A program made the translations under genes and the position numbers. Below the pieces are notes generated by a model. That model saw nothing but the letters and a program-made list of their open reading frames with translations. It had not been told where the DNA came from and searched no databases. This document shows, piece after piece, positions 1 to 49,588 of a DNA stretch of 49,588 bases. The stretch comes from a bacterium (GTDB lineage Bacteria; Zixibacteria; MSB-5A5; GN15; FEB-12). Location of the stretch: the NCBI GenBank assembly GCA_029211095.1, contig JARGFS010000004.1, forward strand, positions 1 through 49,588. Direction: 5' to 3'. How positions within the stretch are numbered: the stretch's first letter is position 1; each line of letters begins with the position of its first letter.

Positions 1-131
1 TTTCAGCCAGGTACACTGACCGGGACAGCCTTGATGAAACGGTCAGACTGTTTCTTGAGACTGAGTTCGAAGGCGGCCGTCATATTGCTCGCGTGAACAA
101 ACTGATGGCCGCTGAGAAAAACTGCTGCTAA
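1..131 (+). CDS. rpiB: Ribose-5-phosphate isomerase B, C-terminal end (partial)
   Basis: Only the last 42 codons are inside the window, read in the frame that ends with TAA at 129-131. The visible end contains 'FLETEFEGGRH', which closely matches the conserved C-terminal segment of RpiB/LacAB-type sugar phosphate isomerases. RpiB interconverts ribose-5-phosphate and ribulose-5-phosphate in the cytoplasmic pentose phosphate pathway. rpiB near glyA is a familiar gene order, and glyA lies 2 kb downstream, which supports the call. The catalytic part is outside the window and cannot be checked. Confidence 0.75.
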   Translation, partial: SARYTDRDSLDETVRLFLETEFEGGRHIARVNKLMAAEKNCC

Positions 132-153
132 GTTTATAATTGATAGTTAAATA

Positions 154-186
154 GGCGGTTAGTCTGAATGACTAACCGCCTTTTTT
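154..186 (+). terminator. Rho-independent terminator after rpiB
   Basis: An 11-bp perfect stem (154-164 with 170-180, five-base loop TGAAT) is followed directly by six T residues at 181-186. It lies 22 bases after the rpiB stop. The minus-strand gene ends at 203, so the hairpin may also stop that convergent transcript, although the T-tract favours the plus strand. Confidence 0.9.
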
Positions 187-202
187 GATTGTGGTCTTCT
201 GC

Positions 203-1102
203 TTAGACCAACTTGAAGACAAATCCGAGGCCGATTGTCTCCTTGATACGTGCCTTCTTACTGATCTCTTTGTCATAGAGAATCTGCATATAAAAATTGA
301 CTGCCAGTACTTTGGACAACTGGGCTGACACTATGCTCTCCCAGTTGACATCAACCGCCTTCCAGTAGTCGGAAGTTTCGGTGACGGGACCGTCATCGGC
401 ATCTGAAAAGAGCGCTTTAAACAGTGTCAACTTGCCGGTGTATAGAGCCTTCTCTCCAATCGCCAGAGTGGCATCGGTGACCGACTCCAGCCCACCATCG
501 GTCAGACTTGTGTCGGATGTACTGAGTGTCACAGAGTCTAAGATGAAGGTGCTCATGGTCTGACGGATTGCAAAACCAAAACGAGAAGTAATCAATTCCT
601 CTTCGTTTTCGTAAAACTTCCTGGCCAGACCGGCGGACTCCGTGAACCGCATTGGAGTCAGGTAGAGTTTTTTGGCCGGGAAAGATGCGTCCACAAACTG
701 CGATTCAAGCCTGAAAGCAACGTATGGGTCGACATGCCAGTCTTTCGTGATCCGAGCTACGTTTTCAAAATCAATCAGATCGGTTGACTTTTGCGGCTTG
801 CTCCAGTTTTTGGCCGTATCCTGAGTGAGTGTCTGGCCAAACGAGAGTTTCAGGGTTGAGCGGAGTTCAATTGAAGGTGATAGCTGTTTCTCAGCTGCCC
901 CGTTTAGATTGCCGACCCAGTTGACAGAACCGGCTTCGCCACCAACCCAGGAATCAGAATAAGCTGTCTGGGTAACGGTGAGATCAGTCACCAGAGAGGT
1001 CTTCCATCTGGCCTTGGTTGTATCCTGAGCTATTCCGGTCGTGCACAAAACGGGAAAGATAAATACTGCTATAGTCAGCAGGGTTGTCATTTTTTTCTTC
1101 AT
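203..1102 (-). CDS. DUF3078-like secreted protein
   Basis: The 299-residue product begins with a signal peptide (MKKKMTTLL, hydrophobic core, probable cleavage after 'GIAQ'). The mature start has a 'WKTSL..DLTVTQTAYSDSWVGGE' pattern resembling the DUF3078 family, whose members are common in Bacteroidetes-type genomes. The rest alternates polar and hydrophobic residues like an outer-membrane beta-barrel, which is only an inference; no function is known. An ATG nine bases upstream (1111) is possible, but the AAGGA ribosome-binding site overlaps it and is correctly spaced for the ATG at 1102. The gene follows the MscS gene by about a dozen bases on the same strand, so the two are probably co-transcribed. 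Confidence 0.65.
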   Translation of the reverse strand: MKKKMTTLLTIAVFIFPVLCTTGIAQDTTKARWKTSLVTDLTVTQTAYSDSWVGGEAGSVNWVGNLNGAAEKQLSPSIELRSTLKLSFGQTLTQDTAKNWSKPQKSTDLIDFENVARITKDWHVDPYVAFRLESQFVDASFPAKKLYLTPMRFTESAGLARKFYENEEELITSRFGFAIRQTMSTFILDSVTLSTSDTSLTDGGLESVTDATLAIGEKALYTGKLTLFKALFSDADDGPVTETSDYWKAVDVNWESIVSAQLSKVLAVNFYMQILYDKEISKKARIKETIGLGFVFKLV

Positions 1103-1114
1103 GGATTCCATTCC

Positions 1115-1930
1115 TTAGGCTGTCGCCGCCTGATGCATGTGGACGTCCCGCTGCGGGAATGGGATGGAAATGCCCTGTGCATCAAAGGTCAGTTTTACTT
1201 TTTCAGTGAGATCCCAATAGACAGCCCAGTAGTCAGCACTGTTTACCCACGGTCGGACAATGAAGTTAACTGAACTGTCGGCCAATTCTGATACGGCTAC
1301 TACCGGGGCAGGATCACTTAGAATGCGGTCGTCCGCCTTCAGGATTTCTTCAAGCAGCTGCTTTGCCTTTTTAAGATCATCGTCATAGCCGATGCCAAAA
1401 ACAAGGTCAACGCGCCGGGTCTCTTTGGCGGAGTAGTTGGTGATATTTCCTCCGGTAATATTGCTGTTGGGGATGATCATCTGCTTGTTGTCGCCCGTTT
1501 TCATGAGTGTGCTGAAAATGGAGATGTTCTCCACCACGCCGGCCACTCCGGCAGCTTCAACAAAGTCTCCGGCCTTAAAGGGACGGAAGATGATTAGCAT
1601 AACACCGGAAGCAAAGTTGGCCAGTGACCCCTGCAGGGCCAGACCAACCGCCAAACCGGCAGCGCCAAGAATTGCAATAAACGAAGTTGTCGCTACACCG
1701 AGTGCGTTCAGGGCGGCAATGAAGACAAATGTCATCAGCAGTATTCTGGTCAGGTTCAGCCCAAATTTGGTCAGTGTTTCATCAACATTTCCCTTTTTCA
1801 TCAGGCGGCGTACGGATCCGACCAGCATGCCGACGACAATGCGACCTATAATTAGTATCGCAATTGCGCCCAGTATTTTGGTCCCGTACAGCGCGCCCCA
1901 TTCCATTAGCTTCTCCATCAGTTGATCCAT
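1115..1930 (-). CDS. mscS: Small-conductance mechanosensitive channel, MscS family
   Basis: The 271 residues match the length of compact MscS channels (E. coli 286). Three N-terminal membrane segments lie at about residues 15-40, 60-83 and 85-110. The pore helix carries the Gly/Ala-rich 'GAAGLAVGLALQGSLANFASG' pattern, followed by 'FRPFKAGDFVE' at the start of the beta domain and a C-terminal alpha/beta vestibule. Family members open under membrane tension and release solutes during hypo-osmotic shock. An AGGAG ribosome-binding site precedes the ATG. The gene is divergent from glyA and is followed closely by the DUF3078-like gene. Confidence 0.93.
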   Translation of the reverse strand: MDQLMEKLMEWGALYGTKILGAIAILIIGRIVVGMLVGSVRRLMKKGNVDETLTKFGLNLTRILLMTFVFIAALNALGVATTSFIAILGAAGLAVGLALQGSLANFASGVMLIIFRPFKAGDFVEAAGVAGVVENISIFSTLMKTGDNKQMIIPNSNITGGNITNYSAKETRRVDLVFGIGYDDDLKKAKQLLEEILKADDRILSDPAPVVAVSELADSSVNFIVRPWVNSADYWAVYWDLTEKVKLTFDAQGISIPFPQRDVHMHQAATA

Positions 1931-2129
1931 AACCTCTTCTCCTATAAGAGTTCGTGGTCTGTTCTTATCGAATTGAAGGGGGGCTTATCACCAAACCACC
2001 CTCAGTCCCCATTGTCCCGCGCTGTTATTCATAGTGGGACCCAAGATAGAAATCCGGCCCGGAGGTGTCAAGTTTTTAACTCACAATCGGGAGTAGGTTG
2101 GTCCCTGTAAGCCGCCCAGTAATGGTGAG

Positions 2130-2158
2130 TTGACGGTTGCTTTGAATTTGAGTAGATT
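2130..2158 (+). promoter_or_regulatory. Sigma70-type promoter for the glyA operon
   Basis: TTGACG at 2130-2135 and TAGATT at 2153-2158 are separated by exactly 17 bases, placing the transcription start near 2165. The remaining part of the 257-base gap between mscS and glyA shows no recognised riboswitch or other gene. Confidence 0.6.
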
Positions 2159-2187
2159 CCTGAAAACAATTTTGACGGAGCGAGAGT

Positions 2188-3447
2188 ATGTCATATTTGA
2201 AAAATGTCGATCCCGATATATATAATGCGATCTTCAATGAAACCGACCGCCAATCAACCAAATTGGAGCTGATTGCATCGGAGAATTTTGTTTCCGAAGC
2301 TGTCCTGGAGGCCGCCGGAGGCATCATGACCAACAAGTATGCCGAGGGATACCCAGGAAAGCGCTACTATGGAGGTTGTGAGTTTGTCGATGTTGCCGAA
2401 GACCTTGCCCGCGATCGCTTAAAGCAAATTTTTAAGTGCGACCATGCCAATGTTCAGCCGCATTCCGGTTCCCAAGCCAACATGGCCGCATATTTCACGG
2501 TGCTCAAACCGGGGGACAAAGTGATGGGGCTCGATCTCTCACATGGCGGCCACCTGACCCACGGACATCCGATTAACTTTTCCGGAATGCTCTATGACTT
2601 CACCGGTTACCAGGTTGACAAAGAGACGGAAGTGATTGATTATGATCGTCTCGTAGACAAGGCCAAAGAGGTCAAACCAAAAATGATTGTAGCCGGGGCC
2701 TCGGCCTACCCACGCTTCTGGGATTTTGAGAAGATACGTGCCGCCTGTGATGCCTGCGGGGCGATTATGATGGTCGATATCGCCCACGTGGCCGGATTGA
2801 TCGCCGCCGGCGTTCACCCTTCGCCAATCGAATACGCCGACTTTGTAACTTCCACCACCCACAAGACAATGCGCGGACCGCGCGGTGGTGTGGTCATGTG
2901 CAAAGAGCAGTACGCGGCCGATCTGGATCGTACCGTCATGCCGGGGATTCAGGGCGGACCGCTTATGCATGTTATCGCCGCTAAGGCTGTTTCATTTAAG
3001 GAAGCGATGACCGATGAGTTCAAGCAGTACCAGAAGAGAGTAGTAGAGAACGCTTCGGTTCTGGCCCAGGCCTTGATGGACAAGGGGCATCGCCTCGTTT
3101 CCGGCGGTACTGATACGCACTTGATGTTGGTGTCATTCATTGACATTCCGAAAGTGACGGGCAAAAAAGTCGAGAAGGCACTTGATCTGGCCGGGATCAC
3201 GGTAAACAAAAACACGGTTCCTTTTGACCCAGAGAAACCGTTTGTGACTTCCGGGATCAGGATCGGAACACCGGCGGTTACCACCCGGGGGATGGGACCA
3301 AACGAGATGAAACAGATCGCTGATTTCATTGACCGGGCCATCCAGAACCGTCGCAAGGAGGATGTCCTGGCCGGGATCGCCGCCGAAGTTGAAGAAATGT
3401 CCAAGGGATTTCCGCTCTATGCCGAGCGTATGAAGGAGGGTGTTTAG
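2188..3447 (+). CDS. glyA: Serine hydroxymethyltransferase
   Basis: The 419-residue protein has the normal length for bacterial SHMT. It is a cytoplasmic PLP enzyme that converts serine and tetrahydrofolate to glycine and methylene-tetrahydrofolate, feeding one-carbon metabolism. The 'LIASENF' N-terminal motif and '[15 protein letters not shown]' are present. The PLP-binding lysine is K226 in '[12 protein letters not shown]', and '[10 protein letters not shown]' carries the cofactor-binding Asp and His. GGAG at 2177-2180 is the ribosome-binding site. The stop overlaps the GTG start of the next gene (TAGTG), so this is the first gene of a tight run glyA / thiamine-binding protein / cutA / nrdR. 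Confidence 0.97.
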
Positions 3448-3755
3448 TGCTATTTCAAGTGACCATGTTCCCGACCAGCAAGAAAGGGGACTCAGCCAGC
3501 GAAGCGGTCGCACGGGTAATAAACCTGATCGACAAGTCCGGCCTCTCCTACAAATTGACCGCTATGGCGACCCTGATTGAAGGGGAGTGGGACGAAGTAA
3601 TGAATCTGCTGAATCGCGCCCGCAAGATGCTGAAAAGAAATCATGACCGGATATACATATCAATTGTTATTGATGATCGGAAGAAAGCGCGTCATAGGTT
3701 GACCGGAAAAGTAGAATCGATCGAAAACCGTTTAGGCCGGGAGGTAGCCAAGTAA
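3447..3755 (+). CDS. MTH1187/YkoF-type thiamine-binding family protein
   Basis: This 102-residue protein resembles the UPF0045/MTH1187 family ('MFPTSKKGDSASEAVARVINLIDKSG', 'GEWDEVMNLL'), small ferredoxin-like-fold proteins, some of which bind thiamine. The role in the cell is not established. The start is GTG at 3447, inside the glyA stop region, with a strong AAGGAGGG ribosome-binding site at 3432-3440. The stop codon overlaps the ATG of cutA (TAATG), which implies translational coupling. Confidence 0.8.
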   Translation: MLFQVTMFPTSKKGDSASEAVARVINLIDKSGLSYKLTAMATLIEGEWDEVMNLLNRARKMLKRNHDRIYISIVIDDRKKARHRLTGKVESIENRLGREVAK

Positions 3756-4081
3756 TGGAGAATATCAGAGTAGTATTTGTCACGCTTCCGTCGGAGAAGG
3801 CCGAGGATCTGGCCAAACAACTGGTTCAGGATCGGCATGCCGCCTGTGTCAATGTCGTTCCTGCCGTCAAATCCTATTATTGTGATAGTGACAAAATGGC
3901 TGAGGCCAATGAATCACTGATAATCATCAAGACGACTCAGTTAAAAATCGAGGGGCTGGTTCGCTTTGTTCGTTCGGCCCATCCCTACGACATTCCCGAG
4001 ATTATAACGATTCCGGTTGCCGAAGGCCTTCCGGATTATATCAACTGGGTGATCGAAGAGATGGGGAAGGTGACAACATAG
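3755..4081 (+). CDS. cutA: Divalent cation tolerance protein CutA
   Basis: The 108 residues match CutA1 in length and motif order: 'VFVTLPSEKAEDLAKQLVQDRHAACVNVVP', a central 'ESLIIIKTT' and the C-terminal 'HPYDIPEIITIPV' signature followed by 'YINWVIEE'. CutA1 forms a stable trimer with a ferredoxin-like fold and has been linked to copper tolerance, though its biochemical role is unsettled. The segment usually rich in Trp reads 'KSYYCDSDKMAE' here, somewhat divergent. The start overlaps the stop of the preceding gene by one base. Confidence 0.92.
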   Translation: MENIRVVFVTLPSEKAEDLAKQLVQDRHAACVNVVPAVKSYYCDSDKMAEANESLIIIKTTQLKIEGLVRFVRSAHPYDIPEIITIPVAEGLPDYINWVIEEMGKVTT

Positions 4082-4130
4082 CGCGGAGCTTTGTCGTCGA
4101 TGACACTTTCTGCCCTGTTGGCTGAGCCCC

Positions 4131-4580
4131 ATGAAATGCCCGGATTGCGGACATGAAGAAGATAAGGTGGTGGACAGCCGTCCTTCATCGGATGGCCGTT
4201 CCATCCGCCGTCGGCGGGAGTGCCTTTCCTGTCAATATCGCTACACTACCTATGAATATGTCGAACAGGGAACGCTTACGGTTCTAAAATCGGACAGCCG
4301 TCGCGAGCCGTTTGACAAACATAAACTTCTCTACGGCCTGAAACTGGCCTGCAACAAGCGACCGATCTCGCTCAAAGAGATGGAAGCTATTGTCGATGAA
4401 ATCGAATCAGTGCTGGCCTCCCGGTTTCGGAATGATGTCCCCAGTCGGGAGATAGGGGAAATGGTCATGGAGAAACTGCACGCCACCGATGAGATTGCCT
4501 ATGTCCGGTTTGCCTCCGTCTATCGGAAATTCAAAGACAAAGCGGAGTTTCTTGAAGAGATGAAGAAGTTGCTGGAGTAG
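4131..4580 (+). CDS. nrdR: Transcriptional repressor NrdR
   Basis: NrdR represses ribonucleotide reductase genes by binding NrdR boxes and senses ATP/dATP through an ATP-cone. The 149-residue protein has the family length. A zinc ribbon is formed by C3, C6, C31 and C34, followed by the basic 'SIRRRREC' stretch. The ATP-cone starts near residue 46 ('LTVLKSDSRREPFDKHKLLYGL') and ends near 'YVRFASVYRKFKD'. It is the last plus-strand gene of the glyA run, 49 bases after cutA, and converges on a minus-strand gene that ends 28 bases away. No clear terminator is visible in that gap. Confidence 0.96.
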   Translation: MKCPDCGHEEDKVVDSRPSSDGRSIRRRRECLSCQYRYTTYEYVEQGTLTVLKSDSRREPFDKHKLLYGLKLACNKRPISLKEMEAIVDEIESVLASRFRNDVPSREIGEMVMEKLHATDEIAYVRFASVYRKFKDKAEFLEEMKKLLE

Positions 4581-4608
4581 TCTCTGTCGATATAATTCTT
4601 TGTTTTGA

Positions 4609-5316
4609 TCAGGGGGATTCCTGCTCATCCTGCCCGGTGTACACCGGGATCAACAGCCCCAATGTAATAGTCCAGTATCTCGCGGTGCGGCTGTCTGACC
4701 GGAATTCTGAATCGGTATCGGTCAGGCGCTCAAACTGCGGAATCTGATCCCAGCTGATTCCCAGTGTGAATCCGGTTTCATGCGGACCAACCAGGTCCAA
4801 TCCAATTCCCAGGCGCAATCCAACCCGCCCCATGAATTGATGGTCAAGTGAGGGGGGCTGGTTTTGAGACGAAGTAATGTATTCGATCTCGGTGTTCATC
4901 AGGTAGAGTCCGGGCTGAACTATCAGGGAAGGGCGCAGTCGCGGTTTCCATAATTGGAGAAATGTCGGGTGATATTGCAGCCCGGCATGAAATGAGTAGC
5001 CGTATTCTCTAACATAATTGGCGTACACAGAGAGGCCACTCGGGGCGGTCCGGCTGGAGGACTGGAAATAAGCCGCGCCGATATCAAACCGGGTTGCCAA
5101 AGTCGACCGGGCGTTCAAGTTTACGGCATAGTGCAGCGACAGTTTGGGGGCCAGATCGGCATACCGGATATAGTTGTCCCGCGGCAGAATAATGCCGCCA
5201 TGAATTCCGACCGACCCGCTTCCGGCCCAAACAGAACCGTACAGCAGAGACAACAACAGGATCAGGCCGTAAACCTGTCGGACTGAGATCGCTTGTATTT
5301 GCTGTTTCCTGTTCAT
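4609..5316 (-). CDS. Small outer-membrane beta-barrel-like protein
   Basis: The family is not recognised. The 235-residue product has an N-terminal signal peptide (hydrophobic core at about residues 14-31, likely cleavage after 'VWA'). Amphipathic beta strands follow, with alternating pattern and aromatic ends ('YGYSFHAGLQYHP', 'YWTITLGLLIPV'), typical of eight-stranded outer-membrane barrels of the OmpW/PorT kind. It contains no cysteine. It is a single gene, convergent with nrdR and divergent from tatC. Function unknown. Confidence 0.6.
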   Translation of the reverse strand: MNRKQQIQAISVRQVYGLILLLSLLYGSVWAGSGSVGIHGGIILPRDNYIRYADLAPKLSLHYAVNLNARSTLATRFDIGAAYFQSSSRTAPSGLSVYANYVREYGYSFHAGLQYHPTFLQLWKPRLRPSLIVQPGLYLMNTEIEYITSSQNQPPSLDHQFMGRVGLRLGIGLDLVGPHETGFTLGISWDQIPQFERLTDTDSEFRSDSRTARYWTITLGLLIPVYTGQDEQESP

Positions 5317-5377
5317 CTTATCCGCCTGAAGTGGCCGGGGTTAGTTTCCTGCTAAATAGAAGGTAGAAACTATCAAT

Positions 5378-5407
5378 TTGACAAATGGATTCTTTTTGGG
5401 CTATATA
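5378..5407 (+). promoter_or_regulatory. Sigma70-type promoter overlapping the 5' end of the tatC frame
   Basis: A perfect TTGACA (5378-5383) stands 17 bases before CTATAT (5401-5406), or 18 bases before TATATA (5402-5407). Transcription would begin near 5413-5414. A TTG start codon at 5378 is therefore unlikely to be used from this promoter. Confidence 0.55.
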
Positions 5408-5413
5408 TCGCCT

Positions 5414-6493
5414 GTGTCAACTGAAGAAAAAATAGAAGAACCGGTGCCAAAATCATCAATGGGTTTTTTGGACCACTTAGAAGAGCTCCGACGTCGGCTC
5501 ATAAAATCGGTCCTGTCGGTTATTATCTGTGCTATCGGGGCGTTCTATTTTTCGACCGAGTTGATGGAGTTCATCAAGATTCCGCTTGATGGACAGGTCC
5601 AGCTGTACAATATCCAGGTAACCGGTTCATTTTATGCCTATCTCAAGGTTTCGCTGATTGTGGGGATACTGGCGGCGCTGCCAATAATCTTTTTTCAGAT
5701 GTGGAGTTTTATCTCCCCCGGGTTGTACCGGAGAGAACGCATGGCAATTCTCCCGCTTGTATTTTTCTCAACCATCCTCTTTGCGATGGGGGGGAGTTTC
5801 TGTTTCAAGATCGTTCTGCCGTTATCTTTCACATTTCTAATCGGGTTCTCCGGCGAGACGATTGTCAACACTATTACTATTGGCAGCTACATAAGTTTTG
5901 TTGGCCTTCTGCTGATGGCTTTCGGATTTGGATTTCAACTCCCCATTCTGGCTTACTTTCTGGGGAAGATGGGGATTGTCACTCCCCGGATGCTCCAGAA
6001 GGGGAGGCGGTACGCTTTGGTTGGAATCCTGATTGTGGGAGCCATTATCACCCCTCCCGATGTATTTACCCAGTTCCTGTTAGCCGTGCCGCTTTATGTA
6101 TTGTACGAAGTCTCCATTCTGGTGGTGAAATCGACCGGCAAGCGCCAGGGAGAACAGTCCGATCAATCCGGCGGACCACTTTTCTGGCTGACCGGCATCT
6201 ATCTCGGTCTGGCCCTGGTTCAGGGCGTAGTTATATTGATCAATGAGAGACTGCTTGACAGTACGAACAGTTTCTTAAGTCTGGTCTCTTCAGCGTTGTT
6301 TACACTTCACTACCCGGCTGTCTGGCTTTCTGATCTGCTACTCCGCCTGAGTGGAACTTCGGCCAATCTCTATGCGGCGATTTTAGCCTATACGATCCTG
6401 TGCTATTTGCAATGGCTTCTGATTTTCTCAATTGCGAAAGGAATATACAGAGGGATTAAGGGAAGCGAACAACCGGCAGAAACCGACGCCTAA
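5414..6493 (+). CDS. tatC: Sec-independent protein translocase TatC with C-terminal membrane extension
   Basis: TatC is the signal-peptide receptor of the twin-arginine export pathway in the inner membrane. Residues 16-245 form a normal TatC: 'MGFLDHLEELRRRL' carries the conserved Glu before the first helix, then six membrane helices with 'MWSFISPGLYRRER' and 'ITPPDVFTQ'. About 110 further residues (255-359) hold three more hydrophobic segments that ordinary TatC proteins lack. The start is uncertain. A TTG at 5378 extends the frame but lies in the -35 box. GTG at 5414 would be almost leaderless. GTG 5444 and ATG 5459 are alternatives. No tatA/B gene is adjacent. Confidence 0.9.
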   Translation: MSTEEKIEEPVPKSSMGFLDHLEELRRRLIKSVLSVIICAIGAFYFSTELMEFIKIPLDGQVQLYNIQVTGSFYAYLKVSLIVGILAALPIIFFQMWSFISPGLYRRERMAILPLVFFSTILFAMGGSFCFKIVLPLSFTFLIGFSGETIVNTITIGSYISFVGLLLMAFGFGFQLPILAYFLGKMGIVTPRMLQKGRRYALVGILIVGAIITPPDVFTQFLLAVPLYVLYEVSILVVKSTGKRQGEQSDQSGGPLFWLTGIYLGLALVQGVVILINERLLDSTNSFLSLVSSALFTLHYPAVWLSDLLLRLSGTSANLYAAILAYTILCYLQWLLIFSIAKGIYRGIKGSEQPAETDA

Positions 6494-6555
6494 AACGGAC
6501 TCGGTCGGACCGCTAAATTCCATTAGTCTGCTTTAAGCGGTATGGTGCAGCCGTC

Positions 6556-6584
6556 TTGACAATACTGTTCATTATCCCTAACTT
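6556..6584 (+). promoter_or_regulatory. Promoter of tRNA-Gly
   Basis: TTGACA at 6556-6561 and TAACTT at 6579-6584 are 17 bases apart, ten bases before the mature tRNA 5' end. This is the expected arrangement for a strong tRNA promoter. Confidence 0.65.
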
Positions 6585-6593
6585 AATCGTACT

Positions 6594-6665
6594 GCGGGCG
6601 TAATTCAGTGGTAGAATGTCAGCTTCCCAAGCTGGACGTCGGGAGTTCGAGCCTCCTCGCCCGCT
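6594..6665 (+). tRNA. tRNA-Gly (anticodon CCC)
   Basis: A 72-base cloverleaf with a perfect seven-pair acceptor stem (GCGGGCG at 6594-6600, CGCCCGC at 6658-6664). The anticodon loop TTCCCAA gives anticodon CCC, reading GGG glycine codons, and the T-arm carries GTTCGAG. The 3' CCA is not encoded: after the discriminator T the DNA reads C and then six T residues at 6667-6672, probably part of the transcript terminator. Confidence 0.95.
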
Positions 6666-6786
6666 CTTTTTTGTGCTTGTTAATGGCTGACGAATCCTGT
6701 TCCGGTTGCCTCGCCAACTGGAACTGAACTAAAACTGGATCGTGGAGCGGTTTTGTGGAAACGACAACTGACTGAGAATTAATATT

Positions 6787-8070
6787 ATGAAGATACTAAA
6801 TATAGACCCCGATTCGCCATTATTCGGATACGTCCGGCCTGGCTATAGAGTACTGTCCGTCAACGGTAATCAGATTGAAGACGCTATCGACTTCAGGTAT
6901 AAAACCACCGACGAACAGGTGAAGATAGTCTTTGCCGACCCCAACGGGCGGATGCTCGATTTTGATTTCGAGGATATATTCGCCGATGACCTCGGTCTCA
7001 CTCTGGATGATGGCAAGGTTCGTGTCTGCAAAAATGACTGTATTTTCTGCTTTATCAGGCAACAGCCACAGGGGATGAGACGGGCGCTATATATTAAGGA
7101 CGAAGATTACCGGCTCTCCTTTACTCATGGAAATTTCGTGACTCTGTCCAACACGACCGACGATGATATCGCCCGAATTATTGAGCAACGGTTGTCGCCG
7201 TTATATGTATCGGTTCACGCCACCGATGACAAGTTGCGCCGCTGTATGCTTCGGAATGAAAAGCTGGCCCCTATCATCCCCAGACTTAAGCAACTGGCCG
7301 AGGGTGGTATTACCATTCATACCCAGGTGGTCCTCTGTCCCGAGATCAATGATGGGGAACAGATGGACAAAACTATTAACGACCTGGCCGGGTTGTATCC
7401 ATCGGTTGAGACACTGGCGGTGGTGCCGGTCGGCCTGACCCGCTACCGGGAGCATCTGGCCAAACTCCGGCCTTATAATCCGGACGAAGCGGCCCGGATT
7501 GTCGATCATGTTGAATCTATTCAGCGGAAGCTGCTGCGAGAGGTGGGTACTCGCTTTGTCTGGGCGGCGGATGAATTCTATGTCGCGGCTCAACGAGATT
7601 TCCCCAGGCTCTCAGAGTATGAGGAGATGTCACAGTTTGAGAACGGCATCGGGATGGTCCGGGAGTTTCTCACCCGGTTTAATCGGCGCAAAAGGCACCT
7701 CAAAGGACTCAATAAATCAAAGCGGGCACTGTTTCTGACCGGTCATTCATCATATCCGTTTTTCAACAAAGAGTTTATGCCGGCTCTGACCAAAGAGATG
7801 GGGTTGCAGATAAATCTTGTCCCGGTAACCAATTTCTTCTGGGGGGAGACGGTAACCGTCTCCGGACTCTTGACCGGACAGGACCTCCTTAGAGAAGCGC
7901 GGAAGCGGCAGGATGAGTTCGATATTGTTGTTCTTCCGCCCAACTGCCTCAACAATGATGATCTCTTTTTGGATAACCTCACGTTGGACCAGTTCAGCGC
8001 CGCTCTCGGGAAACCGGTGGCAATTGGCCAATATGATCTGGCCGCAACGCTGAAAGAAGTATTCCAATGA
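6787..8070 (+). CDS. DUF512-family radical SAM/PDZ protein
   Basis: The 427-residue protein matches the DUF512 (TIGR03279) family: an N-terminal PDZ-like stretch (1-70), a radical SAM-like core and a C-terminal DUF512 domain. The putative iron-sulfur ligands are C81, C85 and C88 in 'CKNDCIFCF', the CxxxCxxC arrangement of radical SAM enzymes. 'YVSVHATD' and 'QVVLCPEINDG' are typical core motifs. The substrate is unknown. It overlaps der by four bases (ATGA); this pairing also occurs in other phyla and suggests a link to ribosome assembly or translation. Confidence 0.9.
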   Translation: MKILNIDPDSPLFGYVRPGYRVLSVNGNQIEDAIDFRYKTTDEQVKIVFADPNGRMLDFDFEDIFADDLGLTLDDGKVRVCKNDCIFCFIRQQPQGMRRALYIKDEDYRLSFTHGNFVTLSNTTDDDIARIIEQRLSPLYVSVHATDDKLRRCMLRNEKLAPIIPRLKQLAEGGITIHTQVVLCPEINDGEQMDKTINDLAGLYPSVETLAVVPVGLTRYREHLAKLRPYNPDEAARIVDHVESIQRKLLREVGTRFVWAADEFYVAAQRDFPRLSEYEEMSQFENGIGMVREFLTRFNRRKRHLKGLNKSKRALFLTGHSSYPFFNKEFMPALTKEMGLQINLVPVTNFFWGETVTVSGLLTGQDLLREARKRQDEFDIVVLPPNCLNNDDLFLDNLTLDQFSAALGKPVAIGQYDLAATLKEVFQ

Positions 8071-9380
8071 GTCTGCCAACGGTTGCCATAGTTGGTCGCC
8101 CCAATGTCGGGAAGTCATCACTATTCAATCGACTCCTCCAGCGAAAAATGGCTGTCGTGCACGAAACATCCGGTGTCACCCGTGACCGGAATTACGCTGT
8201 TTGCGAGTGGGCCGGGCGAGAGTTCCAGCTGGTCGATACGGGTGGCATAGTCCCGGACAGCAGTGACCTTATGGAACAACTGATCTCGGATCAGAGTGAA
8301 TTTGCTATCCATGAGTCCGATCTGGTCCTGCTGGTGGTTGACAATCTGGTTGGGATAGACCCAACTGATCGGCAGATTGCCCGCCAACTCAGTCGTTCCG
8401 GCCAGAAAACACTGCTGATAGCCAACAAGGTCGATAACGAACTTCTTGAGAATGACATTTACGAGTTTATGAAATTAGGGTTGGGGGAACCGCTGCCGGT
8501 CTCGGCCACAGTCGGCCTGGGAATAGGGGAGATGCTGGACAAACTGGTGGCTTCGTTGGATAATGCGGAAACAACCGAAGAGGCTGACGGATCGGTTATC
8601 AAGGTCGCGCTGGTTGGCCGTCCTAATGTCGGGAAATCTTCGTTTATTAATATGCTGCTGGGGGAAGATAGGCTGATTGTCAGCAGCATTGCCGGAACCA
8701 CCCGAGACTCGGTCGACACTCCCTTTGAATTTGAAGGGCAGAAGTACAATCTGATCGACACCGCCGGTTTGAGGCGGAAATACAAGGTCAGGGAGAATGT
8801 TGAATTCTATACAAATCTAAGGACAACCCGGGCTATAGACGGCTGCGATGTCGCTATTATTATGATTGACGCTCAATCCGGAGTTTCCACTCAGGATCAA
8901 CGAGTGCTGGAGCAGGTGTTGTCGTCCCGACGTTCGGCCGTACTGGCTATTAATAAGTGGGACCTGGTTGAGAAAGACTCTCTCACGGCGGATAAGTACA
9001 CCAAGGAGGTGCAGCAAACTCTTGCCAAATACTCGTTTCTGCCGATTATCTATATTTCTGCTTTAACTGGCCAGAGAACCATCAAAGTGCTCTCTATGGT
9101 AAAAGAGGTTTACGCCGAGTCACGAAAGCGGATTCCCACTCCTCTCCTCAATGACTTTCTGGAGCAGGTTGTAGGACGAAAACATCCTCCGGCCAAGGGG
9201 GGGAAGTTCATCAAGTTTCATTACGTTACCCAGTCTGAAATCGGGCCGCCAACTTTTGTCTTTTTCTCCAATCACCCCAAGTTGATTGAGAAGAGTTATA
9301 TCGCCTATCTCACCAATCGGATCAGGGAGACTTTCGGTTTTGCCGGAGTTCCGTTCCGGGTCAAGTTCCGCAAAAAATAA
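8067..9380 (+). CDS. der: Ribosome-assembly GTPase Der (EngA)
   Basis: Der has two consecutive GTPase domains and a C-terminal KH-like domain, and acts in 50S ribosomal subunit maturation. Both P-loops are intact as 'GRPNVGKS', at residues 10-17 and 184-191. The switch and specificity motifs are present ('DTGG' and 'NKVD' in the first domain, 'DTAG' and 'NKWD' in the second). The KH domain ends with 'GVPFRVKFRKK'. At 437 residues the length is normal. The ATG overlaps the preceding stop, so it is translationally coupled to the DUF512 gene. Confidence 0.97.
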   Translation: MSLPTVAIVGRPNVGKSSLFNRLLQRKMAVVHETSGVTRDRNYAVCEWAGREFQLVDTGGIVPDSSDLMEQLISDQSEFAIHESDLVLLVVDNLVGIDPTDRQIARQLSRSGQKTLLIANKVDNELLENDIYEFMKLGLGEPLPVSATVGLGIGEMLDKLVASLDNAETTEEADGSVIKVALVGRPNVGKSSFINMLLGEDRLIVSSIAGTTRDSVDTPFEFEGQKYNLIDTAGLRRKYKVRENVEFYTNLRTTRAIDGCDVAIIMIDAQSGVSTQDQRVLEQVLSSRRSAVLAINKWDLVEKDSLTADKYTKEVQQTLAKYSFLPIIYISALTGQRTIKVLSMVKEVYAESRKRIPTPLLNDFLEQVVGRKHPPAKGGKFIKFHYVTQSEIGPPTFVFFSNHPKLIEKSYIAYLTNRIRETFGFAGVPFRVKFRKK

Positions 9381-9422
9381 TCGTCCGTGCCGCCTCATCA
9401 AGAGAAACGAGATTGACCAAAA

Positions 9423-9445
9423 CCGGCTCACGGAACGGCTTTTTT
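9423..9445 (+). terminator. Possible weak terminator after der
   Basis: A short CCG/CGG stem flanked by A and T runs, with six T residues at 9440-9445, lies 60 bases after der. The stem is only three G-C pairs plus bulged A-T pairs, so this is a weak candidate. Confidence 0.3.
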
Positions 9446-9502
9446 GCCTTGTGAACAACCGCAGAGTTAATAGTTCTCAGCCATTTGTCGACACTGAGAA
9501 GT

Positions 9503-10792
9503 ATGACCGACACACTCTATAGTACAAACAAGCTCTTTGAACTGGAGTCCAAGCTCGAGGCCCGTGAAGCGGAACTTCGGGATATTGCCATGATGGGGAC
9601 GGTGATCACTTCAATACATGAAATCCAGTCCGTTCTTTCCGTGGTCATGGATATGGCCGTACGCCTCGTCAATGGTGAGGTCGGGATCATTCTTCTTGAG
9701 GAAGGGGGGCTTTTGCAGCCCAGAGCCTCCTGGGGGATTAGCGGTGAATTGGCGCGATCATTGATGACGGCCGATGGTCAGGAGCTTCCGACCTACTGCT
9801 ATTCTCAACAAAAGACAATAGTAATGAGTGAACTCGGATACACTCCCGCCGAAGGGGTCTCTATTGAAGAGATTATTGCGGTCCCGATCAAGACCTCAAC
9901 CAAGTGCTACGGAGTGGCCTTGATAATCAATAAAAGTGACCGATCCACTTTTACATCGCGGGACCAGGAGAGCCTGGAGACGCTCCTGAATTTTGTAGCT
10001 GTGGCTATCCACAACTCCCTGCTTATGCAGGAACGGTTGGAAAAGCAAAAGATGGAGCAGGAGATTGCCGTTGCGCGCTTAATCCAGGAGACCATCCTGC
10101 CGGAGAGACTGCTTAAAATACCAGGTGTAGAGATTGGGGCGATGTTTTATCCGGCTCGGGAGGTCTCCGGAGATTTCTACGAACTGGTGAAAATCAATGA
10201 CTCTGAGTTTGTCGTTATTATTGGTGATGTCACCAATAAAGGAATTCCGGCAGCGATGCTAATGTCGGCAGCTTCGGGAATAATCAAGACTATCCTGGCT
10301 GAGAAGCCGGAGATTGAGATGTCCGAACTGGCCGGTTTGCTCAACAAGATACTGGCCGAGCAGATAATCAAGGATCGGGAGATGTTCATTACGATATTTT
10401 TTGCCCGATTCAACCTGGCCAAAAAGGAAATCACTTATTGCAATGCCGGACATCTGCCCGGTCTTTTCTGGGATCATCAGAAGCAGTCCATTGCGGAGCT
10501 ATCCGAAGGCGGGACGCTGGTTGGCCAGTTTGGTGAGTTTACCTTCCAGCAGGGTTCACGCCCACTGGGCAAAGGGGACCGGCTGTTCCTGTTCACGGAC
10601 GGGCTGACCGAAGCTGAGAACGCCGAAGGGGAACTCTTTGGTCGGGAACGGGCTAAGCAGGTTTTTGCCGAAGAGAGCAATCTTCCACCGAACCAATTCT
10701 GCGCCAGGGTCAAAGAGTGGGTTGACAAATACGCGGTCGGCTCCTCCGAAGAAAGTCATGACGACTTTACCATCCTGCAGGTCAAAATCTGA
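9503..10792 (+). CDS. GAF-domain PP2C phosphatase, RsbU/SpoIIE type
   Basis: The 429-residue protein combines an N-terminal coiled stretch (1-35), a GAF-like sensor domain (about 35-180), a short helical linker and a C-terminal PP2C/SpoIIE phosphatase domain (about 195-429). All four metal-binding acidic positions are visible: D224 in 'SGDFYEL', D242 in 'IGDVTNKG', D366 in 'FTDGLTEA' and D420/D421 in 'HDDFTIL'. By family knowledge such enzymes dephosphorylate a STAS-domain antagonist. A kinase and a STAS gene follow directly, so the substrate is probably the protein at 11242. A TTG six codons upstream (9485) is an alternative start. Confidence 0.88.
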   Translation: MTDTLYSTNKLFELESKLEAREAELRDIAMMGTVITSIHEIQSVLSVVMDMAVRLVNGEVGIILLEEGGLLQPRASWGISGELARSLMTADGQELPTYCYSQQKTIVMSELGYTPAEGVSIEEIIAVPIKTSTKCYGVALIINKSDRSTFTSRDQESLETLLNFVAVAIHNSLLMQERLEKQKMEQEIAVARLIQETILPERLLKIPGVEIGAMFYPAREVSGDFYELVKINDSEFVVIIGDVTNKGIPAAMLMSAASGIIKTILAEKPEIEMSELAGLLNKILAEQIIKDREMFITIFFARFNLAKKEITYCNAGHLPGLFWDHQKQSIAELSEGGTLVGQFGEFTFQQGSRPLGKGDRLFLFTDGLTEAENAEGELFGRERAKQVFAEESNLPPNQFCARVKEWVDKYAVGSSEESHDDFTILQVKI

Positions 10793-10800
10793 GCGAGACT

Positions 10801-11220
10801 ATGAAGAAACGGTGTTTTACATATCAGTCCGACCCGAATCTGGAAGAGCGATTCATGGACGATATCGTAGGCCTGCTTGATGAACACGATGTTGAGGAGA
10901 GCCTCAAGCGAAGAGTCTGTCTTACCGTTTCCGAAGCGTTTACTAACGCCCTGCGGCACGGAAATAACAGTGATCCGACCCGGAAGATCACCATTTGTCT
11001 GAGCATTAACCGAAACCAGATATCTGCCGATATTACAGACCAGGGAACAAATGGCCTGAGAAGCATAATGAAGAAGTCTGCCCCCGGACCACTGTCTGAA
11101 TCCGGGCGGGGGGTTGATTTGATGTATCACTATGCAGCCAGAACCCGGTTTGAGGAGACCTCTCAGGGGGGGCTGAGGGTGATCCTGGAGTTTGATCGAG
11201 AGAGTCAAGAAGTTAGCTGA
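10801..11220 (+). CDS. RsbW/SpoIIAB-type serine kinase, anti-sigma-like HATPase
   Basis: The 139-residue protein is a single GHKL ATPase domain. The N-box is 'SEAFTNALRHGN' with E45 and N49, followed by a G1 box ('DQGTNG') and a G2 box ('SGRGVDLM'). Members phosphorylate a STAS antagonist and bind either it or a sigma factor or other output. It starts eight bases after the phosphatase gene stop and precedes the STAS gene by about 20 bases, which completes a partner-switching module. No sigma factor gene is adjacent, so the output is not known. Confidence 0.87.
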   Translation: MKKRCFTYQSDPNLEERFMDDIVGLLDEHDVEESLKRRVCLTVSEAFTNALRHGNNSDPTRKITICLSINRNQISADITDQGTNGLRSIMKKSAPGPLSESGRGVDLMYHYAARTRFEETSQGGLRVILEFDRESQEVS

Positions 11221-11241
11221 TAAATCTATTTGGAGGAAATG

Positions 11242-11592
11242 ATGGATATCATCATCAAGGACGAATCAAATGTCTGCATTCTGAATCTCAGAGGGAGACT
11301 GGATCTGGCCAGTGGAACGGCGCTAAAAGAAGAGGTCAATAAGCTCTTCGCGCAGGACAAGGTTTCCATCCACTTCAATCTTATGGAAGTCGAGTTTATC
11401 AATAGCTCCGGACTTGGCGCCCTGGTCTCCATAATGAAAGAGATCAGACTTCGCAAAGGTCGTCTGACGCTTTCAAATTTGGCCAGCTACGTGAAAGAGA
11501 TATTCGAAATCACCCAGCTGTCACACATATTTGAAATCTTTGAGACTGAAACCGAAGCGCTCAATTCACACCAGCCGACTTTGGCTGGTTGA
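11242..11592 (+). CDS. STAS-domain anti-sigma antagonist (RsbV/SpoIIAA type)
   Basis: This 116-residue protein is one STAS domain: 'DESNVCILNLRGRLDL' at the N-terminus and the phosphorylation motif 'FINSSGLGALVSI', with S56 as the expected phospho-serine just before the glycine. It is the predicted substrate of the neighbouring kinase and phosphatase. The GGAGG site at 11232-11236 is spaced correctly for ATG 11242. ATG 11239 and TTG 11230 in the same frame are too close to that site. Confidence 0.9.
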   Translation: MDIIIKDESNVCILNLRGRLDLASGTALKEEVNKLFAQDKVSIHFNLMEVEFINSSGLGALVSIMKEIRLRKGRLTLSNLASYVKEIFEITQLSHIFEIFETETEALNSHQPTLAG

Positions 11593-11712
11593 TAGCGACT
11601 CACTCAGGGGGCGAATTAATATGAAGTGTTTGGGTTACTGGATTAGAAAATGTTTGGCCAGGGAAATCCTGTCCGATTTTCATGAATATATCTGGGACTC
11701 AAGGGAGCAATT

Positions 11713-12090
11713 ATGATACCGGACAAATCTATACTGGTTGTGGATGATGAACTGCTGATCCGCGATCTCCTCTATGACTTCTTCAACAGCCAGGGATGGA
11801 AGATATCAGTTGCTGAAAACGGCCAGAAAGCTCTGGAAGTTCTTGAGGAACAGAAGATCGATCTTGTATTGACCGATCTGAAGATGCCGACTATGGATGG
11901 CATGACCCTGACTAAACGGCTGAAAGAAATATATCCAGATATGCCGGTGGTCGTTATGACCGGATATCCCTCGGTGGATTCCGCTATTGAAGCCATCCAC
12001 CAGAAAGTCTCTGATTATATCGTCAAGCCGTTCAATATCAATAAACTGTTCAAGAGCGTCCAGGCCCAACTTACCGTGAAAGAAGACTGA
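11713..12090 (+). CDS. Single-domain response regulator
   Basis: The 125 residues form one receiver domain: acidic pocket D11-D12, phosphoacceptor D55 in 'VLTDLKMP', the conserved Thr in 'VVMTGYPS' and Lys in 'DYIVKPFN'. No output domain follows. It lies 120 bases downstream of the STAS gene; that gap holds no convincing gene. Single receivers of this kind act as phosphate relays or protein-binding switches. The partner is not identifiable, but the histidine kinase at 12641 is close. Confidence 0.9.
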   Translation: MIPDKSILVVDDELLIRDLLYDFFNSQGWKISVAENGQKALEVLEEQKIDLVLTDLKMPTMDGMTLTKRLKEIYPDMPVVVMTGYPSVDSAIEAIHQKVSDYIVKPFNINKLFKSVQAQLTVKED

Positions 12091-12125
12091 GTCTCAAATG
12101 AACTGAGTCAGGGGGAATTGACCAG

Positions 12126-12530
12126 GTGGATGATCGGCGGACGACCAATAACAATTCAACCTTGAGAATTCTCGCGGTGGACGACAGCCCAACTATGCGA
12201 GAAATCATTGTAAACGCTTTGAATCGCGCTGGCTACAGCAATGTGATTGCGGCCCCAAGCGGCCGGGAGGCGCTGGCCCTGCTTGAAACGGAGCCAGTCG
12301 GATTGATTATATCTGACTGGAATATGCCGGAAATGGATGGTCTGACCCTGGTCAGCGCTATCAGGAACAGCGATAGTATCAACTCGCTCCCGATCCTGAT
12401 AATAACGACTCGTTCCGTATCCTCAGACATTGTCGAAGTCCTCAAAGCGGGGGCCAACAACTATATTGCAAAACCGTTTACTCCGGACGGTCTGAAAGAG
12501 AAAATCGAACAGGTTCTGGCCGCCCTGTAA
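12126..12530 (+). CDS. CheY-like response regulator
   Basis: The 134-residue protein is a receiver domain with D19-D20, phosphoacceptor D64 in 'SDWNMPEMDGL', and 'NNYIAKPF' near the end. The 'DWNMPEMDG' signature is typical of chemotaxis CheY proteins. It starts with GTG at 12126, preceded by GGGGGA nine bases upstream. Location near the motor genes suggests it may act on the flagellar switch, but fliM and fliN are not in the window. An alternative is a general receiver for the adjacent kinase. Confidence 0.88.
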   Translation: MDDRRTTNNNSTLRILAVDDSPTMREIIVNALNRAGYSNVIAAPSGREALALLETEPVGLIISDWNMPEMDGLTLVSAIRNSDSINSLPILIITTRSVSSDIVEVLKAGANNYIAKPFTPDGLKEKIEQVLAAL

Positions 12531-12640
12531 TTACCGTCAATTTGTTCCCCCAGTTGGAACGATTTTCTACTCCATCTTTTTTAGTTGATCTAAATGTCAG
12601 CCATGTCTATGGTTGGCAAGAGATAAGGAGATAGGACTTC

Positions 12641-13981
12641 ATGGACGGAAGAGGAAAGGGCACCCCTGCTCTGGAACGGGAACCAACTGACATAACGCGC
12701 TTTGCGGACTCCTATGAGTCATTCAATCGCATCATCAATTCCTTGCAGCGCAAGTATGTTGAGATTAAGGATGAGTTCGCCAACCAGAACAAAGTCCTGG
12801 CCCAGACCAATGAGAAATTAGTCGCGCTGACACAGAGTAACCTGGCCGCCACTGATTTTCTAAATTCTGTCCTGAATTCGATTGCCGCCGGGGTTGTGGC
12901 GGTAGACCAGAACGGTCGCGTGACCCATTTCAACAAGTCGGCGTCAGCCATTTATGGTATTCCGGTCGAGGAACCAAGAGGGGCTCTGTACCGAGATATT
13001 ATACCGCCGGGTAAACCAATGCACGCCAATGCCCTTCGCACAGCGGAAACTTCGCGCACCGTTGAGGCCGCCGAAAAGCGGATTGAACTGGACGATGGCA
13101 CTCTTTTGCAGCTATCGGTTTCTACCAGTCTGCTCCGGGATGAACAGGGGAGAACGGTGGGAGCGGTGGAGGTCTTTCATGATCTGACCAAGATCAAAAA
13201 GATGGAACAGGAGATTGCTCGCCTGAATACGCTGGCAACGTTGGGTGAAATGGCTGCTTCTATTGCTCATGAGGTGCGCAATCCTCTCTCCGGTATCGGC
13301 GGGTTTGCCTCATTGCTGGAAATGGAGATGGAAAAAGGTTCTTCCAGTCACCGCCTGGTGAAAAAAATAATCCGGGGCGTCAACAACCTCAATGACACGG
13401 TGACTTCGCTGCTCAACTACACCCAGCTGGAAAAACTGAATACAACTGTTGTCAACTATCGCGACTATATTGAAACGGAAGTGGAGCGGTTCCGCCAGGA
13501 GAACAGTGACAAACTGGGTCGGATAGAATTATTGGTCGATAGTGTGACCGGTGGACGTGAGAGCAGTTTTGACCTGCAGCTTGACCGCGCCCTGTACCGT
13601 CAGGTAATTACCAATATTCTGGTAAATGCCGCCGATGCCTGCGGCGATGCGGGCGCGATCAAAGTAAAATTCAACCGGCTGTCTCGCCAGACGGCCGTAT
13701 CCCGATACTCTCGCCGTCTTCTGTTGAGCGTTGATGAGACAATTGTCGAGACGGTAATCTCAGACACTGGTGGTGGAATCGCGATGGAACATCTGGAGCA
13801 GTTGTTCGCTCCATTTTTTACCACTAAGCAGGGCGGTCATGGTTTGGGGCTGGCCATTTCATACAAAATCGTAAAGGCACACGGGGGAGATATCTTTGCT
13901 GAGAGCAGTTCAAGCAAGGGAACCTCGTTCTATATACTAATTCCGACACGGATAGATTCTGAAATCAGGGAGCATCACTAA
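12641..13981 (+). CDS. PAS-domain sensor histidine kinase, probable flagellar regulator (FlrB/FleS-like)
   Basis: The 446-residue protein has no membrane segment, so it is cytoplasmic. A coiled-coil stretch (about 20-70) leads to a PAS domain (75-185), then the dimerisation helix with phospho-histidine H210 in 'AASIAHEVRNPL', and an ATPase domain with 'ILVNAADAC', 'VISDTGGGI' and 'GGHGLGLAIS'. The ATG of the NtrC-type regulator overlaps its stop (TAATG), so the two are co-translated cognate partners. FlrB/FleS kinases of polar flagellates have this soluble layout and control hook and basal-body genes. The downstream flagellar genes make that role likely here. Confidence 0.87.
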   Translation: MDGRGKGTPALEREPTDITRFADSYESFNRIINSLQRKYVEIKDEFANQNKVLAQTNEKLVALTQSNLAATDFLNSVLNSIAAGVVAVDQNGRVTHFNKSASAIYGIPVEEPRGALYRDIIPPGKPMHANALRTAETSRTVEAAEKRIELDDGTLLQLSVSTSLLRDEQGRTVGAVEVFHDLTKIKKMEQEIARLNTLATLGEMAASIAHEVRNPLSGIGGFASLLEMEMEKGSSSHRLVKKIIRGVNNLNDTVTSLLNYTQLEKLNTTVVNYRDYIETEVERFRQENSDKLGRIELLVDSVTGGRESSFDLQLDRALYRQVITNILVNAADACGDAGAIKVKFNRLSRQTAVSRYSRRLLLSVDETIVETVISDTGGGIAMEHLEQLFAPFFTTKQGGHGLGLAISYKIVKAHGGDIFAESSSSKGTSFYILIPTRIDSEIREHH

Positions 13982-15339
13982 TGAAATACAGCGTTCTGGT
14001 AGTTGATGATGACAATCTTGTAAACGAGTTCCTTGTCGAGGCGCTTCAGCGGACCGGGTTCGAGTGCAAAGCCGCCTACTCCGGCGAAGAAGCCCTGATT
14101 GCGTTCCAGCAGAGCAGTTTTGACATCGTTTTGACCGATCTAAAAATGAAAGCTATGGACGGGCTGACCCTGATCGGGAAACTGAGGAAGATCAATCCCA
14201 AGGCGGTTATTATTATGATGACGGCCTACGGGACAATTGAAACGGCGGTGAACGCAATAAAAATCGGCGCCCATGATTTCCTGCTCAAGCCGGTCCTTCC
14301 GGAGACGCTGGATCATATTATGAATCGCGTCACGGAAATGATCGAGCTGCGTCAGGAAAACGCTATTCTCAAACGGGATGTAGCCGACCGCTTTCAGAAC
14401 ATGATTGGCAGCTCACGAGCGATGACCAACCTGTTCGACCTGGTTCAGGCAGTAGCTCCGGCTCGGTCTACAATTATGATCACCGGCGGCTCTGGTACCG
14501 GTAAAGAGATGGTAGCCCGGGCGATTCACTACAGCTCCAACCGGGCCGAAGGGCCTTTTGTGAAGCTGAACTGCGCGGCCATTCCGGAAAGTCTGGTCGA
14601 AGCAGAGCTTTTTGGATATGAAAAAGGGGCCTTCACCGATGCTAAAAAGACGAATCGCGGTCGATTTGAGCTGGCCGATGGGGGGACACTTCTGCTGGAT
14701 GAAATCTCTGAGATGCCAATGAATCTGCAGTCAAAGCTACTTCGCGTTATCCAGGAGAGAGAGTTTGAACGGATTGGTTCCAGTTCCACAATCAAAATTG
14801 ATGTCCGGATTATTGCCACATCCAACCGCAACCTCAAAGAACATATTGCCCGCGGCGAATTCCGGGAAGACCTTTTCTTCCGGTTAAATGTAATTCCGGT
14901 GCATTTGCCAGCGCTGGAAGATCGCAAAGATGACATTCCGCTTCTGGTCGACCATTTTATCGATAAATACAACAGCGAAAATGGCAAGGCGGTTGAAGGA
15001 ATAGAACAGTCTGCCATGAGCATGCTGATGAAGTACCACTGGCCGGGAAATGTCCGCGAACTTGAGAATCTGATCGAACGGGCGGTGGTCACTACGACCG
15101 GTGAGAGCATTACCGAAGATGACTTCCCGATTGAGCTGGCCTTGGGGCGGTTTGGGGATGATCTGCCCCTGCTGAAAGTTCCGATGAAGCTCGAGGAAGG
15201 GAGTAAATATCTTATTCTCAAAACTCTGGAGAAATTCAACGGCAATAAGACCAAGGCGGCTGAGGCGCTCGGTATAACTACCCGGACAATCCGCAACAAG
15301 CTGGCGGAATATAGCACCGGCGAGGTTGAGTCGGCTTAA
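13981..15339 (+). CDS. NtrC-family sigma54 response regulator, probable flagellar activator (FlrC/FleR-like)
   Basis: The 452-residue protein has a receiver domain (1-120, phosphoacceptor D53), an AAA+ domain (about 140-370) with Walker A 'GGSGTGKE' at 169-176 and Walker B 'GGTLLLDEI', and a Fis-type helix-turn-helix ('KTKAAEALGITTRTIRNKL') at the C-terminus. It would drive sigma54-RNA polymerase open-complex formation. The sigma54-contact loop reads GAFTDA (216-221) instead of GAFTGA. Two strong sigma54 promoters lie downstream, before flgB and flgF, and are the obvious targets. Confidence 0.92.
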   Translation: MKYSVLVVDDDNLVNEFLVEALQRTGFECKAAYSGEEALIAFQQSSFDIVLTDLKMKAMDGLTLIGKLRKINPKAVIIMMTAYGTIETAVNAIKIGAHDFLLKPVLPETLDHIMNRVTEMIELRQENAILKRDVADRFQNMIGSSRAMTNLFDLVQAVAPARSTIMITGGSGTGKEMVARAIHYSSNRAEGPFVKLNCAAIPESLVEAELFGYEKGAFTDAKKTNRGRFELADGGTLLLDEISEMPMNLQSKLLRVIQEREFERIGSSSTIKIDVRIIATSNRNLKEHIARGEFREDLFFRLNVIPVHLPALEDRKDDIPLLVDHFIDKYNSENGKAVEGIEQSAMSMLMKYHWPGNVRELENLIERAVVTTTGESITEDDFPIELALGRFGDDLPLLKVPMKLEEGSKYLILKTLEKFNGNKTKAAEALGITTRTIRNKLAEYSTGEVESA

Positions 15340-15477
15340 GCCTTTATTTAGTAAGTTCTTATCCCTATTTCTTAAGGCCAGACCCTTCATATCTGGTAGA
15401 ATCTGCCGATATCTTATCAAGATGGCCGAATTCTGTTCGGCAAGCCCAAAAACGCATGTAAACAAGGCGATTGGTCA

Positions 15478-16242
15478 ATGGATTTTGCGACCATACTTGG
15501 TCTGGCAACAGCCTTAGCTACCATAGGCGGAGCCTATGCTCTTGAAGGGGGGACACTGGATTCTGTCTTCCTGATGGCCCCCATGCTTATCGTGATTGGG
15601 GGCACGATGGGTGCGACCATGATCACAACTTCGTTCAGGACCGTTCTTCATGTCCCCAAGTTTCTCCGCCTTGTCTTTTTTGGGAAAAGTTATTCGCATC
15701 AGGAGACCATCAACCAGCTAGTGAGCCTATCAGAAAGAGCACGACGAGAAGGTATTCTTGGTCTGGAAGCCATGCTCTCCAAACTGCCCGATTCATTTTT
15801 TAAGAAAGCCATTCAGTTGGTCATCGACGGGACCGAAGCTACCGCGCTTCGCGGCATTCTGGAAACAGAAATCATCTATGTTGAAGAAAGACACAAGCGC
15901 GGAATAATATTCTTCCAGAAAGCGGGTGGTTTTTCTCCAACGATGGGAATCCTCGGAACAGTGTTAGGATTGATAAACACCCTTAGCAACACCTCCGATG
16001 CCTCTCGGATGGCCGGAGCGATAGCGGCTGCTTTTATTGCCACACTCTGGGGCGTGGGGCTGGCCAATCTCTTTTTCCTGCCGGTTTCGGACAAATTGAA
16101 GATGCGTCATGAAGAGGAATTGGGGCATCTTGAACTAATCACCGAAGGCGTGATTGCCATTCAGGCGGGTGAGAACCCGCGCAATGTAAGAACCCGATTA
16201 CTTTCATTCCTCGCTCCCCAGCAGCGCAAAGGGGAATACTAA
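15478..16242 (+). CDS. motA: Flagellar stator protein MotA
   Basis: The 254-residue membrane protein matches MotA/PomA: two N-terminal helices (about 4-24 and 30-50), a large cytoplasmic loop with the charged 'RARREGILGLE' region, and two C-terminal helices with 'GGFSPTMGILGTVLGLI' and 'AAAFIATLWGVGLANL'. With MotB it forms the ion-driven stator that turns the flagellum. It lies 138 bases after the NtrC-type gene. That gap contains a 6-bp hairpin (GCCGAA/TTCGGC, 15425-15441) and a poor sigma28-like box. Confidence 0.95.
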   Translation: MDFATILGLATALATIGGAYALEGGTLDSVFLMAPMLIVIGGTMGATMITTSFRTVLHVPKFLRLVFFGKSYSHQETINQLVSLSERARREGILGLEAMLSKLPDSFFKKAIQLVIDGTEATALRGILETEIIYVEERHKRGIIFFQKAGGFSPTMGILGTVLGLINTLSNTSDASRMAGAIAAAFIATLWGVGLANLFFLPVSDKLKMRHEEELGHLELITEGVIAIQAGENPRNVRTRLLSFLAPQQRKGEY

Positions 16243-16248
16243 GTCGTC

Positions 16249-16992
16249 ATGCGGAAACGCAGAAAAAAGCCCCAAGATAATGAGAATCTGGAACGCTGGC
16301 TGCTGACTTACGCGGACTTGATCACATTACTCCTGGCATTTTTTATCGTTATGTATTCAATGTCACGGGTTGATGCCAAAAAGTTTGGTCAAATGACCCA
16401 GGCCTTAAATGGAATTCTTAATGGCGGCGACGAGATTTTCGGCAAAGAGCTTGAAAATGATCCGGCGGCCGGACACGGTCTGTTGAAATTGGGTAACCTC
16501 AAAATGCTGCAGTCGAAAATCACGGACAAGTTCAAGAAATTGCAAAGGCATGAGGTTGAGACCGAGATCACCGAACGTGGCCTTGTCATCCATATCATGG
16601 AATCCGCCCTGTTCAAAGAAGGGGCCGCCAAGTTAGAGCCAAAAGCGATGGAGATACTGGATATCGTATATGAGGATATCCAGGACAAACCAAATCATGT
16701 TCGGGTGGAAGGGCATACGGACGATAAATCAATCCAGACCGCTGTTTTTCCCTCCAATTGGGAACTCTCCACGGCTCGGGCGACCGAAGTAGTTCGCTAC
16801 TTCACTGACAATTATGGCTATCCGTCCGACAAGATTTCCGCTCTCGGTTATGGCCAGTACCGGCCCGTGCGACCAAATAACAGTATTGAACACCGGGCTA
16901 TGAATCGGAGAGTCGATATTGTCGTCCTGACAATGGAATTGTCGCTCAAAGAGCCGACCTCGCAGCTCTACGCACAGGACCACGATCAGTAA
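16249..16992 (+). CDS. motB: Flagellar stator protein MotB
   Basis: The 247-residue protein has a short basic N-terminus and one membrane helix 'WLLTYADLITLLLAFFIVMY', in which D23 is the predicted ion-binding aspartate (E. coli D32). A plug/linker and a C-terminal OmpA-type peptidoglycan-binding domain follow ('VRVEGHTDD', 'LSTARATEVVRYF', 'RRVDIVV'). It starts six bases after motA. The residues visible do not allow a safe choice between proton and sodium coupling. Confidence 0.95.
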   Translation: MRKRRKKPQDNENLERWLLTYADLITLLLAFFIVMYSMSRVDAKKFGQMTQALNGILNGGDEIFGKELENDPAAGHGLLKLGNLKMLQSKITDKFKKLQRHEVETEITERGLVIHIMESALFKEGAAKLEPKAMEILDIVYEDIQDKPNHVRVEGHTDDKSIQTAVFPSNWELSTARATEVVRYFTDNYGYPSDKISALGYGQYRPVRPNNSIEHRAMNRRVDIVVLTMELSLKEPTSQLYAQDHDQ

Positions 16993-17111
16993 AAAATGTC
17001 ACACCTCTACGGGTAATCCTTTCCGTTTGCTTCTATCTGCGCCATCCAGGACAATCAGCCTTTCTCCTGTAAGTTGTTGAACAGCAGCTACGTTGACTGT
17101 TCGGGCTGCTT

Positions 17112-17127
17112 TGGCACGGGTCTTGCT
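17112..17127 (+). promoter_or_regulatory. Sigma54 promoter for the flgB-fliJ operon
   Basis: TGGCACG (17112-17118) and TTGCT (17123-17127) form a near-perfect -24/-12 element with exactly ten bases between the GG and GC dinucleotides. Transcription would start near 17138, 24 bases before the flgB ATG. It is expected to depend on the NtrC-type activator at 13981. Confidence 0.88.
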
Positions 17128-17161
17128 TTTGTGCTGTGCGAGTAAATATAGGAATAGGTGA

Positions 17162-17575
17162 ATGTCACAAGATTTTGCAAACATAATTTTCGCCAAGAGC
17201 GGTGTTCCCAAGCTGAAGAAATACCTCGACCTGACTTCGGTGAACCACAGGTTGACCAGCAGCAATGTCGCCAATGTCTCTACTCCGGGCTACAAGAGCA
17301 GCAGCATTGATTTTCAGCAGGAATTCAACAAAGCAACCGGTGAATCACGGCACATAGCCGGAAAGATCACCGACAACAATCATATCGCTCTGGGGCAGCA
17401 TCCGGACCGAGCACCAAAGATTGACCGGGCCCGTGTGCAGGCCGGTGAAATGAACTCGGTTGATATTGATACCGAGATGTCAAATCTGGCCAAGACCGAA
17501 CTGCAGTTCTCAACCGCCGCCAAGCTTCTACAATTGAAGTTTCAAGGCTTGAGAAAAGCGATAACGAGCAAATAG
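17162..17575 (+). CDS. flgB: Flagellar basal-body rod protein FlgB
   Basis: FlgB is the most proximal rod subunit, exported through the flagellar type III system. The 137-residue protein has the conserved 'NHRLTSSNVANVSTPGYKS' N-terminal rod motif and a C-terminal helix with 'MSNLAKTELQFSTAAKLLQLKF..LRKAI', which are characteristic of FlgB. It is the first gene after the sigma54 promoter and is followed by flgC. Confidence 0.96.
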   Translation: MSQDFANIIFAKSGVPKLKKYLDLTSVNHRLTSSNVANVSTPGYKSSSIDFQQEFNKATGESRHIAGKITDNNHIALGQHPDRAPKIDRARVQAGEMNSVDIDTEMSNLAKTELQFSTAAKLLQLKFQGLRKAITSK

Positions 17576-17595
17576 GAAAACAGGATAACTGATTT

Positions 17596-18087
17596 ATGCC
17601 AGGCTTTCTAAACGCAATTGACCAGTCGGCTCGCGGACTTTCCGTGCAGCGTTCCAAAATGAACGTGGTTGCGGAAAATATAGCCAACGCCGAAACGACC
17701 AAGACAAAGGATGGCGGCCCCTATAAAAGGCAGCGCCTGATTGTTGAAGAGCAAAAAAATGCGGGGTCATTTCAGTCAGTAATGAGAGAAGTCAGCGGAC
17801 TTTCGCGCACTAATGGCCGTCATCTGGCCGGCCGCGGACTCAAGATGATTGAAAAGTCAGACGCATCATCGGTCGAAGGCCAGGTGGTGGATGATCCGGA
17901 ATCCAGTTTCAAGGTCGTCCATGATCCTTCGCATCCCCATGCCGATTCGGAAGGGTACGTTAAGATGCCTGATATCGAGATCGTAACGGAAATGGTTGAT
18001 ATGATGGCTGCATCCCGGGCGTACGAAGCTAACACCGTGGCTATTGGCGCGGCCAAGAAAATGGCCCAGGATGCCCTGGATATATAA
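17596..18087 (+). CDS. flgC: Flagellar basal-body rod protein FlgC
   Basis: The 163-residue rod subunit shows 'RSKMNVVAENIANAETT' at the N-terminus, the family sequence 'GYVKMPDIEIVTEMVDMMAASRAYEANT' at the C-terminus, and ends in 'KKMAQDALDI'. It follows flgB by 20 bases, as in most flagellar clusters. Confidence 0.96.
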   Translation: MPGFLNAIDQSARGLSVQRSKMNVVAENIANAETTKTKDGGPYKRQRLIVEEQKNAGSFQSVMREVSGLSRTNGRHLAGRGLKMIEKSDASSVEGQVVDDPESSFKVVHDPSHPHADSEGYVKMPDIEIVTEMVDMMAASRAYEANTVAIGAAKKMAQDALDI

Positions 18088-18121
18088 AGAGAACAAATAG
18101 GAAGATTGTCGAGGATCGATT

Positions 18122-18454
18122 ATGAAAGTCAACTCAATTGGAATTCAGTCGTACCAGCAGGTTTCACAGCAGCAGGCCAGACCTGCCGCAACGGCCACTG
18201 AAGAGCAGTCGAAGTCAGCCGACAAAACAAAATTATCCATTCCGGTGCAGGATGCATCGGAATCTTCCCGTTTGGCCATCAAGGCCCCGGGAGACAGCTA
18301 CGCAAAATTTCTTTCGGTTGAAGAACGACAGGCTTTGGACCTGCTGTTCGGCAAGTTCCGTGATGCTGAAAGATTCGGTTCCGGCTACAATCGGGATATG
18401 GAAGCGAATAATGATGGCAGCAAACTTGGCCGGGTTGTCGACCTCAAGGTATAG
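18122..18454 (+). CDS. Uncharacterised protein between flgC and fliE
   Basis: This 110-residue protein is not recognised. The first 60 residues are Gln/Ser/Ala/Lys-rich and probably disordered. The second half has a predicted helix 'LSVEERQALDLLFGKFRDAERF' and a short end 'LGRVVDLKV'. It has no signal peptide, membrane segment or cysteine. It sits in frame-tight context, 34 bases after flgC and six bases before fliE, in a position where most clusters have nothing. That suggests a rod- or export-related role specific to this lineage. An overlapping frame at 18138-18458 looks like a shadow of this one. Confidence 0.7.
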   Translation: MKVNSIGIQSYQQVSQQQARPAATATEEQSKSADKTKLSIPVQDASESSRLAIKAPGDSYAKFLSVEERQALDLLFGKFRDAERFGSGYNRDMEANNDGSKLGRVVDLKV

Positions 18455-18460
18455 CTGACA

Positions 18461-18778
18461 ATGTCTACCGTAGGAAACATACAGCGTCTTGTTCCCGGAC
18501 TGATAGAGCCGACCGGCGGAACCGTCAAGCTGCCGGCTGATAAGGCGGCCATTCCTGAAGAGAATTTTACGGAATTGCTCGGCAGCCTGTTGGACTCCGT
18601 GAACAATACGCACACTGAATCAGCTGAAATACAGCAAGCTCTCTTAAACGGAGAGAATGTTGAATTGCACGAGGTCATGATCAAGCTGGAAGAAGCCGGT
18701 CTGGCCACCGATCTGTTCCTGGAAGTGCGTAACAAATTGCTGGCAGCCTATTCTGAATTGATGAGGATGCCGCTGTAA
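18461..18778 (+). CDS. fliE: Flagellar hook-basal body protein FliE
   Basis: FliE joins the MS ring to the rod. The 105-residue protein has the typical FliE C-terminal half: 'ENFTELLGSLLDSVNNTHTESAEI..', 'GENVELHEVMIKLEEA' and 'LFLEVRNKLLAAYSELMRMPL'. It starts six bases after the preceding stop without a clear ribosome-binding site, consistent with translational coupling. Confidence 0.95.
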   Translation: MSTVGNIQRLVPGLIEPTGGTVKLPADKAAIPEENFTELLGSLLDSVNNTHTESAEIQQALLNGENVELHEVMIKLEEAGLATDLFLEVRNKLLAAYSELMRMPL

Positions 18779-18843
18779 GGAAAGGAAATAGAGCCGCAAA
18801 CGTGACTATGGATGGTTACGCAAAAGCTATATAGGATATACGA

Positions 18844-20400
18844 ATGGAGAGTATCAATCAGTTTTTCAAGAATATCGGAACGTTCATTGGACGTATGACA
18901 CCGAGTCAGGTGATGATGCTTTTGGGCGTGGGAGCCGGTACGATTGCCGGAACCGTAATCCTGATCGGCTGGATCAATACGGTCAGTTACACCAGACTCT
19001 ACTCGGACCTCTCGGCCTCTGAGGCCGGTGATGTCGCCACCTATCTTGACACCCAGAAAATCCCCTACCAGCTAAGCAATGGCGGAACGGTAATTGAAGT
19101 TCCTTCCTCCGATGTCTACAAGACCAGAATTGCCCTGGCTGCCGAAGGATTGCCGCGCAACGGTAATATGGGCTACTCAATATTCGATGAAAACAATCTT
19201 GGTATGACGGACTTCCTTCAGAAGCTGAATTTCCGTCGCGCGCTGGAAGGTGAGATTACTCGGACCATTATGGAGATGGACGAGGTGAAATCGGCGCGGG
19301 TGCATATCGTTATGCCCAAGCAGCGACTCTTCAAGGATGACCAGAAGAAAACGACAGCTTCGGTTCTGCTCAAACTCAAAGGGAACAACGGACTGAACCG
19401 AACCCAGATAAGCGGAATTACTCATCTGGTGGCTGCCTCGGTTGAGGGACTGTCACCGGACAATATCTCTATTGTAGATTACAATGGTAACCTGTTGACT
19501 TCGGGGGACCGCGACGATCCTCTGGCCGGTCTCTCTTCATCACAGTTGGATGTCCGTAAACAGGTGGAAGAATACCTGCAGACCAAATCACAAAGCATGC
19601 TTGATGATGTCCTGGGAGTCGGGAAGTCAGTGGTACGGATTACGGCTGATCTTAATTTTCAGCAGATTGAAAAGACGGCCGAGTCATTCGATGCCAACAA
19701 CCCGTCCATACGGAGCGAAGAGCGGGTAGTTAATTCAGCTTCGCTGGCCGACAAGACCGAAGAAACCGCTGAAAGTAATGAAGAAAACAGCTCCGAAACG
19801 GTCATCACCAACTACGAGCTGAACAAGACAGTTGAGCACATTGTCAATGCCATTGGCAACATTGACCGTCTGTCTGTGGCTGTGATGGTTGATGGTATTT
19901 ACGCCCCGGTCGAAGCCGAAGATGGCAGCACGGAATATGTCTATCAGCCGCGACCGCAGGAAGAACTGGACCGGATGGCCGCCATTGTCAAGAATTCGGT
20001 CGGGTTTGATTCACAGCGTAACGACCAGATAGAGATGGTAAATATCGCCTTTGACCGACAGAATATGCAGGATGAGCAGGAGATGCTCGATTCTATGTAT
20101 ATGTGGGATTTCTACCTTGAGATCGCACGGAAGCTTGGGATCGTGCTGATGCTGGCCTTCATTTTCCTGATTGCTCGCAAGAAATCGAAAAAGCTATTTG
20201 CCGCCCTCGGGAAACTGGTTCCTGCCCCGAGAGTGATCAGGCAGGAAGTGGAGCAGCCGGTGATTGAAGAGGAGCAGGACGAATTACAGCCGGTTCCCGA
20301 AGAAAAACGAAAACAGACAATTGTCGATCGTATGCAGAAAACAGCCCAGGGGCAGCCGGAAGAGATCGCCAAAGTCATCAAGACTATGATGATTGAGTAG
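18844..20400 (+). CDS. fliF: Flagellar MS-ring protein FliF
   Basis: The 518-residue protein builds the inner-membrane MS ring that houses the export gate. Membrane helices lie at about residues 22-45 and 422-442. The periplasmic ring-building domains include 'DFLQKLNFRRALEGEITRTI' and 'VKSARVHIVMPKQRLF'. The C-terminal cytoplasmic tail ('IVDRMQKTAQGQPEEIAKVIKTMM') is the FliG-binding segment. It is followed by fliG after four bases. Confidence 0.97.
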   Translation: MESINQFFKNIGTFIGRMTPSQVMMLLGVGAGTIAGTVILIGWINTVSYTRLYSDLSASEAGDVATYLDTQKIPYQLSNGGTVIEVPSSDVYKTRIALAAEGLPRNGNMGYSIFDENNLGMTDFLQKLNFRRALEGEITRTIMEMDEVKSARVHIVMPKQRLFKDDQKKTTASVLLKLKGNNGLNRTQISGITHLVAASVEGLSPDNISIVDYNGNLLTSGDRDDPLAGLSSSQLDVRKQVEEYLQTKSQSMLDDVLGVGKSVVRITADLNFQQIEKTAESFDANNPSIRSEERVVNSASLADKTEETAESNEENSSETVITNYELNKTVEHIVNAIGNIDRLSVAVMVDGIYAPVEAEDGSTEYVYQPRPQEELDRMAAIVKNSVGFDSQRNDQIEMVNIAFDRQNMQDEQEMLDSMYMWDFYLEIARKLGIVLMLAFIFLIARKKSKKLFAALGKLVPAPRVIRQEVEQPVIEEEQDELQPVPEEKRKQTIVDRMQKTAQGQPEEIAKVIKTMMIE

Positions 20401-20404
20401 AACA

Positions 20405-21415
20405 ATGAATTACGAAGAAATGACACCGATGCAGAAGGTAGCCGTTGCCCTGGTCGCGTTTGGCCCCGAAGTTTCGGCCCTTGTTCTCAAGGGAATGGCG
20501 GAGCAGGACCTGGAAAGGGTCACCATCGAAATCGCCAATCTCAGAGATGTTCCAGCCGAAATTGAAGAGAAAGTCATGGGGGAATGCCATCAGATTTTTA
20601 TGGCCCGCCAGTATATCTCTCAGGGGGGCGTTGATTTTGCCCAGGACATTCTCCAGAAAGCGGTTGGCCCGCTGAAAGCGAAAGAGATTATGCATCGACT
20701 GGAATCGAGTATTCGCTCGACCGGTTTCAACCTCCTTCAGGATATTGATCCCAAGCAGTTGACCGGCTTCCTGCAGAATGAACATCCGCAGACTATCTCG
20801 CTGATCCTGACCCAGCTGGTCCCGCAACAGGCGGCTTCAATACTCTCGGAACTGACCCCCGAGTTGCAGGCCGAGGTTTCGTTGAGAGTGGCCACAATGG
20901 AAAAAATATCTCCTGAGATTCTTAAAGAGATCGAGTCCACTCTGGAAGGGCACTTTGAGCAGACAGGCGGCAGCCAGATGTCTGTCTCCGGTGGCGCCAA
21001 GTCGATAGCTGAAATTCTGAACCTGATTGATACATCCGCAGAAAAGAACATTATGCAGTCTCTGGAAGCGGAAGACCCGGACCTTGCTTCGGAAGTCAAG
21101 AATATGATGTTTGTCTTTGACGATGTCGTCCTTCTGGATGACCGCTCCATTCAGCGTTTGCTGAAAGAGGTGGAGACCAAAGATCTCTCACTGGCGCTCA
21201 AAGCGGCCAGCGACGAAGTCAAATCCAAAATATTTGCCAATGTGTCCGAACGTGTTGCTACCATGATTAAGGAAGAGATGGAGTATATGGGACCAACACG
21301 CCTGTCCGATGTTGAGGCGGCGCAGGGTCGGATCGTCGAAGCTGTCCGCAGGCTTGAAGAGGAAGGCCAGATTATGGTTTCCGGTCGTGGCGGGAAGGAA
21401 GATATCATTGTCTAA
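20405..21415 (+). CDS. fliG: Flagellar motor switch protein FliG
   Basis: FliG is the rotor protein that transmits stator torque. The 336-residue product has the N-terminal FliF-binding part ('MTPMQKVAVALVAFGPEVSA'), the middle domain with 'FLQNEHPQTISLILTQL', and the C-terminal torque helix region 'DVVLLDDRSIQRLLKEVETKDLSLALKAA'. The start is taken at ATG 20405. A TTG four codons earlier would overlap fliF. The 3' end overlaps the probable TTG start of fliH. Confidence 0.97.
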   Translation: MNYEEMTPMQKVAVALVAFGPEVSALVLKGMAEQDLERVTIEIANLRDVPAEIEEKVMGECHQIFMARQYISQGGVDFAQDILQKAVGPLKAKEIMHRLESSIRSTGFNLLQDIDPKQLTGFLQNEHPQTISLILTQLVPQQAASILSELTPELQAEVSLRVATMEKISPEILKEIESTLEGHFEQTGGSQMSVSGGAKSIAEILNLIDTSAEKNIMQSLEAEDPDLASEVKNMMFVFDDVVLLDDRSIQRLLKEVETKDLSLALKAASDEVKSKIFANVSERVATMIKEEMEYMGPTRLSDVEAAQGRIVEAVRRLEEEGQIMVSGRGGKEDIIV

Positions 21416-22109
21416 CATATTACGATCGGTAGACAGTTCTCGCTCCAATCGAGTCTTCATCGGCGAAAAGCATCGTGATTTCGAAAAAGAAGCGGTGGCT
21501 GTCAATCGGCTTGGGCATCTGATCCCGTTGGTCAATATTGTTACGGACTCCGACGGTGCCAAGCTGATCCCCATTCAGGAAGTATTCAAGATTGAGCAAT
21601 ACCTGACTGAGGCCTGCGAGGAATCTCGAAAAGCAGGGTTTGAGCAGGGATTTGAGGAAGGGAAGCAGGTAGGGCTCAAGGAAGCCAGAAACGTACTGGC
21701 GCAGTTTAACGAGGCTATCGCCAACGCTGTCACACAGCGGGAAGGCCTGCTCAATGAGGCGAGAGATCAGGTTCTCAAAATGGTTATGCAGATATCCCGC
21801 AAGGTCACTTTTGATTCGATCGAAGTTGACCCGGAGAGCGTTATTAAGCTGATCGAAGGTGTCATTGACGGACTTATCGACCGCTCAGTACTGCGGATCA
21901 AAGTTAATCCCAGGCATTTGCCAATAGTTGAGCAGAATATGGATCGGTTCCTGGAAGGATCTACCACGATCAAAGAGATTAAGATTGAACCGGACCCTCG
22001 GGTCAAATATGGCGGCTGCTTTATTGAAACTCCCACCGGCGATATAGACGCTCGTCTTGAGTCCCAGTTTGAAGTTGTCGAAGAAGCGCTCAACTCTGAC
22101 GGAGAGTAA
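21408..22109 (+). CDS. fliH: Flagellar export regulator FliH
   Basis: FliH holds the ATPase FliI in the export apparatus. The 233-residue protein shows the family repeat 'ESRKAGFEQGFEEGKQVGLKEA' (GxxxG pattern) and the conserved C-terminal domain 'RIKVNPRHLPIVEQN...VKYGGCFIETPTGDIDARLESQFEVV'. The frame is open 99 bases further upstream inside fliG. TTG at 21408 overlaps the fliG stop by eight bases and has a GGAAGGAAG site in front, so it is the best start. Confidence 0.9.
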   Translation: MSNILRSVDSSRSNRVFIGEKHRDFEKEAVAVNRLGHLIPLVNIVTDSDGAKLIPIQEVFKIEQYLTEACEESRKAGFEQGFEEGKQVGLKEARNVLAQFNEAIANAVTQREGLLNEARDQVLKMVMQISRKVTFDSIEVDPESVIKLIEGVIDGLIDRSVLRIKVNPRHLPIVEQNMDRFLEGSTTIKEIKIEPDPRVKYGGCFIETPTGDIDARLESQFEVVEEALNSDGE

Positions 22110-22111
22110 CG

Positions 22112-23428
22112 GTGAGCTATATCTCCTATGACACTTACGCCGAGCGAGTCCGCACTGCCAATACGGTCAAGCATTTCGGCAAAGTAACGCAGGTAATTGG
22201 TCTGGTCATTGAATCGGTCGGACCGGCTATCTCTATCGGACGCCTCTGCCACATAGAAAACAGAGCCAACGGAGCCAGAGTGAAGGCCGAGGTGGTCGGT
22301 TTCCGGGACGATCGCCTGCTTCTCATGCCCTTGGGACCAATCAGTGGTATTACCCCCGGAGCGATTGTAACTTCGACATCCGAGCAGCTTCGTGTTCCTG
22401 TTGGTCAGGAGTTGATTGGGCGAGTCTTAGGCGGACTTGGAAATCCTCTTGATGATAAAGGACCGGTGCTTTCACGATTGACCAGATCGGTCAATGCCAA
22501 GCCAATTCCGGCTCTCTCTCGTGTCCGCATAGATGAACAGGTACTCACCGGTATCAAGTGGATTGATCTTCTGACCCCGGTTGGCAAAGGGCAACGTATG
22601 GGTGTTTTTGCCGGGTCCGGAGTTGGTAAGTCAGTGATGCTGGGCATGATGGCCCGGGGGTCTTCAGCAGACGTGAATGTAATTGCACTGGTGGGGGAAA
22701 GAGGAAGGGAAGTCCGCGAATTTATCGAACGCGACCTGGGTCCGGAAGGGATGAAGAATTCAGTGGTTGTCGCGGTGACTTCAGACCAGCCCGCTCTGGT
22801 CCGGATCAAGGGAGCTATGACCGCCACAACAATAGCTGAGTATTTCCGAGACCAGGGAAAGGATGTTCTTCTGTTGATGGATTCAGTGACAAGAATTGCG
22901 ATGGCCCAGCGTGAAGTAGGTATCGCCGTGGGTGAGCCGCCCACCACAAAAGGATATACTCCTTCGGTGTTTGCGCTACTGCCATCCCTGCTGGAAAGGG
23001 CCGGGCATACTCAAAAAGGTTCTATTACCGGGCTGTATTCGGTGCTGGTAGAAGGAGATGATTTCAACGAGCCTATCTCCGATGCTGTCCGGTCAATCCT
23101 GGACGGGCATGTCAGTTTATCTCGGAAACTCGCGTCAAAAAGTATCTACCCGGCCGTTGATGCGGTGGACTCTATCAGTCGACTCATCAATGACATTACA
23201 TCGCCTGAGCAGGTAGCCCTGGCTAACGATGTCAAGGAGGTAATCGCGACCTATCGGGACGCCGAAGATATCATCAATCTTGGGGCCTATGTTTCCGGCT
23301 CCAACCCCAAAATTGATCGTGCCATTGAGAAGATGGACAAGATTTATGACTTCTTCAAACAGGGGATTCAGGAAACTGTGGACCACGCTGTTTCTCTGGA
23401 GCAACTGGCTGCAATAATGAAAGATTAA
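22112..23428 (+). CDS. fliI: Flagellum-specific ATPase FliI
   Basis: FliI is the ATPase of flagellar type III export, homologous to the F1 beta subunit. The 438-residue protein carries Walker A 'AGSGVGKS' (167-174, K173), 'LVGERGREVREFIE', Walker B 'VLLLMDSVTR' and 'GEPPTTKGYTPSVFALLPSLLERAG'. It starts with GTG two bases after the fliH stop. Length and motif order are standard. Confidence 0.97.
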   Translation: MSYISYDTYAERVRTANTVKHFGKVTQVIGLVIESVGPAISIGRLCHIENRANGARVKAEVVGFRDDRLLLMPLGPISGITPGAIVTSTSEQLRVPVGQELIGRVLGGLGNPLDDKGPVLSRLTRSVNAKPIPALSRVRIDEQVLTGIKWIDLLTPVGKGQRMGVFAGSGVGKSVMLGMMARGSSADVNVIALVGERGREVREFIERDLGPEGMKNSVVVAVTSDQPALVRIKGAMTATTIAEYFRDQGKDVLLLMDSVTRIAMAQREVGIAVGEPPTTKGYTPSVFALLPSLLERAGHTQKGSITGLYSVLVEGDDFNEPISDAVRSILDGHVSLSRKLASKSIYPAVDAVDSISRLINDITSPEQVALANDVKEVIATYRDAEDIINLGAYVSGSNPKIDRAIEKMDKIYDFFKQGIQETVDHAVSLEQLAAIMKD

Positions 23429-23437
23429 AGCCGGAAA

Positions 23438-23884
23438 ATGAAAAAATTTCAATACCGCCTGGAATCGTTGCTCAAACTGAAAGAGCACAAAGAAAAAGAG
23501 CGCCAGAAGGAACTGGCTATCTCCAGCCATAAGGTGAAGCGACAGGAAATGGACCTGGAGACTATCGACGGCAACCAGCGAAACGCAATCGACTCCCAGG
23601 CCAGGCGATTGGCGGGGAAATTCTCAGTTTCTGACATGCTGATTTATGGACGATACCTGCTCAAACTAAAACGAGAGAACCTGACCGGGAACGAAATGCT
23701 GAGAGTCCTCAAGAAAGATGAAGATCAGAAACGGGAAGAACTACTTCAGGCCAGCCGGGCCCGACGGGTCTACGAAAAGCTCAAAGAAAAGCAGCAGGCT
23801 GCTTTCTATTCCGAAGTCAACTCCGCTGAGCAAAAAGAAAGTGATGAAATAGCGGTCACAAATTTCCGCCGGAATAGTCATTGA
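23438..23884 (+). CDS. fliJ: Flagellar export chaperone FliJ
   Basis: The 148-residue protein is almost entirely charged coiled coil ('FQYRLESLLKLKEHKEKERQKELA', 'RRVYEKLKEKQQAAF'), the hallmark of FliJ, which connects FliI to the export gate and cycles chaperones. It follows fliI by nine bases and is the last gene of this operon: the next gene lies on the opposite strand. A 7-bp hairpin at 23936-23954 lies between the convergent genes but lacks a T-tract. Confidence 0.92.
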   Translation: MKKFQYRLESLLKLKEHKEKERQKELAISSHKVKRQEMDLETIDGNQRNAIDSQARRLAGKFSVSDMLIYGRYLLKLKRENLTGNEMLRVLKKDEDQKREELLQASRARRVYEKLKEKQQAAFYSEVNSAEQKESDEIAVTNFRRNSH

Positions 23885-23966
23885 TCGACCCTTAATTCAA
23901 GACAACCATAAATTCCATAAACGGTGATCTATAACCCGTGCATCTTTTGCACGGCAGTACCGGGGA

Positions 23967-24731
23967 TTACGGGCAGGCCGCGGGGGGGGGACCAGCTTCA
24001 AAGTAGAAAGAGACGAGATAGGTCAAGTCAGAGATATCCACCTGCTCATCCACGCTTCCATCAATGTTGGCTTCCAGCATACAGGGGGGAGCGGGTCCGC
24101 CGCCAAAGAAATATTCGACCATATAGGTGAGATCGGAAATATCCGGCTCATCGATTGGTGAGTAATTTACGTTTCCGCGATCACCAATACAGCAGTTCGC
24201 GCCGGAGAAAATCAGCTGTCCCGCCTCAAACTGGGGGACAAACTGGCTGGCCTGTGAATCCGAAAACCAGTTGGCGTGAACAGCGGCGCCGTCAATTACA
24301 TGCGTCGAGTCAATATCAATAGTCAAAGGGCCAAGGTTGGCCTCGTGTGTGTAGAAGAGATTACACAGAAGACCGGTTCCTACCGGTATGTCCGGGTCCC
24401 CAAAGGGGAAACAGTAAACCATGACTGTGTCGGCTACCATAGTGGCGCCCTTGATACCCAGGTAGTCAACCCGTCCCCCGACAAACGAAACTGAGTCCAG
24501 GGTGATAAGAGGAGAATTCCAGGTCAGGGTGAGTTCAATTCCGCTGAGGAGTTCGTCATTGACAAAAGAGATCGGGACTACCGAATTAGTGCCGGAGCTG
24601 CCCTGGGTTACGACCACGTAGGCTGTGTCCGGGTCCAGAATATCGGTTGTTATATCAACTGCTTCGGTCTTTTCAACCGGAAGAGCTATTCCGAGAAGAA
24701 ACAGTAAGATCATCGGTTTTAGTAGCTTCAT
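23967..24731 (-). CDS. Secreted cohesin-like protein with C-terminal dockerin-like repeat
   Basis: The 254-residue product starts with a signal peptide (about 1-24). Residues 30-170 resemble a cohesin-type beta sandwich ('VPISFVNDELLSGIELTLTWNSPLITLDSVSF'). From 180 on there are two dockerin-like units, each with a calcium-loop-like stretch followed by 'DISDLTY.V': 'GDRGNVNYSPIDEPDISDLTY' and 'ANIDGSVDEQVDISDLTY'. Cysteines lie at 180, 181, 217 and 253, and the linkers are Gly/Pro-rich. The function is unknown. Such tails may mediate surface attachment or complex assembly. An AAGGAA site precedes the start. The gene interrupts the flagellar cluster on the opposite strand and ends with a run of nine C in coding sense. 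Confidence 0.8.
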   Translation of the reverse strand: MKLLKPMILLFLLGIALPVEKTEAVDITTDILDPDTAYVVVTQGSSGTNSVVPISFVNDELLSGIELTLTWNSPLITLDSVSFVGGRVDYLGIKGATMVADTVMVYCFPFGDPDIPVGTGLLCNLFYTHEANLGPLTIDIDSTHVIDGAAVHANWFSDSQASQFVPQFEAGQLIFSGANCCIGDRGNVNYSPIDEPDISDLTYMVEYFFGGGPAPPCMLEANIDGSVDEQVDISDLTYLVSFYFEAGPPPAACP

Positions 24732-24960
24732 TCTTCCTTACCGTAAAAGCATATCTCCGGTCCAACGGTCAGTTTGGATACCATCCTGGACGGGGACTTT
24801 CAAATTCTGTTATTTGCCGAAGTCGGCAATTCGAGTGAGACCTTTTAGCATCTCCAATATAGTCTCCTTCCGGCAGTTAGGCAATCCGTTTCTGCTCGGA
24901 TGGATGTGCCCCGCTCCTCGCAAATCCTGCTGACTTCTACAATATATTATCGTCAGGCAG

Positions 24961-24987
24961 TAATTATATCTGATAGGAGGCCGATAT
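24961..24987 (+). promoter_or_regulatory. Sigma28-like element before the Cys-rich gene
   Basis: TAAT (24961-24964) and GCCGATAT (24980-24987) are exactly 15 bases apart, close to the flagellar sigma28 pattern TAAA-N15-GCCGATAA. The start codon at 24995 would lie at about the transcription start, so the message would be nearly leaderless. The AGGAGG at 24975-24980 is also 14 bases from the ATG, too far to be ideal. Treat as tentative. Confidence 0.35.
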
Positions 24988-24994
24988 TTTTTGT

Positions 24995-25210
24995 ATGAGC
25001 ACTAAATCCGAAATTAAAAAAGCCTGCCGTTGCGCCTATCTGAAATCCTGCTATATGGCCGAAGAGCTAAAGTGCTTTGGCTACAAAACAGACTGTGCCC
25101 TCTACCAGAAATCCAACGGAGAGTTCTACAGCGAGCACCGCTTTAACCAGGCTATGGACCACCTGATCGACAAGGCGCGATCAAAGTATTTTGAAAATAA
25201 TGAGCTTTAG
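24995..25210 (+). CDS. Small cysteine-rich protein of unknown function
   Basis: The 71-residue protein has five cysteines (C11, C13, C19, C27, C34) in its first half, in the pattern 'ACRCAYLKSC' and 'KCFGYKTDCALY', suggesting metal binding. A charged helical second half follows ('RFNQAMDHLIDKARSKYF'). I do not recognise the family. It stands alone between the divergent dockerin-like gene and the sigma54 promoter of flgF. Lack of a well-spaced ribosome-binding site lowers confidence, but composition and codon use look like a real gene. Confidence 0.65.
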   Translation: MSTKSEIKKACRCAYLKSCYMAEELKCFGYKTDCALYQKSNGEFYSEHRFNQAMDHLIDKARSKYFENNEL

Positions 25211-25350
25211 GCTCTGCCTTGAATCCAGAAATTTATTCCTGAAATTTCCAGAAAACTATTCCGCTATCTCGCTATCTGGCCGAGATCAAGCAGTCTTTTC
25301 GTTGCCGTAAACTGTAATAGGGGAGAGGGTTAGGCCTCGCCGGCCGGCTT

Positions 25351-25367
25351 TGGCATGGCAACTGCTT
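25351..25367 (+). promoter_or_regulatory. Sigma54 promoter for the flgF operon
   Basis: TGGCATG (25351-25357) and CTGCTT (25362-25367) form a -24/-12 element with exactly ten bases between GG and GC. Transcription would begin near 25377, only about 11 bases before the ATG at 25388, and therefore close to the GGAGG site at 25378-25382. Confidence 0.75.
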
Positions 25368-25387
25368 TGTGAGGGGTGGAGGAATAT

Positions 25388-26119
25388 ATGATTAAAGGAC
25401 TCTATTCATCAGCGTCTGGCATGTTGCCAAGTGTAAAGAGACAGGAAGTATTGGCGAACAACATCTCCAATGCTTCGACCCCAGGATACAAAAAGGACCG
25501 CCTTTTTACCACGGAACTAACTCGGGCTGAGAAAAAACAACTGCCCACGCAGTCGGATTGGGTTAATCCGATGGCCAACGACATCTTTGTCGATTTTGAA
25601 CAGGCCAACTTTGACCGGACCGGCAATCCTCTTGATATGGCTATTGATGGCGAAGGTTTTTTCACGCTCCAGCTGGAAGATGGTCAGCAGGTCCTGACCC
25701 GTTCCGGTTCGTTCACCGTTGATGAGAGTGGATACCTCTCCTTTCCCGGCGGAGCGCTGGTGATGGGAGAAGGGGGACCGATTCAGGTTGGCGATGGAAA
25801 AATCTCAGTCGGACAGACCGGAGAGATCGAATCGGATGGGCTTGCGGTCGGACGAATAGTGCCGGTTACAGTCGATGACCTTCAGAAATTGGAAAAAATA
25901 GGCAGCTCACTATACGCTGTTCCGGAAGGAGTGCAATTGACTTCTTCGAGGAACTTCGCCCTCCAGCAGGGATTTGTTGAGTCGGCCAATGTTGATATCG
26001 TTCGGGAGATGATCGATATGATCATTTCGTTCCGTGAATTTGAAGCCAACGCAAAATCTATTCAGGCTCAGGACCAGTCTTTGGACAATCTGTTCAGGCG
26101 TGTCGGCGGTAATGGATAG
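25388..26119 (+). CDS. flgF: Flagellar rod protein FlgF
   Basis: The 243-residue protein has the rod/hook N-terminal motif 'LYSSASGMLPSVKRQEVLANNISNASTPGYKKD', the central 'NPLDMAIDGEGFFTLQ' motif and the C-terminal 'NVDIVREMIDMIISFREFEANAKSIQ'. Being upstream of, similar to and slightly shorter than flgG, it is assigned as FlgF, a proximal rod subunit. GGAGG at 25378-25382 selects ATG 25388. A GTG at 25376 would overlap the likely transcription start. Confidence 0.92.
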   Translation: MIKGLYSSASGMLPSVKRQEVLANNISNASTPGYKKDRLFTTELTRAEKKQLPTQSDWVNPMANDIFVDFEQANFDRTGNPLDMAIDGEGFFTLQLEDGQQVLTRSGSFTVDESGYLSFPGGALVMGEGGPIQVGDGKISVGQTGEIESDGLAVGRIVPVTVDDLQKLEKIGSSLYAVPEGVQLTSSRNFALQQGFVESANVDIVREMIDMIISFREFEANAKSIQAQDQSLDNLFRRVGGNG

Positions 26120-26152
26120 CAAATTGGAATTTTGCAGAGATAGGAGAGAGGC

Positions 26153-26941
26153 ATGATAAAAGCGATGCGTACAGCGGCGACAGGAATGATCGCCCAACAG
26201 ATGAACGTTGACAATATCGCCAACAACCTTGCCAACGTAAACACCGCCGGGTTCAAGAAAAGCAAGATCGAATTCCAGGATGTACTCTACCAGAACATCC
26301 GCAAAGCGGGAACCTCCACGGCTATCGGCTCGGCCGTTCCGGCCGAGTTGGCTATCGGCTATGGAACCAAAGTGGTGGCTACCGTTCGTCAGTTTACCGA
26401 AGGAGACCTTACGCCTACCGGCAACCCACTGGACCTTGCCATCTCAGGCGACGGCTTTTTCCAGATTCAGCATCCGGATGGTTCTATCGCTTATTCACGG
26501 GACGGCGCTTTCAAAATGTCCGCCGATGGACAGTTGGTAAATTCCGATGGCTATTACCTGGTACCGGAGGTCACTATTCCCAACGATGCCGTTTCGGTTT
26601 CGTTTGGCACCGATGGAGTTGTAGAAGTTCTCCAGTTTGGTCAGGATTCCCCCACCCAGGTGGGACAGATTGAGCTGGCCAGATTTGTGAACCCGTCGGG
26701 ACTGTCCGCTATAGGACGCAACCTGCTGATCCAGACCGGAGCCTCCGGTGATCCCCAGACCGATATCCCCACCCAGGGTGGACTGGGGCAGGTTGATCAG
26801 GGATACCTGGAAATGTCCAACGTAAAGGTTGTCGATGAGATGGTGAATATGATTGTTGCCCAGAGAGCATACGAAATGAACTCCAAGGCGATTCAGACAG
26901 CCGAAGAGATGGCTGCAATAGCTAATAACCTCAAGAGGTAA
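26153..26941 (+). CDS. flgG: Flagellar distal rod protein FlgG
   Basis: The 262 residues match FlgG in length and sequence: 'MIKAMRTAATGMIAQQMNVDNIANNLANVNTAGFKKSK' at the start, 'GNPLDLAISGDGFFQIQ', and the C-terminal 'SNVKVVDEMVNMIVAQRAYEMNSKAIQTAEEM'. FlgG forms the distal rod through the periplasm and outer-membrane rings. An AGGAG site precedes the ATG. Confidence 0.97.
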   Translation: MIKAMRTAATGMIAQQMNVDNIANNLANVNTAGFKKSKIEFQDVLYQNIRKAGTSTAIGSAVPAELAIGYGTKVVATVRQFTEGDLTPTGNPLDLAISGDGFFQIQHPDGSIAYSRDGAFKMSADGQLVNSDGYYLVPEVTIPNDAVSVSFGTDGVVEVLQFGQDSPTQVGQIELARFVNPSGLSAIGRNLLIQTGASGDPQTDIPTQGGLGQVDQGYLEMSNVKVVDEMVNMIVAQRAYEMNSKAIQTAEEMAAIANNLKR

Positions 26942-26944
26942 ATA

Positions 26945-27637
26945 ATGAAACTGCTGACATGGATGTCAATAATACTGCTGCTGTTCTCAACGGGCGCTAC
27001 AAAATCTGCCGATAGCGAAACCAACGACCGGGTTTTGGCCCTGCATCTGGCTCAGATGTATGAACTAAACCCAAACGAATTCGAAGTCGAAGTCAAATCC
27101 AATCGGCTGGGAGATGTTGATCTCTCAGAAACGACGTTTGAGTTTGAACCCCTCACCCAGCGGGATCCTCTCGGACTGTTCACGGTCGCCGTAACATTGA
27201 CCGGAACCGATGACAAGAGCCGGTCCGGCCAGGTTCGTTTTTACGTACACCAATTTCAAGAAGTACTGGTGATGACCGACAAAGTTCAGCGTTCGCAGGA
27301 GATCACTTCCGACAAACTCGAACTCCGGCGCACCGAAATCACTAATCTCAAAGAACAGCCGGTCACTGACAAGAACCAGCTGATCGGAATGAGAGCGGCG
27401 AGGAATCTGCGCATGGGAGCCATACTGACCGCAAACGGTTTGGAGCAGACTCCTGATATTGAGTCAGGACATGAAATATCAATTGTCATTTCCGACGGTC
27501 TGTGCCGGATTGAAGCCAGGGGAGTAGCCCTTCAAAACGGAGTCGCCGGTGACTACATCAAAGTTAAGAACAGATCTTCAGGGAAGATACTAATTGCGAG
27601 AGTGGTCGACAGCCGGGCTGTTGCCATAGACCTGTAA
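26945..27637 (+). CDS. flgA: P-ring assembly chaperone FlgA
   Basis: The 230-residue protein has a signal peptide (about 1-22) and a C-terminal SAF-type domain ('KLELRRTEITNLKEQPVTDKNQLIGMRAARNLRMGAILTANGLEQ'), ending with the family pattern 'GVAGDYIKVKNRSSGKILIARVVDSRAV'. FlgA works in the periplasm to assist P-ring (FlgI) assembly. It starts three bases after flgG, and flgH and flgI follow, the classic order. Confidence 0.93.
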   Translation: MKLLTWMSIILLLFSTGATKSADSETNDRVLALHLAQMYELNPNEFEVEVKSNRLGDVDLSETTFEFEPLTQRDPLGLFTVAVTLTGTDDKSRSGQVRFYVHQFQEVLVMTDKVQRSQEITSDKLELRRTEITNLKEQPVTDKNQLIGMRAARNLRMGAILTANGLEQTPDIESGHEISIVISDGLCRIEARGVALQNGVAGDYIKVKNRSSGKILIARVVDSRAVAIDL

Positions 27638-27667
27638 CGACAAAAACTCATAGGATTGAGGATAGTC

Positions 27668-28255
27668 ATGAAACTAAGAACACTTTGGATCATCCTGTTT
27701 GTACTGCTTTTGCTGCCATTTACGATCACGCTGAAAGCGGACGACTTTGGGCAGAACCAGTCACTCTTTACCGACATCAAAGCTCATAAGGTTGGGGATA
27801 TCCTGACCGTAAATATCTCCGAGAGAAACAAGGCCACTAATCAGGTAGCCAATAAGACCGAGAAGACCTCTAAAGGGAGTACTTCCGGCGGTCCCGGTAC
27901 CGGAACGCTGGACTTTTTCCCGATGTTTGGCGCTGAGTCCGAGAGCAAAAACACTTTCGACGGCAAGGGGGAGTCGGTTCGCAACAACAGTCTCTCAGCC
28001 AAGATTTCCGTGACAGTTGTAGAAGTCCGCTCCAACGGTGATCTGGTCATCGAAGGTTCTCGTACGCTGGGTATCTCGAGTGATAAAGAAACTATCGTGC
28101 TGACCGGGGTGGTTCGTCAAAAAGATATTGCACCGGACAATACAATAAGTTCATTTCAGATTGCCGATGCACAGATTCATTATACAGGCAAAGGGGCCTC
28201 AAATTCAGGCTCCCGTCCGGGCCTGTTCACACGCATCCTCACCTGGCTGTTTTAG
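27668..28255 (+). CDS. flgH: Flagellar L-ring protein FlgH without lipoprotein cysteine
   Basis: FlgH forms the outer-membrane L ring. The 195-residue protein has the family core ('SLFTDIKAHKVGDILTVNISERNKATNQ', 'VVEVRSNGDLVIEGSRTLGISSDKETIVLTGVVRQKDI') and the final 'RPGLFTRILTWLF'. The N-terminus is a signal peptide ending around 'TLKADD'. Unlike standard FlgH there is no lipobox, and the whole protein contains no cysteine. GAGGA at 27658-27662 supports ATG 27668; a TTG at 27656 is less likely. Confidence 0.93.
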   Translation: MKLRTLWIILFVLLLLPFTITLKADDFGQNQSLFTDIKAHKVGDILTVNISERNKATNQVANKTEKTSKGSTSGGPGTGTLDFFPMFGAESESKNTFDGKGESVRNNSLSAKISVTVVEVRSNGDLVIEGSRTLGISSDKETIVLTGVVRQKDIAPDNTISSFQIADAQIHYTGKGASNSGSRPGLFTRILTWLF

Positions 28256-28264
28256 GAGGGGATG

Positions 28265-29401
28265 ATGCAGAGATTAATGATGAATCAACTCACTTCGCCC
28301 GCCTGTCTGGCCCTGGTGGTCTGGCTGGTGCTGGCCCTGGTTCCGCCGGTGAATGCAGCCAAGGTGCGAGTCAAAGATATTTGCAGCTTTCAGAATAAGT
28401 CCGAAACCGATCTGATTGGCTACGGACTGGTGGTCGGGCTGGATGGAACCGGTGATGGCAACGGGACACAGTTCACTACCCAGTCGTTGGTTAATATGAT
28501 GGAGCGAATGGGACTAACTGTTGACGCCAGCAAGGTGAAGGTCAAGAATGTCGCCGCAGTCATGGTCACCGCCCGAATCTCCAGCAACCAAACGGCTGGC
28601 AGCTACTTTGATATCATGGTTTCTTCGGTAGGAGACGCCAACTCTCTCCAGGGGGGAACACTCCTGATGACACCCCTCTCAGCTCCGGACGGCACCGTCT
28701 ATGCTTCATGCCAGGGGCCGATCTCAATTGGCGGTTTCAATGTGCAGGTGGATGAGAGCAACAAAATTGTAAACAACTATACGCTGGTAGGCCGTGTTCC
28801 CGGTGGTGGAAAAATCACCAGGTCGCTGCCCAAAACAGCGTTTAATGAGCGGGAAGTAGTTCTCTCGCTACTGGATCCGGATTTCACCACTGCCCACCGC
28901 ATTGCTGAACGAATCAATATAGTTTATGGGCTGACCGCCTACCCGGTCGATGCCGGCTCGGTTCGTATCGATGTTCCCGACTCACTGAGTCACCCGGTTT
29001 CAAAAATGAAATTCATGTCCGATGTCGGACAGTTGGCGGTTGTTCCGGACAATACGGCGCGAGTGGTCATTAATGAAAAAACTGGCACAATTGTGGCCGG
29101 GCAGCATGTGACCATTGAGCCGGTCGCAATCGCGCATGGTACGATTACGGTGGATATCAAATCGACACCGGTTATCTCACAACCGGAACCGTTCAGTAGT
29201 GGCGAGACCATCGTCAGCCAGGATGCGCAGATAAATGTCAATTCCGAAGCCGCCCGCGTGACGCATCTGAAGGGGGCGGTCTATTTGAGTGATATCGCCA
29301 AAGCGCTTAACAAGATCGGGGCGACACCAAGAGACATAATAGCCATCTTCCAGGCCCTGAAACAGGCGGGGGCATTAAGGGCAGACCTGGTAATACTGTA
29401 A
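28265..29401 (+). CDS. flgI: Flagellar P-ring protein FlgI
   Basis: The 378-residue periplasmic ring protein has a signal peptide ending near 'PPVNA'. The conserved sequence follows: 'VRVKDICSFQNKSETDLIGYGLVVGLDGTGDG', 'TTQSLVNMMERMG', 'KNVAAVMVTA', and 'LSDIAKALNKIGATPRDIIAIFQALKQAGALRADLVIL'. AGGAGG at 28254-28259 overlaps the flgH stop and is better spaced for ATG 28265 than for ATG 28262. The stop overlaps the ATG of flgJ (TAATG). Confidence 0.97.
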   Translation: MQRLMMNQLTSPACLALVVWLVLALVPPVNAAKVRVKDICSFQNKSETDLIGYGLVVGLDGTGDGNGTQFTTQSLVNMMERMGLTVDASKVKVKNVAAVMVTARISSNQTAGSYFDIMVSSVGDANSLQGGTLLMTPLSAPDGTVYASCQGPISIGGFNVQVDESNKIVNNYTLVGRVPGGGKITRSLPKTAFNEREVVLSLLDPDFTTAHRIAERINIVYGLTAYPVDAGSVRIDVPDSLSHPVSKMKFMSDVGQLAVVPDNTARVVINEKTGTIVAGQHVTIEPVAIAHGTITVDIKSTPVISQPEPFSSGETIVSQDAQINVNSEAARVTHLKGAVYLSDIAKALNKIGATPRDIIAIFQALKQAGALRADLVIL

Positions 29402-30354
29402 TGGCTACCACGATTAACAATTTGGCGGCTGCGCCTCTACCCAAGAGCGACCTGGAGAGACTTCGCGGAAAATCTGGGGGGAATCTTGAAGCTGACAAGG
29501 CGCGTCTCAAGAAAGCCACCAAGGAGTTTGAATCACTGGTCGTTTATGAAATGCTCAAAACGATGCGCAAGACTATTCCGGAATCAGACTTCACCAAAGG
29601 CTCACCGTTTTCAGGCGGTATGGGCAAGGACATTTTTGAACAGATGTTTGATATGCAACTGTCACGGCAGGTCTCCGGCGATGGCCGACAGTCGATTGCT
29701 TCCATGCTCTACAAGCAGGTAGAAAAAATTCTGGAAGCACAACACAGGACCGAACCTGAGGGCCCGGAATTCAGGCCATTGCAGTCCCCGGAAAAAGAGT
29801 TGTCTCCGCTTGCACCAAGGAATTTTATCGAGCGACCACAGCGGAGTATTGAGCTATCGCCGGACAACGACCGCACTGCTGTTAAGGCGCCAGTTCCGAA
29901 GCGAACTGACCTGGACCCGGTCTGGAAACGGTATCAGGGTGAGATTGATCGGGCGGCTCAGGAGAGCGGGCTCGACTCCGCTCTGATTGTTTCGGTCATA
30001 AAAGCGGAGTCAAGTGGTGATCCGAAGGCCGTTTCGTCGGCTGGAGCATCCGGTCTGATGCAGTTAATAGACTCAACCGCATCGGAATATGGAGTAAGTG
30101 ACCGCCTCGATCCGGCTCAAAATGTAAGCGGCGGCGCCCGTTACCTGAAAGATATGCTGGACCGCTATGGCAGCCTGAAACTGGCCCTGGCCGCATACAA
30201 TGCCGGGCCGGGCAATGTTGACCGATATGGCGGAGTGCCTCCGTTTGAGGAGACCAATCGTTATATCGACAAGGTTCTCGGCTATCTGGACGAGCTAAGT
30301 GATGCGACAGCCAGTTCACAACCTAAAGAGGTATGGGAAAAATCCGATAATTAG
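29401..30354 (+). CDS. flgJ: FlgJ-type rod-assembly protein with SLT lytic transglycosylase domain
   Basis: The 317-residue protein joins two domains. Residues 30-120 form the FlgJ rod-binding domain ('ATKEFESLVVYEMLKTMRKTIPESD', 'GGMGKDIFEQMFDMQLSRQVS'). A Pro/Glu-rich linker follows. Residues 185-305 form a Slt-type lytic transglycosylase with catalytic Glu E203 in 'VIKAESSGDP', plus 'GASGLMQLI' and 'AAYNAGPGNV'. FlgJ of enterobacteria instead carries a glucosaminidase-type (GH73) domain. The role is to open peptidoglycan locally for the growing rod. Confidence 0.93.
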   Translation: MATTINNLAAAPLPKSDLERLRGKSGGNLEADKARLKKATKEFESLVVYEMLKTMRKTIPESDFTKGSPFSGGMGKDIFEQMFDMQLSRQVSGDGRQSIASMLYKQVEKILEAQHRTEPEGPEFRPLQSPEKELSPLAPRNFIERPQRSIELSPDNDRTAVKAPVPKRTDLDPVWKRYQGEIDRAAQESGLDSALIVSVIKAESSGDPKAVSSAGASGLMQLIDSTASEYGVSDRLDPAQNVSGGARYLKDMLDRYGSLKLALAAYNAGPGNVDRYGGVPPFEETNRYIDKVLGYLDELSDATASSQPKEVWEKSDN

Positions 30355-30384
30355 AGAGCACTCTAAATACCAAAGATATGGGAT

Positions 30385-30870
30385 ATGGTAAACAAACTGA
30401 TAGACATATTGGGCAGGGAAGCCGAGATTTTCGAATCATTCCTCTTGCTGCTTGAAGAGCAGCAACTCCACCTGGTAAACAATGATGCCGACGGGCTCCA
30501 GCAGGTCACGGAAAGGCAGAGGGAAAAGGTTGTTGAAAGTCAGCTCTGCAACAAGCAGAGGGAAGCCCTGGTGGAAGAGATCAGGGTTGCCAATGCAATC
30601 GATGGGGACGTGAATATAACCCGCCTGCTGAATATCGTTGACAAGAATCAGGCCGAGCGGCTGACCCAGCTTCGCGATTTAATTCTCTCGCTTCAGGAAC
30701 AGATCACCACTGTACGCAATCAGAACGCCCTGCTGCTCAACCGGTCGCGGGAGTATATCTCCAAAATGATGACCATGCTGTCCAAGCTGCATCAGCCTGA
30801 AGGCGGATATGACAGTGTTGGCAGCAAGAACGCCAATAATGCGGCCGTAGCCGTGGATAGGAGAGCCTGA
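30385..30870 (+). CDS. flgN: FlgN-like flagellar export chaperone
   Basis: The 161-residue protein is mostly helical, with the FlgN pattern: an N-terminal 'LIDILGREAEIFESFLLLLEEQQLHLVNNDADGLQQVTERQREKV' helix pair and a C-terminal amphipathic helix. FlgN binds the hook-filament junction proteins FlgK and FlgL before export. Its stop overlaps the ATG of flgK (TGATG), which supports the role. Confidence 0.85.
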   Translation: MVNKLIDILGREAEIFESFLLLLEEQQLHLVNNDADGLQQVTERQREKVVESQLCNKQREALVEEIRVANAIDGDVNITRLLNIVDKNQAERLTQLRDLILSLQEQITTVRNQNALLLNRSREYISKMMTMLSKLHQPEGGYDSVGSKNANNAAVAVDRRA

Positions 30871-32264
30871 TGCCAGGATTATTTCAAGGGCTTGAAATAG
30901 GCAAACGCGCTTTGCTCTCCTCGCAGGTCGTCCTGCAGACGATTGGTCACAACGTGGCCAATGTCAACACCCCCGGTTATTCAAGGCAGCGCGTTAATAT
31001 CAATACCACTTATCCGGAAATGTCCGCCCACGGACCGATTGGCAGTGGCGTCTCGGTGCGCGATGTACGTCAGGTACGCGACCTCTTTCTCGGGTCCCAG
31101 TACAGACGCGAAAACAAGTCTCTGGGTCAATGGTCATACAAAGAAAAAGTAATGGGCCAGGTAGAAGCGCTCTTTAATGAGCCCTCGGACAACACTCTTT
31201 CGGATCAGTTGAATGACTTTTGGAACAGTTGGTCGGCGCTGGCTACCGATAATACCGGTGCCTCCCGCAAAGCCTTGATTACATCGGCGGTGCAGCTCAC
31301 CAACGGATTCCACCAGCTGGCCGGCGAGCTGCAGACTCTTCGCGATTCAATCGACCGGGATATGGTCAATATCACCGAATCAGTGAACGGCAAAGCTCGC
31401 GAAGTGGCCCGCCTGAACAAAATGATCTCCATGCAGGAAGCGGGCGGAGACCGAGCGAATGATCTGAGAGATGCGCGCGACCTTCTGGTTGATGAGATGT
31501 CCGAGTTTGTGGATATCAACACGGTTGAGGATGAGCGTGGCAATATGATTGTCTATGTTGGCGCTATGACCATTGTGGATGGTCCGGATTCTCTTCCGAT
31601 TGAAGCCAGGTCGGAGAATAAAAGCGGCGTTCTCACTCACAAACTGGTCTGGGAAGGAAGCTCGGTAGAGATTACCAATCTAAATGGCCAGCTAAAAGGG
31701 CTGGTTGATGCCCGGGATGAGGTCATTCCCCGCTATCTCAATGAACTCCATACTCTGTCGAATACTATCGCAAGAGAAGTGAACGCCATGCACCGCACCG
31801 GCTATGGTGTAAATGATAGTACCGGGGTAGATTTCTTTGAAACAGACAATACGGACGCCTTCAATATCAGTGTCAATCGTGACCTTCTGGCCGATTCCAA
31901 CCTGGTCGCGGCTGCCGTAGCATCCGGTTCACCGGCTGACAATCGGCTGGCCGTAGCTATTTCAGAGCTTCAGGACAAAAAAGTCTTTTTCGGAAATAGC
32001 AGCACGATGAGTGACTACTACAACAGCATGGTCAGTAATCTTGGCGTTGAGTCCAATGAGGCCATGTCGTTTTCAGCTAACTATGAACTACTTGTTAATC
32101 AGGTCAATAACTCGAAGATGGCCGTGGAGGGGGTATCAATCGACGAGGAAATGGCCAATATGGTGAAATTTCAACATGCCTATGACGCAGCTGCGCGCGT
32201 AATCACGACGATGGATCAGGCGCTCGATACTATTATCTCAGGGATGGGAGTAGTTGGTCGATGA
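30870..32264 (+). CDS. flgK: Flagellar hook-associated protein FlgK (HAP1)
   Basis: The 464-residue protein has the N-terminal 'LEIGKRALLSSQVVLQTIGHNVANVNTPGYSRQRV' and the C-terminal 'SIDEEMANMVKFQHAYDAAARVITTMDQALDTIISGMGVVGR' characteristic of FlgK. It forms the first junction zone between hook and filament. Length is normal to slightly short, as expected for a FlgK without a large exposed domain. Confidence 0.96.
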   Translation: MPGLFQGLEIGKRALLSSQVVLQTIGHNVANVNTPGYSRQRVNINTTYPEMSAHGPIGSGVSVRDVRQVRDLFLGSQYRRENKSLGQWSYKEKVMGQVEALFNEPSDNTLSDQLNDFWNSWSALATDNTGASRKALITSAVQLTNGFHQLAGELQTLRDSIDRDMVNITESVNGKAREVARLNKMISMQEAGGDRANDLRDARDLLVDEMSEFVDINTVEDERGNMIVYVGAMTIVDGPDSLPIEARSENKSGVLTHKLVWEGSSVEITNLNGQLKGLVDARDEVIPRYLNELHTLSNTIAREVNAMHRTGYGVNDSTGVDFFETDNTDAFNISVNRDLLADSNLVAAAVASGSPADNRLAVAISELQDKKVFFGNSSTMSDYYNSMVSNLGVESNEAMSFSANYELLVNQVNNSKMAVEGVSIDEEMANMVKFQHAYDAAARVITTMDQALDTIISGMGVVGR

Positions 32265-32292
32265 TAAAGCAGAACTGCGAAAAGAGTAATGA

Positions 32293-32308
32293 TAGCCAAG
32301 GAGGGTTA
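32293..32308 (+). promoter_or_regulatory. Hairpin presenting the csrA ribosome-binding site (candidate CsrA autoregulatory site)
   Basis: TAGCC (32293-32297) pairs with GGTTA (32304-32308), including one G-U pair, around the six-base loop AAGGAG (32298-32303). The loop is the ribosome-binding site of csrA itself and contains ANGGA, the core of CsrA targets. CsrA bound here would block translation. CsrA autoregulation is known in other bacteria. Confidence 0.5.
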
Positions 32309-32309
32309 A

Positions 32310-32648
32310 GTGCTGATTCTAACACGGAGGTTAGGTGAGTCCATCACAATTGGAGACAGTATCAGAGTTTCAGTTCTGGGCGTAAGCGGTCGGCAGGTGC
32401 GAATTGGTATCGACGCTCCCAGTGATGTGGTTGTGCACCGTGAAGAGGTGTACGTGCGCATCCAGGAAGAGAACCGCAAAGCGGCCCAGGTAATGAAAAA
32501 GGATCTGTCGAGCGTGGTGAATCTAATCAAGGATAAGATTACCGGAAAGACCAAGAAAGACTCGGAGAATCCGGAGATTGAATTTAAGAAAGATGACGGG
32601 CCGGATCATCGGCACCGGCGTTCCCGTCGTGATGACAGGCGCACCTGA
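32310..32648 (+). CDS. csrA: Translational regulator CsrA with extended C-terminus
   Basis: CsrA binds GGA motifs in messenger RNA leaders. Residues 1-60 are a standard CsrA ('[16 protein letters not shown]', '[22 protein letters not shown]'), with RNA-contact residues L4 and R44 present. Typical CsrA has about 60-75 residues. This one has 112, with an extra helix and a very charged tail ending in an Arg/His/Asp-rich stretch. It starts with GTG after AAGGAG and lies between flgK and flgL, while its usual antagonist gene fliW follows flgL. The neighbourhood suggests flagellin control. Confidence 0.94.
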
Positions 32649-32706
32649 TAAAAGGCGCACCGGTTTCAGATGTGAAGACATGGAAGAATAGGACAAAGGC
32701 GACACT

Positions 32707-34653
32707 ATGCGTGTAACATCGGGAATGATAACTGGCCGGGTGATTTTCAATTCGCAGCGATCCCTATCGCGCTTATTGCAACTCCAGGGACAGCTCTCGT
32801 CCGGGCGAAGAATCGAGCGCCCTTCGGATGATCCGGTGGGAACTCTTCGGGACCTGGACTATCGCAACGTGCTGGCCCAGAATGACCAGTACCTGAAAAA
32901 CATAAGCCGGGCCAAGACCTGGGCCCAGAATTATGATACCGTCCTGAGTGATCTCAAAGATATGGTGCAGCAGGCCAAGGATCTGACGATCACCATGTCT
33001 GATGATTCCGTCTCAACCGAGTCAAGAATCGGATCACATACAGTCGCAAAGTCTATTCTTGAACAGATAGGACAATTGGCTAACGGCAAATTGGATGGGA
33101 TGTACGTCTTCTCCGGTTTCCAGTCTGATACCCAGTCGCTGGATATCTCCGCCGACGGAGTGAGGTATCGTGGTGATCGAGGCTCAATTGAATACCCGAT
33201 AGAAGCGGCCTACAACAGCAAAGTCAATCTGATCGGTGACGATGTCTTTCTCAAGCAGCTGAAAACACTGGGGGCGGAGGCTGACCTCAATCTGGCCGTC
33301 AGCCCCAGCACCCTGCTGGCCAACCTGAATTCCGGCAACGGGGTTGATCTTCTCAGCGGCGGAACTTTTGAGATTACGGATGAGACTCTGGGGGTCACAG
33401 CTACTATCGATATTTCGGGCGCTGCGACCATAGATGATGTCATTACAGCCATTAATACGCAGCTACCTCCGACAATCTCCAACTTGACCTTTGGGATCGC
33501 CGGGGCGGGCAACGCGCTCTCAATTGATATTGACGAGTCCGCTCCTCGACTTGTAAATGACGGAACACTTCTGTCAGATATCAACGAAGGGCACAGTCTG
33601 GACCTTTCCTATGGCCGGATGCGGCTGACCGACGGAGCCGGGATAAATATGGATGTCGACTTCAACAGCCCGGCAATCCCTGTGACCGTGGGGGATTTGC
33701 GCAATGCCTTCAATACCCAAATGGCTGCCTATGGTCCGCCGCTGGACAATGTTTCAATGCAATTGAATGCGGCTGGGACCGCCCTTGAAATCTTAGATGC
33801 CAATGGCGTTCCGGTTGGATTGTCGGTTGCAGAAGTAAACCCGGATTCCACTACCGCCGCCGATCTCGGACTGCTTGGAAATATTGGGGCTTCACTCACG
33901 GGACACGACCTGAAACCGAGCTACAAATTCAGTATCAATGATATCGCCGGTACAACGGCGGCTGATCTCGGGATTGTGGACGAATATAGAAGTGATGGCA
34001 CCGGTACCGATCTCAACCCTATTCTGACGGCCGCTACCGCCGCTGCCACCAGCCTTTCCGACCTCAACAATGGAGCCGGATTCAGCGGTAACGAGATGGT
34101 TTTCTGGCAGGGTCAGGTTTCGGAGACGTTTGATATCTCTTCGGTAAGCACAGTCCAGGAACTACTGGACCTGTTCAATAGCTCCTACCTGGATATTACG
34201 GCGGAATTGAACTCCAGCGGGACCGGAATCCAGATCAGCAATAATGACCCTACGCTTTCCTTCTCCATTGAAGATGTGGGGGATGGAACGCTGTCCAAAG
34301 AGCTGGGACTGTTTGGGGCTGCTGACATGATGGCTTCGCTGACTATGCTGACCAAAGCATTAAAGAACGATGATCGTGAAGGTGTCTCGTTGCTGATGCA
34401 GAATTTTGATGACGCCATTGATCATCTTCTGGAAAAGCGTTCGACCACCGGCTCCCACATGGCGAGGCTGGAGACAACAGAATACCGCCTGTTGGACCAG
34501 AAATTGACATACACTAAGCTTCTATCAGAAGTAGAAGATGCCGACATAACGGATCTAATTACACAATTGACCACTCAGGAAAACAACTATCAGGCTTCGC
34601 TGATGGCGGCGGCTAAAATTGTCCAGCCGACATTGGTTGATTTCCTGAGGTGA
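32707..34653 (+). CDS. flgL: Flagellar hook-associated protein FlgL (HAP3), enlarged
   Basis: At 648 residues this is about twice the usual FlgL. The ends are typical: 'MRVTSGMITGRVIFNSQRSLSRLLQLQGQLSSGRRIERPSDDP' and 'DADITDLITQLTTQENNYQASLMAAAKIVQPTLVDFLR'. The centre carries three flagellin-hook-IN-like repeats starting near residues 204, 289 and 450 ('L.DLN.G.G', then a 'T..DV..A.N' segment and 'ADLGL'). FlgL is the second junction protein below the filament. The repeats probably form exposed surface domains. Confidence 0.93.
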   Translation: MRVTSGMITGRVIFNSQRSLSRLLQLQGQLSSGRRIERPSDDPVGTLRDLDYRNVLAQNDQYLKNISRAKTWAQNYDTVLSDLKDMVQQAKDLTITMSDDSVSTESRIGSHTVAKSILEQIGQLANGKLDGMYVFSGFQSDTQSLDISADGVRYRGDRGSIEYPIEAAYNSKVNLIGDDVFLKQLKTLGAEADLNLAVSPSTLLANLNSGNGVDLLSGGTFEITDETLGVTATIDISGAATIDDVITAINTQLPPTISNLTFGIAGAGNALSIDIDESAPRLVNDGTLLSDINEGHSLDLSYGRMRLTDGAGINMDVDFNSPAIPVTVGDLRNAFNTQMAAYGPPLDNVSMQLNAAGTALEILDANGVPVGLSVAEVNPDSTTAADLGLLGNIGASLTGHDLKPSYKFSINDIAGTTAADLGIVDEYRSDGTGTDLNPILTAATAAATSLSDLNNGAGFSGNEMVFWQGQVSETFDISSVSTVQELLDLFNSSYLDITAELNSSGTGIQISNNDPTLSFSIEDVGDGTLSKELGLFGAADMMASLTMLTKALKNDDREGVSLLMQNFDDAIDHLLEKRSTTGSHMARLETTEYRLLDQKLTYTKLLSEVEDADITDLITQLTTQENNYQASLMAAAKIVQPTLVDFLR

Positions 34654-34673
34654 TTATAGGAGAGCCAAGAAGT

Positions 34674-35162
34674 ATGCGCTTTACAACCCGCAGATTTGGA
34701 GAGTTGGATGTCCCGAACGACAAGCTGATCAAAATGGCGCGTCCGCTGTTGGGATTTGAAAAACTCGAGACTTTCTGCATGATCGAATCGGAAGAGATGG
34801 CCCCGTTTCTCTGGCTTCAGTCGACCGAGGATCCGGAGGTTGCTTTCATAATTGTAAATCCCAGGTTGTTCTACCCGGATTACAAGATCGAAGTAAACCG
34901 GGCCGAAGTGGCTGAACTCAGGATCAACGATGTTCATCAGGTAGAGACCTATGTAATTGTGACGATTCCGACTGAGTCGACCAGAATATCGGTCAACCTT
35001 CAGGGGCCCGTCCTGGTCAACACCGAGAATAATCTGGGTCGTCAGCTGGTCATGGTCAATTCTGATTATGGCATCAAGCACTTCATTCTGGATGAAGTCC
35101 CCGATGCAATTGAAACAGACAGGGTAAAGGCTGCTCGTGAGGAAGAGCTGATACCGGTCTGA
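34674..35162 (+). CDS. fliW: Flagellar assembly factor FliW
   Basis: FliW binds flagellin and, when free, sequesters CsrA, so it couples flagellin synthesis to export. The 162-residue protein begins with the typical 'MRFTTRRFGELDVPNDKLIKMARPLLGFEKLETFCMIE' and has 'PFLWLQSTEDPEVAFIIVNP' and 'LGRQLVMVNSDYGIKHFIL'. AGGAG at 34658-34662 supports ATG 34674. A GTG at 34650 overlapping the flgL stop is possible. Confidence 0.95.
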   Translation: MRFTTRRFGELDVPNDKLIKMARPLLGFEKLETFCMIESEEMAPFLWLQSTEDPEVAFIIVNPRLFYPDYKIEVNRAEVAELRINDVHQVETYVIVTIPTESTRISVNLQGPVLVNTENNLGRQLVMVNSDYGIKHFILDEVPDAIETDRVKAAREEELIPV

Positions 35163-35182
35163 GAATCTGAATTTCAAAATCA

Positions 35183-35205
35183 CGGACAGGAGTAAATTCT
35201 GTCCG
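35183..35205 (+). other. Hairpin between fliW and the glycosyltransferase gene
   Basis: CGGACAG (35183-35189) and CTGTCCG (35199-35205) form a perfect 7-bp stem with a nine-base loop, with no T-tract. It lies six bases before a second hairpin (35211-35227) and may help fold the leader. Confidence 0.5.
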
Positions 35206-35210
35206 GCAGC

Positions 35211-35227
35211 AGAAAATGGAATTTTCT
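35211..35227 (+). promoter_or_regulatory. GGA-loop hairpin at the start of the glycosyltransferase gene (candidate CsrA site)
   Basis: AGAAAAT (35211-35217) and ATTTTCT (35221-35227) form a perfect 7-bp stem with the triloop GGA (35218-35220). The start codon follows one base later. GGA is the only Shine-Dalgarno-like sequence, eight bases before the ATG, and the context ATGGA fits the CsrA core ANGGA. Confidence 0.5.
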
Positions 35228-35228
35228 C

Positions 35229-38200
35229 ATGAATAAGAGCAGGACGCCACAGCCTCGCAAGGACTCTCTGACTGCCACGAAAGTGCAGTCGGCTCCCAAT
35301 AAGAACCGACCCACGACAGTCGGGCAGGCCCTATCACTTGCCCAGCTGCTGATAAATGAGAATCGTTGGGGCAGGATGTTGGAGATTCTCACGCCATTCA
35401 AAGAGAAAGCAGACAGGGCCAGCGCATACGAACAGAATGCCTACTATCGGCTGTACTCCCTGGCGCTGCTAAATGAAAAGAGAGTGGAGGAACTGGAAGA
35501 GATCCTACGGTCGTTCCGCGCCCTTGCTCCGGACTCACTCGATTTAGCCTATCTGGAGTGTGGTCTGGCGGCTCTCATGCGGGAGCATGAATCAACCGTC
35601 AGTAACGGAATACGCTACCTCAGATTGCTTGGGGAGAAAAGCAGCAATGAATATCTGACCAACAATTCAGTCAGTCATGGCACGCTTTGCTTCTGGTTGG
35701 GGGAGGGCCAAAAAGCGCTGGGGAATTATGAAGAGGCACGTGACGCGTACAACCACGCGATCAAGCTGCTGCCAGAAAATCAACGTCCGTATCTTGCCTT
35801 AGTCTCACTTTTGAAAGCGACGGATGATACCGAGTCGGCAGAAAAATGGATTGCAACCGGGATCGGAAATTGCCCGGAGAATACCGAGTTAAGAATTCTG
35901 CAGGATTCCCTCAAGAAAAGACCGACTATTTCCGCCTGTATGATCGTACGCAACGAAGAGACAATGTTGTCTGCCTGCCTGGATTCTATCCGTGACTGGG
36001 TCGATGAAATTATCCTCGTCGACACCGGCTCCACTGATCGCACCCCGGAGATTGCATCCGAATACCGGGCAAAAATATACCATCAGCAGTGGCAGGATGA
36101 CTTTTCATTCCATCGCAACTACTCAATCTCTCAATCGAATTCTGATTGGATATTGATCATCGATGCTGATGAGCGGATTCCGCGGGAAGATGTAGCCGAG
36201 ATCAAGTCCGCTATCGGCGATTCCAACAATAGTCTCATATCTTTGACAATAGAAAATGTAACCCCCGGTGGGGATCGCATTTCCAGTCTGACCAGTTCCG
36301 TCCGGCTTTTCAAAAGAGAGCTCGGCCTTAAGTACAATGGTATCGTGCATAACGAATTGGTCCTGCCACCTAACGAACGAATAATAGCGGTGCCTTCGCG
36401 AATCAGGCATCTCGGGTATAATCTTGATCTGGGCCGGATGAGCGAGAAATTCCAGCGCACCAAACGGCTTCTGGAAAAGCAGGTTAAGTCAGAGCCCAAC
36501 AACCCGTTTGCCAGTTTCAATTATGCGCAGCAGTTATGCAACGAGGATAGTAATTACGGCACCAACAACGCCACTACGGTTATAGACAATGCTAATAAGA
36601 CAATAGAGCTGTCTCAAAATGAGCGAGGTCGCAGGCATCTATGGATGATGTCGCTGCATCAGCTGGCCCGAGCCTACTTCAATCTTCAGGACTACCAACG
36701 CGCCCGGAACTATTGCCTTCAGGCGGTAGCCATGAAACCAAATTATCTGGACGTCCTGATTCAGGCTGGTTTTTGCAGTGTGAAATTGGAAGAGTATGAT
36801 ATCGCCGCTGATTGGTTCAAGAGCTATCTCAACTACCAGAAAGAGTTTGATCCGATCAGGGACACGGAGTCGCTGATCATCTGGCACTATGACAGTCGTG
36901 TCCTGGTATTAAACAATCTCGGGTTGATCGCGGAGATGTCGGGTGCCTACAAGGAGGCCGGAGAGTACTACCGGCAGGTTTTGGAACTTGACCCGGAGCA
37001 TGACAATGCCCGCACTCGGCTCAATGCTATCAAAGCTGGTCAGGTTGCCACCCCACTTACCGGGCCGGTTTCCACCGCCGATCCACGTCAACAACTCTTG
37101 GTCGCGAGACAGGCCTGCTTCAATCATCAGCCGGACCATGCGGTAGAAATACTGTGTTCAATCAATAAATCCGAACTGAATCCAGAGCAAGCCCTGGAAT
37201 ATTATCGGCTCAGTGCGCATTCATATCTGGCTTTGGGTCGTTTTGTCGATGCCGAACATTCAATAACGGCAGCTCGCAGCGAAGGGCATGATTCGATCGA
37301 TTTTGACTATGTGGAGAGCCAGGTTAAACTGAAATTACGAGACTATACCGGCGCTGGCAACGCTGCCGATTCGTACCTGGCCAGACTAAAAGCAAAAACA
37401 ATTACGCCGGAGGATATTTCGACAACCGACCGCCACGTCAGTCAACTGTATGATACGCGTGCTGTCGCCAAAATTTATGTCGGAACACCGGACGAGGCCA
37501 GAGACGACTTTGAAGAAGCAATCAGGCAGGACCGAGGTAATCAATCTCCATATCTTGGCTGCGTCAGGCTGTTGCGCTCCCGCGGGGAATATGAGCAGGC
37601 TGATAAACTTCTGGCCGAAGGGATCAAACACTGTTCCGATGTTCAGGAATTGAGACTGATGTCTGAGTGGTCCAGGCAGAAGGTAAGTATCTCCGCCTGT
37701 ATGATTGTTAAAGATGAAGAGAAGCTGCTCCCCGGTTGTCTTGATTCGATCCGAGACTGGGTCAATGAAATCGTTATTGTAGACACCGGTTCTTCGGACA
37801 GAACCGTTGAGATTGCAAAATCGTACGGAGCGAAGGCGCTTTATCAGCAATGGGAAGGAGACTTCTCCAAGCACCGGAACTACTCCATTGAGCAGGCGAC
37901 CTCGGACTGGGTCTTCATCATTGATGCTGATGAGCGCTTTGAGCAGGAAGATATCTCAAAACTCCTTCAGATAGTAAATGATCCGGAGCCTCAGGCAATA
38001 TCAATCAACGTCTTCAACTATTATCAGCAAGCCGACCATAAAGTAACTTCGGTCAACTCGCTTCGGTTTTTCCGCCGGGAGTTGAACCTGCGATATGAGG
38101 GAATCGTCCACAATCAGATTAATATACCCGAAGGACTGGTAATTACTCGGGCTCCAATCAGTCTCCGCCATCTCGGTTATGATCTTGATCCGGAGGCAAT

Positions 38201-39623
38201 GGCGCGTAAATTTGAGCGGACGCGTGCGCTTCTGGAAGAGCAGCTGGAGAAGAATCCGGAGTTTGCCTTTGGATGGTTCAATCTGGCCCAGCTCTACCGG
38301 GGGCACCTGTTCGAGAATCCTCAGGAATACGGCAAGAAGATCATCGCGGCCTCTACAAAAGCTATCGAGCTAACTTCGGCTGAAGTCACCACCGAACGAT
38401 ACGTACATTTGATGGCTCTGGACCAACTGGCCTGGACCTGCTTTTATCTTGAGCGCTATTCAGAAGCTGAAAAGTGGGCTCGTCGGGCCTTGGAACACAA
38501 ATCAGATTATCTTGATCCGCTCATGTTGCTGGGACATATCTATGCGCAATCAAAGAGATACCCGGAGGCTATCGCGGCTTACCAGAACTACTTGGATACT
38601 CAGGCCGGTTATGATAGTGGTCGAGAATTTGAATCTCTCATTCTTATTCATCCGGACAGCCGGGCTACCGCTTACTTTGGGATCGGCTCGGCGGCTGAAA
38701 TGCTGGGTAATCTGAAACTGGCCAAGGAGAGTTATCTTAAAGCGCACGAGGCTACCCCGGGTTACCTGCAGGTCCCTCTTTGTCTGGGGCGAATATTCTT
38801 GAATGAAGGCGACCTTCCTCAGGCAGAGAAGTACCTGAAAATGCAACTGGAGAAGAAAGAACCTTCGGTGCACGCCCTGCTCGGATTGGCCCACCTTTAC
38901 ACGGTTCAGTCCAAAGAGGATGAAGCAGAACAGCAGCTATTGAAGGCATTGAATGAAAGCCCCTTGAATCCGAATGTATTGTCCCAAATGGCCGAATTCT
39001 ACACCCATACCAGTCGCCACAGCGATGCTTACCGGCTCCTGAGAGAGCTTCACCAGCTGATGCCGGACGACTCCGATATTAATCGCCGTTTCGGTGATAC
39101 CTGCTTTTCACTTGGGAGCTACCATGCCGCCTCGGAAATCTACCGCAAGCTCTTAGTTGAGCAGCCGGAGAATTCCTCACTACTCAACGATCTGGCCAAT
39201 TGCTGTTTCAAAACGGAACAGTTCCAGGAAGCTGAGCGGCTGTACCGGCAGGCTCTTACAACGGAAAGCGCCGATGTGATCGCTCTGAGGAATCTTGGGC
39301 TCTCACTGGTGAAACAGAATAAACCGCAGGAAGGGGCCGAGGTTTTTGAGAAATACCTTAATCTAATGCCAAATGACCACCAGATACGGCTGCTACTCGG
39401 AAATATGCTGGTGCAGATCGGTCGGTACGGCCAGGCTCTTGGCTGCTACGAGAGCTACCTGAAAGAAAACTCTTCTGACTCCGGCGCAATGGCCCGGATT
39501 GCGGATTGCTATCTGCTTATGGGACATGAGGATTCAGCTCTGGTCGGCTACCGTCAGGCACTCGCAATTGACCCAGGCTGCAGACATGCTCGGCAGCGGC
39601 TCGACCAGCTACAGGTGGTTTGA
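35229..39623 (+). CDS. Giant TPR protein with two GT2 glycosyltransferase domains (putative flagellin glycosyltransferase)
   Basis: The 1464-residue cytoplasmic protein has TPR-like repeats at about 35-230, 470-620, 640-815 and 1060-1460. Two family-2 glycosyltransferase domains start at residues 234 and 821, each with 'ISACMIV..EE.L...CLDSIRDWV.EI..VDTGS.DRT.EIA'. Each has its DxD motif ('IDADER') at 312-314 and 899-901, exactly 77 residues after the domain-start serine. Both nucleotide-sugar sites thus look intact. GT plus TPR units repeat with a constant 587-residue offset, pointing to internal duplication. Position between fliW and fliC suggests it glycosylates flagellin, with the TPRs holding the acceptor. 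The acceptor and sugar are not known. Confidence 0.85.
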   Translation: MNKSRTPQPRKDSLTATKVQSAPNKNRPTTVGQALSLAQLLINENRWGRMLEILTPFKEKADRASAYEQNAYYRLYSLALLNEKRVEELEEILRSFRALAPDSLDLAYLECGLAALMREHESTVSNGIRYLRLLGEKSSNEYLTNNSVSHGTLCFWLGEGQKALGNYEEARDAYNHAIKLLPENQRPYLALVSLLKATDDTESAEKWIATGIGNCPENTELRILQDSLKKRPTISACMIVRNEETMLSACLDSIRDWVDEIILVDTGSTDRTPEIASEYRAKIYHQQWQDDFSFHRNYSISQSNSDWILIIDADERIPREDVAEIKSAIGDSNNSLISLTIENVTPGGDRISSLTSSVRLFKRELGLKYNGIVHNELVLPPNERIIAVPSRIRHLGYNLDLGRMSEKFQRTKRLLEKQVKSEPNNPFASFNYAQQLCNEDSNYGTNNATTVIDNANKTIELSQNERGRRHLWMMSLHQLARAYFNLQDYQRARNYCLQAVAMKPNYLDVLIQAGFCSVKLEEYDIAADWFKSYLNYQKEFDPIRDTESLIIWHYDSRVLVLNNLGLIAEMSGAYKEAGEYYRQVLELDPEHDNARTRLNAIKAGQVATPLTGPVSTADPRQQLLVARQACFNHQPDHAVEILCSINKSELNPEQALEYYRLSAHSYLALGRFVDAEHSITAARSEGHDSIDFDYVESQVKLKLRDYTGAGNAADSYLARLKAKTITPEDISTTDRHVSQLYDTRAVAKIYVGTPDEARDDFEEAIRQDRGNQSPYLGCVRLLRSRGEYEQADKLLAEGIKHCSDVQELRLMSEWSRQKVSISACMIVKDEEKLLPGCLDSIRDWVNEIVIVDTGSSDRTVEIAKSYGAKALYQQWEGDFSKHRNYSIEQATSDWVFIIDADERFEQEDISKLLQIVNDPEPQAISINVFNYYQQADHKVTSVNSLRFFRRELNLRYEGIVHNQINIPEGLVITRAPISLRHLGYDLDPEAMARKFERTRALLEEQLEKNPEFAFGWFNLAQLYRGHLFENPQEYGKKIIAASTKAIELTSAEVTTERYVHLMALDQLAWTCFYLERYSEAEKWARRALEHKSDYLDPLMLLGHIYAQSKRYPEAIAAYQNYLDTQAGYDSGREFESLILIHPDSRATAYFGIGSAAEMLGNLKLAKESYLKAHEATPGYLQVPLCLGRIFLNEGDLPQAEKYLKMQLEKKEPSVHALLGLAHLYTVQSKEDEAEQQLLKALNESPLNPNVLSQMAEFYTHTSRHSDAYRLLRELHQLMPDDSDINRRFGDTCFSLGSYHAASEIYRKLLVEQPENSSLLNDLANCCFKTEQFQEAERLYRQALTTESADVIALRNLGLSLVKQNKPQEGAEVFEKYLNLMPNDHQIRLLLGNMLVQIGRYGQALGCYESYLKENSSDSGAMARIADCYLLMGHEDSALVGYRQALAIDPGCRHARQRLDQLQVV
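35928..37030 (+). repeat. Internal duplication, copy 1 (GT2 plus TPR unit)
   Basis: Residues 234 to about 600 of the giant protein align with residues 821 to about 1190 at a constant offset of 587, covering the GT2 domain and the TPR pairs after it. Divergence at protein level is moderate, so the duplication is old. Confidence 0.7.
37689..38798 (+). repeat. Internal duplication, copy 2 (GT2 plus TPR unit)
   Basis: Second copy, residues 821 to about 1190. It keeps 'ISACMIVKDEE', 'WVNEIVIVDTGSSDRT', 'IDADER' and the later 'LRHLGYDLD' motif also found in copy 1 as 'IRHLGYNLD'. Confidence 0.7.
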
Positions 39624-39685
39624 AAGATTTCTGATGAAAGTCATATTTTGAAGAAAATTCCTTAAGAAAAGGGAACAGATTGCGG

Positions 39686-39712
39686 TTAAGAGAAAACAAC
39701 AAATGCCGATTA
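39686..39712 (+). promoter_or_regulatory. Sigma28 (FliA-type) promoter of fliC
   Basis: TTAA (39686-39689) and GCCGATTA (39705-39712) are exactly 15 bases apart, against the consensus TAAA-N15-GCCGATAA. Transcription would start near 39719 and give a leader of about 190 bases. The 285-base gap between the glycosyltransferase gene and fliC holds this promoter, that leader and no convincing gene. Confidence 0.75.
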
Positions 39713-39887
39713 AAGTCAAAGAAATACATGCGAATACTAATGCGACACACTCGCGACATAGAGGAGGGACGTGCTGAATTTGAAAGCCGTCTGAATGGGA
39801 TTATAGGCGGATTATATCCAACATCGGAAGTGACAGGTCATGAAACTAAATGCCTATTAAATAAAAACAGGGGTAAGGGCACCCCAA

Positions 39888-39905
39888 TCAATCAAGGAGG
39901 ATTGA
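39888..39905 (+). promoter_or_regulatory. Hairpin presenting the fliC ribosome-binding site (candidate CsrA site)
   Basis: TCAATC (39888-39893) and GATTGA (39900-39905) form a perfect 6-bp stem with the hexaloop AAGGAG (39894-39899), which is the ribosome-binding site of fliC. The loop matches ANGGA. A second ANGGA lies at 39765-39769 in the leader, and a small GGGGT/ACCCC hairpin (39870-39885) sits just upstream. This resembles the two-site CsrA control of the Bacillus flagellin gene hag. Confidence 0.6.
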
Positions 39906-39908
39906 CAA

Positions 39909-42122
39909 ATGTCACTTCGCATTAACCACAACATTGCCGCTCTGAACGCGCACAGAAATCTGCAGAACACGAATGAATCTCTGCAGAAATCCATGCAGCG
40001 TCTCTCATCCGGTTTCCGCATCAACCGCGGTGCCGATGATCCTGCCGGCCTTGTTATCTCTGAACAGTTCCGTGCGCAGATTGCCGGTCTTAACCGTGCG
40101 ATCGGTAACTCGGAAGGTTCCATCAGCATGATTCAGACAGCTGAAGGTGCTCTTACAGAAATCAACTCACTGTTGGTTTCCATGAGAGAACTGGCCATTC
40201 ATGCCGCCAACGAAGGCTTTAATGATGCCGACCAGCTGGCTGCCGATCAGGCTGAAATCCAGAACGCGGTCAAGACTATTGATCGTATCGCTGCCAACAC
40301 TCAGTTTGGTACCAAGAAGTTGCTTGATGGCTCCAAAGAAAATGTAGCCACTATCACAACTCAGGATGCTACCACTGAGGCCAGTGTCATTAGCTCCGGC
40401 CTCAGCACCGGCACTCACTATCTGCATGCCGTTAAGACTGCCGATCCAAGTGCCACGCTGAACACCAGCAATCTCGGTATCTCTCTGAACAACACTGATG
40501 GCGATCCTTACAACTTGTCTGAAGGCGTCCATCAGATTGATGTCGTTCAGTCGTCCGGCGTAGCCACCAAGGCTTCCGGAAATATTGGCGTCACCGATGC
40601 CTGGGGTAACGGACTGGAAATCGCCGGCGCCGCTGCCAAAGCGACATTGAAATCTGCCGTTGCATTCAGCTCCGGAAACACCGGAAACGCCGGTTCTTAC
40701 AACTTCTTCGTCCGCTACCAGGACCAGGAAAGCAACAGTGGTAATCCATCTGCTCTGCAGACTCTCTCTGTTGCCATGACGGCCGGTACTACCGGTGCCG
40801 AAGTCACCACCGCCTTGAACAACGCCATCGCCGCCAACTCTGAGCTGGCCGGTAAGATTCAGGCTGTTGCTTCTATCCAGGCTGGTCACGCTACGGCCAA
40901 CTCCGTTTGGTATAGCTTTGAGACTGTCAGCGAAGGCGCACAGTTCTCCATGAAGACGGATGCTTCCAGTTCTTCGGCTACTTTTGCCAACGCTCTCAGC
41001 TTCGCTGATGCTTCGGATCGTGGTGCCTCTCTCGGTACTTTGAATCTGACCACTAACACTGATCAGCAGAACCTTTTGGCTAACGAGACGGTTACTGTAG
41101 CTAACGCTGTCTACACCGATATGGACACTCTGGTTGCCGCTATCAACACTGGTATTGCCGGCGCTACTTATGCCAGCAGTAGCAGTGATATCACGGCCAC
41201 CAAAGTAGATGCCAATCACTTCCAGATCTCGACTGTAGACGAAGGTTCAACCTATTACCTGCAGCTCAACCAGACGGCCGGTGCGACTTCTGATCTGAAT
41301 CGCGCTCTTGGCATGACAGTTGACGCTCAGGCCAATACCGGTGTTGACGCTCTGGTCAACTTTGATGGCTATTCCAACGCTATCAACGATGTCAAGAAGT
41401 CTGCTACCGGAACATTTACTCTGAAGACCGGTGCCGATTCTGATCCGGCCAATCAGGGTACCATGTCAATCATAACGGCTATGGCCAAGTCTGCCACCAA
41501 TGGCACTGGCGTCCTTGCCGGTAATATTCTGGCCGACATTACAGCCACCAAATTCGATATCCAGCTTGACGGCGGAACCAAAACCGCAGCCACAGCCGGA
41601 CAGGATGTCGCAGTATTTAACGCTGATCGCTCTCAGTCGGTCACCGTTCGGTACGGTCTGACTTCCACTGGTGGAAACGCTACTCTGAGCAACACCGATC
41701 AGTCGCTGGTTTTCCAGATTGGCGCCAACGTTGGTCAGACTGCCAGCATTTCGCTTCGCAATATTTCTGCCTCTTCACTGGGCAAGAATCTTGAAGGCAA
41801 TCTGTTTAGCGATCTGTCCAAGATTGATGTCACCACCGTTCAGGGCTCTCAGGATGCGCAGTCAATTATTGATGCTGCCATCAATGAAGTCTCCACAACT
41901 CGTGGTGCCCTCGGTAGCTTCCAGAAGAATACTCTGGAATCTAACTTGAGAAACCTGCGAATCGCCGCTCAGAACCTCACCGCTGCTGAGTCTCAGATTC
42001 GTGACACTGATATGGCTAAAGAGATGTCAGAATTCACCAAGAACCAGATCCTCGTTCAGGCTGGTACTTCGATTCTGGCTCAGGCTAACCAGACCCCGCA
42101 GATGGTCTTGCAGCTGTTCTAA
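39909..42122 (+). CDS. fliC: Flagellin, large
   Basis: Flagellin is the filament subunit. The N-terminal 140 residues ('MSLRINHNIAALNAHRNLQNTNESLQKSMQRLSSGFRINRGADDPAGL') and the last 90 ('SNLRNLRIAAQNLTAAESQIRDTDMAKEMSEFTKNQILVQAGTSILAQAN') are strongly conserved D0/D1 helices. The 500-residue centre is Ala/Thr/Ser/Asn-rich and has no recognised domain, giving 737 residues against about 500 in E. coli. Many Ser/Thr residues provide possible O-glycosylation sites. The gene has its own sigma28 promoter, a long leader and a strong ribosome-binding site. fliD and fliS follow. Confidence 0.96.
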   Translation: MSLRINHNIAALNAHRNLQNTNESLQKSMQRLSSGFRINRGADDPAGLVISEQFRAQIAGLNRAIGNSEGSISMIQTAEGALTEINSLLVSMRELAIHAANEGFNDADQLAADQAEIQNAVKTIDRIAANTQFGTKKLLDGSKENVATITTQDATTEASVISSGLSTGTHYLHAVKTADPSATLNTSNLGISLNNTDGDPYNLSEGVHQIDVVQSSGVATKASGNIGVTDAWGNGLEIAGAAAKATLKSAVAFSSGNTGNAGSYNFFVRYQDQESNSGNPSALQTLSVAMTAGTTGAEVTTALNNAIAANSELAGKIQAVASIQAGHATANSVWYSFETVSEGAQFSMKTDASSSSATFANALSFADASDRGASLGTLNLTTNTDQQNLLANETVTVANAVYTDMDTLVAAINTGIAGATYASSSSDITATKVDANHFQISTVDEGSTYYLQLNQTAGATSDLNRALGMTVDAQANTGVDALVNFDGYSNAINDVKKSATGTFTLKTGADSDPANQGTMSIITAMAKSATNGTGVLAGNILADITATKFDIQLDGGTKTAATAGQDVAVFNADRSQSVTVRYGLTSTGGNATLSNTDQSLVFQIGANVGQTASISLRNISASSLGKNLEGNLFSDLSKIDVTTVQGSQDAQSIIDAAINEVSTTRGALGSFQKNTLESNLRNLRIAAQNLTAAESQIRDTDMAKEMSEFTKNQILVQAGTSILAQANQTPQMVLQLF

Positions 42123-42135
42123 AGCCGATAATTAT

Positions 42136-42165
42136 GTTTGGAGGGAGGTCATTCTCCCTCCAAAC
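42136..42165 (+). terminator. Strong stem-loop between fliC and fliD
   Basis: A perfect 12-bp stem (42136-42147 with 42154-42165, loop GTCATT) starts 14 bases after the fliC stop. There is no T-tract, so it may protect the abundant fliC message from 3' decay or reduce read-through to fliD rather than act as a full terminator. Confidence 0.7.
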
Positions 42166-42212
42166 AGCTAAACAGGAATAGACATTGATGTCGATCACTA
42201 CAGAGGAGTAAG

Positions 42213-44552
42213 ATGGCAGGCTTTAATTCCATATCAGGCTTAAATTCCGGGCTCGACACTCCCGGAATCATTGACGCCATCATGGCGTTTGAACGTCGCA
42301 ACACTAATCTCCTCGAAGAACAACAGGTTATAAAGCAGGCCACAATTACCGCCCTGCAATCGCTTCAGGCAAAATTCTTTGCCCTCAATTCACAACTGGG
42401 ACAACTCAAACTTGGATCGACCTTTGAACAGGGGACGGTTAGCTCTTCGGACAAAAACGTTCTATCAGCTTCGGCCAACGGAAGAGTACCGACCGGCAGT
42501 TATGATCTTAGAGTTTTGCAGTTGGCCAGTAATCACCAGATTGCCAGCCAGGGTTTTAGCTCGATAGATGAGAGCCTGTTTGGTAGTGGTGACATCAAAA
42601 TTACGGTTGGAAACGGATCAGAACAGGTTGTCACGGTAGGATCGGACAACAACAGCCTCAAAGGAATCAAGAACGCTATCAATGACGCGCGAATCGGGGT
42701 GACAGCTACGATCGTAAATGATGGCTCATCTTCGGACCCTTACCGGCTCATTCTTACCGGTGACAGTACCGGGGTTGCAAACAAAATTACAATCAACTCT
42801 AGCCTGATCGGGGGAGAGAACCTCAACTACAGCACTGCAACCTTTGGTAGTCCGGAGTCAGTAGTGATGAACACCGGCTCCAGTTCACAAGTCTCGCTGG
42901 GAGCAAGTGCCGCCTTCACCGGGAATGAAAATAAAATCTTTACATTCACAGTCCAGGGAACCGGAGAACAGACGATAGGCTCTGACAATATTACTATTAC
43001 CTGGTCCGATGGCGTGAATCCGGAACAGTCAATTGTGGTGACTCAGGCTGATACGGAAGTTGAATTGGTAGGAGCGGGGGCCGATGGGCTCAAGCTCTCC
43101 TTCGCGGCAGGCACTCTCACTGCCGATGACACTTTTCAGATTGCAACTTTTGCGCCGCTACTTCAAGAGGCGTCCGATGCTAAGCTCGCGGTAGGATCAA
43201 CCGGTGGAAGTGGCTCGCCCATCACGGTGACTTCGGCAACAAATACTTTCAACGATGTCATCGGCGGCGTTACCCTGAACGCCAACGGGATCAGCGAAAC
43301 AGGAACGAGTGTGAAGGTCAAGACCGATCTTGATGTTTCCGCTATCAAATCAAAAATTCAGGGATTCCTGGACGCCTTCAACGAAATTAACGAATATATT
43401 GATAAGCAGAATGCTTATACCCAAGATTCAGACTCGGCCCCGCCTCTATTTGGGGACTTTACTGTCTGGAATCTGCAGAATTCGCTCAGAAAGACCTTAA
43501 GTTCGGCTGTCAAAGGGCTGGACTCAAAATATAATCAACTGGCCACGCTGGGTATTCGGAGCAACGCCGAAGGAAACCTGACCATCAAAGACAGCTCTCG
43601 GTTAGAAACGGCTCTTCGCGAAAATCTGGATGATGTCATAAACCTCTTTACCGATGCCGGCAATTCCAGCAATGCCAATATCGAGTTTATCTCCTCCGCC
43701 TCCGCTACAGTAGCCGGACAGAACTACGCTGTAAACATCACTCAGCCCCCCACCCACGGTGGATATCGAGGCGCGGGTCTCAGCGACCCAGCCACGACAC
43801 CGATTACATTGGACGCTACCAACAACCGGCTGAAGTTGAAAATCGATGCGATTGTGTCCGATGAAATCGCTCTTGACCAGCGGGAGTACACCACCTATGC
43901 AGAATTGGTTGCGGAACTACAGAGCAAAATAGATAACGATGACAAGATCGGTTCTCTCGGCGTGGAAGTAAAATGGGTGGAGACCGGAGCCGGGAGTGGC
44001 TACCTGGAATTGGTAAGTCCCAATTACGGCGAGACCTCCAAAATAGAATTGATCAGCTCAATCTCAAACACGGCATATTCTGTGCTCGGTCTGGCTACCG
44101 GCACTCAGGTGGCCGGTAAAAATGTGGCCGGGACCATCAATGGCGAAGCCGCCACAGGCAATGGTGTCCTTCTTACCGGAGACGAAGACAACAAGACCAC
44201 GGCCGGACTCAAATTGAAAATACTACTTGATGAAGCTGATGTCGGAGACGGCGCCGAGGGTACCATATATGTTACCAAGGGTGTGGCCTCGCAGCTCAAT
44301 GATCTGGTCAAGAGCTACACGGCTTCAAAGGACGGGATTCTGGACCGGCGTATTTCCAGTTTCCAGGCCCAAATTGACTATCTCTCAAAACGGGTCGCGG
44401 AAAATGACAAGTATTTGAGTCTGAGGCGGGAGTCTCTGACGCGGCAATACTATGAAATGGAACTCGCCCTGGGAGAGCTCAATAGCCAGAGTTCTTTCCT
44501 GACCTCACAATTGGATAGCATCAATATGAACTGGAAATTCAATCAGAAATAA
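42213..44552 (+). CDS. fliD: Filament cap protein FliD (HAP2)
   Basis: The 779-residue protein begins with 'GFNSISGLNSGLDTPGIIDAIMAFERRNTNLLEEQQ' and has 'GSYDLRVLQLASNHQIASQGF', the N-terminal FliD domain. The C-terminal FliD domain includes 'VKGLDSKYNQLATLGIRSNAEGNLTIKDSSRLETALREN' and a final coiled coil 'LDRRISSFQAQIDYLSKRVAENDKYLSLRRESLTRQYYEME'. It is considerably longer than E. coli FliD (468), fitting the large flagellin whose folding it caps. GAGGAG before the ATG is the ribosome-binding site. Confidence 0.95.
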   Translation: MAGFNSISGLNSGLDTPGIIDAIMAFERRNTNLLEEQQVIKQATITALQSLQAKFFALNSQLGQLKLGSTFEQGTVSSSDKNVLSASANGRVPTGSYDLRVLQLASNHQIASQGFSSIDESLFGSGDIKITVGNGSEQVVTVGSDNNSLKGIKNAINDARIGVTATIVNDGSSSDPYRLILTGDSTGVANKITINSSLIGGENLNYSTATFGSPESVVMNTGSSSQVSLGASAAFTGNENKIFTFTVQGTGEQTIGSDNITITWSDGVNPEQSIVVTQADTEVELVGAGADGLKLSFAAGTLTADDTFQIATFAPLLQEASDAKLAVGSTGGSGSPITVTSATNTFNDVIGGVTLNANGISETGTSVKVKTDLDVSAIKSKIQGFLDAFNEINEYIDKQNAYTQDSDSAPPLFGDFTVWNLQNSLRKTLSSAVKGLDSKYNQLATLGIRSNAEGNLTIKDSSRLETALRENLDDVINLFTDAGNSSNANIEFISSASATVAGQNYAVNITQPPTHGGYRGAGLSDPATTPITLDATNNRLKLKIDAIVSDEIALDQREYTTYAELVAELQSKIDNDDKIGSLGVEVKWVETGAGSGYLELVSPNYGETSKIELISSISNTAYSVLGLATGTQVAGKNVAGTINGEAATGNGVLLTGDEDNKTTAGLKLKILLDEADVGDGAEGTIYVTKGVASQLNDLVKSYTASKDGILDRRISSFQAQIDYLSKRVAENDKYLSLRRESLTRQYYEMELALGELNSQSSFLTSQLDSINMNWKFNQK

Positions 44553-44583
44553 AATATAACAATAGGACTCAAAGAGGAATAAC

Positions 44584-45021
44584 ATGGACGCTAAGCTGAA
44601 CACCTATCGGACAATAGATACGCTGGGTAAATCACAAATTGACCTGATTCTAAAAGTATACGACGGGGCGCTCAACGAATACCGGTCCAGCCGAGAGGCG
44701 GCTGAGAAAGAAGAGTATCACAACCTTCGCCCTCATCTGGAAAAAGCGGCCAAGTTCATCACTCATTTGTACACCACTCTGGACCCGAAAAAAGGGGGAG
44801 AGATTGCCGCCAATCTGGGGCAGTTGTACGCCCATATCCTGGGACTAACCGACCAGGTCGCGGCCACCAAAGAAATCAAAGTAATTGACGATATTATAAG
44901 CATACTGGAAAACCTCAGAGAAGGTTGGGCCGGTTTGAAACAACAGGAGGCAGACTTGGACAGTTCCGATTCCGAACGGGAATTGACACCGGAAACGGCC
45001 GAGTTTGCCATCACTGGCTGA
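44584..45021 (+). CDS. fliS: Flagellin export chaperone FliS
   Basis: FliS binds the C-terminus of flagellin and prevents premature polymerisation. The 145-residue helical protein has 'YRTIDTLGKSQIDLILKVYDGALNEYRSSREAAEKEEY', 'ITHLYTTLDPKKGGEIAANLGQLYAHILGLTDQ' and 'IDDIISILENLREGWAGL', a clear FliS pattern. GAGG precedes the ATG by six bases. It follows fliD. Confidence 0.94.
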   Translation: MDAKLNTYRTIDTLGKSQIDLILKVYDGALNEYRSSREAAEKEEYHNLRPHLEKAAKFITHLYTTLDPKKGGEIAANLGQLYAHILGLTDQVAATKEIKVIDDIISILENLREGWAGLKQQEADLDSSDSERELTPETAEFAITG

Positions 45022-45034
45022 AGATAGGATCGAT

Positions 45035-45490
45035 ATGGACTTAAAAGACATCAATGAATTGGAAAGAGAACTGATTTTCATTCTCAAGGAAGAGTACTCG
45101 TTTTATCAGTCGCTCTATATCATACTGGACAAACAGCGTGACCAGATCAAATTCAGTCGAGATGACAACCTTCTTGATCTCTACTCGGAGATTGAACGCT
45201 GTCATCGCCGGATCAGACGTTCCGAAGAAAAAGTGGCCGCTATTCGGGATCGTAATCCCAAGTTGTTCAAGATGGCCTCGGTACTTCCGGGAGTCAAGAA
45301 ACTGATTAATAGCATTGCCACACTGATAAAGAAAAATGTCAAGTTGGTCGATGAGAGCGAGATTTATATCAAAGATCGCTATGATCGGATCAAAGAAGAG
45401 ATGGGTGAGCTGAAAAACAGCGAAAAGATTCTGCAGTACATTGGCACAGACGCATCCCCGTCGCCGCAATTTGTAGATGGTAAACAGTAG
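45035..45490 (+). CDS. Second FlgN-like / FliT-position chaperone
   Basis: The 151-residue protein is helical: 'LERELIFILKEEYSFYQSLYIILDKQRDQIKFSRDDNLLDLYSEIERCHRRIRRSEEKV' resembles the FlgN fold, with a second helical half ending in 'SEKILQYIG'. It is in the place where FliT, the FliD chaperone, is usually encoded (after fliS). It may therefore serve FliD, while the gene at 30385 serves FlgK/FlgL. ATG 45035 is chosen. An upstream start at 45005 would overlap fliS. Confidence 0.7.
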   Translation: MDLKDINELERELIFILKEEYSFYQSLYIILDKQRDQIKFSRDDNLLDLYSEIERCHRRIRRSEEKVAAIRDRNPKLFKMASVLPGVKKLINSIATLIKKNVKLVDESEIYIKDRYDRIKEEMGELKNSEKILQYIGTDASPSPQFVDGKQ

Positions 45491-45549
45491 TCTAAGAGAA
45501 AACCCGTACAACCACCGGGCGCCTTTAATTGGAAGTGGAAGGTGGAATG

Positions 45550-45861
45550 ATGGAAATAGGACCAGTGAAAAAAAATGCTCTACTGAGCACTCAGCCCAGG
45601 CAGGAGAACAGAGAAGCTAAGACAGAACAGCCAGCCAGGAAGACGGACACCGTCTCCATTTCACTGCAAGCCAGGAAGAGATTGGCCGAACTGGCCGACA
45701 GCTCCCGGCCGCTGGCACCGGAACAAGCAAACACCGAATCTGATGGGGATGCAACGCGTCTTGATCTGATTCGGGCGAGAATCGCCGACGGGTTCTACAG
45801 CCGAGAGGATGTTAGGGCCATGATAGCGGACAAACTGACCGGGCATTTGGGAGAAGAATAA
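45550..45861 (+). CDS. flgM: FlgM-like anti-sigma28 factor
   Basis: The 103-residue protein has a disordered, charged N-terminal half and the FlgM-like signature: 'DTVSISLQARKRLAEL' in the middle and 'RLDLIRARIADGFYSREDVRAMIADKL' at the end, corresponding to the sigma28-binding helices of FlgM. FlgM holds sigma28 until the hook is complete and FlgM is exported. The sigma28-type promoter before fliC supports the call, though the sigma28 gene is not in the window. ATG 45547 and TTG 45529 are alternative starts. Confidence 0.8.
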   Translation: MEIGPVKKNALLSTQPRQENREAKTEQPARKTDTVSISLQARKRLAELADSSRPLAPEQANTESDGDATRLDLIRARIADGFYSREDVRAMIADKLTGHLGEE

Positions 45862-45869
45862 GAGATTTT

Positions 45870-46754
45870 ATGGAATTAGCCGCAATTGACAACAAAGTAA
45901 AGCAGGTCGTCTCCAATATCCGCAATCTGCCCACGCCGCCGATTGTCTTTCACCAGATTCAGAAGGTGATGAGCAACCCGGACGTGTCTGCTTCGCAAAT
46001 CGCCAACATTCTCGCCGAAGACCCGGCCATGTCGGTCAAAGTCTTAAAGCTGACCAACTCCGCCTTTTACGGTCTGGCCAGGGAAGTAGACTCGGTCAAA
46101 CATGCTGTTGTAATAGTTGGCATAGAAGCAATCAAGAATTTAGTGCTGTCCGCCTCTGTTCTGGGAATGTTTAAGTCCGATCAGATCGACCAGGAATTTA
46201 TGGATCGTCACTGGCGGCATTCGTTGGCTACGGGGTTCTGCTGTCGATTGCTGGCCCAGAAAGTAAAGTCGCGCGGATTCTTGAATCCGGATTCTGCCTT
46301 TTCTGCCGGTTTGCTGCATGATATAGGAAAGATCGTAATCAGCTGCTTCCTCCCTGAGGAATTCAAGCAGTTCCGGGAAGCACGGGAGAGCGATCAAATA
46401 GCTCCGGACTTCATGGTTGAACAGAGAACTATCGGGTTTGACCATGCTCAAGTTGGCGGCGTCCTGACACTGCAGTGGAAACTCCCTCAGAAACTTACTG
46501 AGGCAATCGCTTTTCACCATAATCCAACCAAGTCCGGCGAAGAGGAGCCAATGACCTATCTGCTCAGTTTGGGCAACTTCATAGCCAAAAAAACTCTCTA
46601 CTCTGATGAAGAAGAACACCTTGTTGGGGCAGTTGATTCCGACGTTATTGAGTTCTTTGGGTTCGAAGAATCTGATATCGAGGGATTTTCCGATCAGCTG
46701 CGGGAAGAGTATGGAAAAGCGGAGACATTCCTTCAGATTGCCGGAATGGGTTAA
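45870..46754 (+). CDS. HDOD-domain signalling protein
   Basis: The 294-residue protein is a single HDOD domain: 'LPTPPIVFHQIQKVMSNPDVSASQIANILAEDPAMSVKVLKLTNSAFYG', 'HAVVIVGIEAIKNLVLSASVLGMF', and an intact His-Asp pair H150-D151 in 'AGLLHDIGKIV'. HDOD proteins are regulatory, often tied to motility, chemotaxis or cyclic nucleotide signalling, without proven catalysis in most cases. It starts nine bases after the FlgM-like gene, so it probably belongs to the late flagellar operon. Confidence 0.88.
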   Translation: MELAAIDNKVKQVVSNIRNLPTPPIVFHQIQKVMSNPDVSASQIANILAEDPAMSVKVLKLTNSAFYGLAREVDSVKHAVVIVGIEAIKNLVLSASVLGMFKSDQIDQEFMDRHWRHSLATGFCCRLLAQKVKSRGFLNPDSAFSAGLLHDIGKIVISCFLPEEFKQFREARESDQIAPDFMVEQRTIGFDHAQVGGVLTLQWKLPQKLTEAIAFHHNPTKSGEEEPMTYLLSLGNFIAKKTLYSDEEEHLVGAVDSDVIEFFGFEESDIEGFSDQLREEYGKAETFLQIAGMG

Positions 46755-46830
46755 TCGGCCGAACAGACACAGCTCAAAAGCATCTGGCAGACAACGGCTT
46801 GTATAAGATTGCCCGGTTTCAAAATTGATC

Positions 46831-46859
46831 TTGACAATTCACAACCCTCCCTATATTAT
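46831..46859 (+). promoter_or_regulatory. Promoter of tRNA-Val
   Basis: TTGACA (46831-46836) and TATTAT (46854-46859) are 17 bases apart, an almost perfect sigma70 promoter, 37 bases before the tRNA. Confidence 0.85.
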
Positions 46860-46895
46860 ATACAGCTCTGACGAGCGGCTAAGATATTGTTAGTT

Positions 46896-46972
46896 GGGCG
46901 ATTAGCTCAGATGGTTAGAGTACTTGCTTGACATGCAAGGGGTCACTGGTTCAATTCCAGTATCGCCCACCA
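46896..46972 (+). tRNA. tRNA-Val (anticodon GAC)
   Basis: A 77-base cloverleaf with acceptor stem GGGCGAT/ATCGCCC, anticodon loop TTGACAT giving anticodon GAC (reads GUC/GUU valine codons), T-arm loop GTTCAATTC, and an encoded 3' CCA at 46970-46972. The other tRNA of the window does not encode CCA. Confidence 0.96.
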
Positions 46973-46983
46973 TTTTTAATTAA

Positions 46984-47020
46984 GCGGATCGCGCCGGTTT
47001 CCCCGGTGATCCGCCCTTTG
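46984..47020 (+). terminator. Strong hairpin between tRNA-Val and thrS
   Basis: GCGGATC (46984-46990) pairs with GATCCGC (47008-47014), and an inner CCGG (46994-46997) pairs with CCGG (47003-47006). The T-tract is poor (CCTTTGATTTT). It may end the tRNA transcript or act in the thrS leader, since the thrS start lies only 24 bases further on. Confidence 0.55.
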
Positions 47021-47037
47021 ATTTTGTGAAAGAACCG

Positions 47038-48966
47038 ATGTCTCAAGTTAATTTGACATTCCCGGATGGATCGGTGCGCGAGTATCCCGGTCAGGCAACC
47101 GGAATGGAGATTGCCAAATCCATCTCGCCACGCCTGGCTAAGGAAGCAATTGCGATCAAGGTGGATGGACAGGTGCGTGATCTGTTCAGTCCCATTGAGT
47201 CGGATGCACCTATTGAGGTGCTGACCTTCAAGGATGCCGACGGACGCGAAGTATTCTGGCACTCCAGTTCTCATATTATGGCCCAGGCGGTTCAGGAAAT
47301 ATTCCCCGGTGTAAAGCTGGCTATCGGTCCTCCCATTGATGAGGGCTGGTATTACGATTTTGAAGTTGATAAGCCGTTCACTCCCGAAGACCTGATCGAG
47401 ATTGAAAAAAAGATGGCACAAATCGTAGCCGAGAACGCCCCGTTCAGCTGTGAGGTCATGGGTCGTCAGGAGGCTATCGATCACTATTCCAAGCTTGGGG
47501 CTGACTACAAAGTTGAATTGCTTGAGGGTTTTGAGGACGAGACCGTTACTGTCTATCACCACTCTCGCTTTGAAGACCTTTGTCGTGGTCCGCATATTCC
47601 TCAAACGGGCCTGATCAAGGCGTTCAAGTTGACCTCGACCTCCGGCGCTTACTGGCGTGGAGATGAGCATAACAAGATGCTGCAGAGGATCTACGGAGTC
47701 TCCTACCCTAAGAAGGGGATGCTGGAAGAGTACTTGGAGCGGCTTGAAGAGGCAAAAAAACGGGACCACCGGATTCTGGGGAAACAGCAGGAACTGTTTC
47801 ATATTAACGAGGAAGTTGGGGCCGGACTGGTGATGTGGCTGCCGAAGGGAGCCCGGGTCAGAAACGAAATAGAGAATTTCTGGCGAGCCGAGCATCTGGC
47901 CAGCGGCTATGAACTGGTCTACTCACCGCATATAGCCAACCTGGAGCTATGGCACCGTAGCGGACACACTGATTTCTATTCCGATGATATGTACGGCTCT
48001 ATTGAAGTAGACAATCGAGAATATCAGCTGAAGCCGATGAACTGCCCTTTTCATATCAGTATGTACAAGTCCCGGCGCTGGTCTTATCGTGACCTGCCAA
48101 TGAGATGGGCCGAACTCGGTACTGTCTACCGCCATGAAAAAGGCGGGGTTTTGCACGGTCTGATGCGGGTACGCGGGTTTACCCAGGATGATGCTCATCA
48201 TTTTGTGGCCCACGACGGAATGGAAGAGGAACTGATTTGGATTCTCAATTTCTGCGTTCATATCTTGAAGTCGTTTGGCTTTAGCAAATACGACATCTAT
48301 CTCTCAACTCGTCCGGAGAAGGCTATTGGTGATCCGGCTGATTGGCAGCGGGCCGAAGACGGTCTCAGGGCTGCCCTTGACAAGGCCGGGCTTTCCTATG
48401 AAGTGGACGAAGGGGGCGGAGCGTTTTATGGCCCCAAAATTGATATTGGGATCAAGGATGCGCTCAATCGGAACTGGCAATGCTCGACTATTCAATTTGA
48501 TTTTTCCTTGCCGGAACGGTTCGACCTGCACTATATTGATGATGAGGGACAACAGCGACGACCGTACATGATTCACCGGGCGTTACTGGGTTCCATTGAA
48601 AGATTTTTTGGCGTACTGATAGAACACTATGCTGGCAATTTCCCGCTCTGGTTAGCCCCGGTTCAAGTCAAAGTTCTGCCAATATCTGATAGTTTGATGG
48701 ATTATGCGGTTTCGGTAACAAAAAAACTGCAGGACGCCGGTATGCGCGTCCAAATGGATGATCGGTCTGAAAAGATCGGCGCTAAAATTAGACTGGCCGA
48801 AGTGCAAAAAGTCCCCTACATGATCATTGTCGGGGCCAAAGAGGTGGAGGCCAACCAGGTCTCGCTTCGTAAGCATACGGCTGGTGATCAGGGTGTCATG
48901 TCCATTGATGAGGCGGTCACTCTTTTCAAGGATGAAATAGACCACAAGGGTCTTGAAGAACAATAA
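47038..48966 (+). CDS. thrS: Threonyl-tRNA synthetase
   Basis: ThrRS charges tRNA-Thr in the cytoplasm. The 642-residue protein has a TGS domain (1-62), an editing domain with 'HSSSHIMAQAV' and 'FEDLCRGPHIPQTG', and the class II catalytic core. The core carries zinc ligand C336 in 'MNCPFHISMYKS', motif 2 'VYRHEKGGVLHGLMRVRGFTQDDAHHF', and an anticodon-binding domain ('PVQVKVLPISDSLMDYA'). ATG 47038 (reading 'MSQVNLTFPDGS') is preferred over GTG 47026. infC follows after 19 bases, the usual thrS-infC order. Confidence 0.96.
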   Translation: MSQVNLTFPDGSVREYPGQATGMEIAKSISPRLAKEAIAIKVDGQVRDLFSPIESDAPIEVLTFKDADGREVFWHSSSHIMAQAVQEIFPGVKLAIGPPIDEGWYYDFEVDKPFTPEDLIEIEKKMAQIVAENAPFSCEVMGRQEAIDHYSKLGADYKVELLEGFEDETVTVYHHSRFEDLCRGPHIPQTGLIKAFKLTSTSGAYWRGDEHNKMLQRIYGVSYPKKGMLEEYLERLEEAKKRDHRILGKQQELFHINEEVGAGLVMWLPKGARVRNEIENFWRAEHLASGYELVYSPHIANLELWHRSGHTDFYSDDMYGSIEVDNREYQLKPMNCPFHISMYKSRRWSYRDLPMRWAELGTVYRHEKGGVLHGLMRVRGFTQDDAHHFVAHDGMEEELIWILNFCVHILKSFGFSKYDIYLSTRPEKAIGDPADWQRAEDGLRAALDKAGLSYEVDEGGGAFYGPKIDIGIKDALNRNWQCSTIQFDFSLPERFDLHYIDDEGQQRRPYMIHRALLGSIERFFGVLIEHYAGNFPLWLAPVQVKVLPISDSLMDYAVSVTKKLQDAGMRVQMDDRSEKIGAKIRLAEVQKVPYMIIVGAKEVEANQVSLRKHTAGDQGVMSIDEAVTLFKDEIDHKGLEEQ

Positions 48967-48985
48967 TAGTTATTAGGAGGAATAC

Positions 48986-49588
48986 ATCTCAAATACGAAT
49001 CATCGGATCAACGACCGGATAAGAGTTTCTCCGGTTAGATTGATCGGTCCTGAAGGTGAACAATTGGGCATTTTGCCGGTCGAAGACGCTTTGCGCCGGG
49101 CCAACGAATACGGATTGGATCTGGTCGAAGTATCACCTAATAGCCGACCGACAGTTTGTCGAATTCTCGACTATGGCAAGTTTAAGTACGAGATTGCAAA
49201 AAAAGAGAAGATCGCCAAGAAGAAACAGCATACTTCGCAAATGAAGGAGATGCGATTCAGGCCGAAAATTGATGAGCACGACTTCCAGTTCAAAACCAAG
49301 CACGTTCGCGAATTCCTGGAAGCGGGCAGTAAAGTTAAAGTTTTTGTGATGTTTCGTGGTCGTGAGATGGCCTATCAGCAGTTTGGAGCCAAAGTTCTCA
49401 AAAGAGTCGAAGTGGCTCTGGCCGATATCGCCGTTGTGGAAGTTCCGCCCAAGATGGAAGGAAGGCATATGAATATGATTATGTCTCCATCGCCTGCCTT
49501 TCTCAAAAAGCTGAAGGTTGACGCTTCCAAGAAAGATGGCGAAACGAAAGAAGAAAGGAGTCGGCCGGATGCGGCTGACATATCCGAA
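48986..49588 (+). CDS. infC: Translation initiation factor IF-3, ATC start (3' end cut by window)
   Basis: The first 201 codons of IF-3 are in the window. They read 'NHRINDRIRVSPVRLIGPEGEQLGILPVEDAL', then 'DLVEVSPNSRPTVCRILDYGKFKYEIAKKEK', the linker and 'KEMRFRPKIDEHDFQFKTKHVREFLEAGSKVKVFVMFRGREM'. The start is ATC at 48986: an in-frame TAG at 48974-48976 rules out anything earlier, and AGGAGG (48975-48980) is five bases before ATC. IF-3 discriminates against non-standard starts, and rare start codons on infC (AUU in E. coli) allow self-control. After the normal end near residue 173 there is a charged extension with no stop in the window. Confidence 0.94.
   Translation, partial: MSNTNHRINDRIRVSPVRLIGPEGEQLGILPVEDALRRANEYGLDLVEVSPNSRPTVCRILDYGKFKYEIAKKEKIAKKKQHTSQMKEMRFRPKIDEHDFQFKTKHVREFLEAGSKVKVFVMFRGREMAYQQFGAKVLKRVEVALADIAVVEVPPKMEGRHMNMIMSPSPAFLKKLKVDASKKDGETKEERSRPDAADISE

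Follow-up and report, generated by a model that had tools for sequence, protein, structure and literature searches.

A flagellar gene cluster of the Zixibacteria, a phylum that has received little study, encodes CsrA, its antagonist FliW and flagellin (FliC) side by side, and raises the question of which mRNAs a CsrA-FliW switch would govern there. The cluster lies in a stretch of 49,588 nucleotides (the window), which was compared with relatives from the same phylum. A first-pass annotation of this DNA placed three genes under the switch: csrA itself, fliC and a linked glycosyltransferase (GT) gene, each preceded by a hairpin with a GGA in its loop. Comparative sequence analysis supports an action of CsrA-FliW on fliC, and probably on csrA too, but not on GT. 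With a probability of about 0.85, the locus is read here as a CsrA-FliW-flagellin homeostasis circuit resembling the ones known from Bacillus and Campylobacter, with GT outside the switch.

Genes of the locus and their conservation

The coordinates and gene identities of the first-pass annotation are correct: domain matches identify CsrA, FliW, a double GT2/TPR protein and flagellin (Table 1), and the three hairpins before csrA, GT and fliC are found at the exact bases it gave. The gene order flgK-csrA-flgL-fliW-GT-fliC-fliD-fliS recurs in relatives, and FliW is encoded in 116 of 132 genomes from this phylum, a count that includes the genome of the window. The 103 CsrA proteins, including that of the window, are 79-122 residues long (median 107). 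All harbor L4 and R44, the RNA-binding residues, as well as N55, while position 51 is an isoleucine in 99 and a valine in 4. V51 and N55 are required for FliW binding by Campylobacter CsrA (PMC7829508). Two loci, L002 and L003, were left out as duplicates of L037 and L058. An Rfam search of positions 30000-49588, with E-values up to 1, returns a tRNA and otherwise no plausible known RNA; four further rows all fall under the gathering scores of their own families.

The two halves of GT are mutually 36% identical, and the protein matches the SunS family under the cut-off. In 58 of the 60 loci a GT homologue ends no more than 700 bases before fliC, a position that makes GT a candidate flagellin glycosyltransferase.

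Table 1. Features of the csrA-fliC region, in positions of the window.
Feature	Position	Strand	Description and evidence
csrA	32310..32648	+	112 aa, long C-terminal tail; PF02599 2.6e-24, NCBIfam csrA; L4, R44, I51, N55
Hairpin over csrA ribosome site, UAGCC-AAGGAG-GGUUA	32293..32308	+	conserved core CC-ANGGAG-GG; fold; CANGGANG 78/100
fliW, CsrA antagonist	34674..35162	+	PF02623 8.3e-38
Hairpin before GT gene, judged non-conserved as CsrA site	35211..35227	+	fold, GGA triloop
GT2/TPR glycosyltransferase (GT), tandem-duplicated, 1464 aa	35229..39623	+	two GT2 stretches and TPRs
Sigma28-like promoter before fliC, TTAAGAGA-N11-GCCGATTA	39686..39712	+	predicted RNA start near 39720
AGGAGGG element, possible extra CsrA site	39762..39768	+	[AG]GGAGG conservation
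ACAUCGGAAGUGAC element, probable further CsrA site	39821..39834	+	CAU(N)GGA conservation
Upstream fliC hairpin, GGGGU-AAGGGC-ACCCC	39870..39885	+	fold; ANGGA in 55/61 leaders; stem covariation
Hairpin over fliC ribosome site, UCAAUC-AAGGAG-GAUUGA	39888..39905	+	fold; CANGGANG in 58/60 leaders
fliC, flagellin, 737 aa, putative regulated gene	39909..42122	+	PF00669, PF00700

Hairpins at the ribosome sites of csrA, fliC and GT

Folding reproduces the csrA and fliC hairpins exactly, AAGGAG forming the 6-base loop of both. The GT hairpin also exposes a GGA, as first described, but in a 3-base loop instead of an ANGGAN hexaloop. The chance background of such structures was estimated on 753 gene leaders with a GGA, assembled automatically from the window and the related genomes and including the fliC leaders themselves; start codons, here as in the scoring of GT leaders, are mechanical picks. 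A GGA-loop hairpin scoring at least 6, the level of fliC and GT, is found in 2.8% of these leaders, and one scoring at least 4.5, the level of csrA, in 11%. The csrA gene is under the 120 aa limit of this test, and its score of 4.5 comes from the same rule applied by hand. At such rates no hairpin is significant on its own, and the caution of the first-pass annotation about chance at each single site holds.

It is conservation that sets the sites apart, fliC and csrA being far above chance and GT not. The motif CANGGANG is conserved at the ribosome sites of fliC and csrA at the frequencies of Table 1, and is also present in all 23 held-out fliC leaders. It is hardly found at the ribosome sites of flgK (2/69), flgL (2/49), fliW (0/83), fliD (0/41) and fliS (1/31), or 5 of 273 leaders for these five flagellar genes pooled. 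Strong ribosome sites lying beside complementary bases could by chance mimic CsrA hairpins, and 2.8 to 11% of GGA leaders do have like scores. However, when the comparison is restricted to leaders whose GGAGG site is equally strong, the motif is present in 58/58 for fliC and 77/82 for csrA (135/140 together) against 1/53 for the five other genes. Along with the covariation of a second fliC stem and the held-out leaders (see below), this makes chance hardly credible as an explanation of the fliC and csrA sites.

The two ribosome-site stems are less distinctive than their loops. In fliC, the loop motif is kept but the outer stem pairs hardly exceed shuffles, so that the stem conservation looked for in relatives is borne out there only in part. 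In csrA, the first three stem positions are paired in 91, 87 and 80 of 100 leaders, as compared to 74, 70 and 67 after shuffling (3 of 103 csrA starts have no GGA in the interval used). Cell counts of compensatory change are above shuffles, but events counted on the tree are not: 12 double changes are within the shuffled range (mean 8.1, maximum 19) in a test that omits the 9 of 100 leaders without GGAG. The CsrA-type site over the csrA ribosome site would probably add self-repression to the circuit.

The proposal that CsrA and FliW tune GT together with csrA and fliC, flagellin output and its modifying enzyme moving as one, has several points in its favor. The GT hairpin ranks with that of fliC as the best of the 34 window genes with GGA leaders, nearly all loci (58/60) have a GT homologue shortly before fliC, and in Helicobacter a flagellar glycosyltransferase gene is under CsrA via RpoN (PMC5368276). 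Yet CANGGANG is found in none of the 40 GT leaders scored, namely those with an ATG followed by X-K (GT genes without such a placeable start were left out), and a stem score of at least 5 is reached by only two of them, the window and L037 of the same genus. The sole difference between these two hairpins breaks the outermost pair. Since the stem is confined to the window and L037, it shows no conservation across relatives with this gene order, the very outcome that the first-pass annotation had named as speaking against its idea. About one gene in 35 has a hairpin like that of GT by chance, which is the best account of it. Joint control of GT with fliC and csrA is not supported and is considered very improbable; in its sequence, GT shows no sign of belonging to a CsrA switch.

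The upstream hairpin and the longer fliC leader

A second hairpin precedes the one over the fliC ribosome site. Its stem positions 1-5 are paired in 42, 50, 56, 52 and 34 of 61 leaders, as compared to 37, 44, 44, 40 and 22 after shuffling. On the protein tree, 17 double changes keep the pairs at positions 1-5, as compared to 6, 5 and 0 when the partners are slid. Positions 2-5 account for 16; shuffles give a mean of 4.9 and a maximum of 11 there. This tree test comprises 53 leaders, L056, L057, L091-L093, L148 and L150 being left out with an absent or misplaced GGA anchor; L107, part of the 61-leader set, is under the score limit of the later 60-leader set. RNAalifold predicts zero pairs in a MAFFT alignment of the fliC leaders. 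Pairing was instead assessed by counts anchored on the GGA, by a count on the named structure and by events on the tree, and the stem is visible under the GGA anchor or the named structure. Partners slid by one column also score high (0.342 vs 0.373), which we ascribe to distant families using another loop register. Exceptions are L091-L093, which do not possess the hairpin, and L059 and L060, which are almost without stem. The first-pass annotation does not mention this hairpin, though it is the best-supported element.

The window's own upstream loop is AAGGGC, with a GGG where most relatives display GGA, and weaker CsrA binding is therefore predicted. In Campylobacter flaA, binding is weakened by a factor of 4 to 10 in GGA mutants, including one with GGG in the other loop (PMC4894983). 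The GGAs of the two fliC hairpins are 18-27 bases apart, with a median of 21, in 52 leaders (L056, L057, L148, L150 and anchors scoring below 6 were omitted).

The fliC leader is probably longer than these two hairpins, at ~190 nt. Its putative start follows the promoter of Table 1, recognized by the sigma28 consensus. In 45 of the 60 fliC loci the best sigma28-like site falls between -250 and -200; its mean score is 12.7 vs 11.0 for shuffles. Of the 60, 14 exceed the shuffles' 99th percentile, and the window's own site (12.0) is below it. TGCCGAT occurs in 35 leaders, against 0.2 expected from shuffles that ignore relatedness. If this prediction holds, the promoter does not serve transcription of GT, since it lies after that gene.

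Two further GGA elements are conserved within this leader, with expectations from shuffles that again ignore relatedness. CAU(N)GGA is found in 53 of 60 leaders (6.0 expected) and in 21 of 23 held-out ones, and is flanked in distant relatives by the stems GCC/GGC, GAAC/GUUC and GACC/GGUC. [AG]GGAGG is present at -190..-46 in 44 of 60 leaders (6.7 expected). Additional long GGA hairpins reach 0.23 per leader between -195 and -46, vs 0.10 in shuffles, at inconsistent positions. A short upstream ORF behind AGGAGGG was considered and rejected: a GTG follows the element in the window, but the relatives viewed by eye keep no start codon at a suitable distance.

These conserved elements might instead have another role, in ribosome standby, in RNA stability or as the target of another RNA-binding protein. 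AGGAGG and CAU(N)GGA are conserved more in sequence than in structure, and the CAU(N)GGA loop has 7 bases in the window's family, while CsrA relatives prefer 6-base loops. Against such a role, both start-proximal fliC elements fit the ANGGAN loop and the upstream one also has compensatory stems, while CANGGANG marks fliC and csrA and hardly the five other flagellar genes, and both CsrA and FliW are encoded in these genomes; a role apart from CsrA is thus judged unlikely.

Searched with a covariance model built from the 60 fliC leaders, the genome of the window gives a single strong match at 46.4 bits, the next being at 18.4. Outside the model set, 23 of 26 further matches precede flagellin-like gene starts, which supplies the 23 held-out leaders, and 3 genes are not flagellins; these 26 (6 loci and 20 fetched) were selected among the matches listed with stricter filters, leaving out weaker or second matches. 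Own-genome matches below 20 bits (L155-L163) were discarded: they mostly precede unrelated frames and resemble ribosome sites only. By eye, the genome's second flagellin gene (L035) has no CsrA-type elements. Two further copies of CATNGGAAGTGA are present in the genome, one within a 605-codon open frame and one within a 93-codon open stretch; the reversed control gives 0, and ~1.5 are expected by arithmetic.

The proposed circuit and known systems

Conserved CsrA binding signals on the fliC and csrA mRNAs suggest that flagellin synthesis is probably restricted to times when export of the filament protein is possible. CsrA dimers would bind the GGA loops of the fliC leader at two sites, the upstream hairpin, which occupies bases 24-39 ahead of the start codon, and the hairpin over the ribosome site. 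A spacing of ~21 bases permits one CsrA dimer to bridge two sites, and a single dimer could do so here. CsrA bound to the leader would block the ribosome as long as FliW is bound by flagellin in the cytoplasm. Export of flagellin would free FliW, which would strip CsrA from the leader, and fliC would be translated. The CsrA-type site on the csrA ribosome site would probably provide self-repression, and the one or two conserved GGA elements further upstream in the fliC leader would probably bind more CsrA.

More tentatively, the Zixibacteria fliC leader may be a multi-site CsrA dock, with 3-4 GGA elements in ~135 bases and two dimers, whose mRNA both obeys and soaks up CsrA while CsrA represses itself. 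Sponge RNAs are known from gammaproteobacteria, and such a dock, if true, would be their FliW-type counterpart; the GGA to GGG change of the window's species would then be the loss of a key base and a natural loosening of the switch. Intact, GGG, GGU and missing hairpins are natural variants offered for binding comparison. The covariation is evidence for a CsrA-FliW-flagellin switch in a phylum for which no such report was found in the literature, and it opens the suspected ancient role of CsrA in flagellin control to tests beyond known lineages. GT is taken out of the proposed circuit.

The two stem-loop CsrA design has been demonstrated experimentally for Campylobacter jejuni flaA, which shares with the present leader two ANGGA-loop stem-loops, the second over the ribosome site, compensatory changes, and FliW as antagonist, a role predicted here (PMC4894983). 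In contrast, the flaA leader is 45 nt long with two sites, as compared to ~190 nt (predicted) with one or two further GGA elements, and fliW is away from csrA in C. jejuni, whereas both belong here to one flagellar cluster with fliC (PMC4894983). Bacillus subtilis hag likewise has a pair of CsrA sites, of which one covers the ribosome site, with fliW near csrA and an extended CsrA tail; the Zixibacteria locus differs by more leader elements and a conserved CsrA-type site on the csrA ribosome site (PMC7652899, PMC8523840). In Clostridioides difficile fliC, two CsrA sites are predicted in a 91-base leader, whereas conservation across the phylum and covariation are available here (PMC8523840). 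The present leader thus has more conserved GGA elements than the two CsrA sites known from Bacillus and Campylobacter or predicted in Clostridioides. Finally, Escherichia coli CsrA inhibits csrA translation, to which the CsrA-type csrA site is similar; its antagonists are sRNAs, without FliW, whereas FliW and a CsrA-type csrA site occur together in the Zixibacteria (PMC7652899).

Gene order and ribosome sites of the flagellar cluster

The genome is 3.06 Mb in size, and the window is its contig C186 (49,588 bases). The flagellar genes stand in the row flgK, csrA, flgL, fliW, a 1464-aa double glycosyltransferase gene (GT), fliC, fliD, and fliS. FliW is found in 116/132 genomes of the phylum, the window's genome included. 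The order flgK-csrA-flgL-fliW-...-GT-fliC-fliD-fliS is repeated among 117 stretches around fliW from relatives, many of them truncated by contig ends, with some parts absent in distant families. At a second, short flagellin gene of the same genome (Table), no CsrA-type leader elements are visible by eye.

The motif CANGGANG, an ANGGAN hexaloop closed by C-G, is what we take to be the string form of a CsrA site. It covers the ribosome site of fliC in 58/60 leaders and that of csrA in 78/100 (window counted in both), and it occurs at flgK in 2/69, flgL in 2/49, fliW in 0/83, fliD in 0/41, and fliS in 1/31. Among equally strong GGAGG ribosome sites, it is present in 58/58 for fliC, 77/82 for csrA, and 1/53 for the other five genes pooled. 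The ANGGAN loop rule for CsrA sites is set out in PMC7652899.

Features of the window and a related gene in the same genome
Feature	Position	Strand	Remark
csrA ribosome-site hairpin	32293-32308		z -1.9
9-bp hairpin between fliW and GT	35183-35205		most of stem kept, with another loop, in L037 (same genus)
GT ribosome-site hairpin	35211-35227		GGA in a 3-base loop upon folding
GT gene	35229-39623	+	tandem GT2/TPR unit
Best sigma28-like site of fliC	39686-39712		below the 99th percentile of shuffles
Upstream fliC hairpin	39870-39885		base 39879 in its loop
fliC ribosome-site hairpin	39888-39905		
fliC start	39909		
tRNA gene	46896-46969		Rfam; after the flagellar cluster
Second flagellin gene	L035:1501-2265 (G000:C26, another contig)		~254 aa from likely start

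Hairpins, chance, and the glycosyltransferase

The first-pass annotation proposed that a CsrA-FliW circuit jointly controls csrA, GT, and fliC through ribosome-site hairpins, and these three hairpins are indeed present at the positions it gave. Folded in isolation, the fliC leader forms GGGGU-AAGGGC-ACCCC and UCAAUC-AAGGAG-GAUUGA, separated by two bases (-13.5 kcal/mol, z -3.2); the GT leader reaches z -3.7, for a stretch that also takes in a 9-bp hairpin further up. When ribosome-site GGA-loop hairpins are scored in 753 GGA gene leaders of the window and relatives, score 6 (the level of fliC and GT) is reached by 2.8% and score 4.5 (that of csrA) by 11%. In the window, the two highest of 34 scores belong to GT and fliC, with about one gene expected at score 6; single sites thus prove nothing, as the annotation had itself cautioned, and comparison must decide.

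This comparison does not sustain a shared control of GT: CANGGANG is found in 0/40 GT leaders, with a stem score of at least 5 only in the window and same-genus L037, and the GT leader bears no sign of CsrA control. A GT homologue ends less than 700 bases 5' of fliC in 58/60 loci. It is a tandem duplication (halves 36% identical) in the window and L037, a single unit (median ~900 aa) before fliC in the other loci examined, and has a median length of 897 aa over all loci; its position makes it a fair candidate for a flagellin glycosyltransferase. In Helicobacter, CsrA is reported to influence a flagellar glycosyltransferase via RpoN (PMC5368276).

The fliC leader

An upstream hairpin, which the first-pass annotation does not list, lies 24 to 39 bases 5' of the fliC start and displays ANGGA in its loop in 55/61 leaders, a count corrected by hand where the GGA anchor sat elsewhere (L056, L057, L148, and L150). 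The leaders without this ANGGA are those of the window (AAGGG), L056 (AAGGU), L057 (AGGGU), and L091-L093, which are devoid of the start-proximal hairpin and harbor GAAC-AUGGAU-GUUC further upstream instead. The stem occurs, for example, as GGGGU/ACCCC, GAGGU/ACCUC, GGGAU/AUCCC, CAGACA/UGUCUG, CAAACA/UGUUUG, and AUCGGAUA/UAUCCGAU. With a sequence-only GGA anchor (n=61), stem positions 1 to 5 are paired in 42, 50, 56, 52, and 34 leaders, against 37, 44, 44, 40, and 22 with shuffled partners. On a MAFFT alignment, covariation of the named structure is 0.373 against 0.250 when shuffled (0/500 shuffles as high), one slid-partner version reaching 0.342; RNAalifold predicts nothing on the MAFFT alignment of these leaders. 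When changes are counted by parsimony on a tree of the FliW+FlgL+FliC proteins (53 leaders), positions 1 to 5 show 17 pair-keeping double changes, against 6, 5, and 0 with slid partners, and 23 pair-breaking events. Positions 2 to 5 alone yield 16 pair-keeping double changes, where shuffling yields 4.9 on average and 11 at most. The upstream and ribosome-site GGAs are 18-27 apart (median 21, 52 leaders); CsrA can bridge sites 10 to 63 apart, with an optimum above 18 (PMC7652899).

The upstream loop reads AAGGGC in the window and AAGGAC in L037, and the A of GGA is also lost in leaders of another genus (L056, L057, and L197). The GGG in the window's own loop either points to looser switching in this species or reflects an assembly error.

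A covariance model built from the 60 fliC leaders singles out fliC in the genome of the window (46.4 bits, the one strong match; runner-up 18.4) and has matches in 114/132 genomes at E 0.01, weak and mostly unchecked matches included. Among 26 matches taken from outside the model-building places, several from genera of the training genomes, 23 precede genes with flagellin-like first residues and three do not (L201, L212, and L213). These 23 held-out leaders all carry CANGGANG at the ribosome site. Read directly, the upstream loop contains ANGGA in 22 of them; the exception, L197, has AGGGU, which an automatic flag still counts (23) on account of an adjacent GGA.

Further upstream, the best sigma28-like site falls at -250 to -200 in 45/60 fliC loci, 14/60 sites exceeding the 99th percentile of shuffles; counted from it, the leader would span ~190 bases. 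Inside the leader, CAU(N)GGA is found in 53/60 (6.0 expected; held-out 21/23) and [AG]GGAGG in 44/60 (6.7 expected; held-out 13/23), the expectations coming from shuffles that ignore relatedness. The former reads ACAUNGGAAGUGAC in the window's family, with AC pairing to GU across a 7-base loop, and forms true stems in distant families (GCC/GGC, GAAC/GUUC, and GACC/GGUC). In loci L077-L079 it has become ACACAUUGAAGUGU or similar, the ACAC/GUGU stem being kept and the GGA lost (by eye). CsrA SELEX sites also display AC-GU pairing, with mostly 6-base loops (PMC7652899). CAU(N)GGA is probably a CsrA site, and the AGGAGGG element possibly another.

The csrA site, CsrA, and known systems

At csrA, the core CC-ANGGAG-GG is conserved, and its positions 1-3 are paired in 91, 87, and 80 of 100 leaders (74, 70, and 67 when shuffled). 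Covariation of the stem exceeds shuffles by cell counts; tree events (12, against a shuffled mean of 8.1 and maximum of 19) do not, so the ribosome-site element is a conserved one with a candidate stem. In the CsrA proteins, the RNA contacts L4 and R44, as well as N55, are found in 103/103, and position 51 holds either I (99 proteins) or V (4). CsrA of Campylobacter needs V51 and N55 to bind FliW, and that of Bacillus likewise needs N55 (PMC7829508).

No report of a CsrA-FliW-flagellin circuit in Zixibacteria was among the titles and abstract beginnings listed in a literature search that covered few subscription papers or bioRxiv preprints. The closest proven case to the Zixibacteria fliC leader is flaA of Campylobacter. 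According to PMC4894983, flaA possesses a pair of ANGGA stem-loops, of which the second covers the ribosome site, with compensatory changes; CsrA binding and repression have been shown, and GGA mutants, including GGG in the second loop, increase protein levels 2 to 3 fold and weaken binding 4 to 10 fold. The Zixibacteria fliC leader is like that of flaA in anatomy; its predicted greater length, its extra conserved elements, and the csrA site set it apart.

Follow-up and report, generated by a model that had tools for sequence, protein, structure and literature searches.

The window analysed here, a stretch of 49,588 nucleotides from a Candidatus Zixiibacteriota MAG (3.06 Mb, 96.6% complete), contains flgL, fliD, fliS and further flagellar genes surrounding a long gene for a protein with two GT2 domains set among TPR arrays. 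The features relevant to this analysis are as follows, with residue numbers referring to the fusion protein:

32707..34653, + strand: flgL-like gene, 648 aa, with Flagellin_N/C domains
34650..35162, + strand: fliW (PF02623), directly upstream of the fusion gene
35229..39623, + strand: TPR-GT2-TPR-TPR-GT2-TPR fusion gene, 1464 aa, with two catalytic heads and a predicted role in flagellin glycosylation
35310..35912, + strand: N-terminal TPR arm, residues ~28-228, 47% identical to the sister species
35913..36458, + strand: GT2 head 1, residues ~229-410 (DTGS 265, DAD 312-314, GIVHN 371, HLGY 394)
36459..37064, + strand: TPR segment 3′ of head 1, ending in a cap like the C-terminus of the orthologues and then a linker
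37065..37673, + strand: second TPR arm, residues ~613-815, equivalent to the N-terminal arm of the orthologous C-half
37674..38228, + strand: GT2 head 2, residues ~816-1000, the orthologue of the only GT2 head in other Zixibacteria
38229..39620, + strand: C-terminal TPR superhelix, residues ~1001-1464, confidently modelled, with a fold resembling the OGT TPR superhelix
39909..42122, + strand: fliC (PF00669, PF00700), a 737-aa flagellin and presumed substrate
42213..44552, + strand: fliD (PF02465, PF07195)
44584..45021, + strand: fliS (PF02561)

The fusion gene is uninterrupted from its ATG to its stop codon, and Pfam recognizes Glycos_transf_2 in two stretches of its product (E 1.1e-43, 149.5 bits against a cut-off of 23.3), flanked by many TPR families. 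Each head carries a DxD motif, DAD at residues 312-314 and 899-901, and six motifs can be paired between the heads, namely SACMIV (235/822), DTGS (265/852) and HRNYS (295/882), followed by DADER (312/899), GIVHN (371/958) and HLGY (394/981). The spacing is exactly 587 residues in all six pairs. The gene ends 285 bp before the start of fliC and begins 66 bp after the end of fliW. The initial annotation, which described two DxD-bearing GT2 domains embedded in TPR arrays of one chain, repeated at a fixed offset of 587 residues and placed directly before fliC, is borne out in these respects. Aligned with each other, the N-half and the C-half are 38% identical over 524 residues (E 3e-109), and a low-confidence linker at residues ~571-615 marks their junction.

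Several properties of the neighbouring genes deserve mention in their own right. The flgL-like protein, at 648 aa, is matched in length by the versions of its relatives, and E. coli FlgL is approximately half as long. In FliD (779 aa) the match to FliD_C is broken into two pieces, a split shared by its relatives that suggests an inserted variable domain. A search for sigma-28 patterns returned results at chance level (32 found, 30.7 expected). A second, short flagellin is encoded on another contig of the genome (G000:C26:7703-8113, L174; open frame of 272 aa), and second flagellins of this kind (~260-300 aa) occur throughout the order, in single-head species as well; we therefore dropped the idea that each head acts on a flagellin of its own.

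The only other genome of the genus, an independent MAG from a sister species, encodes an equivalent fusion of 1467 aa with 69% identity, so the arrangement is neither a chance event nor an assembly artefact. Comparison of the two species shows that head 1 (74% identity) and head 2 (85%) are conserved, and that the TPR arms preceding each head have 46-47% identity. The N-terminal arm is one of the two fastest-diverging parts of the protein, and the second arm, at 46% identity, has a dN/dS of ~0.26; for most segments dN/dS has no value because synonymous sites are saturated between the two genes. In both species the N-half keeps 69 of the 76 columns conserved among orthologues. AlphaFold predicts a GT-A-like fold for both heads, with pLDDT mostly between 75 and 95 and a confident order of strands and helices. 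The C-half model is confident overall (mean pLDDT 90), and the placement of the heads relative to each other is unreliable (pTM 0.43). Judged by motif content and predicted fold, both heads are intact-looking transferases.

The origin of the two halves was addressed with a family tree of halves and orthologues built on 375 columns. The C-half groups with the orthologues of G036 and G020 and the N-half with those of G032 and G008, although the exact neighbour of the N-half is uncertain because it sits on a long branch. Constraining the halves to form one clade costs 21.5 log-likelihood units and is rejected by the AU test (p 0.002), so the halves did not arise by recent tandem copying. If one gene had duplicated internally not long ago and one of its heads were now decaying, the fixed 587-residue offset would be accounted for, but given this rejection and the conservation of both heads in the sister species we regard such a history as highly improbable. 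Judged by the tree, the protein is a head-to-tail fusion of two divergent paralogues, which revises the simple duplication originally proposed. The N-half ends with a C-terminal cap like that of the orthologues, followed by the low-confidence linker, an arrangement that would fit the head-to-tail joining of two genes. The N-half gene would then have lost most of its C-terminal TPR array.

Homologues of the fusion gene are widespread in the phylum and constant in position. We read one locus in each of 40 genomes of the order, and all 40 have the homologue within the fliW-fliC interval; fliC is the next gene downstream in 39, and the fortieth locus ends at a contig edge. The gene also occupies the corresponding region in further members of the class. 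The initial annotation had held that finding the fusion mainly away from flagellar genes would count against a role in flagellin modification, and this is not what these loci show. In the order loci outside the genus, the homologues have a single GT2 domain, mostly in frames of ~850-950 aa, and correspond to the C-half. Among 132 Zixibacteria genomes the gene is present in 95, and an uninterrupted frame longer than 1000 aa occurs only in the two species of the genus. The two-head fusion is thus restricted to one genus within the phylum, and the conserved unit is the single-GT2 form.

Presence of the gene closely follows that of FliD. Both occur in 86 of these genomes and neither in 30, with nine genomes containing only the gene and seven only FliD (odds ratio 41; Fisher p 2.6e-15, which is indicative only because the genomes are related). 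All nine gene-only genomes are less than 90% complete. Among the FliD-only genomes, G005 has the end of the gene at a contig edge, and G003 holds a head-less remnant in its place. Situated between fliW and fliC, this remnant (L161:4912-5874) is a protein of 320 aa made up of TPRs only. It aligns with the orthologues at both of their ends, and what it lacks is the GT2 domain together with the bulk of the C-terminal TPRs. Since G003 has fliC but no GT2 domain, the modification appears dispensable there.

A general cell-surface or exopolysaccharide glycosyltransferase residing at fliC by chance would be in keeping with related GT2 proteins found away from flagellar genes in other phyla, where 46 of the 80 loci in our genome scan have no flagellar genes in the stretch read. 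The constant position and the co-occurrence with flagella across Zixibacteria argue against this explanation, as does the lack of polysaccharide genes among the window genes scanned, and we consider it very unlikely.

Other genes occur in the fliW-fliC interval of relatives. In many Zixibacteria a gene for a TPR-linked GT4 separates fliW from the GT2-TPR gene (for example L050:5663-7264 and L044:6356-8161, among others); it is absent there in the fusion genus. Epimerase-like and methyltransferase-like genes have been added in two relatives. By analogy, these extra genes resemble the contents of a glycosylation island. One of the intervals, in G041, has both an epimerase-like and a methyltransferase-like gene, as in a larger island of this type, and contains a protein of 1168 aa (L073:10640-14146) that seems to unite TPR, GT4-like and GT2-like parts. 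Two further intervals hold TPR-only proteins between fliW and the GT2-TPR gene (L043:1886-2620 and L047:6822-7520); they share homology with the N-terminal region of the TPR-GT4 next to them and stop approximately where the GT4 domain would start. These appear to be TPR-GT4 remnants, and the catalytic domain has apparently been lost repeatedly with the TPR part retained.

The retention of TPR-only open frames after transferase loss at these three loci (L161, L043 and L047) could be read as favouring a moonlighting regulator, in which the TPR part governs flagellar gene expression or flagellin handling and glycosylation is secondary. There is precedent in Listeria GmaR, a bifunctional protein that acts both as flagellin GlcNAc-transferase and as MogR antirepressor (PMC9638930). 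Yet across phyla no part of the family is more strongly conserved than the residues of the GT2 motifs, and a Pfam search for a MogR-type repressor had no match in the fusion genome, nor in any control genome. On this balance, a mainly regulatory role seems unlikely.

The initial annotation had suggested looking for the same fusion next to fliC in other genomes. Besides the sister species, a genome-wide scan showed fliC to be immediately preceded by a chain of 1028-1144 aa that unites two GT2 domains with TPRs in Syntrophaceae UBA5761 (L087), Desulfobacterales S7086C20 (L091) and the proteobacterial MAG KR11 (L093). These chains share that architecture and position with the Zixibacteria fusion, but their heads are only ~406-421 residues apart and they lack the long N-terminal TPR arm. 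In a short domain tree with modest support, the heads of the chains from other phyla do not group with the Zixibacteria heads, and two-head forms elsewhere therefore probably arose separately. A fourth two-GT2 chain (L110) has fliC ~3.5 kb away, four more (L118, L120, L129 and L131) have no flagellar gene in the stretch read, and at L083, L092 and L095 two separate GT2 genes precede fliC instead.

The synteny with fliC, the co-occurrence with fliD and the identity of the closest solved relative, GmaR, lead us to interpret the gene as encoding a flagellin glycosyltransferase, and they lend strong support to its initial description as a candidate for this function. In the reading we favour and consider likely, the product is a cytoplasmic, soluble flagellin O-glycosyltransferase of the GmaR-like type, in which the TPR arms hold FliC and the second head probably provides a second reaction. 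We infer FliC as the acceptor and an O-linkage, and likewise the donor sugars and how the heads divide the work. The TPR arms would cradle cytoplasmic FliC that has yet to be exported, and each GT-A head would move a sugar from a nucleotide-sugar donor onto Ser/Thr residues of FliC, or onto a sugar already present on FliC, before export. In the fusion genus, the ancestral gene would have had a second and divergent TPR-GT2 gene joined to its front. Most likely, this would allow a bound flagellin to undergo a second reaction, with a further sugar or a further set of sites as the probable contribution of the second head. With the GT4 gene, many relatives have two different transferases in the interval. 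The fusion genus has two GT2 heads and no GT4 gene at this position, which is consistent with a second-sugar role of the second head comparable to that of the GT4 of its relatives.

How the two heads share the work is a matter for more cautious statements. They might form an assembly line with two active sites, in which FliC is held by the shared TPR superhelix and the first sugar, added by one head, is extended by the other, or a second region is modified. Such a line would have arisen twice, once in Zixibacteria and once among Desulfobacterota-type bacteria; we put this forward tentatively. Held with similar reserve is a dosage effect, whereby both heads perform the same transfer and the second only boosts the rate or the reach along FliC. 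The heads share their motif set and their best solved relative, and the Ser/Thr content of flagellin shows no obvious separation of double-head from single-head species, as simple dosage would allow; on the other hand, halves that are only 38% identical and belong to different branches of the family go beyond what dosage would need.

These results extend predicted flagellin glycosylation by TPR-linked GT2 proteins to an uncultured phylum, where almost every flagellated member seems to have it. The occurrence of single-head, double-head and head-less versions at one chromosomal position of related genomes constitutes a natural test of the division of labour between arms and heads. If the heads do act in sequence, the fusion would be a compact enzyme for two-step protein glycosylation, useful in glyco-engineering.

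Among known enzymes, the closest CHARACTERISED enzymes for both heads are the transferase domain of GmaR, followed by SunS/ThuS, with GmaR as best solved match for head 1 (E 6.8e-36) and head 2 (E 3.2e-29). GmaR transfers GlcNAc onto flagellin, and its TPR domain has been proposed to recognise flagellin (PMC9638930). The fusion protein resembles it in having a GT2 domain followed by a TPR or helical array and in its tie to flagellin, with modification predicted in our case, but GmaR has 637 aa, a single N-terminal head, no N-terminal TPR arm and the antirepressor domain whose partner is MogR (PMC9638930). SunS and ThuS likewise combine a GT-A domain with helical repeats and match in sequence and, by Foldseek, in the fold of the transferase part. 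Unlike the predicted flagellin transferase, they are peptide S-glycosyltransferases acting on glycocin peptides, and the fusion protein scores 193.7 bits against the SunS NCBIfam model TIGR04195, below its equivalog cut-off of 350 bits. The likeness to eukaryotic OGT (GT41) noted initially survives for the C-terminal TPR arm, whose superhelix is matched to OGT by Foldseek; it does not extend to the catalytic domains, which match the GT2 enzymes GmaR, SunS and ThuS and not OGT-type transferases.

We found no description of a two-head TPR-GT2 flagellin transferase in the open-access literature. In Clostridium, TPR-GT2 genes beside flagellins are predicted to encode flagellin glycosyltransferases (PMC13317340); as described there, they share the GT2 domain, the TPR repeats and the position next to flagellin with the fusion gene, and the passages considered describe no two-head chain. 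Caulobacter FlmG binds flagellin through its N-terminal TPR domain and needs both of its domains for modification, an example of flagellin specificity conferred by a TPR arm (PMC7591256). FlmG resembles the fusion protein, by description, in its modular arrangement of TPR arm and transferase, flagellin binding being a property of FlmG, and differs in having one transferase, for pseudaminic acid, in place of two GT2 heads. A search for Maf (PF01973), a flagellin nonulosonic acid transferase, had no match in the fusion genome, with matches only in archaeal controls, and since the NeuB matches in the genome are weak and partial, we claim no nonulosonic acid donor. Sequential action also has a precedent in C. 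difficile type B flagellin, on which GT1 adds GlcNAc and GT2 two rhamnoses (PMC5207246). Considered together, GmaR, the Clostridium TPR-GT2 proteins, FlmG and the C. difficile pair place the predicted function among known ones; the fusion protein is therefore very probably a flagellin glycosyltransferase of known kind, and its two-headed form is an unusual variant of the TPR-GT2 type.
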